Below are positions 1 to 64,000 of a stretch of DNA of 64,000 nucleotides, in pieces. Made by a program: the position numbers and the translations under genes. A model generated the notes under the pieces. It saw only the letters and a program-made list of their open reading frames with translations, made no database searches and was not told the DNA's origin. Every line of letters starts with the position of its first letter. The stretch's first letter is position 1. The DNA lies in the NCBI GenBank assembly GCA_017626435.1, contig JAGAIR010000006.1, positions 1 through 64,000 on the forward strand. Direction: 5' to 3'. Source of the stretch: Lachnospiraceae bacterium (lineage in GTDB: Bacteria > Bacillota_A > Clostridia > Lachnospirales > Lachnospiraceae).

Positions 1-336
1 GTTTAAATCTTTCTGCTTTATTTTATAGTGGGAAATCCGAACACTTTTTAAATAAGGCAGATATTCTAATCCGGATAGATTTAAATAAGGCTCTAAAGTA
101 TCATAATTGATAATCCAAAACTCTTTTGCCTTTTTAATTTCATTCTTGGACAGCATACCATCTTTGTTTTTATCGTAAGCTTCACTGATTTCCCATCTAA
201 TCTTTTCATCTGGAAAATGCTTTTCATCAATTTTTATGGGTTTGATTTTTTTGGCAGAAGCAATCTGTCCAGGCAGTAAAGCCATAAAAAACAGTGCCAT
301 TATAACCCAAATCATTTTCAATCCTGTTTTTCTCAT
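1..336 (-). CDS. Secreted EF-hand protein, 5' part only (runs off left edge)
   Basis: The frame opens with ATG at 336 behind a GGAGGAG ribosome site and stays open for 112 codons to base 1, so the C-terminus lies outside the window. Residues 1-28 form a signal peptide: basic start MRKTGLKM, a hydrophobic core, and a likely cleavage near IASA. Residues 53-64 read DKNKDGMLSKNE, a good EF-hand/dockerin-type calcium loop (Asp at 1, 3 and 5, Gly at 6, Glu at 12). The part after it (LNLSGLEYLPYLKSVRI) resembles the start of a leucine-rich repeat. The gene starts 20 bases after the subtilase stop and is probably the fourth gene of that operon. An exported calcium-binding surface protein is likely; the function is unknown. 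Confidence 0.72.
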   Translation of the reverse strand, partial: MRKTGLKMIWVIMALFFMALLPGQIASAKKIKPIKIDEKHFPDEKIRWEISEAYDKNKDGMLSKNEIKKAKEFWIINYDTLEPYLNLSGLEYLPYLKSVRISHYKIKQKDLN

Positions 337-356
337 CCTTCTCCTCCATTCTTTTT

Positions 357-2735
357 TTATTTCATTCCTGATAATTTGTACCATTCCTCTTCTTCCAGTA
401 CCAACTTAGGATTTAAATAATTGCCATTGGTCAGATTTCCATAGGAGGCACATACATGATCCGCCAGACTTCGTAAGCGGTACTGCTCACATCCCGAGCT
501 GGTGATATGAGGACAATATACATACATATCAAAATATTTTTTCGCCTCCCACAAATCCATTATCCGACTGCATGCCCATGCTGCCGCGAGAGAATACCGA
601 TATGGCAAAAAGTTTGTATTATCCTCCGTCAATCTGCGTATGATATCCTTTTTATCATCCGAGACAGCACAATTTTTTAACTGGCGGGTAGTCATATCTC
701 CTGATGCAATCCTCTCTTTCACCCTATCCGGATTGTCAAAGAGCTGTCCCATACTATAGCCACCTTCCGTAACAGCATATGCCACAGAATAGTAGGTAGG
801 TATAATTACCTGATGGGCATAGGCATCTCCCAAAATATGAAATGCAAGACCAAGCAAACCGCTTGCCTGTTTCTTGCTTGTACTTTGTTTTCGAATATCA
901 TTTAAAATAATATTCTGTACCTGCTTAAACTGCTCCCAATTGACTCCTGGTGCTCGTCGGTATAATTCATAATTTACCCCCAGCCCATCCAGATAGTCCT
1001 CCATCTCTTCATCATTTTTAGGCAGTGTAATCTTATTTTTTCCCACACTAAGCACCAAATCAAAAGCAATATTATACAGCATCCTTGCCCCTGCCACATA
1101 ATTGCTGTCCAGTCCCGCATGAAGGATAGCATTATTCTGATTGTCTTTAATTTTATAATCATCATCTGCTATAACAGAATATCGCAATACAATCTCCTTA
1201 TCCAGTGTAGACGGAAAACTGTCAATCAAAGCCTTATGCATATCTTTATTCCAGCTTGCCCTGACAATTTCCGGCAATACATACTCTTTCACAGTAGAAT
1301 CATTCACCTCTGCCGGATTTGCAGCAATATCCTTATCCCACTGTACCAGATCAAATTTCTCCATCACCTCCAATGCATGGGTATAATCCACAAGACCAAA
1401 TCCATATTCCTGTGTTTCTCCCAAATACCGTGCACTTCTCTGAAGGATACCGCGGATTTCCCGGTTACTTCTGTCTGCATCCTGCGACCAGAGCATTGCC
1501 GCCATTGCAGCCACATGAGGCGCTGCCAGACTGGTACCTCTTCCCACTGCCTGACATTGAAAGGAAGAACTGACCGGAATGTTTTCTCCTGGTGCCATCA
1601 GTTCAACACCATCTCCCACAGCACTAAACTCACTTCGTTCCATTTTTTCATTGACAGAGCCTACTCCGATCACCTGTTGATACCGGGCTGGATACTGCAC
1701 TCCATTTTCCTGTTCTGCTCCGTTATTTCCCGCTGCTGCAACCAGAAGAAGTCCTGCCTGTTCTGCTTTCACGACGAGGTCTTCCAATGTTTCAGAATAA
1801 TAATCTGTCCCAAAGCTCATATTGACCACATCCATCCCATTGTCAATACACCATTGGATTCCCTCTGCCACTCTGCTGACCGGTGCCTGGTTATTTTCGT
1901 CCAGCACTCTTACAGAATACATTTCAACAGCAGTATCAGAAGAGGTTACCCCTGTATTCGCCAATTCATTTTCTTTTGCTCCGATAACGGACTGTACGGC
2001 AGTTCCATGTCCGGTCAGATCCGTTCCATAAATATTATCTTCTCCATCCACCAGATCCACAGAACCTTTTACTTCATAATCTCCATAGATATCCCGTCCG
2101 GAATCCAGGACAGCAACCTTAATCGTGTCATTCCCTGTCTTTGTTCCATCCATGCGAATAGCATGTAAATTCCATTCACTCCGGGCTACAGTATCCAGTG
2201 CCTCCTTAAGCTCCTCTTCGTTTTGACTGTCTTGGGAAAAATCCACCACTGCTCCGGATGCCGCCTTTTCTACCGCTCCATCCACCAAAGCATCCACTTC
2301 TACAGAAACACCCTCTATTTTTTCCAGCTGACCAACATCTCTGGTTGATAAACTGGTCACCAGAAGATGTTCTTCCTGCAGCACCGCATAATCCTCTGTA
2401 TCCGATTTCTCTTTTCCCTCACAAAATACCTCTGCCTTCCGGTATGCCGATTTGGAATCTGCCTTTACGATATATCGTATCTTTCCCTTCTTATTGTATA
2501 GTATATGTTTCCTATCTACACTTGTTTCCTGCAGTTCCCCTTCCACGGAAACAGCGCCGGAAGTTACTGGAACTACAGAAATGTCTTTCTCTATGGTCCT
2601 GATTCCTTCTACCTGTTCCGGATGCTTCCTTTCTTTTTTTAACTGTGCACCGGCAGCTCCTGGCTGAATTTGAAAAATAACCAAATTTGCTGCCATCACC
2701 ACTGCCGCCATTCTCACCAGTTTTTCCTTTTTCAT
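357..2735 (-). CDS. Secreted subtilisin-family (S8) serine protease with extra C-terminal domain
   Basis: This is a 792-residue exported protease. Residues 1-30 are a signal peptide. Residues ~45-190 look like a prodomain. The S8 catalytic domain spans ~200-460 with Asp211 (AVLDSGRD), His243 (TGHGTAV), oxyanion Asn337 (AAAGNNG) and nucleophile Ser402 (GTSLAAPH), so it should be active. About 330 further residues (~465-792) are not part of the protease fold. They contain HILGDAYAH at 633-641, an H-x3-D-x3-H pattern that recalls the metal-binding helix of zinc-dependent phospholipase C/S1-P1 nucleases, and another His at 539. That resemblance is inferred from a short motif only. The gene follows the adenylate-forming enzyme by 56 bases and precedes the EF-hand gene by 20, indicating cotranscription. 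The catalytic assignment is firm; substrate and the C-terminal role are unknown. Confidence 0.9.
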   Translation of the reverse strand: MKKEKLVRMAAVVMAANLVIFQIQPGAAGAQLKKERKHPEQVEGIRTIEKDISVVPVTSGAVSVEGELQETSVDRKHILYNKKGKIRYIVKADSKSAYRKAEVFCEGKEKSDTEDYAVLQEEHLLVTSLSTRDVGQLEKIEGVSVEVDALVDGAVEKAASGAVVDFSQDSQNEEELKEALDTVARSEWNLHAIRMDGTKTGNDTIKVAVLDSGRDIYGDYEVKGSVDLVDGEDNIYGTDLTGHGTAVQSVIGAKENELANTGVTSSDTAVEMYSVRVLDENNQAPVSRVAEGIQWCIDNGMDVVNMSFGTDYYSETLEDLVVKAEQAGLLLVAAAGNNGAEQENGVQYPARYQQVIGVGSVNEKMERSEFSAVGDGVELMAPGENIPVSSSFQCQAVGRGTSLAAPHVAAMAAMLWSQDADRSNREIRGILQRSARYLGETQEYGFGLVDYTHALEVMEKFDLVQWDKDIAANPAEVNDSTVKEYVLPEIVRASWNKDMHKALIDSFPSTLDKEIVLRYSVIADDDYKIKDNQNNAILHAGLDSNYVAGARMLYNIAFDLVLSVGKNKITLPKNDEEMEDYLDGLGVNYELYRRAPGVNWEQFKQVQNIILNDIRKQSTSKKQASGLLGLAFHILGDAYAHQVIIPTYYSVAYAVTEGGYSMGQLFDNPDRVKERIASGDMTTRQLKNCAVSDDKKDIIRRLTEDNTNFLPYRYSLAAAWACSRIMDLWEAKKYFDMYVYCPHITSSGCEQYRLRSLADHVCASYGNLTNGNYLNPKLVLEEEEWYKLSGMK

Positions 2736-2791
2736 ACCTTTCTCCTCGTCTTTCTCTTCAAAAATGCAAATGAAAACATGGTTTCCATTTA

Positions 2792-4030
2792 CTACGTCGG
2801 ACTAAAACTACGGAACATCCTCAGTTTTCCCGTTGTATCATCAGGAAGCAGTCTGTTGTGATAATAAAATTGATACTCACATTCTTTTAAGTAAGGATTT
2901 TGGATACATAAGAAGAACAATCTTTCGATTTCTTCCGGTCGCTCCTCTGCAACAATGTGAATATGAAATTCCCGGAACCCCTTTTGTTCCACCTGATACT
3001 GTAAAATCTCCCCGTCTATCTGTTCACAGATACTGCCAAATACCTTTACAAATTCGTATACACTGATATGACTCCCATCTTCACATAATACCCTGTCATT
3101 TTTCCTTCCTCTGGTCAGTTCCAGCACATTTGCTGTATTCCATTGACAGCAAACTTTCTTGATTCTTCCCCAGTCACCAATATCATACCGTATAAATGGC
3201 ATCACTCTGTTGTGAAGAGAAGTAATAACAATCTCGCCCTCCTCCCCTTCTTTCACCGGACACCCGTTCCGGAAGATTTCTACATAGACATTTTCGTCCA
3301 AAATGTGGAGATGACCCGCCGGACATTCATATGCAATGGAATTCACTTCATAACTTCCGTATTGTCCTGCTACAGAGCATCCAAACACATTTTTAATAAA
3401 ATTTTTATTCTGGACGGTAACCATTTCTCCTGTCAGCTCAATATATTTTAATGACGCAATCTCTTCTGCTCCATTTTCCAATCGATATCTTGCCAGCAAA
3501 ATAGCAATGCCTGGCTGCAATACCATCCATACCGGATCATAATCTACCATCCGCTGATATATTTCTGCAATCCGCTCCTCCGAAAGATTCATTTTAGAAA
3601 ATCCCAGTCCATTCCCTTTCTGCTCCTCCTCCGGCTCCTCGCCATAGGGATTATGTAATGTATAAAAATAACAATATCTGTCTGATGGCAGAATATCATA
3701 ATACCACTTGCGTTTAAGCCAGAGTGGAAGCATAGATAATGATAGCTGTGCTTTGTTCCAATAAATTTTCAGGCACTGGCCAGTAGAACCGGATGTTGTT
3801 TCACTAACAATCCTCCCTTTCCGCTCTTCCGGATAATATTGGGGAGGTATTACAGTGTCTTTTGCCAAAACCAGTTCGGCTTTCCTGATCACTGGTATCT
3901 GGTTCCAATCCTCCTGAATCTTCTCTAAAGTCAAAGAATCCCTTTTTAGTACTTCACGGTAAAAGGGTGACTCCTGAAACGCCTGCAAAGAAATTTCTTT
4001 TAAACGCTGAAAATAATTCCGATCTGTCAC
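2792..4030 (-). CDS. PaaK-like adenylate-forming enzyme (acyl-AMP/acyl-CoA or acyl-ACP ligase)
   Basis: The 412-residue protein belongs to the phenylacetate-CoA ligase/coenzyme F390 synthetase branch of the ANL superfamily. It has the P-loop SETTSGSTGQ (76-85), QYGSYE (223-228) at the adenine/metal site, RYDIGDWG (281-288), RGRKND (307-312) and the catalytic C-terminal Lys402 in TTGKLRMF. All signature motifs are present, so an active enzyme is expected: a carboxylate is activated with ATP and passed to a thiol. It overlaps the upstream acyl carrier protein gene by 4 bases (ATGA). This coupling suggests the carrier's phosphopantetheine, rather than free CoA, may be the acceptor; that is inference. 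No ketosynthase, condensation domain or other biosynthetic partner is visible, and the downstream neighbours are exported proteins. The substrate cannot be predicted. Confidence 0.85.
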   Translation of the reverse strand: MTDRNYFQRLKEISLQAFQESPFYREVLKRDSLTLEKIQEDWNQIPVIRKAELVLAKDTVIPPQYYPEERKGRIVSETTSGSTGQCLKIYWNKAQLSLSMLPLWLKRKWYYDILPSDRYCYFYTLHNPYGEEPEEEQKGNGLGFSKMNLSEERIAEIYQRMVDYDPVWMVLQPGIAILLARYRLENGAEEIASLKYIELTGEMVTVQNKNFIKNVFGCSVAGQYGSYEVNSIAYECPAGHLHILDENVYVEIFRNGCPVKEGEEGEIVITSLHNRVMPFIRYDIGDWGRIKKVCCQWNTANVLELTRGRKNDRVLCEDGSHISVYEFVKVFGSICEQIDGEILQYQVEQKGFREFHIHIVAEERPEEIERLFFLCIQNPYLKECEYQFYYHNRLLPDDTTGKLRMFRSFSPT

Positions 4031-4305
4031 ATGCCACCTCTATTCTTCTGATACAACTGTTCCTTTCCGGTACAGTCAATGATTTTGCACAGACAACCAA
4101 TCTGAGTGTAATTTTCTTCGATCAGGTTCATCTGATCCAGATGAATCTGATACTTTTCCTCCACTGCAAGCAGCAAATTCACAATCCCGACAGAATCCAG
4201 TCCTAAATCCTCAATTAAATCCATTTCATCAGACAAGGAAGTTTCTTCTATCTTCAATCCACAAATATCATACAGTATCATACATAGCTGTTGCTTTATT
4301 CCCAT
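4027..4305 (-). CDS. Stand-alone acyl/peptidyl carrier protein
   Basis: This 92-residue carrier protein has the phosphopantetheine site LGLDSVGIV, with attachment at Ser38. It is preceded by the acidic helix typical of ACPs (DEMDLIEDLG) and followed by AVEEKYQI. The start ATG at 4305 has an AGAGG ribosome site about ten bases upstream. The stop overlaps the start of the adenylate-forming enzyme, so the two are translationally coupled. It is clearly not the fatty-acid-synthesis AcpP, because the sequence is divergent and no fab genes are nearby. It probably carries the acyl group loaded by its neighbour and, with it, forms the first half of an operon that continues into the secreted subtilase. 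It needs a 4'-phosphopantetheinyl transferase from elsewhere in the genome. Confidence 0.86.
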   Translation of the reverse strand: MGIKQQLCMILYDICGLKIEETSLSDEMDLIEDLGLDSVGIVNLLLAVEEKYQIHLDQMNLIEENYTQIGCLCKIIDCTGKEQLYQKNRGGM

Positions 4306-4353
4306 TCCGTATTTTCCTCTTTTCGTCTCATGCCTTTACCCTATATTTTCCTA

Positions 4354-4382
4354 ATTTTACCATATCTATGGTCTTACCACAA
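4354..4382 (-). promoter_or_regulatory. SigA-type promoter of the acp-ligase-subtilase operon
   Basis: On the minus strand TTGTGG (4377-4382) is followed after exactly 17 bases by TAAAAT (4354-4359). Transcription would start near 4347, about 40 bases before the carrier-protein ATG. The promoter lies between the scpB terminator and the acp gene, so the four-gene unit is independent of scpAB. Confidence 0.5.
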
Positions 4383-4451
4383 CCATTAAATATCTTTATT
4401 GGTATAAATCGAAGAAAGAATCTCCTCCGAGGGATACTCTGTACGCATAAG

Positions 4452-4494
4452 CAAAAACAGAGAAGGAAAGAGGTTGCTATCTTTTCTTCTCTGT
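4452..4494 (-). terminator. Intrinsic terminator after scpB
   Basis: On the minus strand ACAGAGAAG...CTTCTCTGT forms a stem extended by AAAG/CTTT with one mismatch and is followed by TTTTTG. It closes the rplU-to-scpB gene series. Confidence 0.7.
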
Positions 4495-4516
4495 GATCTG
4501 ATCAATCTTATATTCT

Positions 4517-5101
4517 CTAAATGTCCAGCTTCAACTGGATTTCCTCTTCTGCCTCCAATTTAAAATCCTCCACCTTCTCCGGATTTACCACAGGCAGATC
4601 CTCCAATGATTCAATTCCAAAATTCCGGAGAAATTCCTCTGTAGTGGCAAACAGGATCGGACGTCCTGGCGCATCCAGCCGTCCCACCTCACACACCAGA
4701 TTGTATTCTACCAGCTTATTGACGGCATGGTCACTCTTGACACCGCGGATATGTTCGATCTCTATCTTGGTAATGGGTTGTTTATAGGCAATAATAGACA
4801 GCGTTTCCAATAGGACATCTGTCAGCACATGCTTTTTTGGCACATGGGCAATCCGGACAAGGTATTCATACATCGATGCCTTGGTACACATCTGAAAGGC
4901 ACCGTCCAGCTCAATGATCTGGATCCCGCTCCCTTCTCCGGAATATTTGTCCATCATATGATGTATCACTCTGCGGCAGGTATCCTCATCCTGCTCTGTG
5001 GCAGCGGCAATCCTCTCCAGCTCCACTGCCTCTCCCATCGTAAAAAGAATCGCCTCTATTATGGCTTCCAAATCTGAAATTTTCATTTCCTTTTCATCCA
5101 T
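4517..5101 (-). CDS. scpB: Segregation and condensation protein B
   Basis: This 194-residue winged-helix protein is the kleisin-associated ScpB subunit of the bacterial SMC condensin. Together with ScpA it bridges the SMC heads and helps organise and segregate the nucleoid. The family signatures IEAILFTMGEAVE near the start and LLETLSIIAYKQPITKIEIEHIRGVKSDHAVN-like core (quoted in part) in the second winged helix are present, followed by GRPILFATTEEFLRNFGI. The usual acidic tail ends the protein. It follows scpA by 68 bases in the normal scpA-scpB order and is closed by an intrinsic terminator. Length matches family members. Confidence 0.96.
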   Translation of the reverse strand: MDEKEMKISDLEAIIEAILFTMGEAVELERIAAATEQDEDTCRRVIHHMMDKYSGEGSGIQIIELDGAFQMCTKASMYEYLVRIAHVPKKHVLTDVLLETLSIIAYKQPITKIEIEHIRGVKSDHAVNKLVEYNLVCEVGRLDAPGRPILFATTEEFLRNFGIESLEDLPVVNPEKVEDFKLEAEEEIQLKLDI

Positions 5102-5169
5102 CTTTCTTTCTCCGTTTCTGTCTATCCGAATATTCCTGTCCAGACATTACATCTGCCTTCTATCATTCT

Positions 5170-5952
5170 CTAGTCCGCACTGGATGGTACAAACTCTGAC
5201 TCCTGTACATTCGGTACATAAGTGATCCAGATTTCATCAAATATATTTTCCTGGGCAATCTTTAGCTTTCCAATTTTCATCAGCTCCAGTATCCCCAAAA
5301 AAGTTACGATCAATGTCACTTTATCAGACTGTTCTTCCAATAGCTTTTGAAAATGAAACTGCTGGTGAAGCATGGCATATTCTTCGATATATATCATCCT
5401 GTCAGCCAGACTGACCTGTTCCCGTTCTATCTTTCCAAACTTACTTCTGATCGGATCAATCTTGTCTACCTGCTTTTTCATGATCCCCTTAAAAATATTC
5501 TGCAGCTTGGACAATGTCACATCGGACAAGAGACTGCCCACATCAACTTCTTCCTGATAATCTGCAATCTCATCCGGAATGGTAGACTCTTTAAACAAAA
5601 GCCGTGAAGCATCCATCTGCCTGTCCTTCAGCTCATAAGATGCATACTTGTACATTTTATATTCCAGAAGACGTTCTACCAGTTCAGCACGAGGATCTTC
5701 TTCCTCACCCTCTTCATTCACCTGGGCTGGCAGGAGCATTTTAGACTTGATCTTCAGCAACGTAGCCGCCATCACCAGGAAATCACTCATGACCTCCATG
5801 TCCTTCGTCTCCATCTGCTCTACATACTCCATATACTGCTCTGTGATCTCCACGATCGGAATATCAAAGATATCTATTTTATTTTTTTCGATCAAATGAA
5901 GCAGCAGGTCCAATGGACCGTCAAACGCCTCTAATTTTACAGATATACTCAT
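5170..5952 (-). CDS. scpA: Segregation and condensation protein A (kleisin)
   Basis: This 260-residue kleisin subunit of SMC-ScpAB starts with the family hallmark FDGPLDLLLHLIEKNKIDI. The C-terminal winged helix (residues ~180-250, TLIVTFLGILELMKIGKLKI) binds the SMC head. The middle is acidic and charged as usual. It begins 15 bases after the stop of the upstream site-2-protease-like gene, an arrangement often seen in Firmicutes. The ATG at 5952 is the only start that gives the conserved N-terminus. Confidence 0.96.
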   Translation of the reverse strand: MSISVKLEAFDGPLDLLLHLIEKNKIDIFDIPIVEITEQYMEYVEQMETKDMEVMSDFLVMAATLLKIKSKMLLPAQVNEEGEEEDPRAELVERLLEYKMYKYASYELKDRQMDASRLLFKESTIPDEIADYQEEVDVGSLLSDVTLSKLQNIFKGIMKKQVDKIDPIRSKFGKIEREQVSLADRMIYIEEYAMLHQQFHFQKLLEEQSDKVTLIVTFLGILELMKIGKLKIAQENIFDEIWITYVPNVQESEFVPSSAD

Positions 5953-5967
5953 ATAAAAAGACCTTTC

Positions 5968-6567
5968 TTACAAAATAATCTGCAATAGTCTGATTCCACC
6001 ATAACGGATGACATCCAGCAATAGTGCCAGCATCAATATCATTTTGACAGCTCCGTCCGCCTTTATAATCTTCAGATACGACGGCGCAGATATTCCAGCT
6101 ACCAGCAGTCCCATATCAAAAGTGGAGACTGGAAACAGATTGGCAGCAAGCATCCCAAAACTTAACAGTGCCATATATTGTACAAACATAGGTATTATCT
6201 GCTCATACCAGTGATCAATCACAATCCTGTCCAGTCCTGCCATTCCACCATAATAATATTGTAGTATCAAAACACTCCCGGTAAATACGGCAAGCAGGGA
6301 AAGCAGGCCAGTGATTCCAAGCATAAGATTCGTCTTCTGTTCCCTGATCCGGAAGAAGTATGGCTTGGAAACCGGCACAGAGCAGACAACAGCCAGAATC
6401 AGTCCTACCGGGTCAATATACCGCCAGAACTTCCATGGTGGTATTTTCCCGGAAAAACTGCCTTTTTTGCACAACCGGTAAACCAGTACCTTTACGGATT
6501 CGTGAAAAACCATCAGCAAACTTGCTGCCAGCAGGCAAACACTTATTTTCAATAGGATATCTGTCAA
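5968..6567 (-). CDS. Site-2-protease (M50) family membrane protein with degenerate zinc motif
   Basis: The 199-residue protein has about five hydrophobic segments and the M50 layout seen beside scpAB in many Firmicutes. The first motif, HExxH in active enzymes, reads HESVK at residues 22-26, so the second zinc-ligand His is a Lys. The following YIDPVGLI (50-57) corresponds to the usual HIDPxG segment but also starts with Tyr rather than His. The third motif NLFPVSTFDMG keeps the Asn, Pro and Asp of NxxPxxxxDG. A catalytically dead S2P-like membrane scaffold or chaperone is therefore more likely than a protease. It sits 14 bases from obg and 15 from scpA, within one transcription unit. Confidence 0.75.
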   Translation of the reverse strand: MTDILLKISVCLLAASLLMVFHESVKVLVYRLCKKGSFSGKIPPWKFWRYIDPVGLILAVVCSVPVSKPYFFRIREQKTNLMLGITGLLSLLAVFTGSVLILQYYYGGMAGLDRIVIDHWYEQIIPMFVQYMALLSFGMLAANLFPVSTFDMGLLVAGISAPSYLKIIKADGAVKMILMLALLLDVIRYGGIRLLQIIL

Positions 6568-6581
6568 AATGTCACCTCTTA

Positions 6582-7874
6582 TTATTTGTAATAATCAAAC
6601 TGTAAACCGTACATACGTACGGTATCGCCATCTTCAATCCCCAAAGCTGTCAGTTCATCCAGAATGCCACTACTGCGAAGGAATTTCTGGAAAAACTCAA
6701 ATCCCTTCTCGGAATCCAGATTGGTATAACCGAGCATTCTCTCAATCCGTGGTCCCTCTACCACATACAGTTCTTCCTTCTCATCATAGGATACGGTATA
6801 TGGTTCATCGGCAAAGCTTTCTTCTTCCAGTACATATTCCTGTTCAAAGATTACCGGTGTCTGGTCTAATTGATCGAGCTGTTCCTTCACATAATACAAT
6901 AACTCCCTGATTCCCTTGCCGCTGACAGCAGAAATCGGAAATACCGGAATCCCCTTTGGCTCAAATTCTTCCCTTAACAGGGTGATCACTGTATCCTCTT
7001 GCGTACCGTAAAATACATCTGTTTTATTGGCAGCGATCACCTGTGGACGTTTCATCAGCTCCGGACTGTAATTCTCCAGTTCCTTATTAATGACAAGAAT
7101 ATCGTTCAAAGGATCTCTGCCTTCCGTAGAAGCCGCATCCACCATATGGATGAAAATTTTCGTTCTCTCTATATGTCGTAAGAATTCATGTCCCAGTCCA
7201 ATTCCCTCGGAGGCCCCCTCGATCAGTCCCGGGATATCTGCAATCACAAATCCGTCTGTCCCCTCCAGGTCTACTACCCCCAGAATCGGACTCAATGTGG
7301 TAAAATGATAATTTGCAATCTTCGGCTTCGCGTTGCTCACACGGGAAAGGAACGTAGATTTTCCCACATTTGGAAATCCAATCAGTCCCACATCGGCTAT
7401 TGTCTTAAGCTCTAAAATAACTTCCAGTTCTCTTCCCGGCTTTCCCGGCTGGGCATATTTCGGCACCTGCATAGTCGGAGTGGCATAATGCATATTTCCT
7501 TTTCCTCCACGCCCTCCTTTTAAGATCACCTCCCTTTTGTGCTCATGGGACATATCTACGATCACTTTGCCGGTCCTGGCCTCCTTTACAACGGTTCCTT
7601 CCGGAACATGAACGATCATATCATCACCATCTGCTCCATGACACCGTCTCTTTCCCCCCGGCTCTCCGTCACCGGCAAAATATTTCCGGATATGACGAAA
7701 ATCATTCAAAGTGTTGATCCTTGAATCCACCTCAAAGATTAGATCACCGCCGCGTCCACCGTCTCCGCCATCCGGACCGCCGGCTGCCACATATAATTCC
7801 CTCCGGAAGCTGACATGACCGTCTCCTCCTTTTCCGGAACGAATAGTTATTTTGGCACTGTCTGCAAACATCAT
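6582..7874 (-). CDS. obgE: Obg-family GTPase
   Basis: This 430-residue essential ribosome-associated GTPase is involved in 50S maturation and the stringent response. The glycine-rich Obg fold occupies residues 1-158. The GTPase domain follows, with G1 GFPNVGKST (166-174), G3 DIPGLIEGA and G4 NKTD. The C-terminal OCT domain (~345-430) ends in GLQFDYYK. Two ATGs are adjacent; the ribosome site AAGGTGG lies so close to the first that the second (7871) may be used. The neighbours rpmA, prp and rplU upstream give the standard L21-Prp-L27-Obg order. Confidence 0.97.
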   Translation of the reverse strand: MMFADSAKITIRSGKGGDGHVSFRRELYVAAGGPDGGDGGRGGDLIFEVDSRINTLNDFRHIRKYFAGDGEPGGKRRCHGADGDDMIVHVPEGTVVKEARTGKVIVDMSHEHKREVILKGGRGGKGNMHYATPTMQVPKYAQPGKPGRELEVILELKTIADVGLIGFPNVGKSTFLSRVSNAKPKIANYHFTTLSPILGVVDLEGTDGFVIADIPGLIEGASEGIGLGHEFLRHIERTKIFIHMVDAASTEGRDPLNDILVINKELENYSPELMKRPQVIAANKTDVFYGTQEDTVITLLREEFEPKGIPVFPISAVSGKGIRELLYYVKEQLDQLDQTPVIFEQEYVLEEESFADEPYTVSYDEKEELYVVEGPRIERMLGYTNLDSEKGFEFFQKFLRSSGILDELTALGIEDGDTVRMYGLQFDYYK

Positions 7875-7954
7875 TCCACCTTCTTTCTATCTATAATAAT
7901 GTTTTATCTTGTTTTCCTGGTTATAGCCCAATGGCACAAATGAAAAGAAAGCCT

Positions 7955-7990
7955 GAAAGAAATAGGGGCTGCCACTGGCAACCCCTTATC
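7955..7990 (-). terminator. Terminator between rpmA and obg
   Basis: On the minus strand AAGGGGTTGCC-agt-GGCAGCCCCT forms a strong stem followed by ATTTCTTTC. It probably gives partial termination, since no obvious separate obg promoter is visible. Confidence 0.6.
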
Positions 7991-8018
7991 GGTAACCGGA
8001 TACCCCGGTCAAAAAGTC

Positions 8019-8306
8019 TTATTCAGCTTCTACCGGATATACGGAAGCCTGCTTTTTGTCTTTACCTTTTCTCTCGAAGCGAAGAACACCATCAACCAAA
8101 GCAAATAATGTATCATCGCCGCCGCGTCCAACATTAACACCTGGATGAATCTTTGTACCACGCTGTCTGTAAAGGATATTACCAGCAAGTACAAACTGTC
8201 CGTCTGCTCTCTTTGCTCCTAATCTCTTGGACTCGGAATCTCTACCATTCTTAGTAGAACCCATTCCCTTTTTATGAGCAAATAACTGAAGGTTCATGTT
8301 TAACAT
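8019..8306 (-). CDS. rpmA: 50S ribosomal protein L27 (precursor form)
   Basis: The 95-residue L27 carries the Firmicute-type N-terminal extension MLNMNLQLF in front of [18 protein letters not shown]. In bacteria with this extension, the protease Prp cleaves after the Phe to expose the residues that reach the peptidyl-transferase centre. The prp gene is immediately upstream, 4 bases away. The core [18 protein letters not shown] segment (here [14 protein letters not shown]) and the basic tail are typical. Length is normal for the precursor. Confidence 0.97.
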
Positions 8307-8310
8307 TGTC

Positions 8311-8652
8311 TTACACCTCCTGCTTTCTCTTAAAATGAACTTTTACATGTTTCTTTCCGTACTCTGACTCAATGGCAGTAAGCCCTAGAACCAGAGATTT
8401 CAGTAACAGCTGTGCTGATGCACTGACAGGATGGGAAGTAATTTCAAAGGAAACGACATCCTCCTCCTGATGGATCGCATTTTCAAACGTATCCTGGGTA
8501 AATTCTTCGATAGAATTTATCGTATTTATCACCAGAACTGACACTGCCGAACATACAATATCCTGACCATAGTCAGCATAGCCGGCATGTCCTGTCATAC
8601 GAAATCCAATGTACTCCTTTGCCTGATTGGTATATATCACTACATCGATCAT
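8311..8652 (-). CDS. prp: Ribosomal-processing cysteine protease Prp
   Basis: The 113-residue protease removes the N-terminal extension of L27. The catalytic dyad is visible: His in [12 protein letters not shown] and Cys in [10 protein letters not shown]. The gene lies between rplU and rpmA as in most Firmicutes, which matches its single known substrate. The C-terminus is basic. No frame damage is seen. Confidence 0.95.
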
Positions 8653-8746
8653 ACTGTCACCCTTCTGCGATTCTATGTAACTGCACGGTATTCACAGTTA
8701 CAACAAATATCATTCACAGAATCAGCTTTCCTGACAAATCAAAAAA

Positions 8747-9052
8747 TTAAGCATTGATCTTATCAATCTTAACCTGGGTATAAGCCTGTCTGTGACCATT
8801 TTTCTTATGATATCCAGATTTTCTCTTATATCTGTAAACGATGACTTTCTTTGCCTTGTCTTCCTTTACCACTGTTGCAGAAACTGTTGCGTTTGCCACA
8901 TCTGCGCCAGCCTTCAGGGAACCGTCATTTACAGCCAGAACCTGATCAAATGTAACTGTCTCGCCTGCTTCTTTTGCAAGCTTTTCTACGTTAATGATAT
9001 CACCTTCGGCTACTTTGTACTGCTTTCCACCTGTTGCAATAATTGCGTACAT
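8747..9052 (-). CDS. rplU: 50S ribosomal protein L21
   Basis: This 101-residue ribosomal protein starts [18 protein letters not shown] and contains [21 protein letters not shown] (quoted in part), the rRNA-binding signature of L21. It is first in the L21-Prp-L27-Obg series. A strong promoter and an L21 leader region precede it. The ribosome site GGAGGTG lies 5-6 bases from ATG. Confidence 0.97.
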
Positions 9053-9060
9053 CTTCGCAC

Positions 9061-9136
9061 CTCCTTATCATTACTCGCCAGCTTTGGTATCTGATGGGAA
9101 TCATCAGCATTTACAAAACCTCGCTGAGCGGCACAC
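9061..9136 (-). ncRNA. L21 leader (5' untranslated autoregulatory region)
   Basis: About 85 bases separate the promoter from rplU. The transcript contains GCCGCTCAGCGAGG near its start and the stem CTGATGATTCCCATCAG, located where the L21 leader family occurs in Firmicutes. Assignment rests on position and the visible stem, not on a covariance search. Confidence 0.5.
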
Positions 9137-9142
9137 TAGAGT

Positions 9143-9171
9143 AGTTTATCATTACATTAAAAGCCTGTCAA
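9143..9171 (-). promoter_or_regulatory. SigA promoter of rplU-prp-rpmA-obg
   Basis: On the minus strand the sequence is TTGACA (9166-9171), 17 bases, then TAAACT (9143-9148). This is a near-consensus ribosomal-protein promoter. The -35 lies just beside the end of the traX gene. Confidence 0.8.
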
Positions 9172-9178
9172 CCGGTTT

Positions 9179-9913
9179 TTAAAAATATTTTATCAGACAT
9201 TGGATCCCTAATAATATCAGCAGATGTACCGGATAAAATACATAAAAGAAATATTTAGGAAAACACCCCGGCTTCTGCGGATCATAATGTTCTGTCATAA
9301 CAAGCGAAAACGCGGCAAAAGCCTCCATAAGTCCCTGTGCTGCACAGAGAATGATCACAGAAAAGATTCTCTGTCTGCTCTGATACCGCCCCAGATAGAA
9401 GGCAAGTATCAGCAGAATCCCCCAATAAGAATAATCTGTGCCTAGCAGACAGGCAGAGAAAATCCCTCCCATAACGATCAATAAACATGCCTGGATGCGT
9501 ACCGTTCTCTCTTCCAGCTGCAGTGCTCTTTCTATCAGGAAAATCACTGCCAGCCCAATCACCAATGTGAACAGTACGTTCTGGTTTCTGAAATCACATA
9601 GTTTCCCATATAATGCCAGATCAAAAGGGATTTCTGAAAGCAGGGCAGCCAACAGAAGACGAAAAAGATATTTTTTTCTGTTATGTGTATAATATGCTCC
9701 CTCCACCAGCATGAAACAAACCATTGGAAAAGACAGCCGGCCAGCCAAACGCAAAACATAATATATCAAAGGATAAGGAAGAGACAATATACCAGAGGGT
9801 TCCTGCAAAGGCGGAACCAACATATACCCCACATGATCTGCCAGCATGGTGGCCGCTGCCATCCACTTTAACTGTGCTCTGGAAAAAGTAAACTGTTTTT
9901 TATTTTGAATCAT
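9179..9913 (-). CDS. TraX-family membrane acetyltransferase-like protein
   Basis: The 244-residue polytopic protein belongs to the TraX family, named after the F-plasmid pilin N-acetyltransferase and common as a chromosomal gene in Clostridia. The family start FTFSRAQLKWMAAATMLADHVGYML is present in part, and LRLAGRLSFPMVCFMLVEGAYYTHNRKKYLFRL-type core follows, with about eight hydrophobic segments. No conjugation genes lie nearby, so pilin acetylation is not implied; the likely role is O- or N-acetylation of an envelope component. The ribosome site (ATGAGAAAAAA) is weak. The gene ends at the rplU promoter and runs divergently from the tRNA. Confidence 0.8.
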   Translation of the reverse strand: MIQNKKQFTFSRAQLKWMAAATMLADHVGYMLVPPLQEPSGILSLPYPLIYYVLRLAGRLSFPMVCFMLVEGAYYTHNRKKYLFRLLLAALLSEIPFDLALYGKLCDFRNQNVLFTLVIGLAVIFLIERALQLEERTVRIQACLLIVMGGIFSACLLGTDYSYWGILLILAFYLGRYQSRQRIFSVIILCAAQGLMEAFAAFSLVMTEHYDPQKPGCFPKYFFYVFYPVHLLILLGIQCLIKYF

Positions 9914-10061
9914 TTTTTTCTCATTTCTATTTTTTCACTTAATGTATCATCCACCTTTTTATCATAGCATAGTTCCAAATTTTTTCTACCCACTTTCTCT
10001 TTTATTTACAAGGCTTTTCGACAATTTCCGAAATCTTTTTTTAATTTTTTCAAAAAAACAC

Positions 10062-10090
10062 TTGCATTTTATTTCCATCTAGTGTATAGT
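10062..10090 (+). promoter_or_regulatory. Promoter of tRNA-Glu
   Basis: TTGCAT (10062-10067), 17 bases, TATAGT (10085-10090). It is placed about 40 bases before the mature tRNA, as expected for a monocistronic tRNA gene. Confidence 0.7.
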
Positions 10091-10131
10091 ACCAATTGTT
10101 GACGCGGTCAAGCGGAAGCAAAATATAAAAT

Positions 10132-10203
10132 GGTCTGTTGGTCAAGCGGCTAAGACGTCGCCCTCTCACGGCGAAAACAGGGGTTCGATTCCCCTACAGA
10201 CTG
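10132..10203 (+). tRNA. tRNA-Glu (anticodon CTC)
   Basis: A full cloverleaf can be drawn: acceptor GGTCTGT/ACAGACT, D-arm GTC..GAC, anticodon stem TCGCC/GGCGA with loop CTCTCAC (anticodon CTC at 10165-10167, decoding GAG), and T-arm AGGGG-TTCGATT-CCCCT. The overall pattern matches Firmicute tRNA-Glu. The first pair is G1-U72 with discriminator G73, which is unusual. CCA is not encoded. The gene stands alone with its own promoter and terminator. Confidence 0.93.
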
Positions 10204-10237
10204 CTACTGTTATTGATTTAACAGCCCAACCCGATTT

Positions 10238-10266
10238 ACCTATTGGTTTCAATAGGTATTTTTTTT
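10238..10266 (+). terminator. Terminator of tRNA-Glu
   Basis: ACCTATTG-gttt-CAATAGGT is a perfect 8-bp stem with a 4-base loop, followed by ATTTTTTTT. Confidence 0.88.
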
Positions 10267-10286
10267 ACCACTTTTACGAAAACAAT

Positions 10287-10327
10287 AAAATCCCCAGACT
10301 GTCCCATCCGACGATCCGGGGATTTTT
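10287..10327 (-). terminator. Terminator after the GT-C membrane protein gene
   Basis: On the minus strand AAAAATCCCC...GGGGATTTT brackets a loop of about 22 bases and is followed by ATTGTTTTC. It also reads as a terminator on the plus strand (GGGGATTTTT), so it may act in both directions between the converging tRNA and minus-strand transcripts. Confidence 0.65.
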
Positions 10328-10336
10328 CTTATTGCA

Positions 10337-11884
10337 TCACCGTGCTATCTCATTCTCATTTTTCCAGCTCGCTCTCAGCCAGGTCCAAAAACTAAACATC
10401 TTCTCTTCCAGATAAGATATTCCCAGCACTGCTGCAATCAACATCACGGAGAGATAATTAGAGAAATAACGCCCGGAAGTCTCCCACAGCATCAAAAACA
10501 GCCAGATTCCAAAGAACGCAAGCCAGATGGCAGTTTCTTTTCCCGCTGCCACTCCCCGCCTGCACATACTCTCCAGTACACCAGCAAGCATCAGCACCAT
10601 GATCATCACAAAAAATCCCAGACATACGGTTCTATATTGTTTATAATTTTTACCTGCATATAATATCCAGTCATGCAGTCCTGTTTCATTGACCGGACCA
10701 TCATCCAGAAAATCAGACAGGGCATAGGTTCCATCCCCGAAATCCCGGATGGTTTTTGCTTTCCACAGGTTCATTACCCCTTGTACTCCCATCTCGCGGT
10801 ATCTTCTGATCACTTCTTCCTTAATAGCATGATCCCGTTCCTCCGGATCATCAAATGACCTGGAAAACTCATAGTCTTCCGGATTGTAATATCCATCTCC
10901 CTTTGCCCCCATCATAACCCAGTGAAGATACGGTGTATTCTGCTTCTCAGCCTGTGTCCTGTCCAGCAGGGACGGATACACCATGCGGTTCACCAGAGCA
11001 AATATACCAGCGATCACCAAAATATGGATTCCTATCATGAGCAGACAATTTTTCCAGCTATCCTTCAAAAGCATTTCAATGGTAACAGCAATCACAATGA
11101 TCAATACCGTAAATTTTATCTCCATTCCAACAGCCGCAACCAGAGACATTGCAAGATACCAGCCTATTCTTTTTTTCCAGGAAGACGCCTCCCTGGAATA
11201 TAAATAGAAAAGGTAAAACAGAGCCGGAGCAGCCATTGATATAACATCCGTATAAAAGGTTGCTGCAGCAAAATATAACGGCAGACAAAAAAGCATGAGG
11301 ACCATGGATACAACAGCATATTCGGAACCCAACAGCTTTTTACAAATCCAGATCACAGAAAAACGCATAACCGTCAAAGAGACACTTCCTGCAATGACAC
11401 CCACAAAAAAATAGTCCACACTGCTTCCAGACAGCGTCTTGGCAATCCCAAATAAAATCCGGAAAAATGTCAGCAGACCAAGATTATTGGGAAAATAATA
11501 GAAATAGTCCTGATAAGCGGCAATATTTCCATTCTCCACCCAGGAAACCGCTCCTCCATATACCGCATCCAGATCAAAAGTCGGTGTATACCGCAACACA
11601 TTTCCTATCATAATCTGCAGGACAAATAAAATAAACAGATATCCTACTGTCATTTTCCAACAATGCTTTTCTATTGTTTCCCGGTATTTCCGGGCAATCT
11701 GCCTGGTCACCATCAGACAGGTTAAGCCTGCAGCCAGCAATACCAGCAGCCAGAGCTTATTTGCCTGATTATCTGCACCATTTATATACGCTTCAAACGC
11801 AACAAAAGCGATACAGAGCAGAAACAGCCACTTCACGGTGTAGGTTCCTATTCTTCTTCCCATACTGATCCTATTTTCTTTCAT
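10337..11884 (-). CDS. GT-C (GT39-like) membrane glycosyltransferase
   Basis: The protein is about 515 residues with 11-13 hydrophobic segments. An acidic FDLDAVYGGA motif lies in the first large extracytoplasmic loop, the hallmark position of the catalytic Asp in GT-C enzymes that use polyprenyl-phosphate sugars. A soluble region (residues ~320-400) precedes the last helices. Such enzymes glycosylate wall polymers, lipids or exported proteins on the outer face of the membrane. ATG at 11884 is preferred over the upstream TTG at 11905 because GTGGGAAAAAGC gives a better-spaced ribosome site. It follows the amidase gene by about 70 bases. Confidence 0.72.
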   Translation of the reverse strand: MKENRISMGRRIGTYTVKWLFLLCIAFVAFEAYINGADNQANKLWLLVLLAAGLTCLMVTRQIARKYRETIEKHCWKMTVGYLFILFVLQIMIGNVLRYTPTFDLDAVYGGAVSWVENGNIAAYQDYFYYFPNNLGLLTFFRILFGIAKTLSGSSVDYFFVGVIAGSVSLTVMRFSVIWICKKLLGSEYAVVSMVLMLFCLPLYFAAATFYTDVISMAAPALFYLFYLYSREASSWKKRIGWYLAMSLVAAVGMEIKFTVLIIVIAVTIEMLLKDSWKNCLLMIGIHILVIAGIFALVNRMVYPSLLDRTQAEKQNTPYLHWVMMGAKGDGYYNPEDYEFSRSFDDPEERDHAIKEEVIRRYREMGVQGVMNLWKAKTIRDFGDGTYALSDFLDDGPVNETGLHDWILYAGKNYKQYRTVCLGFFVMIMVLMLAGVLESMCRRGVAAGKETAIWLAFFGIWLFLMLWETSGRYFSNYLSVMLIAAVLGISYLEEKMFSFWTWLRASWKNENEIAR

Positions 11885-11954
11885 GCTTTTTCCCACTCTT
11901 TCCAATGATTTTTTTATTTACTTTTCGCTCCATGGTGCAGTTTTTGGTATCAGT

Positions 11955-12701
11955 CTACTTAAAATAAGCATCAATTCCATCTGCGATTCCCTTTGCCATT
12001 TTTTTCTGGAAATTTGTTCCCTGCATCAGCCTGTCTTCTGACGGATTACTTAGAAATCCCAGTTCGATGAGACTGACAGGTATCTTACTCCAATTGGTTC
12101 CAGTCAGATCATCCCGCTGGGACAATCCTCTGTTACGGATTCCGGTGGCACGGCAATACCTGCGAAGCAGACACTCTGAAAGTCTTTTTGATGACTTGCT
12201 GAGTGTTCCGACATAAGGGTTGTTTACAGAAGGATACAAAGCAGAAGCCCCTCTCACACTGGAAGAGGAAGAACCATCTGCATGAATACGTATGTAAATG
12301 TCTGCACCACTTTTATTTGCTATCTGCGCTCGTTTCTTATTACTGATATTTACATGATTGCCGGTACGTATCATAACCACCTCATAGCCCCTGGCAAGAA
12401 GCTCCTTGCGCAGCTTTTTGGCAACCTGAAGGTTTAATTTATATTCCGGGGTCCCTGTTGCCGTCCCTACCGCACCGCCGGCTACCTTTATTTTCTTCAC
12501 GGAGGCCCCTGGTCCCATTGGTTCTTTTCCATTGTCACCGACCGCCTGATGTCCTGCATCAATGGCAATCCGTTTCACAGAAGTCTCTTTCTTGGGGATT
12601 GTTTTGGCACTGCAATATCCAGAAACCGTTCCATCCCAAAGCAAAAACAGAAACAAAAGCCAACATAAAATATTTTTTCTAAAAAAACCGTTCTTTTTCA
12701 T
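11955..12701 (-). CDS. N-acetylmuramoyl-L-alanine amidase (Amidase_3), secreted
   Basis: The 248-residue zinc amidase cleaves the bond between muramic acid and L-Ala in peptidoglycan. Residues 1-32 form a signal peptide or anchor. The catalytic domain fills the rest: His51 (AIDAGHQ), Glu87 (TPEYKLN), His140 (IRIHADGS) and the C-terminal catalytic Glu in SLIELGFLSN. No binding repeats are attached, so localisation relies on the catalytic domain or partners. It lies between lepB and the GT-C gene; a terminator after lepB suggests partly separate expression. Confidence 0.93.
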   Translation of the reverse strand: MKKNGFFRKNILCWLLFLFLLWDGTVSGYCSAKTIPKKETSVKRIAIDAGHQAVGDNGKEPMGPGASVKKIKVAGGAVGTATGTPEYKLNLQVAKKLRKELLARGYEVVMIRTGNHVNISNKKRAQIANKSGADIYIRIHADGSSSSSVRGASALYPSVNNPYVGTLSKSSKRLSECLLRRYCRATGIRNRGLSQRDDLTGTNWSKIPVSLIELGFLSNPSEDRLMQGTNFQKKMAKGIADGIDAYFK

Positions 12702-12767
12702 CTCTTTTCATCCTCGTTTCACATTCCACCAAATCTTTCTCATGCCTCAGCCTGACGACAGGAACAG

Positions 12768-12802
12768 AAAAGGACAATTATGCATTGATAACTGTCCTTT
12801 TT
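12768..12802 (-). terminator. Terminator after lepB
   Basis: On the minus strand GGACAGTTAT-6 nt-ATAATTGTCC (one G-U pair) is followed by TTTTCTG. It separates lepB from the amidase gene. Confidence 0.75.
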
Positions 12803-12805
12803 TCA

Positions 12806-13444
12806 TCATTCAAATGTACCAAATTTTGACAACGGATAAATACGAAGAATAGCCTTTCCTGCAATTTTATCCTTACTGACCGGTCCAACTTCCGGATACC
12901 GGCTGTCCTCGCTGACGGCACGGTTGTCACCCAACACAAAGAATTCATCGTCTCCCAGTTTTAAAGGCTCCTGGGCAATTCCTGATTTTGTCATAGGATC
13001 TTTTCCAAAATCCTCTTCCAATACCTTCCCGTCAATATAAATAGTGTCTCCAATAATCTGTATCGTTTCTCCTGGCAGGCCGATCACTCTCTTAATATAA
13101 TAATCTTTATTCTCCTTGCCATGTGGGTAAAAGACAATAACATCAAAACGCTTTGGATCTGTAAAATGATACGACACCTTTTCCACGAGAAGATTGTCTT
13201 CATCCTGCAGTGTATTTTCCATAGAATACCCATCTACAATCGTCCTCTGGATAACATATTTCGGTACAAAAGAAATGCAAAGTACGATGATTACTGCATA
13301 GATCGCCAGTTCAACCAGTGCATTCCGAATCTTCTGTCCTTTTGTCATTTCCTTTTCGTCCTTCTCCGAATCCTGCGATTCATTCTCGGTCAGCGTGTCT
13401 TCTTTTGCGCTGTCCTCCTCAAAACCTGTGGTTTCCTTTTCCAT
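12806..13444 (-). CDS. lepB: Signal peptidase I
   Basis: The 212-residue type I signal peptidase removes signal peptides of exported proteins, plausibly including the subtilase and amidase of this window. A 40-residue, very acidic cytoplasmic tail comes first, then one transmembrane helix (~44-61). The catalytic Ser74 lies in DGYSMENTL and the general base Lys119 in YYIKRVIGLPGE. The box GDNRAVSEDSR closes the active site. The Gram-positive single-helix architecture is clear. Confidence 0.95.
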   Translation of the reverse strand: MEKETTGFEEDSAKEDTLTENESQDSEKDEKEMTKGQKIRNALVELAIYAVIIVLCISFVPKYVIQRTIVDGYSMENTLQDEDNLLVEKVSYHFTDPKRFDVIVFYPHGKENKDYYIKRVIGLPGETIQIIGDTIYIDGKVLEEDFGKDPMTKSGIAQEPLKLGDDEFFVLGDNRAVSEDSRYPEVGPVSKDKIAGKAILRIYPLSKFGTFE

Positions 13445-13473
13445 GATAAACTTCCTTCCTTAACCTGCAGCAA

Positions 13474-13791
13474 TTATTCCTCTGATATTGAAATAAACTC
13501 CTGTGCCTCTTCTGCTTTTCTGGCAGCTTCTTCTGCCTTCTTTGCTTCTACCTCTGCTGCTTCTTCTTCGCTGAGAATACGAATCTTGGAATTGCTCAAT
13601 TCATCAATGGCAACAGACAACGGTTTCGGACAATCTGGTGTCACCAAAGGCTCTACTCCGTCAATCAGCTGACGTGCTCTCTTGGATGTAGCAAGTACAA
13701 TAGAATAACGGCTGTTGACTACCGGAGCCTCTCCGCTTTCTACTTCACTATTTACCAATTTCATTAAGTCCGTATACGATGGATGTAACAT
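13474..13791 (-). CDS. rpoZ: RNA polymerase omega subunit
   Basis: The 105-residue protein begins MLHPSYTDLMKLVNSEVESGE and has the omega core NSRYSIVLATSKRARQLIDG (quoted to 20), which clamps the beta-prime subunit. The tail is rich in Glu, Ala and Lys and probably disordered. It follows gmk, the usual yicC-remA-gmk-rpoZ order of Firmicutes. A 114-base gap upstream shows no clear terminator. Confidence 0.95.
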   Translation of the reverse strand: MLHPSYTDLMKLVNSEVESGEAPVVNSRYSIVLATSKRARQLIDGVEPLVTPDCPKPLSVAIDELSNSKIRILSEEEAAEVEAKKAEEAARKAEEAQEFISISEE

Positions 13792-13905
13792 AATATTCCC
13801 CTTTCACACTCTTAATTTATAATCCAATTACCGTATCCTATACGATAACCGAAAAAACAAAAATTAGCAACCTCTTTCCAGTAAATTCACATTTTCTTCA
13901 TGAAA

Positions 13906-14523
13906 TCACCAGTTAGCAAATTCCTTTGTAATGTTCTCGATCAGCTCTGTCTGGTTTTCCCTCTTATCATGTAAGGACTGAATCAGTGCATGGATCCTCT
14001 CAACACACTGTTCCAGATCATCATTGACTACGATATAGTCATATTCTGACAGATAGGAACACTCTTCCTTTGCTCTTGCCAGACGCTTGAGAATAACCTC
14101 TTCCGTCTCTGTACCACGATTGCGCAGTCTGTTTTCCAGCTCTTCAGCAGAAGGAGGGGTCAGAAAAATCAGATTGACTTCCGGAATCACCTCACGCACA
14201 TGAAGTGCCCCCTGCATTTCTATCTCCAATATCACATCCGTTCCCTGTTCCAGCTGCTGCATCACATATTCCTTTGGGGTCCCATAATAGTTATCTACAT
14301 AGGAAGCATATTCAATCAACTGTTTTTTTGCAATCATATCTTCAAACTCTTCTTTTGTTTTAAAAAAATACTCCCTGCCATCTTCTTCTCCATTTCGTGG
14401 TAAACGGGTGGTTGCAGAAATAGACAACCCATATTGATATTTTCTTACCAGTTCCTTTACCACAGTCCCCTTACCGGCACCGGAAAAGCCTGAAATCACA
14501 GTAAGTACACCCTTCTCTGACAT
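13906..14523 (-). CDS. gmk: Guanylate kinase
   Basis: The 205-residue kinase converts GMP and ATP to GDP and ADP. The P-loop GFSGAGKGT (residues 12-20) is at the N-terminus. The GMP-binding segment SATTRLPRNGEEDGREYFF and the YASYVDNYYGTPK segment follow. Length and motifs are canonical. It starts 3 bases after the remA stop. Confidence 0.96.
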   Translation of the reverse strand: MSEKGVLTVISGFSGAGKGTVVKELVRKYQYGLSISATTRLPRNGEEDGREYFFKTKEEFEDMIAKKQLIEYASYVDNYYGTPKEYVMQQLEQGTDVILEIEMQGALHVREVIPEVNLIFLTPPSAEELENRLRNRGTETEEVILKRLARAKEECSYLSEYDYIVVNDDLEQCVERIHALIQSLHDKRENQTELIENITKEFANW

Positions 14524-14526
14524 TTC

Positions 14527-14781
14527 TTATTCCCCTCTCTCTACAATCGTGTTATCATTCACTCTGCTCTCAATCGTCTCCGGCAGCAGAGCAGATAATA
14601 CAATATGACCACTGTCCATGACAAGAATACATTTCGTCTTTCTTCCACAGGTGGCATCTACAGCCAGTCCGCTGTCTTTGGCATTCTGCACCATACGCTT
14701 GATCGGAGCGGCCTCAGCGTGGATAATACTGATTACCTTATCCATATTTACTACATTTCCATAACCTATATTTACCAGCAT
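14527..14781 (-). CDS. remA: Extracellular matrix regulator RemA (DUF370)
   Basis: An 84-residue DNA-binding protein homologous to Bacillus subtilis RemA, which activates biofilm-matrix and osmoprotection genes. The start is placed at ATG 14781 (MLVNIGYGNVVNMDKVI), which has GGAGG seven bases upstream. A longer frame reaching to 14844 begins with TTG inside yicC and lacks a ribosome site. In many Clostridia this gene lies between yicC and gmk regardless of biofilm ability, as here. The core GRKTKCILVMDSGHIVLSALLPETI is typical. Confidence 0.9.
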   Translation of the reverse strand: MLVNIGYGNVVNMDKVISIIHAEAAPIKRMVQNAKDSGLAVDATCGRKTKCILVMDSGHIVLSALLPETIESRVNDNTIVERGE

Positions 14782-14806
14782 TGTTACTGCCTCCTGCAAC
14801 TGCTCA

Positions 14807-15685
14807 CTACTCAATATTCTGAATCTGCTCCCTGACTTTTTCAATTTCTGTTTTTAAGTCAATGGCTGTGTTGGACAGCTCACGGTCATTTGCCTTTGAT
14901 AAGATCGTATTCGCTTCCCTGTTCATCTCCTGGGCAATAAAATCCAGCTTGCGTCCAATCGATTCTTCCAGTGAAAGAGTATCCCGCATATTCTTGATAT
15001 GGCTTCGCAGACGGACTGTTTCCTCATCCACGCAAACCTTATCGGCATATACCGTAATCTCCGTAGCCAGGATACTTTCATCCACCTTGGTATCACCTAA
15101 AAGCTCTGTCACCTTATCGGTAATCTTCTGACGGTACTCCTGAAGCATCTGCGGAGAGCGCTCTTCCACTACTGCTACCAGATTTTCAATCAGATCCAGC
15201 TTTTCCAGCAGATCCTTTTTCAGATGCTCCCCTTCCTTTTCTCTTGCCTGGGAAAATTTCTCTGCCGCCCTTCTTAAGGTGTCTTCCAAAACAGGATACA
15301 GCACAGAATCATCTATATTTTCCTCTTCCAGAGAAACCACCTCCGGGAAACGGATCAGAGAGGCTGCTGTAATAGAGGTTTCAATACCAAATTCCTCAGA
15401 TGCTTTCTTTATGGCATCCATATATCCCCTTGCTACACTCTCGTGATAATTGATTTTTGTCTTCTGACCAGCATATTCTTCGTAAGTAATATAAATATCT
15501 ATCTTGCCCCTGGCAGCATATTCCTTGATGATCGTGCGGATATTGCTTTCAAAGGCGTTTAATTTCTTTGGAAGTTTTATGCCAATATCACAGTACCGGT
15601 GGTTCACTGCTTTCATCTCTACTGCCAGCTTATATTCCTGCGTTACAGATTCATAACGGCCAAATCCAGTCATACTTTTTATCAT
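14807..15685 (-). CDS. yicC: YicC/YloC-family endoribonuclease
   Basis: A 292-residue YicC/YloC protein; homologues are endoribonucleases involved in RNA turnover. The N-terminus MIKSMTGFGRYE is the family signature and fixes the start at 15685, with GGAGG five bases upstream; a TTG at 15697 lies inside the ribosome site. The C-terminal DUF1732 region includes LDFIAQEMNREANTILSKAN, the family's conserved acidic motif. First gene of the yicC-remA-gmk-rpoZ operon. Confidence 0.93.
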   Translation of the reverse strand: MIKSMTGFGRYESVTQEYKLAVEMKAVNHRYCDIGIKLPKKLNAFESNIRTIIKEYAARGKIDIYITYEEYAGQKTKINYHESVARGYMDAIKKASEEFGIETSITAASLIRFPEVVSLEEENIDDSVLYPVLEDTLRRAAEKFSQAREKEGEHLKKDLLEKLDLIENLVAVVEERSPQMLQEYRQKITDKVTELLGDTKVDESILATEITVYADKVCVDEETVRLRSHIKNMRDTLSLEESIGRKLDFIAQEMNREANTILSKANDRELSNTAIDLKTEIEKVREQIQNIE

Positions 15686-15727
15686 AGCAACCTCCAAACA
15701 ATAATCTTTCCTGTTTACAATCGATTC

Positions 15728-15756
15728 ATTATATAAAAAACTCTGCCATTAGTCAA
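15728..15756 (-). promoter_or_regulatory. SigA promoter of yicC-remA-gmk-rpoZ
   Basis: On the minus strand TTGACT (15751-15756), 17 bases, TATAAT (15728-15733). The -35 box overlaps the stop region of the upstream permease gene. Confidence 0.8.
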
Positions 15757-17284
15757 GTGATCCCTCTTTTTCCATATCGTCTTCTGATACTGTTTCCGGT
15801 TCTGTTTTTTCTATGTTTTTCACCATCTGTTTCTGTATCTGGTTTTGAGAGAGAATCGACGTTAGAGTGATTTTTTCTTCCGATTTTCTCCTTTCACTGG
15901 CACTATGCAGTTCTTTCCTGGTAAATCTTTCATAATGAGCATGTCCTTTGGAATCGATCCTGATCTTTTTTAAATTAACATAAGACATGGTATCCATCTG
16001 TAATTTCTTTTTGTGCAGCCGAAATTCAATATAATCCTTCAGAAGCCTGTAGATAACAGCAAAAAACGGAACACCCACCAGCATCCCAGCAATGCCCCAC
16101 ATGCCGCCAAACAACAAAATCGCAAACAGGACCCAGAAAGCAGTCAGTCCTGTGGACTCTCCTAAAATAGCAGGACCAATAACATTTCCATCCAACTGCT
16201 GCAATATGACAATTAATACAACGAAATAAAAACACTGTACCGGATTGACCAGCAGAATCAAAAAGGCACTTGGCACCGCTCCAATATATGGACCAAACAC
16301 TGGAATCACATTGGTCACCCCGACAATCACGCTGACCAGAAGGGCATAGGGAAGTTTTAATATCCACATAGCAAGAAAACAAATCATTCCAATAATCGTA
16401 GAATCCACTATTTTACCGGAAATAAATCCACTGAACATATCATTGGTGATCCGTCCATAATGCAGAATGACATCTGCCTGTTTTTTACCAAAAATACTAT
16501 ATATCATCTTTTTACACTGTGCCAGGAAAGTCTCCTTGCCACTCAGAAGATACACGGCAACGATACAGCCAATAAACAGATTATACAGAACTCCCAGAAC
16601 ATTCATCAGACCATTGGCAAACCGGAACGCAAAGGAATTGACATTGGGAAGCACCTCTGCCTGCAGCCACGGAAACAGTTCATTCTGTATCCAGTCATCA
16701 AACATCTTTGTAGCTTCCAATACAACGTCCTGCATTTTATCCGCCAGATAAGGGTTATTCTGAATCCGCTCTACCATCATCTGATAATAGCGGTCTACCT
16801 GGCTTGGCAAAGTATTGACCAGAGAACCAATGCTGGTAATCAGTTGTGGGACAATCATCCAGATCAGGACAAGAATGATCAGTATACCGGATATCATAGC
16901 CAACGCAATGCTGATCCCATAAGAAATCTTTTGCATACGCTTTGACAGTTTTTTTCCTTTCCGGCACAACAGACTTTCTAAAAGCTTCTGATAAAATTTC
17001 ATCAGCGGATTCAGCAGATAAGCGATCACCGCACCATACAAAACCGGTTTGACCAGTGCAATTCCATAGGAAAGTCCCTGAAACAAATAAGAAATGTCAG
17101 AGATAAAATAAAAAATCAAAATGCCACAGATGATCACCAGCAAAAGTCCGAACCAATTTCCAAAAAGCCGTTGCAGCCCTCTTCCCTTATCGTCTGTCTG
17201 ATAGGAAGATTCCCTTTCTGCCACATCCTCTACTGTCCATTTTTCTTCCTGCAATGCTTTTTCCTCTGCTATCTTTTCTTCCAT
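15749..17284 (-). CDS. AI-2E family permease (first paralogue)
   Basis: A 511-residue AI-2E-family (UPF0118, TqsA/YdgG-like) membrane protein with about eight hydrophobic segments. Transport specificity varies across the family and includes Na+(Li+)/H+ exchange, so an autoinducer substrate should not be assumed. The hallmark GVTNVIPVFGPYIGAVPSAF and LQQLDGNVIGPAILGESTGL (20 residues each) are present. A charged cytoplasmic N-terminus (~45 residues) and a long hydrophilic C-terminus (~80) flank the membrane part. A second, shorter paralogue lies at 44843-46024. Confidence 0.9.
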   Translation of the reverse strand: MEEKIAEEKALQEEKWTVEDVAERESSYQTDDKGRGLQRLFGNWFGLLLVIICGILIFYFISDISYLFQGLSYGIALVKPVLYGAVIAYLLNPLMKFYQKLLESLLCRKGKKLSKRMQKISYGISIALAMISGILIILVLIWMIVPQLITSIGSLVNTLPSQVDRYYQMMVERIQNNPYLADKMQDVVLEATKMFDDWIQNELFPWLQAEVLPNVNSFAFRFANGLMNVLGVLYNLFIGCIVAVYLLSGKETFLAQCKKMIYSIFGKKQADVILHYGRITNDMFSGFISGKIVDSTIIGMICFLAMWILKLPYALLVSVIVGVTNVIPVFGPYIGAVPSAFLILLVNPVQCFYFVVLIVILQQLDGNVIGPAILGESTGLTAFWVLFAILLFGGMWGIAGMLVGVPFFAVIYRLLKDYIEFRLHKKKLQMDTMSYVNLKKIRIDSKGHAHYERFTRKELHSASERRKSEEKITLTSILSQNQIQKQMVKNIEKTEPETVSEDDMEKEGSLD

Positions 17285-17314
17285 GCTTTTTCTGCCATCT
17301 GCCTTTCTAACATC

Positions 17315-17340
17315 TATAGTATCTTCAACAAAATACTATA
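17315..17340. repeat. Inverted repeat in the leader of the AI-2E permease
   Basis: TATAGTAT and ATACTATA form a perfect 8-bp inverted repeat around a 10-base loop, about 30 bases upstream of the permease start. It may be an operator or an mRNA stem. A TATAAT-like box lies farther upstream but with a poor -35. The bases from here to 17510 show no gene. Confidence 0.45.
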
Positions 17341-17511
17341 AAGATCTCTTTTTCTTACATATTATATATGATATCTGATTTATACTGAAAAAGCAAGAAA
17401 CCCATTTTTTCCCAGGCTATCTCATTTCATTTTTATCTGTACTTTCATTTGTTTTCTAGATTTCCACAAACAAATGAAAAAAATAGGTTTGAAAAAAATG
17501 TAAAAAAGGGC

Positions 17512-17540
17512 TTTTCAAATGAAATGAAATGTGATATATT
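17512..17540 (+). promoter_or_regulatory. Candidate promoter of glnN
   Basis: TTTTCA (17512-17517), 17 bases, TATATT (17535-17540). The -35 is weak, which would fit an activated or regulated promoter. The TTGCAGTTGGTAA element at 17543-17555 follows directly and has a close copy in the gltB promoter. Confidence 0.5.
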
Positions 17541-17568
17541 ACTTGCAGTTGGTAAACAAGTACGGAAC

Positions 17569-17606
17569 AAGGGCGTTCTCATTTTGTAATGAGTACGCCC
17601 TTTTTT
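17569..17606 (+). terminator. Leader terminator upstream of glnN (attenuator)
   Basis: AAGGGCG-TTCTCATT...AATGAGTA-CGCCCTTTTTT makes a long hairpin with a T run. It lies between the promoter and the glnN start codon, about 130 bases before ATG. Its placement means glnN expression requires readthrough or antitermination. A short stem TACTTG/CAAGTA precedes it at 17539-17562. Confidence 0.75.
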
Positions 17607-17735
17607 ACTAGAATGACTGACATACTGTTCCGTATATACCACATCAGAGGCACCACGACATCAGGGTCAGACATCAAGGGGGCTGCCTCATAATTAAAAA
17701 ATCAGAAGTATTAATATGAAAGGATGGTAATCATT

Positions 17736-19844
17736 ATGGAACAGAATGTAATTGAACAGGTTTTTGGGACAGACGTGTTCAACGACGAGGTAATGAAAGC
17801 AAAATTACCAAAGGATGTTTACAAATCATGGAAAAAAACACTGGAGAACGGGGAAGACCTGAACCAGGATATTGCAAATGTAGTTGCCCATGCTATGAAG
17901 GAGTGGGCTCTTGAGCACGGCGCTACCCACTACACTCACTGGTTCCAGCCTATGACCGGTATTACTGCAGAAAAGCATGATTCTTTTTTAAGCCCTGCTA
18001 CTGACAGTAAACCTGTTCTGGAATTTTCCGGCAAGGAGCTGATCAAGGGTGAGCCAGATGCTTCTTCTTTCCCATCTGGCGGTCTCCGTGCTACTTTCGA
18101 GGCAAGAGGATATACTGCATGGGATTGTACCTCTCCAGCTTTTCTTCGTGAAGATGCAGCAGGTGTTACCCTTTGTATTCCAACAGCTTTCTGCTCCTAC
18201 ACCGGCGAAGCACTGGATAAAAAGACTCCTCTGCTCCGTTCTATGGAAGCCCTCAGCACTCAGGCAGTCCGCATCCTGAAGCTGTTTGGCTACGATGATG
18301 TCAAAAAGGTATCCTGCTCTGTAGGACCTGAGCAGGAATATTTCCTGGTAGACAGAGACAAATATTTACAGCGTAAGGATTTGATCTTTACAGGCCGTAC
18401 TCTTTTTGGTGCACCAGCACCTAAGGGCCAGGAACTGGATGACCATTACTTTGGATCAATCAAAGAACGTATCGCCTCTTTCATGAAAGATTTAAATATT
18501 GAACTCTGGAAGCTGGGGATCCTTTCTAAGACACAGCATAATGAAGTTGCTCCTGCTCAGCACGAGATGGCACCAATCTTTACCACAGCAAATATTTCTA
18601 CAGACCACAACCAGCTGGTTATGGAGGTGATGAAAAAGGTTGCCAAGAGACATAATCTGGAGTGTCTGCTTCATGAAAAGCCATTCGCAGGTGTCAATGG
18701 TTCCGGTAAGCATAACAACTGGTCTATTGTAACTGATACAGGCATCAACCTGTTGGACCCGGGCAAGAAGCCTCATGAGAACACCTTGTTCTTACTCTTC
18801 CTGTCTGCTGTCATCAAAGCGGTAGACGACAATGCAGAGCTTCTTCGTCTTTCTGCTTCCAGCCCTGGAAACGACCACAGATTAGGTGCTAACGAGGCTC
18901 CTCCTGCTATCATTTCCATCTTCCTTGGCGAGCAGTTAGAAGATATCATTGAGCAGATTGTTAAGGGCGATGTCTCCTCTTCTATCCAGAGCAGCAAGCT
19001 GGATACCGGTGTTCATGTACTTCCTGTATTAAAGAAGGATGCTACTGACAGAAACCGTACCTCACCATTCGCCTTTACTGGTAATAAGTTTGAGTTCCGT
19101 ATGCTTGGTTCTTCCATGTCTATCTCCGGTCCAAACTTCACTTTAAATACAATGGTTGCGGATGTTCTGCAGGACTTTGCAGATGAACTGGAAAAAGAAG
19201 CTGATTTCGAAACTGCTGTTAAGGCACTGATCAAAAAGACGGTAACCGAGCATCAGAGAGTTATCTTTAATGGTGACGGTTATGCAGATGACTGGGTTTC
19301 TGAGGCAGAAAGACGTGGTCTTCCAAATGTGAAATCCATGGTTGAGGCAATTCCTTATCTTGTTTCTGACAAGAGCGTTAAACTCTTTGAGAGACAGAAT
19401 GTCCTGACAAAAGCAGAGTTAGAGTCCAGAGCAGAAATTAATTACGAGACATACTCCAAGACAATCAATATTGAGGCAAAGACTATGATCGATATGGCTG
19501 GTAAGCAGTATATTCCTGCTATCATCAAATATACTACAGGTCTTGCAGGTTCTATCAACAGTGTTACTGCTGCTTGCCCGGATGCCGATGTATCCGTACA
19601 GACAGAGCTGTTAAAGAAAACCTCTTCTCTTCTGGTTCAGGCTCAGGCTACCTTAAAGAAACTGGAAGAGGTGGTTGCAGAAGCTGCCGAGAAGGAAGAA
19701 GGTCAGGAACAGGCTATGTTCTTTAAGAATGTGGTATTTGAGACTATGAATGACTTACGTACTCCTATCGATGAACTGGAAATGATCGTTGATAAAGAAT
19801 ACTGGCCAGTACCTACATACGGTGATTTACTGTTTGAGGTATAA
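17736..19844 (+). CDS. glnN: Glutamine synthetase type III
   Basis: A 702-residue GSIII catalysing glutamate + NH3 + ATP to glutamine in ammonium assimilation. The size and the segments [46 protein letters not shown] and GSGKHNNWS are diagnostic of GSIII rather than GSI. The start is taken at 17736 ([11 protein letters not shown]), because GAAAGGA is 11 bases upstream; the earlier ATG at 17724 is part of that ribosome site. The gene sits on the plus strand with its own leader terminator and is followed by a strong terminator before arcC. A type I enzyme (glnA) is encoded 20 kb away in the same window, so the organism has two GS types. Confidence 0.96.
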
Positions 19845-19914
19845 AAGAAATATGCTTTCATATTAATATTCCCAATAAATGAACTAAGGGTGTCATGCTC
19901 TGGTTCAAACAAAT

Positions 19915-19962
19915 GAAACAGAAAAGGGACTGCTATTCAAATGGCAGTCTCTTTTCTGTTTC
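19915..19962 (+). terminator. Terminator after glnN
   Basis: GAAACAGAAAAGGGACTGC...GCAGTCTCTTTTCTGTTTC is a 19-bp stem with one G-U pair. The T-rich right arm makes it a strong terminator that may work in both directions. Confidence 0.85.
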
Positions 19963-19994
19963 GGACAAAAACATCACACGAAGCCTTCAAAAGG

Positions 19995-20023
19995 TTGCTT
20001 TTCCATGCCTGTCATGATAATAT
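19995..20023 (+). promoter_or_regulatory. Promoter of arcC
   Basis: TTGCTT (19995-20000), 17 bases, TAATAT (20018-20023), about 38 bases before the ATG, which has its own GGAGG. Confidence 0.55.
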
Positions 20024-20061
20024 TATAAGATAATTACGTAATAAACGGAGGATAATCTAAT

Positions 20062-21000
20062 ATGACAAATAAAAAGATTGTTGTGGCATTAGGTCACAGC
20101 GCATTAGGAAAAACCTTCCCAGAACAGCAGGAAGCAGTAAAACACGCAGCGTCTGCTATTGCTGATTTAGTGGAAGCAAAATATCAGATTGTGATCACCC
20201 ACAGTAACGGTCCTCAGGTGGGGATGATCCACTCTGCCATGACAGAGTTTTCCCGTCTGGAACCAGATAATACAGTAGCTCCGATGTCACTTTGCAGTGC
20301 CATGAGCCAGGGATATATCGGATATGATCTGCAAAATGCTATCCGTACTGAATTATTAAACCGTGGAATTTACAAGCCAGTTACTACTCTGGTCACCCAG
20401 GTCCGTGTGGACCCATTTGATGCCGCCTTCAGCCATCCTACCAAGGTCATTGGCCGTTATATGACAGAAGAAGAAGCCAAAGCCGAAGAGAAAAAAGGAA
20501 ATCACGTCATTCAGGACGGTGACAAGGGCTATCGGCGCATCATTGCTGCCCCACGTCCAATGGAAATTTATGAACTGGATGCTATCAAAGCACTGATGGA
20601 TGCCGATCAGATCGTAATCGCCTGTGGCGGCGGCGGTATCCCGGTATTGCAGCAGGGCACCCGGTTAAAAGGCGCCAGTGCTGTGATTGAAAAGGACTTG
20701 ACCAGTGCCTGCCTGGCAGAAAGTATTGGTGCCGATGTTCTCCTTCTGCTGACCGGTGTAGAAAAAGTAGCACTGAACTTCGACACCCCTCAGGAGATTT
20801 CTCTGGATACCTTATCCGTAGAAGATGCCACCCGTTATATCGGTGAAGGTCAATTCACTTCCGGCGCAATGCTGCCAAAGGTAGAGGCTGCTGTTTCCTT
20901 TGCATCCTCCTCTCCTGCCCGCAGATCCATTATCACCAGCCTGCATACTGCACTGGATGGAATAAATGGTAAAACTGGAACTGTAATTTCTGCAGAATAA
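20062..21000 (+). CDS. arcC: Carbamate kinase
   Basis: A 312-residue amino-acid-kinase-fold enzyme interconverting carbamoyl phosphate + ADP with carbamate + ATP. It has HSNGPQVGMI (substrate loop), IACGGGGIPV and the lysine-containing AVIEKDLTSACLA. The N-terminal phosphate loop reads ALGHSALGKT where most homologues have GGNALG; His and Ser replace Gly and Asn. No arcA or arcB is present, so the arginine deiminase pathway is not complete here. Its placement beside glnN and near two carB genes suggests a role in carbamoyl-phosphate or ammonia balance, for example in purine or agmatine fermentation. It has its own promoter and terminator. Confidence 0.92.
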   Translation: MTNKKIVVALGHSALGKTFPEQQEAVKHAASAIADLVEAKYQIVITHSNGPQVGMIHSAMTEFSRLEPDNTVAPMSLCSAMSQGYIGYDLQNAIRTELLNRGIYKPVTTLVTQVRVDPFDAAFSHPTKVIGRYMTEEEAKAEEKKGNHVIQDGDKGYRRIIAAPRPMEIYELDAIKALMDADQIVIACGGGGIPVLQQGTRLKGASAVIEKDLTSACLAESIGADVLLLLTGVEKVALNFDTPQEISLDTLSVEDATRYIGEGQFTSGAMLPKVEAAVSFASSSPARRSIITSLHTALDGINGKTGTVISAE

Positions 21001-21073
21001 AAAATACCAGACAGAAAAAGAAGCCGCGTCCATTAGCCGGCATTCTATAAGGAAGTATATGAAATTTCCGGTG

Positions 21074-21105
21074 AAACCGGCGTGGCAGAGGTCACGCCGG
21101 TTTTT
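21074..21105 (+). terminator. Terminator after arcC
   Basis: AAACCGGCGTG-7 nt-TCACGCCGGTTTTT is a GC-rich 9-10-bp stem with a T run. The remaining bases to 21256 show no gene. Confidence 0.88.
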
Positions 21106-21256
21106 CCGCATCTGTCAGCAATCTGTCCGGCTTCATTTTCAATTTCCCGTTCCAGTGAAACAGCAGGCTGCTGAATCTCCGCTTGCTCCGTAAAAATAAA
21201 ACTCGCAACAATGTTTCAATCTTCATCCCAGTCACTGAAATATAAATCCGTCACAC

Positions 21257-21281
21257 GAAAACAGATTGCTCCTGTTTTTTC
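21257..21281 (-). terminator. Weak terminator after kdpE
   Basis: GAAAACAG...CTGTTTTTTC gives a short stem just beyond kdpE. The T run is better on the plus strand than on the minus strand, so its main direction is uncertain. Confidence 0.4.
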
Positions 21282-21286
21282 GATAA

Positions 21287-21988
21287 TTATTCCACCTTCA
21301 TCATCCGGTAGCCCACACCAATGTGAGTCTGGATATACTGCGGAGAATCTGGTGTTGGCTCCAGTTTTTTTCTCAATGTTGCCATAAAGACGCGGAGGGA
21401 GGCAATATCATTATCCCAACTCCGTCCCCAAATATTTTGTGTAATGAAAGTATGCGTCAATACTTTTCCTACATTCTTGGACAGCAGGCACAGCAGCTTA
21501 TACTCAATCGGTGTCAGATGCAGCTCCTGACCATCCAGATATGCGCATCCTCCGGCATAATCCACCTTCAGCTTCCCGTTGATAATAACAGAACTGGCAG
21601 ACAGCATTTCTGCTGTCATGTATGACAGCCTTCTCTGGGTGACCCGAAGCCGCGCCAGAAGTTCCTCTACGGAAAAAGGCTTGGTCAAGTAATCGTCAGC
21701 CCCTGCATCCAGAGCCTCAATTTTATCATTATCCTCACTGCGGGCGCTGATAACGATAATCGGCAGATTTGACCACGAACGGATATTCTGGATCACCTGT
21801 ACGCCGTCCATATCTGGTAGTCCGAGGTCAAGCAGTATAATATCCGGATTATGGGAGGAAGCTTCCAAAACAGCAGTTCCACCATTAGCCGCGACCAAAT
21901 AGCGATAATCATTGGTTTTTAATGTAGTTGTAATCAGGTTGCGTACCGGAGGGTCATCCTCCACAACCAATATTAAAGGTTTATTCAT
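21287..21988 (-). CDS. kdpE: Response regulator KdpE
   Basis: A 233-residue OmpR/PhoB-type regulator of kdp transcription. The receiver has phospho-acceptor Asp in PDIILLDLGLPDMDG and the conserved Lys in YLTKPFSVEELLARL. The winged-helix domain includes LTPIEYKLLCLLSKNVGKVL and ends VGVGYRMMKVE-like (here IGVGYRMMKVE). The start at 21988 (MNKPLIL) overlaps the kdpD stop by 8 bases and has GGGGAGG upstream; longer frames run inside kdpD. It is the last gene of the potassium operon. Confidence 0.95.
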   Translation of the reverse strand: MNKPLILVVEDDPPVRNLITTTLKTNDYRYLVAANGGTAVLEASSHNPDIILLDLGLPDMDGVQVIQNIRSWSNLPIIVISARSEDNDKIEALDAGADDYLTKPFSVEELLARLRVTQRRLSYMTAEMLSASSVIINGKLKVDYAGGCAYLDGQELHLTPIEYKLLCLLSKNVGKVLTHTFITQNIWGRSWDNDIASLRVFMATLRKKLEPTPDSPQYIQTHIGVGYRMMKVE

Positions 21989-24689
21989 GTAGTTCAACCT
22001 CCCCTGCTGGTAATGTAAATGTAAAGACGGTTCCTTTCGGTTCATGATCGGTCACCCAGATGGTTCCTCCGTGAGCAGTGACAATGGATTTGCACAGTGA
22101 AAGGCCCAAACCGAGGCTTCTTCGGCTGTCCGCAATTTTGTTGGCTCCGCTATAAAACATATCAAAAATATGTGGCTTTTTGTCATCAGGAATGCCCGGA
22201 CCATCGTCAGAAACAGAAACAACGACTTGCTGTGACTCTTTGTTCTTCTCGGTATGAACCTCAATCACAGACCCAGCCGGTGTATACTTGATGGCGTTAT
22301 CCAACAAATTGATCATAACCTGGACAATCAGTTTGGCATCAATGCTTGCAAGAATCAAATCCTCAGAGGAACTGACATGGATGGTATGTTCCTTACTTTT
22401 ACGATTGATATGCCGCAGAGCCTCTGCGACCACCTCGTCTATCAGTTCCACGGACTGCGTCAGATGAACCTGTCCGCCCTCGATTCTAGTAATCGCCAGC
22501 AAATTCTCTACCAGATTGATCAGCCACATGGAATCGTCATAAATATCTGTAAACGTCCGTTTTCTTGTGTCATCATCCATTTTTTGATAGTTGGCCAGCA
22601 GGTTGTCGGCGTTTCCGGAAATGGAGGTAAGCGGTGTACGCAGATCATGTGAAATGGCTCGAAGAAGGTTTGCGCGAAGCTGCTCATTTCTGGCCATAAT
22701 GGCAGCTTCTTCTTTTTCACGGGCATTTTTGATGTTCTCTAATGCCAGAGCGCATTCGCCGAGAATCGACAGCAGGACGCTGTTTTCAAAAGAATCTAAG
22801 GGGATATCATTCATTGCGACCCCTACCACGCCGTAAACCTGTTGATTGACTCGAATAGCCAAATACAGGCATTTGGCGCTGGATAAGGTGTCAGTGGTGG
22901 CTCCGGCGTGCTTGTTATTTCTCAGTACCCATGCCGCAACCGCCTCCTCATTTTTAGAAACCAGGTTACTCCCGTCGCTGTCAGACGTCCGAAAAGTACT
23001 GGGAGAATCAAGCTCCTGACCATTTGACAAGTAGACCACAATATCCTTTTGCAGCAATTTCAGGAGCTGTCCCGCAGTAGCTTTTACAACGGCCTGCTCA
23101 TCTGTTTCCCGCTGGAGAAGTTGATTCGTTTCAAACAAAATCTTTGTCCGATAGGCAGCATTGGCAGATTGCTTTGCATTATTTTTCAGACGTGTGGCAA
23201 GTGACCCGGTCAATAATGCCACCATGAACATGATCGGAAAAGTCACCAGGTAATTCGGATTGCTGAAGCGAAAGGTAAAACGCGGAACAGTAAAGAAAAA
23301 ATTAAACACCAGCACGCTTACAATAGACGCTGCCGCTCCACAAAAGCGACTCGTTGTGATGACGGAGATGACCAAAACTCCGAAAATATATACGGACACG
23401 ATGTTGGCCTCGGAAAAGCCCATCGTGTAAAACACATATCCGACTAAAGTGGAAGCCAGCAGGACAAGAATACTCTTTGCCAAATCACGAACCGGCACAG
23501 CGGTTACATGAAACATTTTATTCATATGCTTCTGGCAGACGCCCCCGGAACTCACATCCGGGATTACATGAATATCCAGATTGGGTGCACTGGCAATCAA
23601 ACGTTCCGTCAGTGTCGGCTTGCTGAATATGCTTTTTCTCGTGGCTGTACTCCGCCCGATCACAATTTTAGAGACGCCGGAAAGCCTTGCAAATTCCGCA
23701 ATCTGATAAGAAACATCCTCTCCATAAACAGTTTCTATATGTGCGCCAAGCTGCCCTGCCAGCCGGATATTATCCCGCAACCGTTTCTTGTCCTCTTCAC
23801 TCATTTCGGTAGTGACAGCCGTTTCCACGAAAAGGGCGGTAAAGTTTCCACGAAAAGCCCGTGCCATTCTCGCAGCGGTGCGGATGATCTTCGCGTTGGA
23901 TGGAGCGGATGAGAGGCACACCAAAATATGCTCATCGGTATGGTAATCGCCCCGACTCTGGATTCTGGCGCTCTCCGCCAGCAGGTTGACCCGATCCGCA
24001 CAGCGACGTAGGGCAATCTCCCTCAAAGCAGTCAGATTTTCAACTGTAAAAAAGTTGACTGCTGCCTGCTCCGCCTGGTCTTCCTGATAGATATTTCCGC
24101 TTGCCATACGCTCCAGAAGCTCTGTCGGTTCGATATCCACCAGTTCCACCTGCTCCGCCTGGTCAAATACAGAATCCGGAATACGCTCCCGCACCAAAAT
24201 GCCGGTAATGGAAGCAACCGTATCGTTCAGGCTCTCAATATGCTGGACATTGACAGTGGTATAAACATCGATCCCGGCACTCAAAAGCTCTTGCACATCC
24301 TGATAACGCTTGGTATGGCGGCTGCCCTCTGCATTGGTATGGGCCAGTTCATCTACCAGGATCAGCCTCGGTTTCCGCTTCAGCGCACTGTCAATATCAA
24401 ACTCTCGGAGGATCATTTCCCCATAAAGCACCTGCTTTGCAGGAAGCTGTTCGAGGCCGCTCAGCAGAGCCGATGTCTGCGGTCTGGAATGAGGTTCTAT
24501 ATACCCGGCAACTACCTCGGTTCCATGCGCTTTCGCCTGATGCGCCGCCTGTAGCATGGCATAGGTTTTTCCTACGCCGGCGGCATAACCAAAGAAGATC
24601 TTCAGCTTCCCCCTTTTTTCATTTTCTGTATCATTTCGGATTGCTCTTAAAAGTTGATCCGGGTTTTGTCTTGGTATTTCCATCTGCAC
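21981..24689 (-). CDS. kdpD: Potassium-responsive sensor histidine kinase KdpD
   Basis: A 902-residue full-length KdpD. The N-terminal KdpD domain has Walker A GYAAGVGKTYAML (~34-46) and is followed by a USP-like domain (~250-375). Four transmembrane segments (~395-500) lie in the middle. A GAF-like region, HisKA with the phosphorylated His in AISHDLRTPLTSISGN, and HATPase_c (NLLDNAIKYTP, DDGPGIP, GLGLSLCKSI) complete it. It phosphorylates KdpE under low K+ or osmotic/ionic stress. Here it is downstream of kdpFABC, ktrBA and a binding-domain protein, all in one direction. Confidence 0.96.
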   Translation of the reverse strand: MQMEIPRQNPDQLLRAIRNDTENEKRGKLKIFFGYAAGVGKTYAMLQAAHQAKAHGTEVVAGYIEPHSRPQTSALLSGLEQLPAKQVLYGEMILREFDIDSALKRKPRLILVDELAHTNAEGSRHTKRYQDVQELLSAGIDVYTTVNVQHIESLNDTVASITGILVRERIPDSVFDQAEQVELVDIEPTELLERMASGNIYQEDQAEQAAVNFFTVENLTALREIALRRCADRVNLLAESARIQSRGDYHTDEHILVCLSSAPSNAKIIRTAARMARAFRGNFTALFVETAVTTEMSEEDKKRLRDNIRLAGQLGAHIETVYGEDVSYQIAEFARLSGVSKIVIGRSTATRKSIFSKPTLTERLIASAPNLDIHVIPDVSSGGVCQKHMNKMFHVTAVPVRDLAKSILVLLASTLVGYVFYTMGFSEANIVSVYIFGVLVISVITTSRFCGAAASIVSVLVFNFFFTVPRFTFRFSNPNYLVTFPIMFMVALLTGSLATRLKNNAKQSANAAYRTKILFETNQLLQRETDEQAVVKATAGQLLKLLQKDIVVYLSNGQELDSPSTFRTSDSDGSNLVSKNEEAVAAWVLRNNKHAGATTDTLSSAKCLYLAIRVNQQVYGVVGVAMNDIPLDSFENSVLLSILGECALALENIKNAREKEEAAIMARNEQLRANLLRAISHDLRTPLTSISGNADNLLANYQKMDDDTRKRTFTDIYDDSMWLINLVENLLAITRIEGGQVHLTQSVELIDEVVAEALRHINRKSKEHTIHVSSSEDLILASIDAKLIVQVMINLLDNAIKYTPAGSVIEVHTEKNKESQQVVVSVSDDGPGIPDDKKPHIFDMFYSGANKIADSRRSLGLGLSLCKSIVTAHGGTIWVTDHEPKGTVFTFTLPAGEVELHE

Positions 24690-24740
24690 TCCTCCTTACC
24701 TTCATATTATACCACTTATATCACGCCATGCCGACAATTC

Positions 24741-25262
24741 CTATTTTCTCTGTGCGGGCACAGCGAAGTGATCTTCCAGGCATTTTATAAAACAACTGGC
24801 AAGGGTGGATGCCGCTCCCCCAATCCATAACACCTTCTGAATGATATGTCCATCTGCAATCGGTTCAATGGGCAACCCACCATATTTCATCATGACAGGC
24901 GTGTGATTCAGAGAAACCGTATTAGAATTATAATGCATGTGAACAGGAATTTCAGCATTTTCCGGCAAAAAAATCACATCAAATTTGCCAGCGGAGAACC
25001 CTTTCAGCAATTCTTCCTCTGGTCCGCAAAAAATGCGAACAGATATATCCGGGTACAATTTGGAATATTGCTCAAGGACATTGGTAATGCTGTCTGCAGC
25101 CAATGGATTGCAAAACCCCAGACGCAGGGTATTCTCGCCGGATGAAAACTGCAATTCCTGCATATGACGGTTTGATTCAAGAAAGTAATCCAGCTTTCCT
25201 ATCAGAAACCAGCCAAAAACAAAAGATACTGCCACCATCACAAGCAATAGCACGTCCTGCAT
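24741..25262 (-). CDS. Membrane-anchored protein with LysR-type substrate-binding (PBP2)-like domain
   Basis: A 173-residue protein with one N-terminal transmembrane helix (VLLLVMVAVSFVFGWFLI). A globular domain follows whose pattern (LRLGFCNPLAADSITNVLEQ, then SVRIFCGPEEELLKGFSAGK, then FDVIFLP) resembles the first half of a LysR effector-binding/PBP2 domain: a transporter-binding-protein fold without a DNA-binding helix-turn-helix. The start at 25262 is chosen for GGAGG seven bases upstream. It lies between ktrA and kdpD in the same operon. A ligand-sensing accessory to KdpD or to K+ uptake is an inference; the family is not recognised with certainty. Confidence 0.55.
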   Translation of the reverse strand: MQDVLLLVMVAVSFVFGWFLIGKLDYFLESNRHMQELQFSSGENTLRLGFCNPLAADSITNVLEQYSKLYPDISVRIFCGPEEELLKGFSAGKFDVIFLPENAEIPVHMHYNSNTVSLNHTPVMMKYGGLPIEPIADGHIIQKVLWIGGAASTLASCFIKCLEDHFAVPAQRK

Positions 25263-25358
25263 TGTCTCACCTCCCAATCTGAAATGCGGAATGTAAAACG
25301 GACATTCGCATTCCGCTTTGCTGCATGCTCATGAACGCAGGCCGCTTTGCGACTGCGT

Positions 25359-26006
25359 TCAAATACGGAAGCATTTCTGAATATCCCTGTTTCGGCCAAG
25401 TACCAGCATCGTACTCTTAGATTCCAGCACCATATCAGGAGTAATAGAAAGCTCCAGCTTTCCGTTTTTCTTGATTCCCATAATGTTAATGTTGTATTTT
25501 TTCCGAATATCAATCTGCCCAATGGTTCGGCCCGCCCAATCTTCCGGAACCGGTATTTCAAAGATAGCGTGTTCCTCGTCCAGCTCTATGTAATCTAAAA
25601 TGTGGTCAGCGCTGTAACGGATGGCTGTCCATTTGGCAAGCTGCTTTTCCGGGTAGACAACCTCATCGGCTCCATTGCGCAGGAGGAACTTTGCCTGCAC
25701 GTCTCTGGCTGCCCTGGATACTACCAGTTTTGCGCCAAGCTCTTTGAGCAGAGAGGTGGTTTCCAGAGAACTTTGAAAATCATTTCCAATGGCCACAATA
25801 CAGACGTCGTAATTTCTGATTCCCAGAGATTCCAGAAAAGCTACGCTTGTGCTGTCGCCGATCTGCGCATTTGTTACATAGGGCAGTACCGCATCTACCC
25901 GCTCCTCCACATGGTCTACCGCCATAACCTGATGCTTCAATTCACTCAAGTGCATGGCAATATGTCGGCCAAATCGTCCTAACCCAATTAAAAGTATAGA
26001 TTTCAT
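25359..26006 (-). CDS. ktrA: Potassium-uptake gating subunit KtrA/TrkA
   Basis: A 215-residue cytoplasmic RCK protein that gates the KtrB/TrkH channel in response to nucleotide. RCK_N starts ILLIGLGRFGRHIAMHLSEL, the dinucleotide-binding GxGxxG with acidic AVDHVEERVD at strand 2. RCK_C occupies the last ~80 residues (IGQIDIRKKYNINIMGIKKN), a domain that in Firmicute homologues can bind c-di-AMP. The start at 26006 has AAAGGAGG upstream; the longer frame overlaps ktrB. The gene pairs with ktrB 16 bases upstream. Confidence 0.92.
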   Translation of the reverse strand: MKSILLIGLGRFGRHIAMHLSELKHQVMAVDHVEERVDAVLPYVTNAQIGDSTSVAFLESLGIRNYDVCIVAIGNDFQSSLETTSLLKELGAKLVVSRAARDVQAKFLLRNGADEVVYPEKQLAKWTAIRYSADHILDYIELDEEHAIFEIPVPEDWAGRTIGQIDIRKKYNINIMGIKKNGKLELSITPDMVLESKSTMLVLGRNRDIQKCFRI

Positions 26007-26022
26007 CGTATCGTTACCTCCT

Positions 26023-27360
26023 TTATCCAACCGTTATTTTTTCCAGTGGAAGTTTTGCCACTTGCTTTTGTGTACCGGACAATGCGGCAAAAATCAATGT
26101 CAGCCCCCCGACCCTGCCGAAGAACATGAGCAGAATCAGAATCATCCTGGACAATATGCCAACACCAGGTGTGATTCCCAAAGATAAGCCAACTGTGCCT
26201 ACCGCAGAGGCGGCTTCAAATAGGCAGGTAAGTATAGGAAATCCCTCCACCACACTGATCGTCAGCCCACCAAAGAAGAACAACGCAATGTATAGAAACC
26301 CAATCGTGGAAGCATTTTTGACCACATCATCCTCGATTCTCCGCCCAAAAAAATGCGTATGCTTTTTTCTGCGGAAGGTAGAAAGCGCCGTGGCAAACAA
26401 CACCGCAATGGTGGTGGTTTTCATGCCGCCTGCGGTAGAGCCGGGACTGCCACCAACCAGCATAAGCAGGATGATGATGGATTTCCCCGATTCCCGCAAG
26501 GAAGACAAATCCACCGTATTAAAGCCTGCTGTTCGTGGTGTTACAGACTGAAAAAGGGAACATAAGATACGCTTACCTGGCTCCAAAGCGGAAAATTCAA
26601 AAAAGAAAAAGTAAACCGCCGGAACAACCAGTAAAACGGCTGTTGTGCAGAGAATTACCTTGCTTTGCATCCGGTATTTGTGCCAGTGCACTCGGTTAAC
26701 CCGAAGATCGTCCCAGGTCAGAAAGCCGATACCGCCAATCACAATCAAAGATATAATGGTCAGATTGATGACTGGCTCCGAGACATAACCCGTCAAAGAG
26801 GAAAAGGTGCCCGTTGTTCCCATCAAATCAAAACCTGCATTGCAAAAGGCAGATACAGAATGAAACAGCGCCATCCAAAGCCCCCTCACGCCAAAGTCCC
26901 GGCAAAAAACAGGTGCCATGATGACAGCCCCCAACAGCTCGATTGCCAATGTTGTCCTGATAATGAAATTCGTCAACCGTACAATCCCGCCTACCTTTGG
27001 CGCAGCAATAGCTTCCTGCATAGTGCTGCGCTGCATTAAAGAAATTTTCCTGCCGGAGATCATGGCAAAGGATGCGGCTACGGTAATCACGCCCAGTCCT
27101 CCAATTTGGATCAAAAATAAAATCACAACCTGTCCAAAGAATGACCAGTAGGTTGCAGTATCATGCAGGACAAGTCCTGTGACGCAGACAGCCGAGGTTG
27201 ATGTAAACAAAGCATCCGAAAACGGCGTTGCTATCCCCTCGCAGGTAGAAATCGGCAGCATCAAAAAAACGGTTCCTAGAAGAATCACGCCCAAAAAGCC
27301 AAGTATAATAATTTGAAACGATGTCAGCTTTTTCTTTTTATAAAAAACACGCTCATTCAT
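26023..27360 (-). CDS. ktrB: Potassium-uptake channel subunit KtrB/TrkH
   Basis: A 445-residue K+ translocating subunit with the fourfold M1-P-M2 repeat. Selectivity-filter-like turns are visible, for example TSTSAVCVTGLVLHDT, SVSAFCNAGFDLMG, SVTPRTAGFNTVD and EAASAVGTVGLSLG, each with the conserved Gly. The length fits KtrB rather than enterobacterial TrkH. It is followed by ktrA and preceded by kdpC with a 195-base gap. Encoding a constitutive-type K+ channel inside the kdp operon puts both uptake systems under one control region. Confidence 0.94.
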   Translation of the reverse strand: MNERVFYKKKKLTSFQIIILGFLGVILLGTVFLMLPISTCEGIATPFSDALFTSTSAVCVTGLVLHDTATYWSFFGQVVILFLIQIGGLGVITVAASFAMISGRKISLMQRSTMQEAIAAPKVGGIVRLTNFIIRTTLAIELLGAVIMAPVFCRDFGVRGLWMALFHSVSAFCNAGFDLMGTTGTFSSLTGYVSEPVINLTIISLIVIGGIGFLTWDDLRVNRVHWHKYRMQSKVILCTTAVLLVVPAVYFFFFEFSALEPGKRILCSLFQSVTPRTAGFNTVDLSSLRESGKSIIILLMLVGGSPGSTAGGMKTTTIAVLFATALSTFRRKKHTHFFGRRIEDDVVKNASTIGFLYIALFFFGGLTISVVEGFPILTCLFEAASAVGTVGLSLGITPGVGILSRMILILLMFFGRVGGLTLIFAALSGTQKQVAKLPLEKITVG

Positions 27361-27377
27361 ACGGTACTCCTTTACGC

Positions 27378-27419
27378 TTCTTTATCTGGTCTTTATCATA
27401 CGCTTCATCTGATAAAGAA
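27378..27419. repeat. Inverted repeat upstream of ktrB
   Basis: TTCTTTATC (27378-27386) and GATAAAGAA (27411-27419) form a perfect 9-bp inverted repeat around 24 bases, ending 18 bases upstream of the ktrB start. In the mRNA it makes an A/U-rich stem just before the ribosome site, so it could influence ktrB translation. No c-di-AMP riboswitch core could be recognised in the 195-base gap. Confidence 0.45.
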
Positions 27420-27470
27420 GGCAAAAGAATATTTATATCCGCATTAAGACAGTATAAAGACGCCGGTTTC

Positions 27471-27554
27471 CTATGTTTTTTCACGAATCTTTTCTAAATA
27501 GTCAATCAAAAATTCTTTTTGCGTCCATGGGCAACGGGGGACAACTATGTTCAT
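27471..27554 (-). CDS. Possible 27-residue peptide after kdpC
   Basis: The kdpC stop TGA is followed after one base by an ATG that opens a 27-codon frame beginning MNIVVPRCPWTQKEFLIDYL. The start has no separate ribosome site beyond GGAG in the end of kdpC. It could be a translationally coupled small protein, the remnant of a longer gene, or chance. Its position in an otherwise empty 195-base gap is the only support. Confidence 0.2.
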   Translation of the reverse strand: MNIVVPRCPWTQKEFLIDYLEKIREKT

Positions 27555-27555
27555 A

Positions 27556-28164
27556 TCATTTCTCCAAAATACCATCCAGTATCAGGTTGACCTTGAGAAC
27601 ATTCACTGTTTCCTCACCGAAAATCCCAAGAAACCTACCTGACGTACATCGATCAATGACAGTACGCACCTCATCCTCCGTAATCCCTCTGGCATTGGCG
27701 ATCCGTGCCGCCTGATATTCGGCGGCCGCCGGAGAGATATGTGGGTCAAGGCCGCTGCCGGAACAGGTGACCAGATCAACAGGAATGGCGGTTTCGTCCA
27801 TAGCAGGATCAGCGGCTCGCAGCTTCTCCACACGCTTCGCAACCAACGCTTCATATTCCTTGCTGGCGGGAGAAAGATTGGATGGAGCCGCATACATCAG
27901 AATGTTTCCTTCCCCGTCCTTATAAGTGGAAACATCGATATTCATAATCCTTCCCCACATATGGGCGACGTCAGTATACTGCTGGCCCAGAAGCTCGCAG
28001 CCATACTTTTTACCATCCACTATAATTATGCTGCCGTTAGCCTTGGCAGGAAAAAGTAACTGTGCCAGTCCGGTAATAACGCCGGTATAGAGAATGCCGC
28101 ACACAACGGAAAAAATCAAAAAGATCATCAGGGCTTTCGGCAAAATTGATTTTACCATTTTCAT
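27556..28164 (-). CDS. kdpC: Potassium-transporting ATPase subunit C
   Basis: A 202-residue single-span subunit of the KdpFABC high-affinity K+ pump, thought to stabilise the complex and raise ATP affinity. The N-terminal helix (ALMIFLIFSVVCGILYTGVI) is followed by an extracytoplasmic domain with the family segments LGQQYTDVAHMWGRI, AADPAMDETAIPVDLVTCSG and SGLDPHISPAAAEYQAARIA. It starts 16 bases after kdpB. Confidence 0.96.
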   Translation of the reverse strand: MKMVKSILPKALMIFLIFSVVCGILYTGVITGLAQLLFPAKANGSIIIVDGKKYGCELLGQQYTDVAHMWGRIMNIDVSTYKDGEGNILMYAAPSNLSPASKEYEALVAKRVEKLRAADPAMDETAIPVDLVTCSGSGLDPHISPAAAEYQAARIANARGITEDEVRTVIDRCTSGRFLGIFGEETVNVLKVNLILDGILEK

Positions 28165-28180
28165 ACTCTTCAGCCTCCTT

Positions 28181-30250
28181 TCAGACTAAGCCGGCAAAAA
28201 CCAGCAAAACATCGATCAGTTTTATAAAAATAAATGGCGCGATCAGACCACCCAACCCGTAAATCAGCAAATTCCGGGACAGCAGCTTTCCTGCAGAAAC
28301 CTCACGGTATTTCACACCTTTTAATGCAAGCGGGATCAGGGCAATGATAATCAGCGCATTGTAGATAATGGCGGAAAGCACTGCGCTTTGTGAGGAATGG
28401 AGTCCCATAATGTTCAAAGCGGAAAGCTGTGGATATAATCCCATAAACAGTGCCGGGATGATAGCAAAATATTTCGCCACATCATTGGCAATGGAAAAGG
28501 TTGTCAGGCTCCCCCGGGTCATCAGAAGCTGCTTGCCTATCCGAACAATTTCAATCAGTTTGGTGGGGGAAGAGTCCAGGTCCACCATATTGCCAGCCTC
28601 CTTGGCTGCCTGGGTACCGCTGTTCATGGCAACTGCAACATCAGCCTGCGCCAATGCAGGCGCATCGTTGGTTCCGTCACCGGTCATGGCGACCAGATGC
28701 CCCTTAGCCTGAAAATCCCGGATCATGGAAAGCTTGCCTTCCGGCGTCGCCTCCGCCAGAAAATCATCCACACCGGCTTCTGCGGCAATGGCTGCGGCAG
28801 TGATCGGATTGTCGCCGGTGATCATAATGGTCTTGATCCCCATTTTCCGCAAGTCCGCAAATTTTTCCTTTACCCCTTGCTTGATAATATCCTTCAGGTA
28901 GATCACGCCGAGTATTTTGTGGTTCTTCGCTACCACCAGAGGGGTGCCGCCCATAGAGGCAATGGCTCTGACCACATTGTCACATTCCTCGGAATATGTC
29001 CCGCCCGCATAGGCAACGTACGCCTGTATAGCATCCGCTGCGCCTTTACGGATTTCGTTTCCGTCAAAGTCTACGCCGCTCATACGGGTCACAGCGGTAA
29101 ACGGAATAAACTTCATGCCCTTATCCTGAAGACTTCTGCCACGGATCCCAAACTGCTCTTTTGCCAGAACCACAACACTTCTGCCTTCCGGCGTCTCGTC
29201 CGCCAGGGAAGAGAGTTGTGCAGCATCAGCCAGTTCTTTAATGTCAACACCATCCACCGGGATGAATTCCGAAGCCTGCCGATTGCCCAAAGTGATGGTT
29301 CCTGTTTTATCCAGCATCAGAATATCCACGTCACCGGCAGCTTCAATGGCCCTGCCGCTCATGGCGAGAACATTGGCCTGATTCAGCCGAGACATACCCG
29401 CGATTCCAATGGCAGAGAGCAGAGCTCCGATGGTGGTAGGCGCAAGGCAGACCAGGAGAGCTGCCAACGTGGTTACGGATGTGGGATTCGGGATGCCCGC
29501 CAGCTTTGCAGAAAAAATCGAATAGGTATAAAGGGACACCGTTACCAGAATAAAGATAATGGACAGCGCCACCAGGAAAATCTGCAGAGCAATCTCGTTG
29601 GGCGTCTTTTTTCTCGCTGCACCCTCGACCATAGCAATCATCTTATCCAGAAAACTTTCGCCAGCCTCGCTGGTCACTTTGACCACGATCCAGTCGGACA
29701 GGACGGTTGTTCCGCCGGTCACGGCACTTCGATCACCGCCCGCTTCCCGGATCACTGGAGCGGATTCGCCGGTAATGGCACTTTCATCCACGGAAGCCGC
29801 GCCTTCTATCACTTCTCCATCTGCTGGAATCTGTTCACCGGCCTTTACGATGACCAGTTCGCCCTTTTTCAATGAGGCAGAAGGAACAATAGTGATGCTG
29901 TCCTTCTGCGAAACAGAGGGAATTTTACAGGCATCCACATCTTTTCGTGAAGCCCGCAGCGAATCTGCCTGTGCCTTTCCTCTGCCCTCGGCAATCGCTT
30001 CCGCAAAATTGGCAAACAGAACAGTAAACCACAGGATGATGGCGATTGTCAAAGTGAAGCCGCCAGGGGCATCCTTTATGCCAAAGAGCGACACGAGCCA
30101 CAGAATGCTGGTCAGGATCGCGGAAACGAACACCAGAAACATGACCGGATTCCCGGCCTGTGTTTTCGGATTTAACTTGATAAAAGAATCTTTGATTGCC
30201 CTGCCAAGCATTTTCTGATCGGCAAAAGCGTTTTTTTGCTTTGTACTCAT
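28181..30250 (-). CDS. kdpB: Potassium-transporting ATPase subunit B (P-type ATPase)
   Basis: A 689-residue catalytic subunit that hydrolyses ATP for K+ import. Phosphorylated Asp is in [10 protein letters not shown]. The actuator loop ITGESAPV contains the TGES motif, whose Ser is the site of inhibitory phosphorylation in E. coli Kdp[13 protein letters not shown] and [20 protein letters not shown] are the ATP-domain hinge motifs. Seven transmembrane helices are expected. Normal length. Confidence 0.97.
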
Positions 30251-30263
30251 ACATTACCCTCCT

Positions 30264-32078
30264 TTACATGGTACTGCCGAAGAACTCAGCAAACGGCCCA
30301 AGAGCCAGCGCCGGGAAAAAGCTGAGTGCGCCGATCAGCAGCACGACAAAAATCAACAGGAATACAAACATAGCGGTTGTAGTAGACAGTGTACCAGCGG
30401 TTGTGGCGATTTTCTTCTTTTGTGCCAGACTTCCGGCTATGGCCAACGTACCGACAACGGGTAAAAATCTTACAAACAACATGACAAGGCCAATGCTGAC
30501 ATTCAGGAATACGGTGTTGGCGTTAAAGCCTGCAAAAGCCGAACCGTTGTTGCCTCCGGCAGAGCTGTATGCATACAGCATTTCCGAGAAACCATGCGCC
30601 CCTCCATTGTTCAGGCTGTCCATGACAGAGGGCACCACCGCCGCAATACCGCTTCCGGCCAGAATTCCAATTGGCGTAGCCAGACAGACCAGCACCGCCC
30701 ACTTCATCTCAAAGGGTTCAATTTTTTTGCCCAGGAACTCCGGTGTCCTGCCCACCATCAGTCCGGCAATAAAGACCGTCAGGATGGCAAATGCCAGCAT
30801 TCCATACAGACCACAGCCGGTGCCGCCGAAGATCACCTCGCCAAGTTGCATCAACAGCATAGTTATCATTCCGCCAAGAGGCGTATAGCTGTCGTGCATG
30901 GAATTTACAGACCCGTTAGAAGCCGCGGTGGTAAATGCCGCCCATACAGAAGAAGCCACAATACCAAAACGGGTTTCTTTTCCTTCCATATTTCCTCCGG
31001 CCTGATGGGTCATGGACATATTGACTGCGCCATCCTGTGCAAGCTGCACCGTACCTGCCTGTTCGCTGACCGCAATGCATCCAAGGGCAATGCACAGGCA
31101 AATAAACATTGCTGCAAATATGGCCCCCCCCTGCTTTTTGTTTTTTACCGCCGAACCAAAGGCAAAGCAAAGAGCTGCCGGAATCAGCAAAATGGAAATC
31201 ATCTCAACAAGATTTGTAAAGGCATTGGGGTTCTCCAGCGGATGTGCCGAATTAACACCATAAAAGCCGCCTCCGTTGGTACCTGATTGTTTAATGGCAA
31301 CCTGGCTCGCCGCAGGTCCCATGGGGACAAACTGTTCTGTTATAATCTCTGCGTCAGGAACAAGGATGCCATCTACCGTAACCGTTTCTGCTTCCTTGTC
31401 AATCACTGCTCCTTCCAGTATTTCGCCTTCCGCACTGACTGCGACAGGCTCCACCAGCGATACTGTTTGGGCGCCCTTCAGATTCTGGATCACACCGCCG
31501 CCTACCAGCAACAGAGAAATGGCAAGGTTCAGCGGAATCAGAATGTGGATGATGATACGGGTCATATCCACCCAAAAGCTGCCAAGACCGGAGGTTTTTA
31601 CCTTGATAAAACCGCGAATCAGAGCAAACAGGACTGCGATTCCGGTTGCGGCAGAGACAAAGTTTTGAACTGTTAGGCCCAAAGACTGCGTAAGGTAACT
31701 CAATGTGGACTCGCCGGAATAAGCCTGCCAGTTGGTATTGGTCACAAAACTGGAAGCGGTATTAAAGGACAAATCCCATTTCACGCCGGAAAGACCCTGC
31801 GGATTGCCTGGAAGGACTCCCTGCAGGATTTGGAGCAGGAACAAAAATACCAGCCCGATACCTGAAAAGATCAGTACGCTGACTGCGTACTTCTTCCAGT
31901 TCATTTGTTCTTCCCTATCGATCCTCATCACTTTGTAAACCAGGTTCTCGCATGGAGTGAGAATTTTAGATAAAAATGTTTTTTCTCCAAACATTACTTT
32001 TTTTATGTAGGCGCCAAGCGGTATTGCCAGCACTACCAGAATGACGAGATACAAAATATATTGGATAGCCGTTATCAT
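30264..32078 (-). CDS. kdpA: Potassium-transporting ATPase subunit A (channel-like)
   Basis: A 604-residue K+-binding subunit of the SKT channel superfamily, with ten transmembrane segments and filter turns such as NTNWQAYSGE, GTNGGGFYGVNSAHP and TAASNGSVNSM. It is longer than the E. coli protein. An acidic insertion of about 40 residues (around SLVEPVAVSAEGEILEG to DAEIITEQF) lies just before the second filter region. The 5' end overlaps kdpF by 4 bases. Confidence 0.96.
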   Translation of the reverse strand: MITAIQYILYLVILVVLAIPLGAYIKKVMFGEKTFLSKILTPCENLVYKVMRIDREEQMNWKKYAVSVLIFSGIGLVFLFLLQILQGVLPGNPQGLSGVKWDLSFNTASSFVTNTNWQAYSGESTLSYLTQSLGLTVQNFVSAATGIAVLFALIRGFIKVKTSGLGSFWVDMTRIIIHILIPLNLAISLLLVGGGVIQNLKGAQTVSLVEPVAVSAEGEILEGAVIDKEAETVTVDGILVPDAEIITEQFVPMGPAASQVAIKQSGTNGGGFYGVNSAHPLENPNAFTNLVEMISILLIPAALCFAFGSAVKNKKQGGAIFAAMFICLCIALGCIAVSEQAGTVQLAQDGAVNMSMTHQAGGNMEGKETRFGIVASSVWAAFTTAASNGSVNSMHDSYTPLGGMITMLLMQLGEVIFGGTGCGLYGMLAFAILTVFIAGLMVGRTPEFLGKKIEPFEMKWAVLVCLATPIGILAGSGIAAVVPSVMDSLNNGGAHGFSEMLYAYSSAGGNNGSAFAGFNANTVFLNVSIGLVMLFVRFLPVVGTLAIAGSLAQKKKIATTAGTLSTTTAMFVFLLIFVVLLIGALSFFPALALGPFAEFFGSTM

Positions 32079-32167
32079 ACCTGATCATCTCCCTTCATTA
32101 AAATGTAGACATACCACAGCAGCATTGCCGCTGCGCATATGCCAATGATTGCGATTATGATCTGCAT
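32075..32167 (-). CDS. kdpF: KdpF, small subunit of the Kdp ATPase
   Basis: A 30-residue hydrophobic peptide (MQIIIAIIGICAAAMLLWYV...) made of one transmembrane helix and a short charged tail. KdpF is a lipid-like stabiliser of the complex. GGAGG stands eight bases before ATG, and the TGA overlaps the kdpA start (ATGA). The frame is too short for standard gene finders but is well supported by position. Confidence 0.88.
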   Translation of the reverse strand: MQIIIAIIGICAAAMLLWYVYILMKGDDQV

Positions 32168-32265
32168 ACATTTTTCCTCCTTTTCTGAACGCTGAACGCA
32201 TGATACCCTTTTTTCTCTAAAAATTGTGTTAGGCATTTCATATCGGTCTTAAAATCAGATAAAGA

Positions 32266-32457
32266 TTACAGGAAGTCAAATAACCACACTATCGGCAAAG
32301 CAATGATAGTTGTGCTGATACATACACAGATTAAGATAAATATTGGCATTCCGACAAAAATGAAAAGAAATCCAAGAAAAGGATGCTTCCAAAGAAATCG
32401 CTCCGCCCTTAAATCAAATTCCCGCTCATATTTCCGAATAGTTTGTATCATGGTCAT
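32266..32457 (-). CDS. Small membrane protein upstream of kdpF
   Basis: A 63-residue protein with a charged N-terminal half (MTMIQTIRKYEREFDLRAER) and two hydrophobic segments (HPFLGFLFIFVGMPIFILIC and ISTTIIALPIVWLF). A GAGGTG ribosome site lies nine bases upstream. It is likely the first gene of the kdp operon, 98 bases before kdpF. No family recognised; an accessory or leader membrane peptide of K+ uptake is possible. The bases 32458-32630 upstream hold no gene; no convincing promoter was identified there. Confidence 0.5.
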   Translation of the reverse strand: MTMIQTIRKYEREFDLRAERFLWKHPFLGFLFIFVGMPIFILICVCISTTIIALPIVWLFDFL

Positions 32458-32630
32458 GTCTTTTCACCTCGTTTTCATTGTGTGGCATAAGCATACAACA
32501 AGAAAAATTAAAAAGGGAAAAGTGTATAAAGCTTGGTATTAAAAGGTTATAAATGCAGAACAGATTATCAAGAATTCACAATACCGGCAAGCAATGCAAG
32601 CTTCTGTAAGATTGCGTATTTTGAAAAACA

Positions 32631-32674
32631 AAAAAATGCTATGCAATCAGCGAACCTTTTGCATAGCATTTTTT
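32631..32674. terminator. Bidirectional terminator between vanW and kdp units
   Basis: AAAAAATGCTATGCAA...TTGCATAGCATTTTTT is a perfect 16-base inverted repeat with a 12-base loop, flanked by A and T runs on both sides. On the minus strand it ends the glnA-ANTAR-carAB-vanW transcript. Confidence 0.9.
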
Positions 32675-32757
32675 ATTTTTCCGTTTACCTGACGTAAGTC
32701 ATAAGTTTTCGTATCCGTCAAAACAGAACACACTGATAAAAGAATATACCATCGATT

Positions 32758-34086
32758 TTATCCCGGAATATAGCTATCCGTATGTAACAACAGCGAGCTT
32801 ATTTTTTTGCCCTTTTTATAAGTATCCAGATATGCCTTTGCCCGTGTACTGGACAACTGCACTGCTCTCGGCTGATAAGAACGTCCCTTCAAGGCACCCT
32901 TATAAGAGAGAATCTGCGTTGTCAGACTATTCCCGCGGGTAAACATCTTGATCACAATCGGCACATCTAAGGTATTGGTCACCTCCAAATCCTTGACTCC
33001 CTCAGAAATGGCTGCATCAAGCCCTAACGGAACATAATGCACTGGCATACTGTGAGGATAACGTTTACTTGGCAGAATGCCGGCACGAAGCAATGCATTA
33101 TATGCTGTGGTGGATATCTGACAGATACCGCCTCCCTTTGTCTGCACCGTCTCCCCATTCAGATAAGAACCTGCCTCCTGAAACTGTTGTCCATCCGAAC
33201 CATCATGTACGATTTCATCAAAAGATGCTTTTTCTCCTGGTAACAGACAGATTCCATTGATCCGGGATGCCCCTACCTGAATATTATGACCACGGGATGT
33301 AGTAGATATAAAACTGGTAGTAAAACTGCTGATTACCGTATTGACCTTTCTCAAATCCTTCGGGAACCAGGTAGGTTCTACCACCTGCGTCTCATAGGAT
33401 GCCTCGTAGTCCTCCTTAGTGGCATCTTTCAGATACTGCTGTAAGTCCTTTTTCATCGCTTTTGTCTTCAGGACACGTCCCGGTGCTGTTCCTGTGATCC
33501 CACCATTTTTCTTGATATGGGAGTTTTTCACCGGAATATCATATTTATCACCCAGCTTTCCAATCACTTGTTCCAGACACTTTTTATTGGATTTTGACTG
33601 AATGGATACAGTATATTCAGCAGCATCCTTTTCTCCGGAAATAATCTGGTACTGCTCTTCCATTTCCAGGTCCTTATCCATACTGACAATGTATTCTGCC
33701 AGCTTCTGCTCTTTGCCAGCCGCAAACCTGCGCCCATCAGACCCCTGATAGAAAAAAACTTCTTTTAGTTTTTTCATCGAATAGGTATGGTCATTTCCAT
33801 TGACCGTCAATGTAACCTTGCGCTTCTGGTAATCAGAAAGCTCCTCCTGTAATTTTCCGGCAATGTCTTCCTCTGTCATTCCTGACAAATCCACATCCGC
33901 CAGCTTTTTGTTTCCGTAAGATACCTCCTGATATTCTTCCACTGTCCGGATGCGTTCCTCCAACTGGGCAGCTTCTGTCCGGATGTCCAGCTGCTTTTTC
34001 AGATAGACACCTCCACAGACCAGACCAAAAACTGCTGTGGCAGCCACTAGTCCAATAAGAACTTTTTTAATCAACGGATCCATCAT
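32758..34086 (-). CDS. VanW-family exported protein
   Basis: About 442 residues, anchored by an N-terminal helix (VLIGLVAATAVFGLVCGGVYL). The middle holds a putative peptidoglycan-binding (PG_binding_4-like) region. The VanW domain fills residues ~255-400 with TSRGHNIQVGASRINGICLL and GGGICQISTTAYNALLRAGI plus PHSMPVHYVPLGLDAAI. VanW proteins are linked to the cell wall; the biochemical role is not established. The start is set at one of two adjacent ATGs (34086) behind AGAGGC. It follows carB by 65 bases with no terminator between them. Confidence 0.85.
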   Translation of the reverse strand: MMDPLIKKVLIGLVAATAVFGLVCGGVYLKKQLDIRTEAAQLEERIRTVEEYQEVSYGNKKLADVDLSGMTEEDIAGKLQEELSDYQKRKVTLTVNGNDHTYSMKKLKEVFFYQGSDGRRFAAGKEQKLAEYIVSMDKDLEMEEQYQIISGEKDAAEYTVSIQSKSNKKCLEQVIGKLGDKYDIPVKNSHIKKNGGITGTAPGRVLKTKAMKKDLQQYLKDATKEDYEASYETQVVEPTWFPKDLRKVNTVISSFTTSFISTTSRGHNIQVGASRINGICLLPGEKASFDEIVHDGSDGQQFQEAGSYLNGETVQTKGGGICQISTTAYNALLRAGILPSKRYPHSMPVHYVPLGLDAAISEGVKDLEVTNTLDVPIVIKMFTRGNSLTTQILSYKGALKGRSYQPRAVQLSSTRAKAYLDTYKKGKKISSLLLHTDSYIPG

Positions 34087-34151
34087 TATATTGCCTCTTT
34101 TCTTTTTTCCATATAACTCTGACTGCAAGGCTCATCCTCTTGCAGAACTAA

Positions 34152-37100
34152 TCAATTTGCTCCCTTTTCATAAGAACCGCTCTTAGATATGGTGGCAACA
34201 TCCACAATAGAAAGATGGTTCTTATCAGAATTTTCCAGACTGGTCAGAAGCGCATTGGCAGTATCCAGCGAAGTCAATACATTAACGCCGGTTTCAATGG
34301 CTGTACGACGAATCAGGAAACCATCCTTTAACTTGTCGCCATGAGTTGGTGTATCAACAACCAGATCAATCTGATGCTCCAGAAGAAGATCCATCAGGGT
34401 TGGAGCCTCTTCATTAATTCGGTTGACCGGAATCGCCAGAATTCCATGTTCATTAAACACACGGGCAGTATTTCTGGTAGCAAATATCTCGTACCCCAGC
34501 TTCTTAAATCGTCTTGCCACCTCAACAGCCTCCAGCTTATCCGCATCCTTTACAGAGAATATCATCTTCTTGTGTTTTGGAAGGTTGACTCCAGCTCCCA
34601 GGAATGCCTTGTACAATGCCTCATCAAAGGTTTTTGCAATACCAAGACACTCACCAGTAGACTTCATCTCCGGTCCCAGCGTAATTTCTGCACCGCGTAA
34701 CTTCTCAAAGGAGAATACAGGCATTTTAATAGCCAGATAACCAGCCTTTGGAGCCAGTCCCGGTTCATAACCCAGATCACGGATCTTAGCTCCCAGAATC
34801 ACGCGGGAAGCCAGATCTACGATAGGAATGCCCGTAACCTTACTGATATACGGTACGGTACGGCTGGAACGCGGATTTACCTCAATCACATAAACCTCGT
34901 CCTGGTATACAATAAACTGTATGTTGATCAATCCAATAACATGCAAAGAACGTGCAAGTTTTCTGGTATAATCTACCAGCACATTTTGAATCTTCTCTGA
35001 AACAGACTGTGCCGGATAGACAGAAATACTGTCTCCGGAATGGATACCGGCTCTCTCCACATGCTCCATAATACCAGGAATCAGAATGTCTTCCCCGTCA
35101 CATACTGCATCCACTTCCACTTCTTTTCCCATCAAATATTTATCCACAAGAATTGGGTGTTCCTGATGGTAACGGTTGATCACAGCCATAAATTCTACGA
35201 TATCTTTATCCGAAATGGCAATCTGCATGCCCTGTCCACCCAGTACATAGGAAGGACGGATCAATACGGGATACCCAAGCTTGTTGGCAGCCTCCAGGGC
35301 TTCCTCTGTAGTAAATACAGTCTGTCCCTTTGGTCTTGGAATACAACACTGCTCCAGGATTTCATCGAAAAGTTCTCTATCCTCAGCAGCATCTACATTC
35401 TCTGCACTGGTACCAAGAATCTGTACTCCCATCTTGATCAATGACTCTGTCAGATTGATGGCAGTCTGTCCGCCAAACTGTACCACAGCACCATCCGGCT
35501 TCTCCAGACGGACGATATTTTCCACATCCTCCGGTGTCAGTGGCTCAAAATACAGCTTATCTGCAATATCAAAGTCTGTACTTACCGTCTCCGGATTGTT
35601 ATTTACAATAATGGTTTCATATCCTTCCTGTGCCAGAGCCCATACACTATGTACGGAACAATAGTCAAATTCGATACCCTGGCCGATTCGGATCGGACCG
35701 GAACCTAGTACCATGATTTTCTTTTTCTCAGAGGTTTCTTTTACTTCATTGGTTCCATCAAAGCAGCCATAATAATATGGTGTCTCAGAGGCAAACTCTG
35801 CTGCACAGGTATCTACCATCTTAAAGGCAGCGGTAATACCATATTCATAACGGAGCTGCTTCACTTCATCCTCTGTTTTTCCTGTCCAGCGGGCAATGAC
35901 ACAATCCGGGAATTCCATTCTCTTTGCTTCCTTCAAAAGCTCTTTATCCAGATTGCCTCCACATGCCTTGATCTGCTTCTCCATCTCAACTAGAATGGCA
36001 AGCTTGTCAATAAACCATTCGTCGATCATCGTAATCTCATGGATCTTCTCGTAGGATGCAATACCACGGCGAAGGATCTCTGCAATCACAAAGATCCGGC
36101 GGTCGTCTACAACCGACAGACGATCCAGTACATCTTCATCAGACATGCCATCATAATCGCCAGTCTCCAGGCAGTCCAGATGCTGTGCCAGGGAACGGAT
36201 CGCCTTCATCAGACCACCTTCAAAATTGGTACAGATACTCATAACCTCACCCGTTGCTTTCATCTGGGTAGTAAGAGTTCTCTTGGCAGTGATAAATTTA
36301 TCAAACGGCAGACGAGGAATCTTTACAACACAATAATCCAGTGCCGGCTCAAAGCTGGCATACGTCTTACCGGTAACAGCATTTGGGATCTCATCCAGTG
36401 TATAACCAAGGGCAATCTTGGCAGATACCTTTGCAATAGGATATCCGGTTGCCTTAGAAGCCAATGCAGAAGAACGGCTTACACGGGGATTTACCTCGAT
36501 AACACAATATTCAAAGGAGGTTGGATGAAGGGCAAACTGTACATTACAGCCACCAGTTACACCTAACTCACTGATAATATTTAAAGCAGAAGTACGCAGC
36601 ATCTGATATTCCTTGTCAGACAATGTCTGGGAAGGTGCTACAACGATACTGTCACCCGTATGGACACCTACCGGATCCAGATTTTCCATATTACATACAG
36701 TAATACAGTTTCCATTACTGTCACGCATAACCTCATACTCAATTTCCTTCCAGCCTGCTATACAGCGCTCTACCAGTACCTGTCCCACACGGGAAAGACG
36801 CAGACCGTTAGAAAGGATTTCCTCCAGCTCTTCCTGGTTATGGGCAATACCACCACCGGAACCACCCAGTGTATACGCCGGACGAAGCACTACCGGATAA
36901 CCAATCTGATCAGCAAAGGCAATACCATCTTCAATATTCTCTACTAATTCGGAAGGTGCACAAGGCTCTCCAATCCGTTCCATCAAATCCTTAAACTCCT
37001 GACGTCCCTCCGCATTACGGATCGTCTCTGCTGTAGTTCCCAGAAGCTTTACGTTATGACTGTCCAAAAAACCGGACTCTGCAAGCTCCATACCTAAATT

Positions 37101-37388
37101 CAACCCTGCCTGTCCACCCATATTTGGCAACAAACTATCCGGCTTTTCCACCTCGATAATATGCTGAAGCACCTCTACCGTCAATGGCTCAATATAGACC
37201 TTGTCTGCAATTTCCTTATCTGTCATGATGGTTGCAGGATTGGAATTGACCAAAATAACCTCCATCCCCTCTTCCTTCAGGGAACGGCAAGCCTGGGTAC
37301 CTGCATAGTCAAACTCAGCAGCCTGTCCGATAACGATCGGACCAGAACCGATCACTAATACTCTCTTGATTCCTTCTAACTTTGGCAT
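34152..37388 (-). CDS. carB: Carbamoyl-phosphate synthase large subunit (operon copy)
   Basis: A 1078-residue CarB: two ATP-grasp halves and a C-terminal MGS-like domain. It makes carbamoyl phosphate from bicarbonate, ammonia delivered by CarA, and 2 ATP. Core motifs are intact: GSGPIVIGQAAEFDYAGTQA in half 1, GSGPIRIGQGIEFDYCSVHS in half 2, and the ATP-grasp segments LRPAYTLGGSGGG and IRPSYVLGGQGMQ. The final ~150 residues (from MIFSVKDADK) have lost the usual phosphate-binding pattern: ATRNTARVF stands where allosteric CarBs have ATxGTxxxL. Overlaps carA by one base (TAATG). Part of the glnA operon. Confidence 0.95.
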   Translation of the reverse strand: MPKLEGIKRVLVIGSGPIVIGQAAEFDYAGTQACRSLKEEGMEVILVNSNPATIMTDKEIADKVYIEPLTVEVLQHIIEVEKPDSLLPNMGGQAGLNLGMELAESGFLDSHNVKLLGTTAETIRNAEGRQEFKDLMERIGEPCAPSELVENIEDGIAFADQIGYPVVLRPAYTLGGSGGGIAHNQEELEEILSNGLRLSRVGQVLVERCIAGWKEIEYEVMRDSNGNCITVCNMENLDPVGVHTGDSIVVAPSQTLSDKEYQMLRTSALNIISELGVTGGCNVQFALHPTSFEYCVIEVNPRVSRSSALASKATGYPIAKVSAKIALGYTLDEIPNAVTGKTYASFEPALDYCVVKIPRLPFDKFITAKRTLTTQMKATGEVMSICTNFEGGLMKAIRSLAQHLDCLETGDYDGMSDEDVLDRLSVVDDRRIFVIAEILRRGIASYEKIHEITMIDEWFIDKLAILVEMEKQIKACGGNLDKELLKEAKRMEFPDCVIARWTGKTEDEVKQLRYEYGITAAFKMVDTCAAEFASETPYYYGCFDGTNEVKETSEKKKIMVLGSGPIRIGQGIEFDYCSVHSVWALAQEGYETIIVNNNPETVSTDFDIADKLYFEPLTPEDVENIVRLEKPDGAVVQFGGQTAINLTESLIKMGVQILGTSAENVDAAEDRELFDEILEQCCIPRPKGQTVFTTEEALEAANKLGYPVLIRPSYVLGGQGMQIAISDKDIVEFMAVINRYHQEHPILVDKYLMGKEVEVDAVCDGEDILIPGIMEHVERAGIHSGDSISVYPAQSVSEKIQNVLVDYTRKLARSLHVIGLINIQFIVYQDEVYVIEVNPRSSRTVPYISKVTGIPIVDLASRVILGAKIRDLGYEPGLAPKAGYLAIKMPVFSFEKLRGAEITLGPEMKSTGECLGIAKTFDEALYKAFLGAGVNLPKHKKMIFSVKDADKLEAVEVARRFKKLGYEIFATRNTARVFNEHGILAIPVNRINEEAPTLMDLLLEHQIDLVVDTPTHGDKLKDGFLIRRTAIETGVNVLTSLDTANALLTSLENSDKNHLSIVDVATISKSGSYEKGAN

Positions 37389-38488
37389 TATTTGTTACCT
37401 CCCATCATTGAAATAAACTCTTCAAACAGAACCTCAGAATCCTTTGGACCTGCATTTGCCTCTGGATGGAACTGTACTGTCTTTACCGGCTTGCCAATAT
37501 ATTCCAATCCTTCTATAGTCTTATCATTGACATTGACAAACCATGGCTTTGCTACATTGGTATCCAGCGACTGATCATCCACAACATAACCATGGTTCTG
37601 TGAAGAAATATATACTCTGCGGTTTCTCAGATCCATAACCGGATGATTGGCACCTCTATGTCCATATTTCATTTTATATGTTTTAAAACCATGTGCCAGT
37701 GCCATCAGCTGATGTCCCAGACAAATGGAGAATATCGGGATCCCTGCTTCAGAAAGCTTTTTAATCTCAGCAATAATAGAAACACATTCCGCCGGGTCTC
37801 CCGGTCCGTTTGTAATCATAATACCATCCGGTTTAGAAGCGATCACCTCTTCTGCCTTAAAATCACAAGGATATACATCTACGGCACAACCTCTGTTTAA
37901 CAGACAGCGTATAATGTTGTTTTTGGTTCCCACATCAATCACAGCAACCTTACGTTCCACTGGTACTTTTTCTGATTTCAGATCGCCTGGTACAAAACTT
38001 TCCTTCGACTCTCTGGATACTTTCTGTACCACTCCAGTCACAGTATATGCTTTCAATTTCGGGAGGATCTCATCCAGATTATAATTCTCATTGGTAGTGA
38101 TCATACCATTCATGGTACCCTTTTCACGAAGTATCTTAGTCAGTCCGCGTGTATCAATTCCATAGATACCAGGAATATCATTATCCTCCAGAAACTTCTG
38201 AAGTGTATTTTCAGAACGGAAATTACTTGGCATACGGGAAATTTCACGCATGATAAATCCATCCGGCCAGCCCTTTTTTGACTCCATATCCTCATAACAG
38301 ATTCCATAATTTCCAATCAATGGATAAGTCATGGTAACTGCCTGCCCTGCGTAACTGGGATCAGTTAAAACCTCCAGGTAACCTGTCATAGATGTGTTAA
38401 ATACGATTTCACTGATAATTTCTTTCTGCGCACCAATACTTTTCCCTTCAAATATGGTTCCATCTTCTAAAATAAGAAACGCTTTCAT
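37388..38488 (-). CDS. carA: Carbamoyl-phosphate synthase small subunit (glutaminase)
   Basis: A 366-residue class I glutamine amidotransferase that hydrolyses glutamine and channels NH3 to CarB. The N-terminal CPSase domain begins AFLILEDGTIFEGKSIG. The amidotransferase domain carries nucleophile Cys in PIFSICLGHQLMALAHG and the His/Glu pair in VQFHPEANAGPKD. It is the only carA in the window, although two carB genes are present. The gene is directly adjacent to the ANTAR gene. Confidence 0.97.
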   Translation of the reverse strand: MKAFLILEDGTIFEGKSIGAQKEIISEIVFNTSMTGYLEVLTDPSYAGQAVTMTYPLIGNYGICYEDMESKKGWPDGFIMREISRMPSNFRSENTLQKFLEDNDIPGIYGIDTRGLTKILREKGTMNGMITTNENYNLDEILPKLKAYTVTGVVQKVSRESKESFVPGDLKSEKVPVERKVAVIDVGTKNNIIRCLLNRGCAVDVYPCDFKAEEVIASKPDGIMITNGPGDPAECVSIIAEIKKLSEAGIPIFSICLGHQLMALAHGFKTYKMKYGHRGANHPVMDLRNRRVYISSQNHGYVVDDQSLDTNVAKPWFVNVNDKTIEGLEYIGKPVKTVQFHPEANAGPKDSEVLFEEFISMMGGNK

Positions 38489-39049
38489 CTAAATATCCCA
38501 TTCCTTTCCGTTAAGATCTAATATCATTTCTGCAGTTTCTACCAAATTCGTAGCACTGTCCATACTTAATTTCTGTATATATCGATGAGCTTCCTCTTCT
38601 GTCATCTGATTCCGCTCCATCAACAGCTCTTTTGCTGCCTGAATCGTACGCTTCTCTCCCTCACTGCGTACCTTCGGCTTGTGTTTTTGTTTCTTTTTCC
38701 AACGGTTATACTGCCCCAGCATCATTTCCAGGGTATTTAAGAGATCCTGTACTTTGATGGGCATAGGAAGCGAAACCACATTGCTGATATCACTGTCCTC
38801 CAATTTCCCCGGCGAAGCCATCAATAGCATCTGAAAGCCCTTTGGTAAATACTCCAATACCTCAGAAAAATGCATATCACTAAAACGATATCCACTGATG
38901 ACCACGCCTCCGTCTAACTGGTTTACTGCACTGACGATCTGTGCTCCACTGTCACAGACCAGATTGACCTCATAACCATTGCGAATCAGAAGTTTTCTTA
39001 AATTTTTCGCATCCTCCAATTTTGGAAAAGCTACAATTATATCTGCCAT
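38489..39049 (-). CDS. ANTAR-domain RNA-binding regulator with degenerate receiver
   Basis: A 186-residue regulator. The N-terminal ~115 residues have a receiver-like fold (MADIIVAFPKLEDAKNLRKL), but where a phospho-acceptor Asp is expected the sequence is GVVISGYRFSDM, so phosphorylation is unlikely. A basic linker (YNRWKKKQKHKPKVRSEGEK) leads to the C-terminal ANTAR domain (AAKELLMERNQMTEEEAHRY and the last helix). ANTAR proteins bind paired RNA stem-loops and prevent termination. The start at 39049 has GGAGG eight bases upstream; the longer frame has no such site. Lies between glnA and carA in one operon. Leader terminators of glnN and gltB in this window are candidate targets. Confidence 0.88.
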   Translation of the reverse strand: MADIIVAFPKLEDAKNLRKLLIRNGYEVNLVCDSGAQIVSAVNQLDGGVVISGYRFSDMHFSEVLEYLPKGFQMLLMASPGKLEDSDISNVVSLPMPIKVQDLLNTLEMMLGQYNRWKKKQKHKPKVRSEGEKRTIQAAKELLMERNQMTEEEAHRYIQKLSMDSATNLVETAEMILDLNGKEWDI

Positions 39050-39098
39050 GTAGAAAGCCTCCTGCGTGTTACTCACTTTTCCAGTCGCATATATAGAT

Positions 39099-40412
39099 TT
39101 ATACTGTACCCAGATAACGTTCCAGCTCCCAGCCGGTTACCTGCTTACAATACTCGTTCCATTCTGCATCCTTGGTATACACCAGATGTTCAGAGATGTG
39201 GCTTCCTAATACATTCTGTAAAAAATCATCCTGTTTAAACTGTTTTACTGCTTCATAAAGAGTACGTGGCAGTGTTACACACTCCTCAATCTCCTTTTCT
39301 GTCATCCTGTCCATACATGCCGGCGGTTCCATTTCCTGACGGATTCCTTCCAGTCCTGACGCCAGGCAGGCAGCCATCACCAGATAAGGATTAGCAGCCC
39401 CATCCGGACTCCGGAGTACAATCCTTGCCCCATCCCCGCCAATCGATGTCAGGCGGATCAGTGGGCTGGTATTATGTGCAGACCAGCCCACCGTAACCGG
39501 TGCCAGATATCCCGGAATCAGTCTCTTATAGGAATTGACAAGAGGATTATTTACCAGAGACATATTGGCAATATGATTTAAGATACCTGCCATAAAATGA
39601 TAGCCTTCCCTGCTGACTCCCAGGGAATCCGAACGATCTGTAAAAATATTTTTTCCATCCTTTGACAAAGAGAACGTATAATGTGCTCCAGACCCTTTCA
39701 CATGCTTCTTTGGTTTTGGCATAAAAGTAGCATGAAGACCATGACGCTTTGCTACAGTACGCACCACCAGCTTTGCAGTCATAATATCATCAGCCATAGA
39801 AAGAGCATCTTTGTGGCTCATGTCCAACGCATGCTGTGCTGCTTCATCGGAATGGTAGGATGATTCCACATCAATTCCCATATCTGCCAGATAAAGCACC
39901 ATATCACGCCGGGCATTTTCCCCGCAGTCAGCAGGCCCAACATCAAAATAGCCGCCCTTTTCACTAGAATGATTGGTCGGCTCTCCGTTCTCGCCAAGGT
40001 CAAACAGGAAGAACTCATTCTTTAATGCAACATCGAAATCATATCCCATTTCTTTAGCCTGTGCGATTGTTCTCTTTAATATATAACGACTGTCCCCATC
40101 AAAAGGTTTCCCATCGGGTTTTACCACATCACAGATAAAACGGGCAACCTTTCCGTGCTGCGGACGCCACGGGAATATTACAAATGTATCTAAATCAGGA
40201 ACTAAAAACAACTCCTCATATCCTTTCCCACGAAAGCCATCAATTGCAGCACAATCAAATTTACAACGGCCATCCAGAATTCTGTCAATCTGATCCACGG
40301 TAGCCGCCATATTTTTCAGATTTCCTGCAATATCCGTAAACTGAAGACGAATAAACTCGATGTCTTCTTCCTCAATCATGTCTAAAATATCGTCTCTGGT
40401 GTACTTCGCCAC
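39099..40412 (-). CDS. glnA: Glutamine synthetase type I
   Basis: A 437-residue GSI forming glutamine from glutamate, ammonia and ATP. Motifs: DVALKNEFFLFDLGENGEP (metal Glu), GSGAHYTFSLSKDGKN (ATP/glutamate loop), and NTSPLIRLTSIGGDGARIVL with RSPDGAANPYLVMAACLASG near the C-terminus. The length fits the GSI-alpha group found in Firmicutes; no adenylylation motif was recognised. First gene of the glnA-ANTAR-carA-carB-vanW operon behind a near-perfect promoter. Confidence 0.95.
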   Translation of the reverse strand: MAKYTRDDILDMIEEEDIEFIRLQFTDIAGNLKNMAATVDQIDRILDGRCKFDCAAIDGFRGKGYEELFLVPDLDTFVIFPWRPQHGKVARFICDVVKPDGKPFDGDSRYILKRTIAQAKEMGYDFDVALKNEFFLFDLGENGEPTNHSSEKGGYFDVGPADCGENARRDMVLYLADMGIDVESSYHSDEAAQHALDMSHKDALSMADDIMTAKLVVRTVAKRHGLHATFMPKPKKHVKGSGAHYTFSLSKDGKNIFTDRSDSLGVSREGYHFMAGILNHIANMSLVNNPLVNSYKRLIPGYLAPVTVGWSAHNTSPLIRLTSIGGDGARIVLRSPDGAANPYLVMAACLASGLEGIRQEMEPPACMDRMTEKEIEECVTLPRTLYEAVKQFKQDDFLQNVLGSHISEHLVYTKDAEWNEYCKQVTGWELERYLGTV

Positions 40413-40475
40413 TTTGCATCCTCCTATTCCTGTCTAACATTTTGCCCTAGTAACGGCAGTTTACACATTTCTCCT

Positions 40476-40504
40476 ATTATATACTTTATTTGCCATGGTG
40501 TCAA
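40476..40504 (-). promoter_or_regulatory. Consensus SigA promoter of the glnA operon
   Basis: On the minus strand TTGACA (40499-40504), 17 bases, TATAAT (40476-40481): both boxes match consensus. Transcription should start near 40469, giving a leader of about 57 bases without a terminator. A small TGCC/GGCA stem is the only structure seen in the leader. Confidence 0.9.
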
Positions 40505-40591
40505 AAAAAATCAAGGCAAAAGATAATAAAATTTTATACAAAAATGAACAGGAAATGATTTAATTTTTGAATGATTTGTTATTCTGTCCGG

Positions 40592-40643
40592 AAAAAAAAA
40601 CACCACAGAACAGAGAGCTTTTATGAGCCTGTGTTCTGTGGTG
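40592..40643 (-). terminator. Terminator after the second carB
   Basis: On the minus strand CACCACAGAACA...TGTTCTGTGGTG is a perfect 12-bp stem followed by TTTTTTTTTCC. It isolates carB2 from the glnA operon. Confidence 0.93.
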
Positions 40644-40696
40644 ACCTGCTGGCAGATTCCATCACTGTCTGCCTATCTATCCGATAACAGACAACA

Positions 40697-43600
40697 TCAT
40701 CCGTTGATTTCACTATGAAGCTTCTGCAGGGATTTTACCCCACTGCTTCCATTTGTTTTGATATCGTGGATTCCCTCTGCAGTTGCCCTTGCTGCTGCAA
40801 TCGTAGTCATATATGGAATCTTTGCCTTGATTGCAGCCTTTCTCAAATAACTGTCATCATTTACATCATCTTTATTTCTTGGTGAATTAATGACCAGATG
40901 AACATCTCCATTTGTGATCATATCATAAATATTCGGACGTCCCTCATGCATTTTTTTCACCTTAGAAGCCGTAATACCGGCCTCTGAAAGAATATCATAA
41001 GTTCCTGCCGTAGCTATGATCCGGAATCCGTCACCGGCAAAACTTCTGGCTACCTCGATCACCTCATCCTTATCCTTGTCATTGACGGAAATCAAAACAG
41101 TCCCTTCCAGCGGAAGTTTGGACTGGATCGCTTCCTGTGCTTTAAAAAACGCTTCTCCATAAGAATCTGAAAGTCCCAGCACCTCTCCGGTAGAACGCAT
41201 TTCCGGTCCCAATACCGGGTCAACCTCAGGGAACATGTTAAATGGGAACACTGCTTCCTTTACACCATAATTCGGTATCTTCTGCTCACGCAGAGCAGGT
41301 ACCGGAGATGGGCGGCCGGTAAGTTCTGCAGTGATAATATCCGTGGCGATCGGCACCATACGGACATTACACACTTTAGATACCAGTGGTACCGTACGGG
41401 AAGCTCTTGGATTTGCCTCCAGCACATAGACCTTGCCATTTTCTATGGCATACTGCATGTTCATCAGCCCCTTGACATGCATTTCCTCTGCAATTTTTCT
41501 CGTGTACTCCTTAATGGTTGCTACATTTTCCTCCGAAATGTGAACAGACGGAATTATGCAGGCGGAATCCCCGGAGTGGACACCAGCCAGCTCAATATGT
41601 TCCATCACGGCAGGAACAAAGGCATTGGTGCCATCACTGATGGCATCTGCCTCGCATTCGGTAGCATGATTCAGAAAACGGTCGATCAGAATTGGCCTGT
41701 CCGGAGTAACACCCACAGCTGCATTCATATACTCTGTCATTCCCTCATCATCATAGACTACCTCCATACCACGTCCTCCTAACACATAGGAAGGACGTAC
41801 CATGGCAGGATATCCAATCTTCGAAGCAATGGCGATAGCCTCCTCCACCGTTGTAGCCATACCGGATTCCGGCATCGGTATCTCCAGTTTTTCCATCATA
41901 GCCCGGAATAAGTCCCTATCCTCTGCCAGATCGATGACAGAAGGTGCGGTACCCAGGATCTTTACGCCATTTTTCTCAAGCTCTGCTGCCAGATTCAGAG
42001 GTGTCTGGCCTCCAAACTGTGCGATTACGCCCAGAGGTTTCTCTTTCTGATAAATACTGAGAACATCCTCCAGTGTCAGCGGTTCAAAATATAACTTATC
42101 TGATGTATCATAATCTGTCGATACCGTCTCTGGATTGCAATTGACAATAATTGTCTCAAAACCCAGCTTTTTCAGGGCAATGGAAGCATGGACACAGCAA
42201 TAGTCAAACTCAATCCCCTGTCCGATCCGGTTTGGTCCACCACCCAGGATCATAATCTTTGGCTTATCCGTATGGATCGGATTCTTATCCGGTCCATTGT
42301 AAGTAGAGTAGTAATATGCACTGTCTTCTGTTCCGCTCACATGAACGCCTTCCCATGCCTCCTCTACTCCCAGTTCCAAACGGCGGTTACGGACCGCTTC
42401 CTCTGGAATTTCCAGAATCTGGCTTAAATACTTATCCGAAAATCCATCCTTTTTTGCAGCGATCAAAAGTTCGTCTGCCGGCAGGCTTCCCTTCTGCTTC
42501 AGAAGTTTTTCTTCCTCCTCTACCAGTTCTTTCATCTGTTCAATAAAGTAATGCTTCACTTTGGTAATCTCAAAGATTTCGTCCACGGTAGCACCTTTCC
42601 GCAATGCTTCATACATAATAAAATGTCTTTCACTGGACGGCGTCACCAGCTTATGCAGCAGTTCTTCTTTGGAGAGAGCATCAAAATTTTTCGCATAGCC
42701 AAGACCGTATCTGCCTGTTTCTAAGCTTCGGATTGCCTTCTGAAATGCCTCTTTGTAGGTTTTTCCAATACTCATCACTTCGCCCACAGCACGCATCTGG
42801 GTTCCCAGCTTGTCCTCTACCCCCTTAAACTTCTCAAATGCCCATCGGGCGAACTTGATCACAACATAATCCCCATCCGGCACATACTTGTCCAGTGTGC
42901 CATATTTTCCACATGGGATATCCTTCAATGTCAGACCGGAAGCCAGCATTGCGGAAACCAGAGCAATAGGAAAACCGGTTGCCTTGGAAGCCAGGGCTGA
43001 GGAACGGGACGTACGAGGGTTGATCTCGATAACAATGATACGGTCTGTCACAGGATCATGGGCAAACTGTACATTGGTACCTCCGATAACCTGTACGGAT
43101 TCCACAATTTTATATGCCTGTTCCTGTAATTTCTTCTGACATTCTTCAGAAATCGTAAGCATCGGAGCTGAGCAAAAGGAATCCCCTGTATGTACACCCA
43201 GAGGGTCAATATTTTCAATAAAACATACGGTAATAATATTGTTGTCAGCATCACGGACCACTTCAAGCTCCAGCTCTTCCCAGCCCAGCACAGATTCCTC
43301 CACAAGCACCTGGCCTACAAGGCTCGCCTGAAGCCCTCTGGCACAAACTGTCTTTAACTCCTCTTTGTTATACACAAGTCCGCCTCCGGCACCACCCATA
43401 GTGTATGCAGGACGAAGCACTACCGGATAACCAAGTTCATCCGCAATGGCAAGTGCCTCCTCTACCGTGTAAGCCACCTCGCTCCTTGCCATCTCAATGC
43501 CCAGCTTATCCATAGTCTTCTTAAACTCAATACGGTCCTCCCCACGTTCAATGGCATCTACCTGGACACCGATCACCTTCACATTATATTTATCCAATAT

Positions 43601-43918
43601 TCCTTTGTTGTGAAGCTCTGCACATAAATTTAATCCAGACTGTCCGCCAAGGTTTGGCAACAGTGCATCCGGACGTTCCTTTGCAATGATCTGTTCCAGT
43701 CTTTCAACATTCAATGGCTCAATATACGTCACATCTGCCGTCTCCGGATCAGTCATGATAGTAGCCGGATTCGAATTAACTAATACGATTTCGTATCCCA
43801 GCTTTTTAAGTGCCTTGCACGCCTGTGTCCCAGAATAGTCAAACTCACACGCCTGTCCAATGATGATCGGGCCAGAACCGATAATCAGCACCTTATGGAT
43901 ATCTGTTCTCTTTGGCAT
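40697..43918 (-). CDS. carB: Carbamoyl-phosphate synthase large subunit (stand-alone copy)
   Basis: A 1073-residue second CarB. Both ATP-grasp halves are complete (LIIGSGPIIIGQACEFDYSG; GGGPNRIGQGIEFDYCCVHA; LRPAYTMGGAGGG; VRPSYVLGGRGMEV). The C-terminal MGS domain keeps the canonical allosteric layout: RIIATAGTYDIL, KMHEGRPNIYDMITNGDVHL and NSPRNKDD. That pattern is what binds UMP/IMP in regulated CarB proteins, so this copy is the better candidate for a pyrimidine-controlled enzyme. Start at 43918 with AAGGAGG upstream. It has its own promoter and terminator and no carA, so it must share CarA with the operon copy or use free ammonia. Confidence 0.95.
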   Translation of the reverse strand: MPKRTDIHKVLIIGSGPIIIGQACEFDYSGTQACKALKKLGYEIVLVNSNPATIMTDPETADVTYIEPLNVERLEQIIAKERPDALLPNLGGQSGLNLCAELHNKGILDKYNVKVIGVQVDAIERGEDRIEFKKTMDKLGIEMARSEVAYTVEEALAIADELGYPVVLRPAYTMGGAGGGLVYNKEELKTVCARGLQASLVGQVLVEESVLGWEELELEVVRDADNNIITVCFIENIDPLGVHTGDSFCSAPMLTISEECQKKLQEQAYKIVESVQVIGGTNVQFAHDPVTDRIIVIEINPRTSRSSALASKATGFPIALVSAMLASGLTLKDIPCGKYGTLDKYVPDGDYVVIKFARWAFEKFKGVEDKLGTQMRAVGEVMSIGKTYKEAFQKAIRSLETGRYGLGYAKNFDALSKEELLHKLVTPSSERHFIMYEALRKGATVDEIFEITKVKHYFIEQMKELVEEEEKLLKQKGSLPADELLIAAKKDGFSDKYLSQILEIPEEAVRNRRLELGVEEAWEGVHVSGTEDSAYYYSTYNGPDKNPIHTDKPKIMILGGGPNRIGQGIEFDYCCVHASIALKKLGFETIIVNCNPETVSTDYDTSDKLYFEPLTLEDVLSIYQKEKPLGVIAQFGGQTPLNLAAELEKNGVKILGTAPSVIDLAEDRDLFRAMMEKLEIPMPESGMATTVEEAIAIASKIGYPAMVRPSYVLGGRGMEVVYDDEGMTEYMNAAVGVTPDRPILIDRFLNHATECEADAISDGTNAFVPAVMEHIELAGVHSGDSACIIPSVHISEENVATIKEYTRKIAEEMHVKGLMNMQYAIENGKVYVLEANPRASRTVPLVSKVCNVRMVPIATDIITAELTGRPSPVPALREQKIPNYGVKEAVFPFNMFPEVDPVLGPEMRSTGEVLGLSDSYGEAFFKAQEAIQSKLPLEGTVLISVNDKDKDEVIEVARSFAGDGFRIIATAGTYDILSEAGITASKVKKMHEGRPNIYDMITNGDVHLVINSPRNKDDVNDDSYLRKAAIKAKIPYMTTIAAARATAEGIHDIKTNGSSGVKSLQKLHSEING

Positions 43919-43974
43919 AAAATAACTCCTCCTTAACATCTGTCATATCATTTTTTCAAAATGCATTGTTTTTT

Positions 43975-44017
43975 ATTATATATGGAACAGAGAGATTATA
44001 CAAGGATAATCTCTCTG
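43975..44017 (-). promoter_or_regulatory. Promoter of carB2 overlapping a 12-bp palindrome
   Basis: On the minus strand TTGTAT (43998-44003), 17 bases, TATAAT (43975-43980). The -35 box lies in the loop and right arm of a perfect inverted repeat, CAGAGAGATTAT-6 nt-ATAATCTCTCTG (43988-44017). This could be the transcript end of the HEPN gene (there is no T run) or an operator covering the -35. Confidence 0.65.
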
Positions 44018-44031
44018 TGTCAGTCTGCTTT

Positions 44032-44490
44032 TTAAAATGCCTTCATTTCGTTTAACTTCTCCTTCTCCCCACTGCGTCTGGAACGCTCTGAAGCCATGAT
44101 CTTTAATACTTCTTCTTTTATTTCATCGACGATCCGGATTGCCTCCAAAGCATCTTCTTCTGTAGAAAGAATAAAATTATCTCCCGGATAACGGGCGTCA
44201 AAATAAAAATCCCCCAGCCATTTGCAATCCTTGGAGGATAATTCTGTATAATACTTTTCCTTGATCTTGTTTAAAATAGAACGAAGATTATGTGTCTTCA
44301 AAAGCCTTACTGCATCTTCGTCCTCCGGAAATGCAATATCTATGACCGCCTTCAGATATTTCTCTGCGGCCTGGGCACAGCCTGCCGTTACGGAATTAAA
44401 ATTTCCAATTTCCCGGCACAGATCCATACCATATTTTGCAAACAGATAATCATTTTCTGCAATTCCAAGGTAAGAATTTACTTTTTCCAT
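44032..44490 (-). CDS. HEPN-domain protein (partner of MNT nucleotidyltransferase)
   Basis: A 152-residue all-helical HEPN-family protein, with the motifs AQAAEKYLKAVIDIAFPEDE, LLKTHNLRSILNKI and FDARYPGDNF typical of the PF05168 group. In characterised pairs HEPN proteins are RNase toxins neutralised by their MNT partner. An R-x4-H (RLLKTH) is present, but it coincides with the group's common KTHNL stretch, so toxin activity cannot be read from it. The start overlaps the MNT gene end by 13 bases. Confidence 0.8.
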   Translation of the reverse strand: MEKVNSYLGIAENDYLFAKYGMDLCREIGNFNSVTAGCAQAAEKYLKAVIDIAFPEDEDAVRLLKTHNLRSILNKIKEKYYTELSSKDCKWLGDFYFDARYPGDNFILSTEEDALEAIRIVDEIKEEVLKIMASERSRRSGEKEKLNEMKAF

Positions 44491-44837
44491 AACAAAATGC
44501 CATCCTTTCTGACTTCTCTTACCAGCCGGCAGTCCGACTCCTCAAACTGTTTCCTGGTATAAAAAATCAAATCTGCTTCATTCTCCTCAAACCAGGAACA
44601 AAGCTGTCCGCGGACTTCCCGCGGCACCTCCGTCTCTGTGATAGCCAGGATATCAAGGTCACTTCCGGCTCTTTGTTCCATGCGGGCATAACTTCCAAAC
44701 AAAACCACCATGGAAAGAGAGTTCACTTTCTGTAATTTCTCAAGATATTGGACTAACCGGTTCTTTATCAAAGAAGAATACGGCAGTTTACTGATATATT
44801 CCGCAATACGATTTTTCTCAGCACACAGTTCTTTCAC
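44478..44837 (-). CDS. MNT-type minimal nucleotidyltransferase (antitoxin-like)
   Basis: A ~119-residue protein with the Pol-beta-superfamily motif GSYARMEQRAGSDLDIL (G-S-x10-D-x-D), the metal-binding site of MNT enzymes. MntA homologues AMPylate a Tyr of the HEPN toxin. An N-terminal helical region precedes the domain. Possible starts are GTG at 44846, overlapping the permease stop, or GTG at 44837, which has GGAG six bases upstream and is preferred. It is coupled to the HEPN gene downstream. Confidence 0.82.
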   Translation of the reverse strand: MKELCAEKNRIAEYISKLPYSSLIKNRLVQYLEKLQKVNSLSMVVLFGSYARMEQRAGSDLDILAITETEVPREVRGQLCSWFEENEADLIFYTRKQFEESDCRLVREVRKDGILLWKK

Positions 44838-44842
44838 ACCAG

Positions 44843-46024
44843 TCACTCCTTCAACTCCTTCTTTTTTAACTCCCTCTGTTCCAATGGATTTTGTTTTCCG
44901 CTATGAACAGGAACCTTCTTCTGAAGATCATTTTGCAGCAGCTGATACAGGGCAGCTACCAAAGGAACTCCAAGAAGCATTCCTGCAATCCCCATGATGC
45001 CTCCACCAACTGTTACAGCAGCCAGAACCCAGATGCCCGGCAATCCAATGGAAGAACCTACCACCTTCGGATAGATGAGATTACCTTCCAGCTGCTGCAG
45101 AACAACTAAAAATACAACAAAAAGTACAGCTTTCACTGGAGATACACTGCATATCATAAAGGCTCCAACACCACCACCTACATAGGCTCCCGCTACAGGA
45201 ATCAATGCGGTAAATCCAATCAACGTTCCTACCATAGTAGCATATGGAAAACGGAAGATCAGCATTCCCACAATACAAAGTACACCTAGAATCACAGCCT
45301 CCACACACTGGCCAACAATAAAACTGTGAAAACTTTGATGGACCACACGCAATACATAATAGATCTTCTCATACCATTTGGACAGATACGCGCGAAGAAT
45401 CCTGTCCGCGCCATCTGCAAGTTTTTCCTTGCAAGCCAGCAGATAAATCGCAAAAACCAATGCAACCAGAATCGTTACAATCGTAGAAAATACAGAAGAA
45501 ACAACTGAGACCAGAGTATTCATGGCACCACCCAGTCCAGCTCCCAGCAGGGAAGCTGCCTTTGCTACCATACCTTCCATATCGCTGGGATTAAAATCCA
45601 TTTTTTCCCCAAGCTGGTTCAGGTAATCTAAGATTTCCGGATCATCCTGCAGTCTGGACTGGATCACATCCCACATCTCAGGGATCTCCTGCACCAGCAG
45701 TTTAATACAATTTACCAGCTCCGGAATGATCAACACACAGACAAAAAGCACGATCAACACAAAACTGACCAGCGACAATATGATACAGACGGGTCTTCTA
45801 ACTTTTCCGGTATTCACCTTTCCCACCTTTACCGGATAATATTTTTCATAAAATACCATCAGAATATTTAGTACATAGGCAATCATGCCCCCCACCATAA
45901 GAGGAACTGCTGCCTGAAAGCCCACTCCCAACATCTGCATCACACTATCCCAATAACGGAGACACAGCAAAAATACTGCCACAATAAGAATCAGATTCTT
46001 GTATTTCTTCTCAATTGAAAACAT
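44843..46024 (-). CDS. AI-2E family permease (second paralogue)
   Basis: A 393-residue AI-2E-family membrane protein with about eight hydrophobic segments. The family signatures GFTALIPVAGAYVGGGVGAF and LQQLEGNLIYPKVVGSSIGL are clear. It is shorter than the paralogue at 15749-17284, lacking its hydrophilic N- and C-terminal extensions. The start MFSIEKKYKN at 46024 is favoured because the longer frame begins in untranslated sequence. It abuts the MNT gene and may be cotranscribed with it. Confidence 0.9.
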   Translation of the reverse strand: MFSIEKKYKNLILIVAVFLLCLRYWDSVMQMLGVGFQAAVPLMVGGMIAYVLNILMVFYEKYYPVKVGKVNTGKVRRPVCIILSLVSFVLIVLFVCVLIIPELVNCIKLLVQEIPEMWDVIQSRLQDDPEILDYLNQLGEKMDFNPSDMEGMVAKAASLLGAGLGGAMNTLVSVVSSVFSTIVTILVALVFAIYLLACKEKLADGADRILRAYLSKWYEKIYYVLRVVHQSFHSFIVGQCVEAVILGVLCIVGMLIFRFPYATMVGTLIGFTALIPVAGAYVGGGVGAFMICSVSPVKAVLFVVFLVVLQQLEGNLIYPKVVGSSIGLPGIWVLAAVTVGGGIMGIAGMLLGVPLVAALYQLLQNDLQKKVPVHSGKQNPLEQRELKKKELKE

Positions 46025-46061
46025 CCTATACCCCTTTCCCGTACAAAAATAGTTATTTAAG

Positions 46062-46090
46062 AATATACTATAGGAAAGAAAATAATACAA
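46062..46090 (-). promoter_or_regulatory. Promoter of the second AI-2E permease
   Basis: On the minus strand TTGTAT (46085-46090), 17 bases, TATATT (46062-46067), about 35 bases before the start. Confidence 0.55.
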
Positions 46091-46115
46091 CTGAAAATTT
46101 TATTTCCCCGGATTT

Positions 46116-47561
46116 TTATTTTAGTTCCAGCAAAAACCACGACGAATCCTCTCCCCCGGTACCCTCTATCAAAAATTTATTTTCTGTCAGATTATACACC
46201 ATCTCTACTTTTCCAATATCCGAAAAAACCTCCTTGGAAAAATCAACTACTTTACCGGATTTCAGCCACAGCACCTTGCATTCCAGGTTTTCATTAAACA
46301 GGCATAATACAGAACGGTTTCCTCTCATCCCTGCATCTCTCCAGGATTCATCCGCAGGTATTTTATATTTTCTTCCTGACACAACATCCACCACATGAAA
46401 GACACCTTTTTGGTAATGTACTGATACCATGGAGCCAGCTTCTACCGGATTTTCATTATTCAGTTTCCTCATGGTGTGCTTTTTTAAATGATATATGCCT
46501 GCAGCGTAACCATCCGTCTCTCCTTCTCCCAAATAGGCAATCCCTAAATGGATATTATCAATAAATGTAAAATCTGATTCCTGTAAATAAGGAGACACAT
46601 CGGGCAACAGGTAACTCTGTTTTTTTCTGGTATCATAGACATACCATCTGCGTCCCATCTCATCATCCAGTTTCTTTCCTTTTCGGATTTCCTCGACATT
46701 GGAGCGGTAAAGGATAAACCGCCCATTTTGACTGATGTCGGATGGCATCATTTCATAAATCGTACTGTTCTGCTTTTTTGCAAGCCGCAGGACATCGTTT
46801 TCTATTTTGTCCGATATCAACCGGGTCTCTCCGCTGGAAAGGTCCACATAGCAGCTTGTGGCATAATCTCCAATCTGAACAGCCATTACTGCCCGGTTCT
46901 TTTTATCAATTTGCGGCAAAACCCACTCTACAGCCCCGCTGGTACTTAATTCATATAAGATATCCCCTCGTCGGACATAGTCAAAGGAAAATTTTCTCTT
47001 TTCTTGATTGAAAATAATCTCCCCGGTACAGATCTGTTTTTCTGCTTCTACCAACCGGTCCCCCTGAAAATCATAAACCTTTTCCCCATCCTCCGAAATC
47101 AAAAATCCATTTTCCACCTCAGCAAAGGATGGCATAGATGGAATCCGGCTGACCTTCACACCAGTTATCTGTTCCGCCTGCCTGTCATCACTCACATCTC
47201 CAGAGGGTTCAGATAAAGCTGCTGTGTTATCATTTTTTTCCACACTTTGTTCCTTTATGATAAAAACAGAATCCAAAAAAGTACCCAGCTTTTCTAAAGC
47301 ACCTGTAGCAAAAGCCATTTTTGTCGATAACAGGATGATCAGGAGACATACTGGAACAAAAACAATCCCTCCTTTCCTCCAGCCCAGATGAAAATCACCT
47401 CCTGTTTTTTTAGTTTGTATCCTTTCTATTGTTTTTTCTTCCCAGGAAGAGGGTGCCTTGATTTTTTCAATCGCTTTCCAGTCAAATGCTTTCCGTATAT
47501 TATCCTCTCTCTCCTCTTTTTCCTGTCTGATGGATCCGAAATTTTGACCTCTATTTCTCAT
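46116..47561 (-). CDS. Membrane-anchored anti-sigma-like protein with extracytoplasmic repeat domain
   Basis: A 481-residue protein coupled to the ECF sigma gene. The cytoplasmic ~60 residues (REDNIRKAFDWKAIEKIKAP...SWEEKTIERI) could be an anti-sigma segment, although no zinc-binding HxxxCxxC is present. One transmembrane helix (GGIVFVPVCLLIILLSTKMAF) follows. The remaining ~390 residues lie outside and show repeated short strands with Gly/Asp turns (ENGFLISEDGEKVYDFQGD; SQNGRFILYRSN; GDILYELSTSG), reminiscent of a beta-propeller. ATG 47561 overlaps the sigma gene by 11 bases. Role inferred from context. Confidence 0.62.
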   Translation of the reverse strand: MRNRGQNFGSIRQEKEEREDNIRKAFDWKAIEKIKAPSSWEEKTIERIQTKKTGGDFHLGWRKGGIVFVPVCLLIILLSTKMAFATGALEKLGTFLDSVFIIKEQSVEKNDNTAALSEPSGDVSDDRQAEQITGVKVSRIPSMPSFAEVENGFLISEDGEKVYDFQGDRLVEAEKQICTGEIIFNQEKRKFSFDYVRRGDILYELSTSGAVEWVLPQIDKKNRAVMAVQIGDYATSCYVDLSSGETRLISDKIENDVLRLAKKQNSTIYEMMPSDISQNGRFILYRSNVEEIRKGKKLDDEMGRRWYVYDTRKKQSYLLPDVSPYLQESDFTFIDNIHLGIAYLGEGETDGYAAGIYHLKKHTMRKLNNENPVEAGSMVSVHYQKGVFHVVDVVSGRKYKIPADESWRDAGMRGNRSVLCLFNENLECKVLWLKSGKVVDFSKEVFSDIGKVEMVYNLTENKFLIEGTGGEDSSWFLLELK

Positions 47562-48069
47562 TGTCCTCACCATACCTTTCTGCCAATTGCTTTCTACCAC
47601 GCCTGAGTCTGGATTTCACCGTGTTGACGCTCTCCGAGGTCAGCTCAGCAATCTCTCTGGTATCGTATTCCTCATAATAATACAGATACAGTATTTTAGA
47701 ATATTTTTTATCCAAGGCGCTTAACATCTGCCACAGTGTATTTTGTTCCAGCAACCTTTCAATCCCATCTTCCGGGTCTTCAGCGAAAACATAATCTCCC
47801 TCCTTTTCCTGTAGGACAACCTTTCTTTTCCACGCAGTCCGGAATACACTATGGCATTTATTCAGTGCAACCCGGATCAGCCATGCTTTAATATGCTCAT
47901 TTGATTGAAATTTCTGATCTGTCAGATAAAATTCCAGAAAAGTATCCTGAAAACAGTCCTCTGCATCCTGAATCTTCCTGCACTGCAAGAGACAAATTCT
48001 CGCAATGGTATCCTTATATAATAAAAATATTTCATTAAATAAATCATCCCTATATTCTTCTTTGTTCAT
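47551..48069 (-). CDS. ECF-type RNA polymerase sigma factor
   Basis: A 172-residue sigma-70 family protein with regions 2 and 4 only. Region 2 contains DAEDCFQDTFLEFYL and the DNA-melting segment AWLIRVALNKCHSVFR. Region 4 has LYYYEEYDTREIAELTSESV and NTVKSRLRRGRKQLAERYG, the helix-turn-helix that reads the -35. It probably responds to envelope signals passed by the membrane partner encoded next. An ECF-like promoter upstream suggests autoregulation. Confidence 0.92.
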   Translation of the reverse strand: MNKEEYRDDLFNEIFLLYKDTIARICLLQCRKIQDAEDCFQDTFLEFYLTDQKFQSNEHIKAWLIRVALNKCHSVFRTAWKRKVVLQEKEGDYVFAEDPEDGIERLLEQNTLWQMLSALDKKYSKILYLYYYEEYDTREIAELTSESVNTVKSRLRRGRKQLAERYGEDNEK

Positions 48070-48128
48070 ATTTCCTCCCTCGTTATGTAATCCTGTTTTG
48101 ATAGGGCGATATCATCTCCTCTATAAAT

Positions 48129-48157
48129 AATACGTTTTTCATTCTATCCAGGGTGCA
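48129..48157 (-). promoter_or_regulatory. Candidate ECF-type autoregulated promoter
   Basis: On the minus strand TGCACCC (48151-48157), 16 bases, CGTATT (48129-48134). The spacing and CGT-containing -10 resemble ECF promoters. It lies ~60 bases upstream of the sigma gene. Confidence 0.38.
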
Positions 48158-48163
48158 AAAAGA

Positions 48164-48200
48164 AGAAAGGAAATTACAGATCATCTGCAATTTCCTTTCT
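48164..48200 (-). terminator. Terminator after gltD
   Basis: On the minus strand AGAAAGGAAATT...AATTTCCTTTCT is a perfect 12-bp stem extended inward by GCAGAT/ATCTGT and followed by TCTTTTT. Confidence 0.88.
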
Positions 48201-48290
48201 AAACTAAAAATCCTTAGTATGACATTGTTCCAAATCCATCAAATTCCAGCCCATTCTCTGGGAATTCCATAAACCATCAAAAAATCCGTC

Positions 48291-49772
48291 TTAATCTAAA
48301 TTAGTATATCCCATCAGGAATTTATCTACTTCTTTTGCCACATGACGGCCTTCATTGATGCCCCATACAACAAGAGACTGTCCACGGTGCATATCTCCTG
48401 CAGTGAATACTTTATCCACATTGGTCTTATACTCCCCAGGTGCTGTCTCCACATTCGTGCGGGCATCCAGTTTCACACCAAATGCCTTTGCCACATATTC
48501 CTGTGCTCCCAGGAATCCGGCAGCAATCAGAACGATATCAGCCGGCATTTCAAATTCACTTCCAGCAATCTCTGTCATGTTCATTCTGCCTGTCTTAGGG
48601 TCCTTCTTCGGTTCCAGCTTCACCAGCTTCACCTTTTTCAGCTTACCGGATTTATCTGCCACAAATTCCTTTACAGTAGCCTGATAGACTCGAGGGTCTT
48701 TGCCAAATACAGCAATTGCCTCTTCCTGACCGTAATCTGTCTTGCAGACACGAGGCCATTCCGGCCATGGATTCGACTCACTTCTGTCATTTGGAAGCTT
48801 TGGCATCATTTCAATCTGGGTAACAGATTTTGCACCATGACGCACAGCAGTTCCCACACAGTCATTACCAGTATCTCCGCCACCGATTACAATGACATTC
48901 TTCCCCTTGGTATCGATCCATCCTTCCTTCTGTCCTGTCAGGACATGCTTGGTGGAACGGGTCAGAAAGTCCACTGCAAAGTAAATTCCCTCTGCCTCAC
49001 GCCCCGGTGCTTTAATATCACGGGGATTGGACGCACCACAGGCAAGAATCACACTATCATATTCCTTCAGAAGATCAGCAGCTTTTACATTTTTTCCTAC
49101 ATCGGCATTGACCACAAATTCAACGCCTTCTTCTTCCATCATTTTCTGCTTTCTGTCGATTACCCATTTTTCCAGCTTCATGTTTGGGATTCCATACATC
49201 AGCAGACCACCAATCCGATCATTTCTCTCATATACAGTTACATGATGCCCCCGGCGGTTTAACTGGTCAGCAGCCGCCAGTCCGGCAGGACCGGACCCCA
49301 CAATTGCAACACGTTTACCAGTGCGCTTTTTCGGCGGCTGTGGCTGCATCAGATCATTGGCATAGCCATATTCAATAATGGCATATTCATTCGCCTTACA
49401 GGTAACCGGGGTATCATTGAGACCACAAGTACATGCCGCCTCACAGAGTGCAGGGCAGACACGGGCAGTAAACTCAGGAAAATTATTGGTCTGACGCAGA
49501 AGCTGCAATGCTTTTTTATAATTTCCCATATAGAGAAGATCATTCCATTCCGGCACCAGATTGTTGATCGGACAGCCGGAAGCCATACCGCCAATCGTCA
49601 TACCAGACTGGCAAAACGGAACACCACAGTTCATGCAGCGGGCTGCCTGTTCCTTTCTGTCCTTCTCGCTCATCGGGGTATGAAATTCATTAAAATGTTT
49701 AATACGCTCCAAAGGCTCCACAGCCTGATCGTTTTTACGCTCATATTCTAAAAAACCAGTTGGTTTACCCAT
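48291..49772 (-). CDS. gltD: Glutamate synthase small subunit
   Basis: A 493-residue flavin/iron-sulfur subunit that passes electrons from NAD(P)H to GltB. The N-terminal Cys-rich domain binds two [4Fe-4S] clusters (CMNCGVPFCQSG...GCPINNLVPEW; CPALCEAACTCGL). FAD-binding VAIVGSGPAGLAAADQLNRR and NAD(P)-binding VIVIGGGDTGNDCVGTAVRH follow. It starts 14 bases after gltB. Confidence 0.97.
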   Translation of the reverse strand: MGKPTGFLEYERKNDQAVEPLERIKHFNEFHTPMSEKDRKEQAARCMNCGVPFCQSGMTIGGMASGCPINNLVPEWNDLLYMGNYKKALQLLRQTNNFPEFTARVCPALCEAACTCGLNDTPVTCKANEYAIIEYGYANDLMQPQPPKKRTGKRVAIVGSGPAGLAAADQLNRRGHHVTVYERNDRIGGLLMYGIPNMKLEKWVIDRKQKMMEEEGVEFVVNADVGKNVKAADLLKEYDSVILACGASNPRDIKAPGREAEGIYFAVDFLTRSTKHVLTGQKEGWIDTKGKNVIVIGGGDTGNDCVGTAVRHGAKSVTQIEMMPKLPNDRSESNPWPEWPRVCKTDYGQEEAIAVFGKDPRVYQATVKEFVADKSGKLKKVKLVKLEPKKDPKTGRMNMTEIAGSEFEMPADIVLIAAGFLGAQEYVAKAFGVKLDARTNVETAPGEYKTNVDKVFTAGDMHRGQSLVVWGINEGRHVAKEVDKFLMGYTNLD

Positions 49773-49786
49773 AACATTGTCCCTCC

Positions 49787-52700
49787 TTATTTATTTTTAT
49801 GCGCATAGAAAGCTTCTATCTGCGCCTGCTCATATCCCAGTCCATGTTCTTCCATCTGTGCAATCAGCTGCAGCATATGAGCATAATCGTAAGAAATAAT
49901 CTTCTTAAACTTTGGCAGATATTCACTGAAGTGATCCAGTATCATCTTACCCTTCTGGGAACCAGTAGCTTCAACATGTTCTTCAATCATCTTCTTTAAC
50001 TCCAGTACATCGTACTTATCACTGACAGGCTCTGAAGATACCAGTTCCTTATTGAGTTTCAGGTAAAGCGTACTGTCTTCATCCAAAACATAAGCAACAC
50101 CGCCACTCATACCGGCTGCAAAGTTCTTTCCAGTTGGTCCCAGAACAACGACACGTCCCCCAGTCATATATTCACAGCCATGATCTCCCACACCTTCGAC
50201 TACTGCATGGACACCAGAGTTACGTACACAGAAACGCTCACCGGCGATCCCGTTTATATATGCCTCACCACTGGTAGCACCATAAAATGCAACATTACCA
50301 ATGATAATATTTTCATCTGCCTTAAACTGAGTTCCCTCTGGAGGATAAACTACAATCTTTCCACCGGAGAGACCCTTTCCAAGATAATCGTTGGAGTCAC
50401 CAATCAACTCCAAGGTCAGTCCCTTTGGTATAAACGCTCCGAAGCTCTGTCCTCCGCTTCCATGACACTTCACGGTAATCGTACCATCCTCCAGTGTGTC
50501 ACTGAATTTTTTCGTAATTTCAGAACCAAGAATCGTTCCCAGAGAACGGTCAATATTATTTACTTGAACATCCAGTGTTGCTTTCTCTCCAGTAGCAAGC
50601 GCTTTCTTCAGTTTTGGAAGGAAGGTCTTTTCGTCAATGGTCTTTTCTAATTCAAAATCATAGACATCCCTGGCATTAAACTTATTATTTTTCCGCATAT
50701 CTGCAAAAGTAGAATCCAGGATGGCAGAAAGGTCTACTCTGGAAGCATACTCTGCAGCTTCCCCTGTCAATTCTCTTTCCTTCAATAAATCGGTACGTCC
50801 TATCAGGTCATCTACCTTTTTCACACCCAGTGCTGCCATGTACTCACGCAGCTCCTGTGCAATAAATTTCATGAAGTTTTCTACATATTCCGGTTTTCCT
50901 TTGAAACGCTTACGCAGCTCCGGATTCTGTGTTGCCACACCAACCGGGCAGGTATCCAGATTACAGACACGCATCATGACACAGCCCATTGTGATCAGTG
51001 GAGCTGTTGCAAAACCAAACTCCTCTGCACCAAGGATTGCTGCAATAGCCACATCACGTCCGGTCATCAGCTTACCATCTGTCTCAATGCGGACACGGGA
51101 GCGAAGTCCATTCATGATCAGGGTCTGATGCGTCTCTGCCAGACCTAATTCCCAAGGAAGACCTGCATTATAGATAGAACTTCTTGGAGCAGCACCAGTA
51201 CCGCCATCATATCCGGAAATCAGGATAACTGCAGCTCCTGCCTTTGCTACACCGGCAGCTACTGTTCCAACACCAGCCTCTGATACCAGCTTTACAGAAA
51301 TTCTCGCATCCTTGTTACTATTCTTTAAATCATAGATCAACTGTGCCAAATCCTCAATGGAATAGATATCATGATGAGGCGGTGGAGAAATGAGGCTGAC
51401 ACCTGGTGTAGAATGTCTGGTCTTAGCTACCCAAGGATACACCTTTCCACCTGGAAGATGTCCACCTTCTCCCGGCTTAGCACCCTGCGCCATCTTAATC
51501 TGAATTTCCTTGGCACTGACCAGATAACGGGAGGTAACACCAAAACGACCTGATGCCACCTGTTTAATGGCAGAACATCTGTCCTCCGGCATACCTGCCG
51601 TCATCAGACGTTCCAGGCTCTCTCCACCCTCACCACTGTTGGATTTACCATGAAGATGGTTCATTGCGATGGCTAAGGTCTCATGCGCTTCCTGGGAAAT
51701 AGAACCGTAAGACATGGCGCCTGTCTTAAAACGCTGAACAATCTCATCTACACTTTCTACCTGGTCAATATCCACTCCCTTTTTCGGGAATTTGAAATCA
51801 AGTAAGCTACGAAGTGTTACCTGCTTTTCTTTTTCATCAATACACTTGGAGTACATCTTAAACAATTCATAATTTCCGGTCCAGGTAGCCTGCTGTAACA
51901 GATGGATGGTTTCCGGATTATATAAATGCTCTTCCTGATTTCCGCGCTCCTTATGCTGTCCACGGTTTTCCAGATTTAAATCTACTGTCAGATCCAACGG
52001 ATCAAATGCACGGCTATGCTGCTCATCTACCTGTCTCGCAATATCATCCAGTGTAATACCGCCTACACGGCTTACTGTATCTGTGAAGTATTTTTCAATG
52101 ACTTCCTTTGAAATACCAATGGCCTCAAAAATCTTAGCACCCTGATAAGATTGTATCGTAGAAATACCCATCTTGGAAGCAATCTTGACAATGCCATGTA
52201 ATACAGCATTATCATAATCATCCACTGCTGCATAGTAATCCTTATCCAACATATCATTCTGAATCAGTTCACGGATAGTCTCATGTGCCAGATAGGGATT
52301 AATGGCGCAGGCACCATAACCTAATAACGTTGCAAAATGATGTACTTCACGCGGCTCCGCAGATTCCAGAATCATTGCTACGCGTGTTCTCTTCTTGGTT
52401 GTAACCAGATGCTGCTGCATTGCTGATACGGCTAACAGGGATGGGATCGGTACATGGTTCTCATCTACTCCACGGTCGCTGAGAATCAGAATATTGACTC
52501 CTTCCTTATAAGCTCGGTCCGCCTCCAGACAAAGATGATCCAGTGCTTTTTTCAAAGAAGTATTTTTATAATAAGTAATCGGAATCACTTCACATTTGAA
52601 GCCGTCCTTATTCATATTTTTAATCTTCATCAAATCCGTATCCGTCAGAATTGGATTATGAATCTTCAACACCTTACAGTTTTCGGCTGTTTCCTGCAAC

Positions 52701-54385
52701 AGGTTGCCATCTTCACCGATATATACGCTGGTTGAGGTTACCACCTCTTCACGAATCGCATCAATCGGAGGATTGGTTACCTGGGCAAACATCTGCTTAA
52801 AATAGTTAAACAATGGCTGTGTCTTGTGTGACAGCATCGGAAGCGGAGAATCAGTTCCCATAGAAGCGATCGGCTCACTGCCGTTCTGTGCCATTGGCAG
52901 GATAGAGGTCTTATATTCCTCAAAGGTATATCCAAACGCCTTCTGCTGTCTTGCCCTTTCTTCATCGGAAAACTCCGGCACTCTCTGATTTGGAATACGA
53001 AGCTCCTTCAGGGTAACCAGATTGCTGTTAAGCCATTCACCATAAGGCTGGCGGGAAGCATATTCTTCCTTTAATACACTGTCGTCAATCAGCTCGCCTT
53101 TCACAGTATCTACCAAAAGCATACGTCCCGGACGAAGACGGTCCTTTTTTACGATTTTTTCTGGCGGCAGTTCAAAGACTCCCACTTCAGAGGAAAGGAT
53201 CAGCTGGTCGTCAGTAGTGATATAATAACGGGATGGTCTTAATCCATTACGGTCAAGGACGGCACCCATCAGATCACCATCAGAGAACAGGATAGAAGCT
53301 GGTCCATCCCACGGCTCCATCATCGTTGCATAGTACTGATAGAAATCACGCTTCTTCTGACTGATACTCATATCGTTTTCCCATGGCTCCGGTATGGTGA
53401 TCATTACAGCCAGAGGCAGTTCCATACCACTCATTACAAGAAACTCCAATGTATTGTCCAGTCTGGCAGAGTCAGAACCATTTGGATTGACAACAGGGAG
53501 TACTTTATGAAAATCACTGGACAGATATGGAGTTTCCATGGTTTCCTCACGCGCAAGCATCTTGTCTGCATTTCCTACGATTGTATTGATTTCTCCATTG
53601 TGTACAATAAAACGGTTTGGATGTGCACGCATCCAGCTTGGATTTGTATTGGTACTAAATCTGGAATGCACGATCGCAATGGCTGAAACATATTCCTCAT
53701 CCTGTAAATCCATAAAGAAGGAACGCAGCTGGCCAACAAGGAACATACCTTTATATACAATTGTACGGCTGGAGAAGGATACCACATAGGTATCATCATT
53801 ACTCTGTTCAAATACACGGCGGGCTACATAAAGCTTTCTGTCAAAATCAAGACCTCTCTCCACATCGTCTGGTCTTTTAACAAATGCCTGCATAATATAC
53901 GGCATACATTCCAGAGCCTTATGTCCCAAAATATTCGGCTGGATCGGCACTTCTCTCCATCCAAGGAAAGTCAGCCCCTCTTTTTCAATGATAACCTCAA
54001 GCATTCTCTTTGCCTGATTTCGTTTTAATTCATCCTGTGGGAAGAAGAACATACCAATACCATAGTCACGCTCCTCGCCCAGCTCGATTCCCAAAGGCTG
54101 CACTGCCTTTTTAAAGAAATTATGTGAAATCTGCAGCAGAATACCAACACCATCACCTGTCTTGCCCTCGGCGTCCTTACCGGCACGGTGCTCCAGCTTT
54201 TCTACAATATCAAGAGCTCCCGATACTGTATCATGTGTCTTATTTCCCTTAATGTTTACGATGGCACCGATACCGCAGTTATCATGCTCGAAACGTGGAT
54301 CATATAACCCTTTGGTCTGATGATCAACACATTGCGAAGCCTGCATTACTTTCTTTTCATTCGCTTCCTGATTAACCATTCCCAT
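49787..54385 (-). CDS. gltB: Glutamate synthase large subunit
   Basis: A 1532-residue GOGAT large subunit converting glutamine + 2-oxoglutarate to two glutamates. The class II amidotransferase nucleophile is Cys in FEHDNCGIGAIVN (about residue 37), so a short propeptide must be removed. The FMN/synthase domain includes GEGGESLERLMTAGM, PGEGGHLPGGKVYPW and the [3Fe-4S] cysteines in CVMMRVCNLDTCPVGVATQ. The C-terminal beta-helix has repeated G-x-x-G-x-x-x-G motifs. Two ATGs six bases apart (54385, 54379) could start it; GGAGG is closer to the first. A leader terminator precedes it. Confidence 0.97.
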   Translation of the reverse strand: MGMVNQEANEKKVMQASQCVDHQTKGLYDPRFEHDNCGIGAIVNIKGNKTHDTVSGALDIVEKLEHRAGKDAEGKTGDGVGILLQISHNFFKKAVQPLGIELGEERDYGIGMFFFPQDELKRNQAKRMLEVIIEKEGLTFLGWREVPIQPNILGHKALECMPYIMQAFVKRPDDVERGLDFDRKLYVARRVFEQSNDDTYVVSFSSRTIVYKGMFLVGQLRSFFMDLQDEEYVSAIAIVHSRFSTNTNPSWMRAHPNRFIVHNGEINTIVGNADKMLAREETMETPYLSSDFHKVLPVVNPNGSDSARLDNTLEFLVMSGMELPLAVMITIPEPWENDMSISQKKRDFYQYYATMMEPWDGPASILFSDGDLMGAVLDRNGLRPSRYYITTDDQLILSSEVGVFELPPEKIVKKDRLRPGRMLLVDTVKGELIDDSVLKEEYASRQPYGEWLNSNLVTLKELRIPNQRVPEFSDEERARQQKAFGYTFEEYKTSILPMAQNGSEPIASMGTDSPLPMLSHKTQPLFNYFKQMFAQVTNPPIDAIREEVVTSTSVYIGEDGNLLQETAENCKVLKIHNPILTDTDLMKIKNMNKDGFKCEVIPITYYKNTSLKKALDHLCLEADRAYKEGVNILILSDRGVDENHVPIPSLLAVSAMQQHLVTTKKRTRVAMILESAEPREVHHFATLLGYGACAINPYLAHETIRELIQNDMLDKDYYAAVDDYDNAVLHGIVKIASKMGISTIQSYQGAKIFEAIGISKEVIEKYFTDTVSRVGGITLDDIARQVDEQHSRAFDPLDLTVDLNLENRGQHKERGNQEEHLYNPETIHLLQQATWTGNYELFKMYSKCIDEKEKQVTLRSLLDFKFPKKGVDIDQVESVDEIVQRFKTGAMSYGSISQEAHETLAIAMNHLHGKSNSGEGGESLERLMTAGMPEDRCSAIKQVASGRFGVTSRYLVSAKEIQIKMAQGAKPGEGGHLPGGKVYPWVAKTRHSTPGVSLISPPPHHDIYSIEDLAQLIYDLKNSNKDARISVKLVSEAGVGTVAAGVAKAGAAVILISGYDGGTGAAPRSSIYNAGLPWELGLAETHQTLIMNGLRSRVRIETDGKLMTGRDVAIAAILGAEEFGFATAPLITMGCVMMRVCNLDTCPVGVATQNPELRKRFKGKPEYVENFMKFIAQELREYMAALGVKKVDDLIGRTDLLKERELTGEAAEYASRVDLSAILDSTFADMRKNNKFNARDVYDFELEKTIDEKTFLPKLKKALATGEKATLDVQVNNIDRSLGTILGSEITKKFSDTLEDGTITVKCHGSGGQSFGAFIPKGLTLELIGDSNDYLGKGLSGGKIVVYPPEGTQFKADENIIIGNVAFYGATSGEAYINGIAGERFCVRNSGVHAVVEGVGDHGCEYMTGGRVVVLGPTGKNFAAGMSGGVAYVLDEDSTLYLKLNKELVSSEPVSDKYDVLELKKMIEEHVEATGSQKGKMILDHFSEYLPKFKKIISYDYAHMLQLIAQMEEHGLGYEQAQIEAFYAHKNK

Positions 54386-54407
54386 GTTCCTCCATTCCTA
54401 ATCTCTG

Positions 54408-54433
54408 GCAGCCGGTTAAACACCTCCGGCTGC
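54408..54433 (-). repeat. Stem-loop near the gltB ribosome site
   Basis: GCAGCCGG and CCGGCTGC form a perfect 8-bp stem with a 10-base loop, between the leader terminator and the gltB ribosome site. It may belong to an alternative leader structure. Confidence 0.5.
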
Positions 54434-54451
54434 AGCCTTGTGAATCAACAC

Positions 54452-54488
54452 AAAAAGGGTTCGACAAAAATACCTTGCCGAACCCCTT
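54452..54488 (-). terminator. Leader terminator upstream of gltB (attenuator)
   Basis: On the minus strand GGGTTCGGCAA-7 nt-TTGTCGAACCC is an 11-bp stem with one G-U pair, followed by TTTTTGTG. It starts only ~16 bases after the predicted transcription start, and ~70 bases before ATG. Full-length gltBD transcription must pass it, as for glnN. Confidence 0.8.
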
Positions 54489-54507
54489 TGTTCTTCAAAT
54501 TGGTTTT

Positions 54508-54536
54508 ATTATAATATAGTATGTTACCAATTGCAA
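54508..54536 (-). promoter_or_regulatory. Promoter of gltBD with GlnR/TnrA-like element
   Basis: On the minus strand TTGCAA (54531-54536), 17 bases, TATAAT (54508-54513). TGTTGCAATTGGTAACA over the -35 differs at one position from the Bacillus GlnR/TnrA consensus TGTNA-N7-TNACA; no GlnR gene is in the window, so this is only suggestive. The remaining gap to 54664 is A/T-rich without a gene. Confidence 0.7.
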
Positions 54537-54664
54537 CAATTATTTTAAATTTATGTTTAATTTCTTTTCTTTTAAAAGTATTTTCTTATTTTACTTAAAA
54601 AAATTAGCCATATATTGTGGCAGGCTCATTTAACATCTCTACTTTGACTTCACGTCACTTGACC

Positions 54665-54702
54665 AAAAGAAAAGACTGTTACACTATATCGATGCAACAG
54701 TC
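54665..54702 (-). terminator. Terminator after rpsU
   Basis: On the minus strand GACTGTTGCA...TGTAACAGTC (one G-U pair) is followed by TTTTCTTTT. Confidence 0.85.
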
Positions 54703-54730
54703 CTTGTGGAATAATCGCTATTCTTTTTCA

Positions 54731-54904
54731 TTAATATTTACGCTTGCGAGCAGCCTCAGACTTCTTCTTACGACGCACACTAGGCTTCTCATAATGCTCT
54801 CTCTTACGAATTTCCTGCTGAATACCTGCTTTCGCACAGTTTCTCTTGAAACGGCGTAAAGCGTTATCCAATGTCTCATTTTCTTTTACGATTACATTTG
54901 ACAT
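54731..54904 (-). CDS. rpsU: 30S ribosomal protein S21
   Basis: A 57-residue basic protein: [20 protein letters not shown] at the start, [20 protein letters not shown] in the middle and a KRKY end. This is typical S21, which helps base-pairing of the 16S 3' end with mRNA. Start fixed at 54904 by family alignment; upstream in-frame sequence is leader. It has its own promoter, ~128-base leader and terminator. Confidence 0.96.
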
Positions 54905-55039
54905 AGTCTCACACCTAACCTCCCTCCAGTTGTAAATTCTGCGCAACTGCTGTGCATTCACAGTCACAAATAGTAATCCAATACACAACTGTATGGGTAA
55001 TTTTATGGCAAGCACATAGCTCACCTACGCACAAATTAG

Positions 55040-55067
55040 ATTATACCACATTTTCATGGAACGTCAA
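55040..55067 (-). promoter_or_regulatory. Promoter of rpsU
   Basis: On the minus strand TTGACG (55062-55067), 16 bases, TATAAT (55040-55045). The ~128-base leader that follows contains GTGACTGTGAATGCACAG-type short stems; regulation is unknown. Confidence 0.75.
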
Positions 55068-55235
55068 CTGTTTTTTCTCAATTTCTGGAATTTTGGGAGG
55101 AATGATCAAAATCCTTTTTCTTTTAATTCCCGGACGATCTCCTAATAAAGTGTAGTGATATCGGAAATTCGCGCCCCTGTTTTTCTGATCAGACTGCGCC
55201 CATTCTTCCCATTTGGAAAAGAAATCATATCTCAC
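55068..55235 (-). pseudogene. Probable remnant of a MNT nucleotidyltransferase
   Basis: Downstream of a truncated HEPN gene there is sequence whose broken frames resemble an MNT core. One frame gives RISDI and a shifted frame gives TLLGD, together like the R-x-SDIDL-x-LLGD of HI0073-type MNTs; the segment starts MRYDFF, similar to MNT starts. The nominal 64-codon frame runs through the rpsU promoter, arguing against a live gene. This is an interpretation of short matches. Confidence 0.3.
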
Positions 55236-55566
55236 CTAAATTTTCTTTATAATAGTCCAGAATCCCTTCCTTCATATGAAGAAACGCAGGGATATAGCTC
55301 TGAAGTATTTCATCCACCAGCCGGTGTGGAGCAGTTGCCTCATAGATATGAGTTACATCATTTCGATCCTTCAGCATGGAAAGCCATGTTTCTTCATCGA
55401 TAAAATCATACACACTGTATGCTGCCTTAATGATCTCTCTTGGCGAACCTGTATTGGCAATACTCCTACCCTTATATTTCAATAATTCCTTTAATACTTT
55501 CCAGCCCAGTTCAAATTGAATAAAAAATTTATCAATTATCCCTCCCTGTTCCATAGCAATCTCCAT
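55225..55566 (-). CDS. HEPN protein of the HI0074 (nucleotidyltransferase substrate-binding) family, N-terminally short
   Basis: A 113-residue helical protein with the HI0074 pattern IIDKFFIQFELGWKVLKELL, SPREIIKAAYSVYDFIDEET and MLKDRNDVTHIYEA. Family members usually have 25-30 more residues at the N-terminus; here an in-frame stop lies just upstream of ATG, next to the alaS terminator. The only ribosome site (AAGGAG) is 15 bases away. It overlaps the degenerate MNT region by 11 bases, so this looks like a decaying second HEPN/MNT pair, perhaps still expressed by readthrough. Confidence 0.6.
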   Translation of the reverse strand: MEIAMEQGGIIDKFFIQFELGWKVLKELLKYKGRSIANTGSPREIIKAAYSVYDFIDEETWLSMLKDRNDVTHIYEATAPHRLVDEILQSYIPAFLHMKEGILDYYKENLGEI

Positions 55567-55588
55567 TCTGAACTATTTCTCTCCTTAT

Positions 55589-55630
55589 AAAAAGACACAG
55601 AGTTTATTGTTATAAACTCTGTGTCTTTTT
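55589..55630 (-). terminator. Terminator after alaS
   Basis: On the minus strand AAAAAGACACAGAGTTTAT...ATAAACTCTGTGTCTTTTT is a near-perfect long stem with A and T flanks; it can act in both directions. Confidence 0.92.
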
Positions 55631-55676
55631 CTTTCTTTTATCTTGTCATTCTTCTTTTGAAAACCAGAAAATAACT

Positions 55677-58331
55677 CTATGACAGCTGGCTTTCCAGTAC
55701 CTCTGCCACTTTTTCAATCGCAGCAGGAATACCGTCAGGATTCTTTCCTCCTGCCTGTGCCATATTAGGACGTCCACCGCCGCCACCGCCTACAACAGAA
55801 GCAATTTCCCTGATCAGATTTCCTGCATGGGCACCCTGCTTCATTGCCTCATCGGTAGCCATAGCAAGCAGGCTTACCTTTCCTCCCATAGAAGAGGCAA
55901 GAACTACGACACCTTCCTCCAGTTTTTCCTTCATCTGGTCTCCCAGATTGCGAAGACCATTCATATCTACATCCGGCACACTCATAGCAAGTACCTTGAC
56001 ACCTCTAATTTCTTGGATCTGGCTGTCCACATCACCAGCCGCCTGGTTTGCAAGCTTTGCCTTGAGCTTTTCATTCTCAGACTGCAGTGCTTTTAATTCC
56101 TCCTGTAAGGACTGAATCTTCTTTGCCAGATTTGCAGGCTCTGCCTTGGCTGCCTTGGCTGCATCCTTCAATTCCTCTTCCACAGCAGCATAATGCTTCA
56201 TCAATCCTGTAGAGGTCAATGCCTCAATTCGGCGGACACCGGAAGCAACACCGCTTTCAGAAACAATTTTAAAATAAGAAATGGTACTGGTATTTGGCAC
56301 ATGGGTACCACCACAAAGCTCTGTACTGAAATCCCCCATTTTTACCACACGGACTGTGTCGCCATATTTCTCACCAAACAGCGCCATAGCACCTGTCTGT
56401 TTTGCTTCCTCCAATGTCATAACTTCAGTCACTACATCCAGACCGGCAGCAATTTCTGTATTAACAATCTCTTCTACCTGAGCGATCTCTTCTGGTGTCA
56501 TAGCAGAAAAATGGGAGAAATCAAAACGAAGTCTGTCTGCATCTACATAAGAACCAGCCTGCTCTACATGGTTTCCAAGCACCATTCTCAATGCCTTTTG
56601 TAACAAGTGGGTTGCACTGTGGTTCTTACCAGTATCAAGACGGTTCTCTTCACATACCTTTAAGGTTGCGGTATCGCCTACCTTGAGCATGCCATTGGTC
56701 ACTACACCTATGTGACCAACCTTGCCTCCCTGCAGTTTCACGGTATCCTCTACCTTAAACTCGCTGTCACCAACTGAAATCACACCGATATCTGCCTGCT
56801 GGCCACCCATAGTTGCATAAAACGGAGTCTCTTCCACAATCACAGTACCCCTCTGTCCATCTGTCAACGCATCTGTCAATTCACTCTCTGTAGTCAGTAC
56901 CGTAATCTTAGAATCATGTACCAGTCTGTCATAGCCTACAAATTCTGTTGTAATAGCTGGATCTATCTGCTGATATACGGTCTCTTCAGCACCCATATAA
57001 TTGGTCTCCTTGCGGGCATCATGAGCCTTCTGTTTCTGCTCCTCCATCGCAGCCTGAAAACCAGACTCATCCACAGTATATCCCTTTTCCTCCAGAATTT
57101 CCATTGTTAAATCCAACGGAAATCCGTATGTGTCATATAACTTAAAGGCATCTGCTCCCGCCAGTTCCTTCTTGCCGGCAGCATCCATCTGCTCCTGCAT
57201 TTCATTCAGGATAGAAAGTCCCTTGTCAATGGTCTTATTAAACTGCTCCTCTTCCTTGTTCAGTACATTGAGGATAAATTCTTTCTTTTCCTCCAGCTCT
57301 GGATAGCCATCTTTAGACTCATCGATAACAGTCTTGGAAAGCTCTGCCAGAAAGGCTCCGTCAATGCCCAGCTTACGTCCATGACGTGCCGCACGGCGGA
57401 TCAGACGGCGGAGCACATAGCCACGTCCTTCATTAGTCGGCATAACACCATCAGAAATCAGGAACGTTGCCGAACGGATATGGTCTGTAATCAAACGAAT
57501 GGATATATCCTTCATCTCATCTGTCTGGTACTGGGTATGTGCCAGATCACAGATACGGTCACGAATCGCCTTCATGGTATCAATATCAAAAACAGAATCC
57601 ACATCCTGTACTACTACTGCCAGTCGTTCCAGCCCCATTCCGGTATCAATGTTTTTATTTTCCAGTTCCTCGTATCCACCATGTCCATCACCGTTAAACT
57701 GGGTAAATACATTATTCCATACCTCCATAAAACGGTCACACTCACAGCCAACCTTACAGTCCGGCTTTCCACAGCCATACTTCTCTCCACGGTCATAATA
57801 GATCTCTGAACATGGTCCACAAGGACCTGCGCCATGCTCCCAGAAATTATCACATTCTCCATTTTCATCACGGTAAAAACGTGTGATTTTCTCCCCTGGA
57901 ACACCAACTTCCTTTGTCCAGATGTCATATGCCTCATCGTCTTCACCATAAATAGATGGATATAACCGTTCCGGCTCCATGCCGATCACCTGAGTCAAAA
58001 ACTCCCACGACCAGGCAATTGCTTCATGTTTAAAGTAATCTCCAAAAGAAAAATTACCAAGCATCTCAAAAAAGGTCAGATGACGTGCTGTCTTTCCCAC
58101 ATTTTCAATATCACCGGTACGGACACATTTCTGGCAGGTAGTGACTCTGCGCCGTGGAGGAATCTCCTGTCCGGTAAAATATGGCTTCAATGGTGCCATA
58201 CCCGCATTGATCAATAACAAACTATTATCATTATGTGGAACCAGCGAAAAACTCTTCATCGCCAGATGATCCTTACTCTCAAAAAATTTTAAATACATTC
58301 TACGAAGCTCATTAACACCATAGTTCTTCAT
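55677..58331 (-). CDS. alaS: Alanyl-tRNA synthetase
   Basis: An 884-residue AlaRS. The class II catalytic core covers ~1-250 (MKNYGVNELRRMYLKFFESK; FFEMLGNFSFGDYFKHEAI). The tRNA-recognition region follows (NEGRGYVLRRLIRRAARHGR), then the editing domain with HxxxH (GKNHSATHLL) and CGGTH (ELCGGTHVPN), and the C-terminal DHHA1/C-Ala domain ending in VGGGGGGRPNMAQAGG. A Cys-rich stretch CGKPDCKVGCECDRF lies in the catalytic domain before MEVWNNVFTQF. Start at 58331 with GGAGG upstream. No T-box is seen in the ~80-base leader. Confidence 0.97.
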   Translation of the reverse strand: MKNYGVNELRRMYLKFFESKDHLAMKSFSLVPHNDNSLLLINAGMAPLKPYFTGQEIPPRRRVTTCQKCVRTGDIENVGKTARHLTFFEMLGNFSFGDYFKHEAIAWSWEFLTQVIGMEPERLYPSIYGEDDEAYDIWTKEVGVPGEKITRFYRDENGECDNFWEHGAGPCGPCSEIYYDRGEKYGCGKPDCKVGCECDRFMEVWNNVFTQFNGDGHGGYEELENKNIDTGMGLERLAVVVQDVDSVFDIDTMKAIRDRICDLAHTQYQTDEMKDISIRLITDHIRSATFLISDGVMPTNEGRGYVLRRLIRRAARHGRKLGIDGAFLAELSKTVIDESKDGYPELEEKKEFILNVLNKEEEQFNKTIDKGLSILNEMQEQMDAAGKKELAGADAFKLYDTYGFPLDLTMEILEEKGYTVDESGFQAAMEEQKQKAHDARKETNYMGAEETVYQQIDPAITTEFVGYDRLVHDSKITVLTTESELTDALTDGQRGTVIVEETPFYATMGGQQADIGVISVGDSEFKVEDTVKLQGGKVGHIGVVTNGMLKVGDTATLKVCEENRLDTGKNHSATHLLQKALRMVLGNHVEQAGSYVDADRLRFDFSHFSAMTPEEIAQVEEIVNTEIAAGLDVVTEVMTLEEAKQTGAMALFGEKYGDTVRVVKMGDFSTELCGGTHVPNTSTISYFKIVSESGVASGVRRIEALTSTGLMKHYAAVEEELKDAAKAAKAEPANLAKKIQSLQEELKALQSENEKLKAKLANQAAGDVDSQIQEIRGVKVLAMSVPDVDMNGLRNLGDQMKEKLEEGVVVLASSMGGKVSLLAMATDEAMKQGAHAGNLIREIASVVGGGGGGRPNMAQAGGKNPDGIPAAIEKVAEVLESQLS

Positions 58332-58409
58332 AATTTCCTCCATTCAGCCACAAACGGCCATATAAATTTGTATTCTTTGTTCTGCTGTTTTTGTCACTGC
58401 AATGGTCAC

Positions 58410-58456
58410 AAAAACCCCTAATTTATAATTATAAATTAAGGGTTTTTATCTGTCAA
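58410..58456 (-). promoter_or_regulatory. alaS promoter embedded in the hemerythrin-gene terminator
   Basis: On the minus strand TTGACA (58451-58456), 17 bases, TATAAT (58428-58433). The -10 lies at the centre of an inverted repeat (58410-58447: AAAAACCC/T...A/GGGGTTTTT arms of ~19 bases, one mismatch) that also works as the terminator of the upstream hemerythrin gene. Confidence 0.8.
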
Positions 58457-58505
58457 CTAAAGAAAATTTTGCAATCACAACCGCAAACATGATATCAAAA
58501 CATTT

Positions 58506-58895
58506 TTATTTTCCAATTTTTTTGTCAAGGTAGAGAATATGATCCGCCAGCCATTCCGTAACAGTATTCAGAATCTCATCAATTGCTGCATCCTGATCTT
58601 CATCAATCTTATTGATATCCCATGTATCAATTGTCTCACGGAGCTTGTCATGCTGTATTTTCTGCGTAAATAATTGTTTGTACCCAATGGAATGCATATA
58701 TTCCTCTTCATGGGTAAAATGTGTTATGGTATATTCCTTTAATTCCTCCAGAATCTGTCTGATATTATCATATTTATCCGGTATAAATTCTTCATTTTTT
58801 AAATGGTAGATATCCTCTGCCAATGCAAAAAGTTTCTTATGCTCCTCATCAATCATCGGTATTCCCGTTAAATATTCATCCTTAAATTCATACAT
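58506..58895 (-). CDS. Bacteriohemerythrin
   Basis: A 129-residue four-helix oxygen- or iron-binding protein. The diiron ligands are visible in order: His in IDEEHKKLF, His/Glu in HFTHEEEYMHSIGY, His in IQHDKL, and the terminal HxxxxD in ADHILYLD. In anaerobes it is thought to scavenge or sense oxygen. Start at 58895 (MYEFKDEYL) with GAGGG seven bases upstream; a longer frame starts upstream of the ribosome site. It follows the Na/Pi gene by ~58 bases. Confidence 0.93.
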   Translation of the reverse strand: MYEFKDEYLTGIPMIDEEHKKLFALAEDIYHLKNEEFIPDKYDNIRQILEELKEYTITHFTHEEEYMHSIGYKQLFTQKIQHDKLRETIDTWDINKIDEDQDAAIDEILNTVTEWLADHILYLDKKIGK

Positions 58896-58953
58896 CGTTT
58901 CCCTCATTTCTGTGCTGCTTTTTGCACATAATTATAATTACAAAACCAACCGA

Positions 58954-60681
58954 TCATCCCAGTTTTTCTTCCATATGCTCCTGATTTTTATCCGGCTCCG
59001 GGTCATTATCCAATATAGAAAATGCAATATTAGTAGCATGGTCAGCAATACGCTCCAGACCAGAAACCACATCAGTAAAAATCATGCCGGCATGAGCCTG
59101 ACAGATATTACTGGTAAGACGTTTGATATGGTTATTCTGCAGACGGCGTTCCATATCATCAATTTCTTCTTCCAGATCAAGAATCTCCTGTAAATGCTCC
59201 TGGCTGTTGTGACTGAACATATTCAGTGCCAGGGAAAGAATCTCACAGGTATCCTCCAGCATGTCACGCAGTTCCTTTTCTGCCTCCTCGGAAAACTCCA
59301 GATTCTTGTCAATGGAAGTTTTTGCAAAATCGGCAATATTTTCTGCATGGTCTCCGATTCTTTCAATATCATTAACCACATGGAACAATCCGCCAAGCAG
59401 TTTACGGTCTGCCACCGGCAAGGATAACTGGTTCACCTGGACCAGATAATTGGTGATCTCTGTATTCAGAAAATCAATCGTTCCCTCTGTCTGATAAACC
59501 TCTTCTATCAGATTTCCTTTCTTCTCCAACAGAGCCTCCATGGATTTTTCCATATTATTCTGAGCGATATTTCCCATGCGGACAATTTCACAAATTACGG
59601 TAGGTACTGCAGTAGTTGGTGTATAAACATTGTGTCCACCAATATAAGCCAGCTGATGTCCCTCTGATTCCGTATCTGTTTCATCCCCGCCATCCGGAAT
59701 CAACAGATAAGACAGCTTGACCAGCAGTGGTGCCAGAGGGAAGAAAACCGCTACCTGCACTACCTTAAACATAGTGTGGGTATTTGCCACCTCTCTCTGC
59801 AAAAAGACATTTACCCCGTCAACCATCTTGTCCGGCTGGCTGCAGGTTGCCTGTGTCATCATATGCAACAAATGTTCCACCACATCACTGCCAAAGAGCA
59901 GCACCAGAAACATCATGACAGACCCCAGCACATTAAAGGACAAGTGAAGACAGGCTGCCCTCTTCGCCATTTTATTTCCGGAAAAGCTGGTAAGAACTGC
60001 CGATACGCAAGCACCAATATTGCATCCCAGTATCATAAAAAATACATTATGTATATCTACAATTCCCTGTCCACACAGTGCGATGAGAATGCCTACTGTT
60101 GCAGAGGAGCTCTGCAACACGGAAGTTACTATAAAGCCAAAAAATACACACAAAAACGGATTGGACAACTGGCCCAATGTAGAAGTAACAATTTCAGCCT
60201 CTTTCAACTGTCCTACTGCAGAAGACATTGTTCCCATTCCGATAAACAAAATACCAAAACCAACAATTACTTCACCAAACTTTTTCACCATCGGATGTTG
60301 CATAAACATCACCATGATCACACCCACCAGCAATATAACCGGTGCATACTGGGATAAATCCAGTGCTAAAAGCTGACCTGTGACAGTGGTACCAATATTG
60401 GCACCAAAAATCACACCGATCGCCTGTGTCAGATTCATCAGGCTGGCATTCACAAAGCTGACCACCATAACAGTTGCAGCATTGGAGGACTGGATAATCC
60501 CAGTAAAGATAATACCTACCACTAAAGCAGAAAAACGGGTTTTTGTCAGTGTCTCCAGAATACCGCGCATCTTATCTCCTGCTACCTTCTGAAGACCATC
60601 ACTCATCAGCTTCATACCATATAAAAACATACCAAGACCAGCAATCACATTCAGGATTGCTACAGAATATTCTCCGCTCAT
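58954..60681 (-). CDS. Na+/phosphate symporter with PhoU-like domain
   Basis: A 575-residue NptA/YjbB-type protein. Two inverted Na_Pi_cotrans repeats have the QSSNAATVMVVSFVNASLM and VLQSSSATVGILIALCGQGI (quoted in part) QSS motifs. A C-terminal PhoU-like helical domain (~350-560) contains GGLFHVVNDIERIGDHAENI and a second SGLERIADHATNIAFSIL repeat. It probably imports or exports phosphate, with PhoU-like control. A Pho-box-like repeat lies upstream. Confidence 0.92.
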   Translation of the reverse strand: MSGEYSVAILNVIAGLGMFLYGMKLMSDGLQKVAGDKMRGILETLTKTRFSALVVGIIFTGIIQSSNAATVMVVSFVNASLMNLTQAIGVIFGANIGTTVTGQLLALDLSQYAPVILLVGVIMVMFMQHPMVKKFGEVIVGFGILFIGMGTMSSAVGQLKEAEIVTSTLGQLSNPFLCVFFGFIVTSVLQSSSATVGILIALCGQGIVDIHNVFFMILGCNIGACVSAVLTSFSGNKMAKRAACLHLSFNVLGSVMMFLVLLFGSDVVEHLLHMMTQATCSQPDKMVDGVNVFLQREVANTHTMFKVVQVAVFFPLAPLLVKLSYLLIPDGGDETDTESEGHQLAYIGGHNVYTPTTAVPTVICEIVRMGNIAQNNMEKSMEALLEKKGNLIEEVYQTEGTIDFLNTEITNYLVQVNQLSLPVADRKLLGGLFHVVNDIERIGDHAENIADFAKTSIDKNLEFSEEAEKELRDMLEDTCEILSLALNMFSHNSQEHLQEILDLEEEIDDMERRLQNNHIKRLTSNICQAHAGMIFTDVVSGLERIADHATNIAFSILDNDPEPDKNQEHMEEKLG

Positions 60682-60765
60682 CCTTTGACCTCTCTATTTT
60701 GTATTCTTAAGATTTTCTTACTCCACAATATCTAATGGTAAACGATTCCTTCTCCAGATACAAGT

Positions 60766-60787
60766 ATCTTTTACATAATTTTTACAG
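60766..60787 (-). promoter_or_regulatory. Pho-box-like direct repeat upstream of the Na/Pi symporter
   Basis: On the minus strand CTGTAAAAATT is followed directly by ATGTAAAAGAT: two 11-base direct repeats, the period of PhoB/PhoP boxes. It lies ~85 bases before the start. An AGATAC-tt-GTATCT palindrome follows. Confidence 0.5.
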
Positions 60788-60857
60788 AAATCTTACTTTT
60801 CGTCATTTTGCCAGTAGTTTTCCAAATATCTCCAGCTTTCCTATTCAAAAGTTACTA

Positions 60858-60919
60858 TTGCATCTCTCCAGCAAAGTGGTACTATAATATCAATAAAAAT
60901 TCCCACTGAAATGGCACCA
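60858..60919 (+). promoter_or_regulatory. Promoter and MocR/PdxR-type operator of the MocR gene
   Basis: TTGCAT (60858-60863) and TATAAT (60883-60888) are 19 bases apart. AAAGTGGTACTA (60873-60884) overlaps the -10 and fits the AAAGTGGW-CTA motif reported for PdxR regulators. AAATGGCACCA (60909-60919) is a degenerate direct copy 36 bases on. MocR proteins bind such direct repeats, so autoregulation is likely. Confidence 0.6.
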
Positions 60920-60978
60920 GAATCACGGAGGCTGCCAAAAAGAGAATTATCAGATAAAACAAAAGGAGATGGTATCAC

Positions 60979-62478
60979 ATGCTTACCTTTCAATTGGATC
61001 CCCACTCAGACACTCCTCTATATGAACAGATTTACCTGACTATACAGAAATATATATTAGATGGTACATTACCAGCTTCCACTAAACTCCCCTCTACACG
61101 CAGCCTGTCATCCAACCTGGGAGTCAGCAGAAACACAGTGGATACCGCCTATTACCAGCTTCAGGCAGAAGGCTATATTGATGCTGCCCCAAAAAGCGGT
61201 TTTTATGTCTGTGATATCCAGCCAGGTGACTACATTAAACTGACTCCTTTACCAGTAAAAACAGACGCTGACAAATTTGCTGCCACAAGATCTGGCACTT
61301 CCAACACTTCCACTGATGTGAAAAACAGCTTCCTTTATGATTTTTCTCCCTTTTCCATTGATATCAGCCATTTTCCTTATTCTGTCTGGAAAAAGCTCTC
61401 CAGACAATGTCTTGGAGATCAACAGGACCTCTTTTTACTGGGAGAAAATTTCGGAGATTTCCCTCTCCGCCAGGCTATCTGTGATTATGTCCGTCTTTCC
61501 CGCGAAGTCTGGTGCCAGCCGGAACAGATCATTATCGGAGCCGGGGTAGACTATCTGCTGCAAATGCTTTCTCTTACTTTTGGACAGCAAGGTCTGACAC
61601 ATATCACACTGGAAAATCCAGGCTACACCCAGGCAGCCCATATCTTCCGCAATAACGGTCTGACTATTTTTGCCGGTTCGTTGGACGAAAAGGGATTGAC
61701 CATCCCCTCCATCTCACCAGACAGCCAGATTGTCTATGTAACTCCATCCCACCAATATCCTCTGGGTATCGTGATGCCCTTCCGACGCAGAAAAGAACTT
61801 TTGGCATGGGCAAGCGCATCACAGGACCGTTATATTATTGAAGATGACCATGACAGTGAGTTCCGTTACAAAGGGAAACCCATTCCATCTCTCCAAAGCA
61901 TGGATCAGAACCAGCGTGTCATCTATATCGGTACCTTTTCCAAGGCAATCGCTCCTTCCATCCGTGTGGGCTATATGATCCTGCCCCCTTCCCTGCTTTC
62001 TGCTTACCATGATATTTGCGGACATTATTCCTGCACTGTGTCACGACTTGACCAGGCAATCCTCTCCCACTTTCTGGCAGAGGGATATTTTGAAAAACAT
62101 GTGAACCGTATGCGGAAAATCTACCGGAACAAGCATGACTTAGTCCTATCCTGCTTACAACCACTGGTAAAACAGTATCAATTAAAAATACATGGGGACA
62201 ATGCCGGACTCCATCTGGTCATAGAACTACCTGCTGGTGGAATTTCAGAAAACGAACTGATACAAAAAGCGGCGCAGGAGGGAATCCGTCTCTATGGTAT
62301 TGAGAAACATTATCTTCCAGAGGATAACAGCCATTGTCCTTTTGGCAGCAAAGAAAAAATGTCGGGTATCCTGTTAGGATATTCGAATTTATCCGAAGAG
62401 GAAATCAAAAAAGGCATCTGCCATATGGCAGACACCCGGATTTTTGACGGCTGTTCCGACAATGCTATCCTTATATAA
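60979..62478 (+). CDS. MocR-family regulator (GntR helix-turn-helix fused to aminotransferase domain)
   Basis: A 499-residue PLP-dependent regulator. The GntR winged helix fills residues 1-75 (LYEQIYLTIQKYILDGTLP, KLPSTRSLSSNLGVSRNTVD). A linker leads to a fold-type I aminotransferase domain with the PLP Lys322 in YIGTFSKAIAPSIRVGY and IIEDDHDSEFRYKG. Family members control pyridoxal-phosphate synthesis (PdxR), GABA use (GabR) or other amine pathways. The AAAGTGG operator points to the PdxR subgroup, but no pdxST is in the window. Confidence 0.92.
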   Translation: MLTFQLDPHSDTPLYEQIYLTIQKYILDGTLPASTKLPSTRSLSSNLGVSRNTVDTAYYQLQAEGYIDAAPKSGFYVCDIQPGDYIKLTPLPVKTDADKFAATRSGTSNTSTDVKNSFLYDFSPFSIDISHFPYSVWKKLSRQCLGDQQDLFLLGENFGDFPLRQAICDYVRLSREVWCQPEQIIIGAGVDYLLQMLSLTFGQQGLTHITLENPGYTQAAHIFRNNGLTIFAGSLDEKGLTIPSISPDSQIVYVTPSHQYPLGIVMPFRRRKELLAWASASQDRYIIEDDHDSEFRYKGKPIPSLQSMDQNQRVIYIGTFSKAIAPSIRVGYMILPPSLLSAYHDICGHYSCTVSRLDQAILSHFLAEGYFEKHVNRMRKIYRNKHDLVLSCLQPLVKQYQLKIHGDNAGLHLVIELPAGGISENELIQKAAQEGIRLYGIEKHYLPEDNSHCPFGSKEKMSGILLGYSNLSEEEIKKGICHMADTRIFDGCSDNAILI

Positions 62479-62518
62479 CAACTCACTTCCCAGGCGTTTT
62501 ACATTGTCTATCTTGATC

Positions 62519-62674
62519 TTACGGATTGATTTCTCCACTTTCAAATCGGGATAATAAATTTTTCACACTGCTATGAGTAGCTGAATACCGGTTCCCATAA
62601 AACGATGTTTTGTCCTCATACTTTGCTGCATCTTTATATATCTTATATTTTATCCTGACTTTTCTCCAATCCAT
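62519..62674 (-). CDS. Possible 51-residue basic protein after ribF
   Basis: An ATG two bases after the ribF stop opens a 51-codon frame (MDWRKVRIKYKIYKDAAKYE...) rich in Lys, Arg, Tyr and Ser. The composition looks protein-like and the position fits translational coupling, but no ribosome site of its own is visible. It has no family that I recognise. It lies in the gap between the converging mocR and ribF genes, where no terminator was found. Confidence 0.35.
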   Translation of the reverse strand: MDWRKVRIKYKIYKDAAKYEDKTSFYGNRYSATHSSVKNLLSRFESGEINP

Positions 62675-62676
62675 CT

Positions 62677-63594
62677 CTATGGTTCACTTACACCAAAAAC
62701 CTGCAATAGCTCCTGCGCCCGCTGCTTATCCTTTTCCATCTGCTCCCGCAGCTGCTCCAGTCCGGCAAACTTTTTCTCCCGGCGCAGGAAATGATGAAAT
62801 CGTACCACCATTTCTTTCCCGTATAAATCTCCGGAGAAATTGATCAATATAGTTTCTACAGTGGCATTTTCCGCCCCCACCGTTGGTTTCAGTCCAATAT
62901 TGGTCACACCTGCATATTCTTTTCCATCCACTTCCACAGTAGTGGCATACACGCCGAAGACAGGAAGCACTTTTCCCTGTTCTGGTATAATATTGGCGGT
63001 AGGCATCCCAATAGTTCTTCCCAGTGCATTGCCGTGAACTACTTCACCACAGATAAAATATGGAGCTCCCAATAACTCATTCACCTTATCCAGTTTGCCG
63101 GTGGAAAGTTCCCAGCGGATACGGGTACTGCTGATATTCTCCCCATCACAGGTAAGCTTAGGATAGACCTTTAACCGGTATCCATACCTGTCCGCCAGAC
63201 GGGAAAGAAGCTCTACATCCCCCTGCCGGTTCTTCCCAAAGTGGAAATCCTCTCCCACACAGATTAATTTTGCATCTATTTTTTCCACCAGAATATTCTG
63301 AATAAATTCTTCAGCAGTAATCTTTCTAGTCTCTTCATTGAATGGGAAAATAATTTCCCGTTTGATTCCAAGCTCCTCCAAGATCATCCTCTGTTCCTTT
63401 TTGGAGTAAATCTGCTGTCCCGGCATAATTCCATTGCCCTGCACAGCTCCAAAGGTGAACACAGTAGGACTCCATTGGTCCTGCTCCAAAATCTGCTTTA
63501 ATAAAAGCCGGTGTCCCCGGTGAATCCCATCAAATTTTCCCAGGGATACTGCACTGTTTGTTAATTTAAAATCTAGTCCATTCAGAATTTCCAT
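62677..63594 (-). CDS. ribF: Bifunctional riboflavin kinase/FAD synthetase
   Basis: A 305-residue enzyme making FMN and then FAD from riboflavin. The N-terminal adenylyltransferase has LGKFDGIHRGHRLLLKQIL and CVGEDFHFGKNRQGDVELL, then SSTRIRWELSTGK. The C-terminal flavokinase domain has LGRTIGMPTANI and FGVYATTVEVDGKEYAGVTN with LINFSGDLYGKE. It lies 12 bases after truB, the classical truB-ribF pair. No FMN riboswitch precedes it. Confidence 0.96.
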   Translation of the reverse strand: MEILNGLDFKLTNSAVSLGKFDGIHRGHRLLLKQILEQDQWSPTVFTFGAVQGNGIMPGQQIYSKKEQRMILEELGIKREIIFPFNEETRKITAEEFIQNILVEKIDAKLICVGEDFHFGKNRQGDVELLSRLADRYGYRLKVYPKLTCDGENISSTRIRWELSTGKLDKVNELLGAPYFICGEVVHGNALGRTIGMPTANIIPEQGKVLPVFGVYATTVEVDGKEYAGVTNIGLKPTVGAENATVETILINFSGDLYGKEMVVRFHHFLRREKKFAGLEQLREQMEKDKQRAQELLQVFGVSEP

Positions 63595-63606
63595 ATAATG
63601 CTCCCT

Positions 63607-64000
63607 TTAAAACATTTTGTATACCCGGAAATCTCTATCCCTTTTCTGGTACACTGCTTTGAACTTTCCATTTTCATCATAAACCAGGATATTATCACCT
63701 TCTGACAACCCGGCACAACTTTCCTTGGCTGTTTTCTGCATTTGTTCCTTCTCTGATTTCATCTGTCTCAGAAACTGTGGCAATAATGGATTGCCATTTG
63801 CCAATTTGGCACAAAACGGATCCCGTATCTGTAGTCTGGGATAAGAGGGAAACAGGGAATCTACTGAATGAACAAACTCTTCCAGTCTCTCCGGCTCCTC
63901 CCGGACCAGCTGCTCGACTTGCGACAGAGTCAATGCCTCATCCAGAGAAAACACAGAAACACGGGTGCGTACCAGCGATTTCATGGCAGCCAGACATCCC
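63607..64000 (-). CDS. truB: tRNA pseudouridine synthase B, C-terminal part (runs off right edge)
   Basis: The frame continues past the right edge; the visible 130 or so residues begin GCLAAMKSLVRTRVSVFSLD, which matches the TruB segment after the catalytic domain. A PUA-like C-terminal region follows (GDNILVYDENGKFKAVYQK). The catalytic Asp region is outside the window. TruB makes the universal pseudouridine 55 in tRNA T-loops. Pairing with ribF supports the call. Confidence 0.9.
   Translation of the reverse strand, partial: GCLAAMKSLVRTRVSVFSLDEALTLSQVEQLVREEPERLEEFVHSVDSLFPSYPRLQIRDPFCAKLANGNPLLPQFLRQMKSEKEQMQKTAKESCAGLSEGDNILVYDENGKFKAVYQKRDRDFRVYKMF

What the first reader, a model, noticed from the sequence alone, without database searches (positions are those of the whole stretch)
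1..4382. Operon coupling a carrier protein and adenylate-forming enzyme to a secreted subtilase and EF-hand protein
One promoter appears to drive a stand-alone acyl carrier protein, a PaaK-like ligase with all catalytic motifs (coupled by a 4-base overlap), a secreted active-site-complete subtilase, and an exported EF-hand protein. An intracellular acyl-activation module is rarely paired with an extracellular protease, and no other biosynthetic enzyme is visible in the window. Possible explanations are acylation of an exported product that the protease matures, or lipid-modification of the protease/EF-hand proteins. This is the best candidate here for an undescribed system.
Basis: partly seen in the sequence, partly recalled or inferred. 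Interest (0 to 1): 0.7.

Follow-up and report, generated by a model that had tools for sequence, protein, structure and literature searches.

The report
Swappable secreted enzyme with acyl-activation genes
A gut bacterium carries a small gene cassette whose main product looks like a secreted protease fused to a phospholipase-like tail that differs between strains, a layout typical of bacterial weapons, with a probable leucine-rich partner protein and two acyl-activating genes whose role is still open.

Summary
The four genes are real: ACP (4305-4027), PaaK-like ligase (4030-2792), secreted S8 subtilase (2735-357) and an exported protein cut by the window edge (336-1). A single promoter was not shown. 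The 'EF-hand protein' looks like the start of a leucine-rich-repeat (LRR) protein. The main discovery is the subtilase's C-terminus: a zinc phospholipase C/S1-P1-like tail (below the Pfam cut-off, but with conserved metal-ligand positions) that is polymorphic. A second allele is 99% identical to residue 555 and 52% after. Of 43 homologue pairs with near-identical catalytic domains and divergent tails, 37 switch at Ser+84..+100, by a conserved Trp. Two copies in one locus have dS 0.16 (protease) and 1.10 (tail). One genome holds 5'-truncated orphan tails, each before an LRR-like gene. Best reading: a self-processing, polymorphic toxin-like effector with an LRR partner, probably immunity; ACP/PaaK is an optional acyl-activation module. 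Toxicity, immunity, self-cleavage and acylation are inferred. Only 3 of 16 sampled genomes with the tail carry this PaaK.

The parts
4027..4305 (-). stand-alone acyl carrier protein (92 aa)
   Evidence: PF00550 E=4.7e-7, 30.4 bits against cut-off 20.8
2792..4030 (-). PaaK-like adenylate-forming ligase (412 aa), 4-base overlap with ACP
   Evidence: NF045666 103 bits, below its cut-off of 300; PDB profile match 9s3l E=3.5e-37; TSG..G, YG..E, Y..GD and K402 invariant in 29 sequences
357..2735 (-). secreted subtilase with phospholipase-C-like C-terminal domain (792 aa)
   Evidence: PF00082 1e-41; model m9bdec73ed6fe matches pro-subtilisin E 3whi, E=1.3e-24
2646..2735 (-). predicted signal peptide (residues 1-30, by eye)
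   Evidence: charged start, hydrophobic stretch, helix 2-22 in the model
1395..2126 (-). S8 catalytic domain (residues 204-447; D211, H243, S402)
360..1253 (-). C-terminal Zn-PLC/S1-P1-like domain (residues 495-792): W495, H500, D524, H539, H633-x3-D637-x3-H641, D705
360..1070 (-). segment that differs in the second allele (residues 556-792)
   Evidence: P0121 against P0122: 0.99 identity before, 0.52 after residue 555
1..336 (-). exported EF-hand-capped protein, N-terminus of a probable LRR protein, cut by the window edge
   Evidence: EF-hand_1 17.3 bits, below cut-off; homologue L011:15145-16098 is an LRR_4 protein
4457..4494 (-). terminator-like hairpin after scpB, upstream of the cassette
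   Evidence: RNA fold -17.7 kcal/mol, z -2.64, followed by UUUUUG
2766..2792 (-). hairpin between PaaK and S8 (possible attenuator)
   Evidence: z -2.02

Best explanation
The cassette encodes a polymorphic toxin-like effector system. A secreted subtilase (signal peptide, pro-peptide, S8 domain) carries a C-terminal zinc phospholipase C/S1-P1-like domain. In Listeria PC-PLC the N-terminal Trp must be a free N-terminus, so the fused S8 domain probably activates the tail by cutting just before W495 (inferred). The tail is replaced between strains by recombination (shown as mosaic copies in relatives and as an abrupt switch in the second allele), with silent tail+LRR cassettes as likely donors (cassettes shown in relatives, donation inferred). 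The exported protein encoded next, LRR in relatives, is most likely the cognate inhibitor or immunity protein acting outside the cell (inferred). PaaK would load an acyl group onto the ACP; a partner acyltransferase (BtrH-like in relatives, not found in the window) would transfer it to the effector or to another product. This last step is the least supported and is an optional accessory.
For: Allele pair with an abrupt tail switch. 43 pairs in 5 groups with catalytic identity >=0.93 and tail <0.70; in 37 the best break lies at Ser+84..+100, where the conserved Trp lies (example P0131 against P0142). Synonymous divergence jumps between the same parts (L011 copies, dS 0.16 and 1.10). Orphan tails followed by LRR-like genes in G007 (L136, L137) and a further orphan in G104 (L139). 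Eight metal-site-like positions kept while the rest varies; HxxxDxxxH in 68 of 69 long homologues. Fold rows 1-13 are all PLCs, rows 14-19 S1/P1-type nucleases. LRR_5 in 14 of 21 next genes from the genome sample. Subtilisin processing, the PLC/S1-P1-like Tox-HET-C and Imm-LRR are listed in polymorphic toxin systems (PMC3482391, passages). Trp1 requirement: PMC10576769, passages.
Confidence: 0.5

Rival explanations
1. Antigenic or receptor-specificity variation of a secreted enzyme: the S8-PLC protein and its LRR partner form a surface complex whose exposed tail varies to evade antibodies or phages or to change targets; the LRR is a docking partner, not immunity.
For: The variants keep the same catalytic positions, as expected if activity stays and the surface changes; BspA-type LRR proteins are common surface adhesins (recalled); silent cassettes fit antigenic variation equally well.
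Against: Orphan tail plus LRR-like pairs and an extra A-type LRR kept behind a B-type pair in L011 resemble toxin/immunity arrays; the partner differs together with the tail in the close group.
Confidence: 0.25
2. About the acyl genes only (compatible with the best explanation for S8/LRR): the ACP-PaaK pair belongs to a small-molecule or peptide pathway (butirosin-like acyl transfer or a CcpM-type peptide system) that merely shares a variable island with S8/LRR genes.
For: 30 of 54 PaaK loci have BtrH-like proteins within five genes, 17 a second adenylating enzyme; L044, a distant relative, has a TIGR04068-like radical SAM protein and a TIGR04066 protein; most tail-bearing genomes lack this PaaK.
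Against: By longest-ORF starts PaaK and S8 overlap by 37 bases in L011 and L017 and by 4 in L013; S8 linkage is clustered on the PaaK tree; no BtrH-like or second adenylating gene was found in the window.
Confidence: 0.4
3. One reading: the subtilase matures an acylated exported peptide, like a leader peptidase.
For: Subtilases do mature exported peptides in other systems (recalled).
Against: Little room for a precursor gene between positions 1 and 4516 (gaps of 20, 56 and 211 bases); the S8 protein has its own enzyme-like tail; S8-LRR units occur without acyl genes.
Confidence: 0.07

Closest known systems
Polymorphic toxin systems (Sec-exported, subtilisin-processed, Imm-LRR; Zhang et al. 2012, PMC3482391, passages seen)
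   Same: constant N-terminus, exchangeable C-terminal domain, orphan cassettes, adjacent partner gene, processing protease
   Different: the long tails seen are one enzyme class; the LRR partner is itself exported; activity and immunity not shown; acyl-activation genes attached in some loci
Zinc-dependent phospholipase C / S1-P1 nucleases (B. cereus PC-PLC, C. perfringens alpha-toxin, Listeria PC-PLC)
   Same: helical fold in the model, Trp...His...Asp...His...HxxxDxxxH pattern, need for a freed Trp N-terminus (inferred here)
   Different: 13-16% identity in the structural alignments to PLCs; Pfam score below cut-off; fused to its own protease; very variable apart from the conserved positions
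Class IV CDI with CdiC acyltransferase (PMC8510554, passages seen)
   Same: polymorphic toxin plus an ACP-linked acyl modification
   Different: uses a lysyl acyltransferase of the RTX type; here a dedicated ligase and ACP, and no such acyltransferase was identified
Butirosin-type acyl transfer (BtrH_N described as part of an ACP:aminoglycoside acyltransferase in PMC10318531, passages seen; other Btr enzymes recalled)
   Same: adenylating ligase, stand-alone ACP and BtrH_N-like proteins co-occur in relatives
   Different: ligase is PaaK-like; no BtrH-like gene in the window

Membership tests
Polymorphic toxin system | near-identical N-terminal part with different C-terminal domains | tested here: met
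Polymorphic toxin system | standalone (orphan) toxin cassettes present | tested here: met
   in relatives only: orphan tails in L136, L137, L139; mosaic copies in L011; in the window only a doubtful 51-aa remnant. Transfer from a cassette into an S8 gene was not shown
Polymorphic toxin system | adjacent cognate immunity gene | tested here: inconclusive
   exported, mostly LRR, next gene; co-variation only among close relatives; protection not testable
Polymorphic toxin system | export route and processing domain | tested here: met
   signal peptide by eye and S8 domain
Polymorphic toxin system | toxic activity | not testable with these tools
   none
Zn-dependent PLC / S1-P1 superfamily | metal-ligand pattern with Trp start and HxxxDxxxH | tested here: met
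   (in A6, W and H are not invariant, see evidence against); matching of single ligands to solved PLCs is recalled
Zn-dependent PLC / S1-P1 superfamily | Pfam PF00882 at gathering score | tested here: not met
   window protein 16.6 bits, tail alone 19.1, cut-off 26.8
Zn-dependent PLC / S1-P1 superfamily | common fold | tested here: inconclusive
S8 subtilase | catalytic triad and fold | tested here: met
Butirosin-type acyl transfer | ligase, ACP and BtrH acyltransferase together | tested here: inconclusive
   ligase and ACP present; no BtrH-like or second adenylating gene in the 64 kb window; left side unseen

The most novel reading that the evidence does not exclude
A new class of polymorphic effector in gut Firmicutes: a subtilase that in cis converts its own exchangeable phospholipase-C tail from zymogen to active enzyme by freeing an N-terminal Trp, guarded by an exported, co-swapped LRR immunity protein, and in some lineages acylated by a dedicated PaaK/ACP module.
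Probability: 0.3. Interest if true: 0.82.

Novelty: new variant of a known kind. Interest (0 to 1): 0.62.

Why it matters
If right, it shows how anaerobic gut Firmicutes may compete with close kin through self-activating, strain-swappable lipases, would explain part of the exported LRR proteins of Lachnospiraceae as cognate partners, and links a stand-alone acyl-activation module to an effector. It gives sharp tests: cleavage before W495, and cognate LRR inhibition.

Tried and rejected
Whole-genome look left of position 1: no genome is held for the window. Viral contigs: the one matched stretch does not encode a relative. Plasmids: 50 records, all under 60% identity. EF-hand protein as a free calcium-binding protein: rejected, homologues are LRR proteins. 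Tail profile against PDB sequences: no match up to E 10, so the PLC assignment rests on weak Pfam scores, motif and fold. A search with the tail alone found only the two alleles. Partial Mantel test over 18 units did not support LRR-tail co-variation beyond relatedness. That P0001/P0122 and P0002/P0123 are neighbours rests on equal contig lengths (8789 and 4143) in the listings; the contigs could not be read. Of the 79 loci only L001-L054 were analysed for neighbours; L055-L079 (25-31% identity) were left out. Papers: listings only; passages of five papers (PMC3482391, PMC12419801, PMC8510554, PMC10576769, PMC10318531). None of the titles or abstract starts listed, nor the passages, describes this architecture; one search listed only 15 of 332 papers, and the library lacks most subscription journals.

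Full report
What is there. On the minus strand, downstream of the conserved rplU-rpmA-obgE-scpA-scpB genes, lie an acyl carrier protein (4305-4027), a PaaK-like ligase (4030-2792), a secreted subtilase (2735-357) and an exported protein cut off at position 1. A terminator-like hairpin follows scpB, so the cassette may have its own promoter, but none was identified: promoter-like sites are at the shuffled level. A weaker hairpin lies between PaaK and S8. Of 397 sampled genomes of the family the window's ObgE is closest to that of G293 (92%), where scpB is followed by a 178-aa protein, an 88-aa protein (rpsO-like by eye) and a 709-aa protein (pnp-like by eye), with no cassette. In G007 and G199 (ObgE 83% and 81%) nothing in the fetched stretch after scpB matches the cassette proteins. 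Of the 3 genomes held for the genus of G293, itself included, one (G405) has a PaaK relative and an S8 relative, on different contigs. The cassette is therefore a variable insertion.

Is the grouping real? Of these 54, within five genes of PaaK, 36 have an ACP, 30 a BtrH-like protein, 17 a second adenylating enzyme and 8 an S8 gene, 6 of them with the tail (L001 and L049 without); in 5 (4 with the tail) the S8 gene is directly adjacent on the same strand. ACP-PaaK-S8-LRR order is seen in L011, L013, L017 and L142 (there a protein 26% identical to the BtrH-like set stands in front, and the S8 reading frame lacks its N-terminus). By longest-ORF starts PaaK and S8 overlap by 37 bases in L011 and L017. 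On a quick tree of 56 PaaKs the 10 rows labelled S8-linked need 5 changes (9.4 in shuffles, 0 of 500 as low), at least 3 of them forced; these may be separate gains or one gain and losses. Of the labels, P0002 rests on equal contig length, L008 and L026 on an S8 gene farther off in the locus, and L001 on S8 genes without the tail. Among 397 sampled genomes, 10 have this PaaK at E<=1e-40, 16 the tail domain at E<=1e-8, 3 both (Fisher p=0.0054). So the association is above chance but far from obligatory.

BtrH_N (PF14399) was matched, at E<=0.5, by 5 of 8 members of one neighbour alignment (best 7.8e-5) and 5 of 19 of the other (best 8e-6), so ligases of this subfamily often sit beside likely acyl-transfer proteins. 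In L044, a distant relative, neighbours score 446.8 bits for CcpM (cut-off 500) and 220.3 bits for TIGR04066 (cut-off 200); five other loci hold members of the same clusters. No BtrH-like or second adenylating gene is in the window.

The polymorphism. P0122, a second allele, is 99% identical to the window protein over residues 1-555 and 52% after. Among 81 long homologues, 62 pairs have catalytic domains at least 93% identical; 19 of these have tails at least 70% identical and 43, in 5 groups, under 70%. In 37 of the 43 the best break lies at Ser+84..+100; the other 6, the window pair among them (Ser+153), break elsewhere. In L011 two S8 genes of one locus have dS 0.16 in the catalytic part and 1.10 in the tail; L011 (first copy) and L017 share a tail type (tail dS 0.35) although their catalytic parts differ more (dS 0.49). 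This is mosaic evolution, not only relaxed selection. In G007 an intact S8-LRR pair is followed by a 5'-truncated tail and a second LRR-like gene, 70% identical in DNA over 2.65 kb; a further orphan tail with an LRR-like gene lies on another contig (L137), and orphans occur in G104 (L139) and, broken, in G004 (L140). The G007 orphan starts about 7 residues from where the window allele pair diverges, just behind the conserved NYVAA helix.

The partner. Of 30 tail loci cut from the 397-genome sample (8 seen before), 28 have a co-oriented next gene with a signal-peptide-like start, judged by eye; one has an AAA ATPase and one no visible gene. Of the 21 next genes not examined before, LRR_5 matches 14. 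In an earlier, chosen set of 31 partner proteins LRR_5 matches 15 and LRR_4 12, counts that may overlap. In the close group the first LRR follows the tail type (A-A 0.70-0.83, B-B 1.00, A-B 0.42-0.55), and behind the B-type pair a second, A-type LRR (0.91 to that of L008) is kept. Across all 18 units this co-variation is not significant once relatedness is removed (273 of 2000 permutations).

Interpretation. Of the features of polymorphic toxin systems given in PMC3482391 (passages), modular tails and orphan cassettes are met here; immunity is inconclusive and toxicity untestable. Subtilisin processing, a PLC/S1-P1-like toxin family (Tox-HET-C) and Imm-LRR are all listed there, so the parts are known; their combination in one self-processing protein with an exported LRR partner was not seen in the listings and passages consulted. 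The acyl module may lipidate the effector, as CdiC does for class IV CdiA (PMC8510554, passages, which name acyl-ACP as donor for the related RTX enzymes), or belong to a separate product. I give 0.5 to the effector reading as a whole and much less to the acyl link.

Noticed in passing
window 62519-62674 (-): 51-aa ORF matches the D705/R713 segment of the tail domain (HMM E 3.8e-5 among 595 window ORFs; BLAST 6.5e-6 to P0200), but tblastn with the S8 tails against the same stretch found nothing at 0.01: possible orphan remnant, or chance.
   Followed up: partly
window 21287-32078 (-): KdpA/B/C-like and KdpD/E-like K+ uptake genes with Trk-like genes between them (named by eye).
   Followed up: no
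window 34152-38488 and 40697-43939 (-): carAB-like pair plus a second carbamoyl-phosphate-synthase large subunit a few kb away (by eye).
   Followed up: no
L044:14167-16751: CcpM-like radical SAM protein and TIGR04066 protein near a distant PaaK relative; L032, L046, L048, L049 and L052 hold members of the same clusters.
   Followed up: partly
L017:3-2441, L008:262-837: AgrB-like genes (by eye) and, in L017, LytTR (Pfam) and a histidine-kinase-like gene next to S8-LRR genes suggest quorum-sensing control.
   Followed up: no
L026:2518-4023: A probable transposase gene (by eye) sits between an S8 gene and its LRR genes.
   Followed up: no
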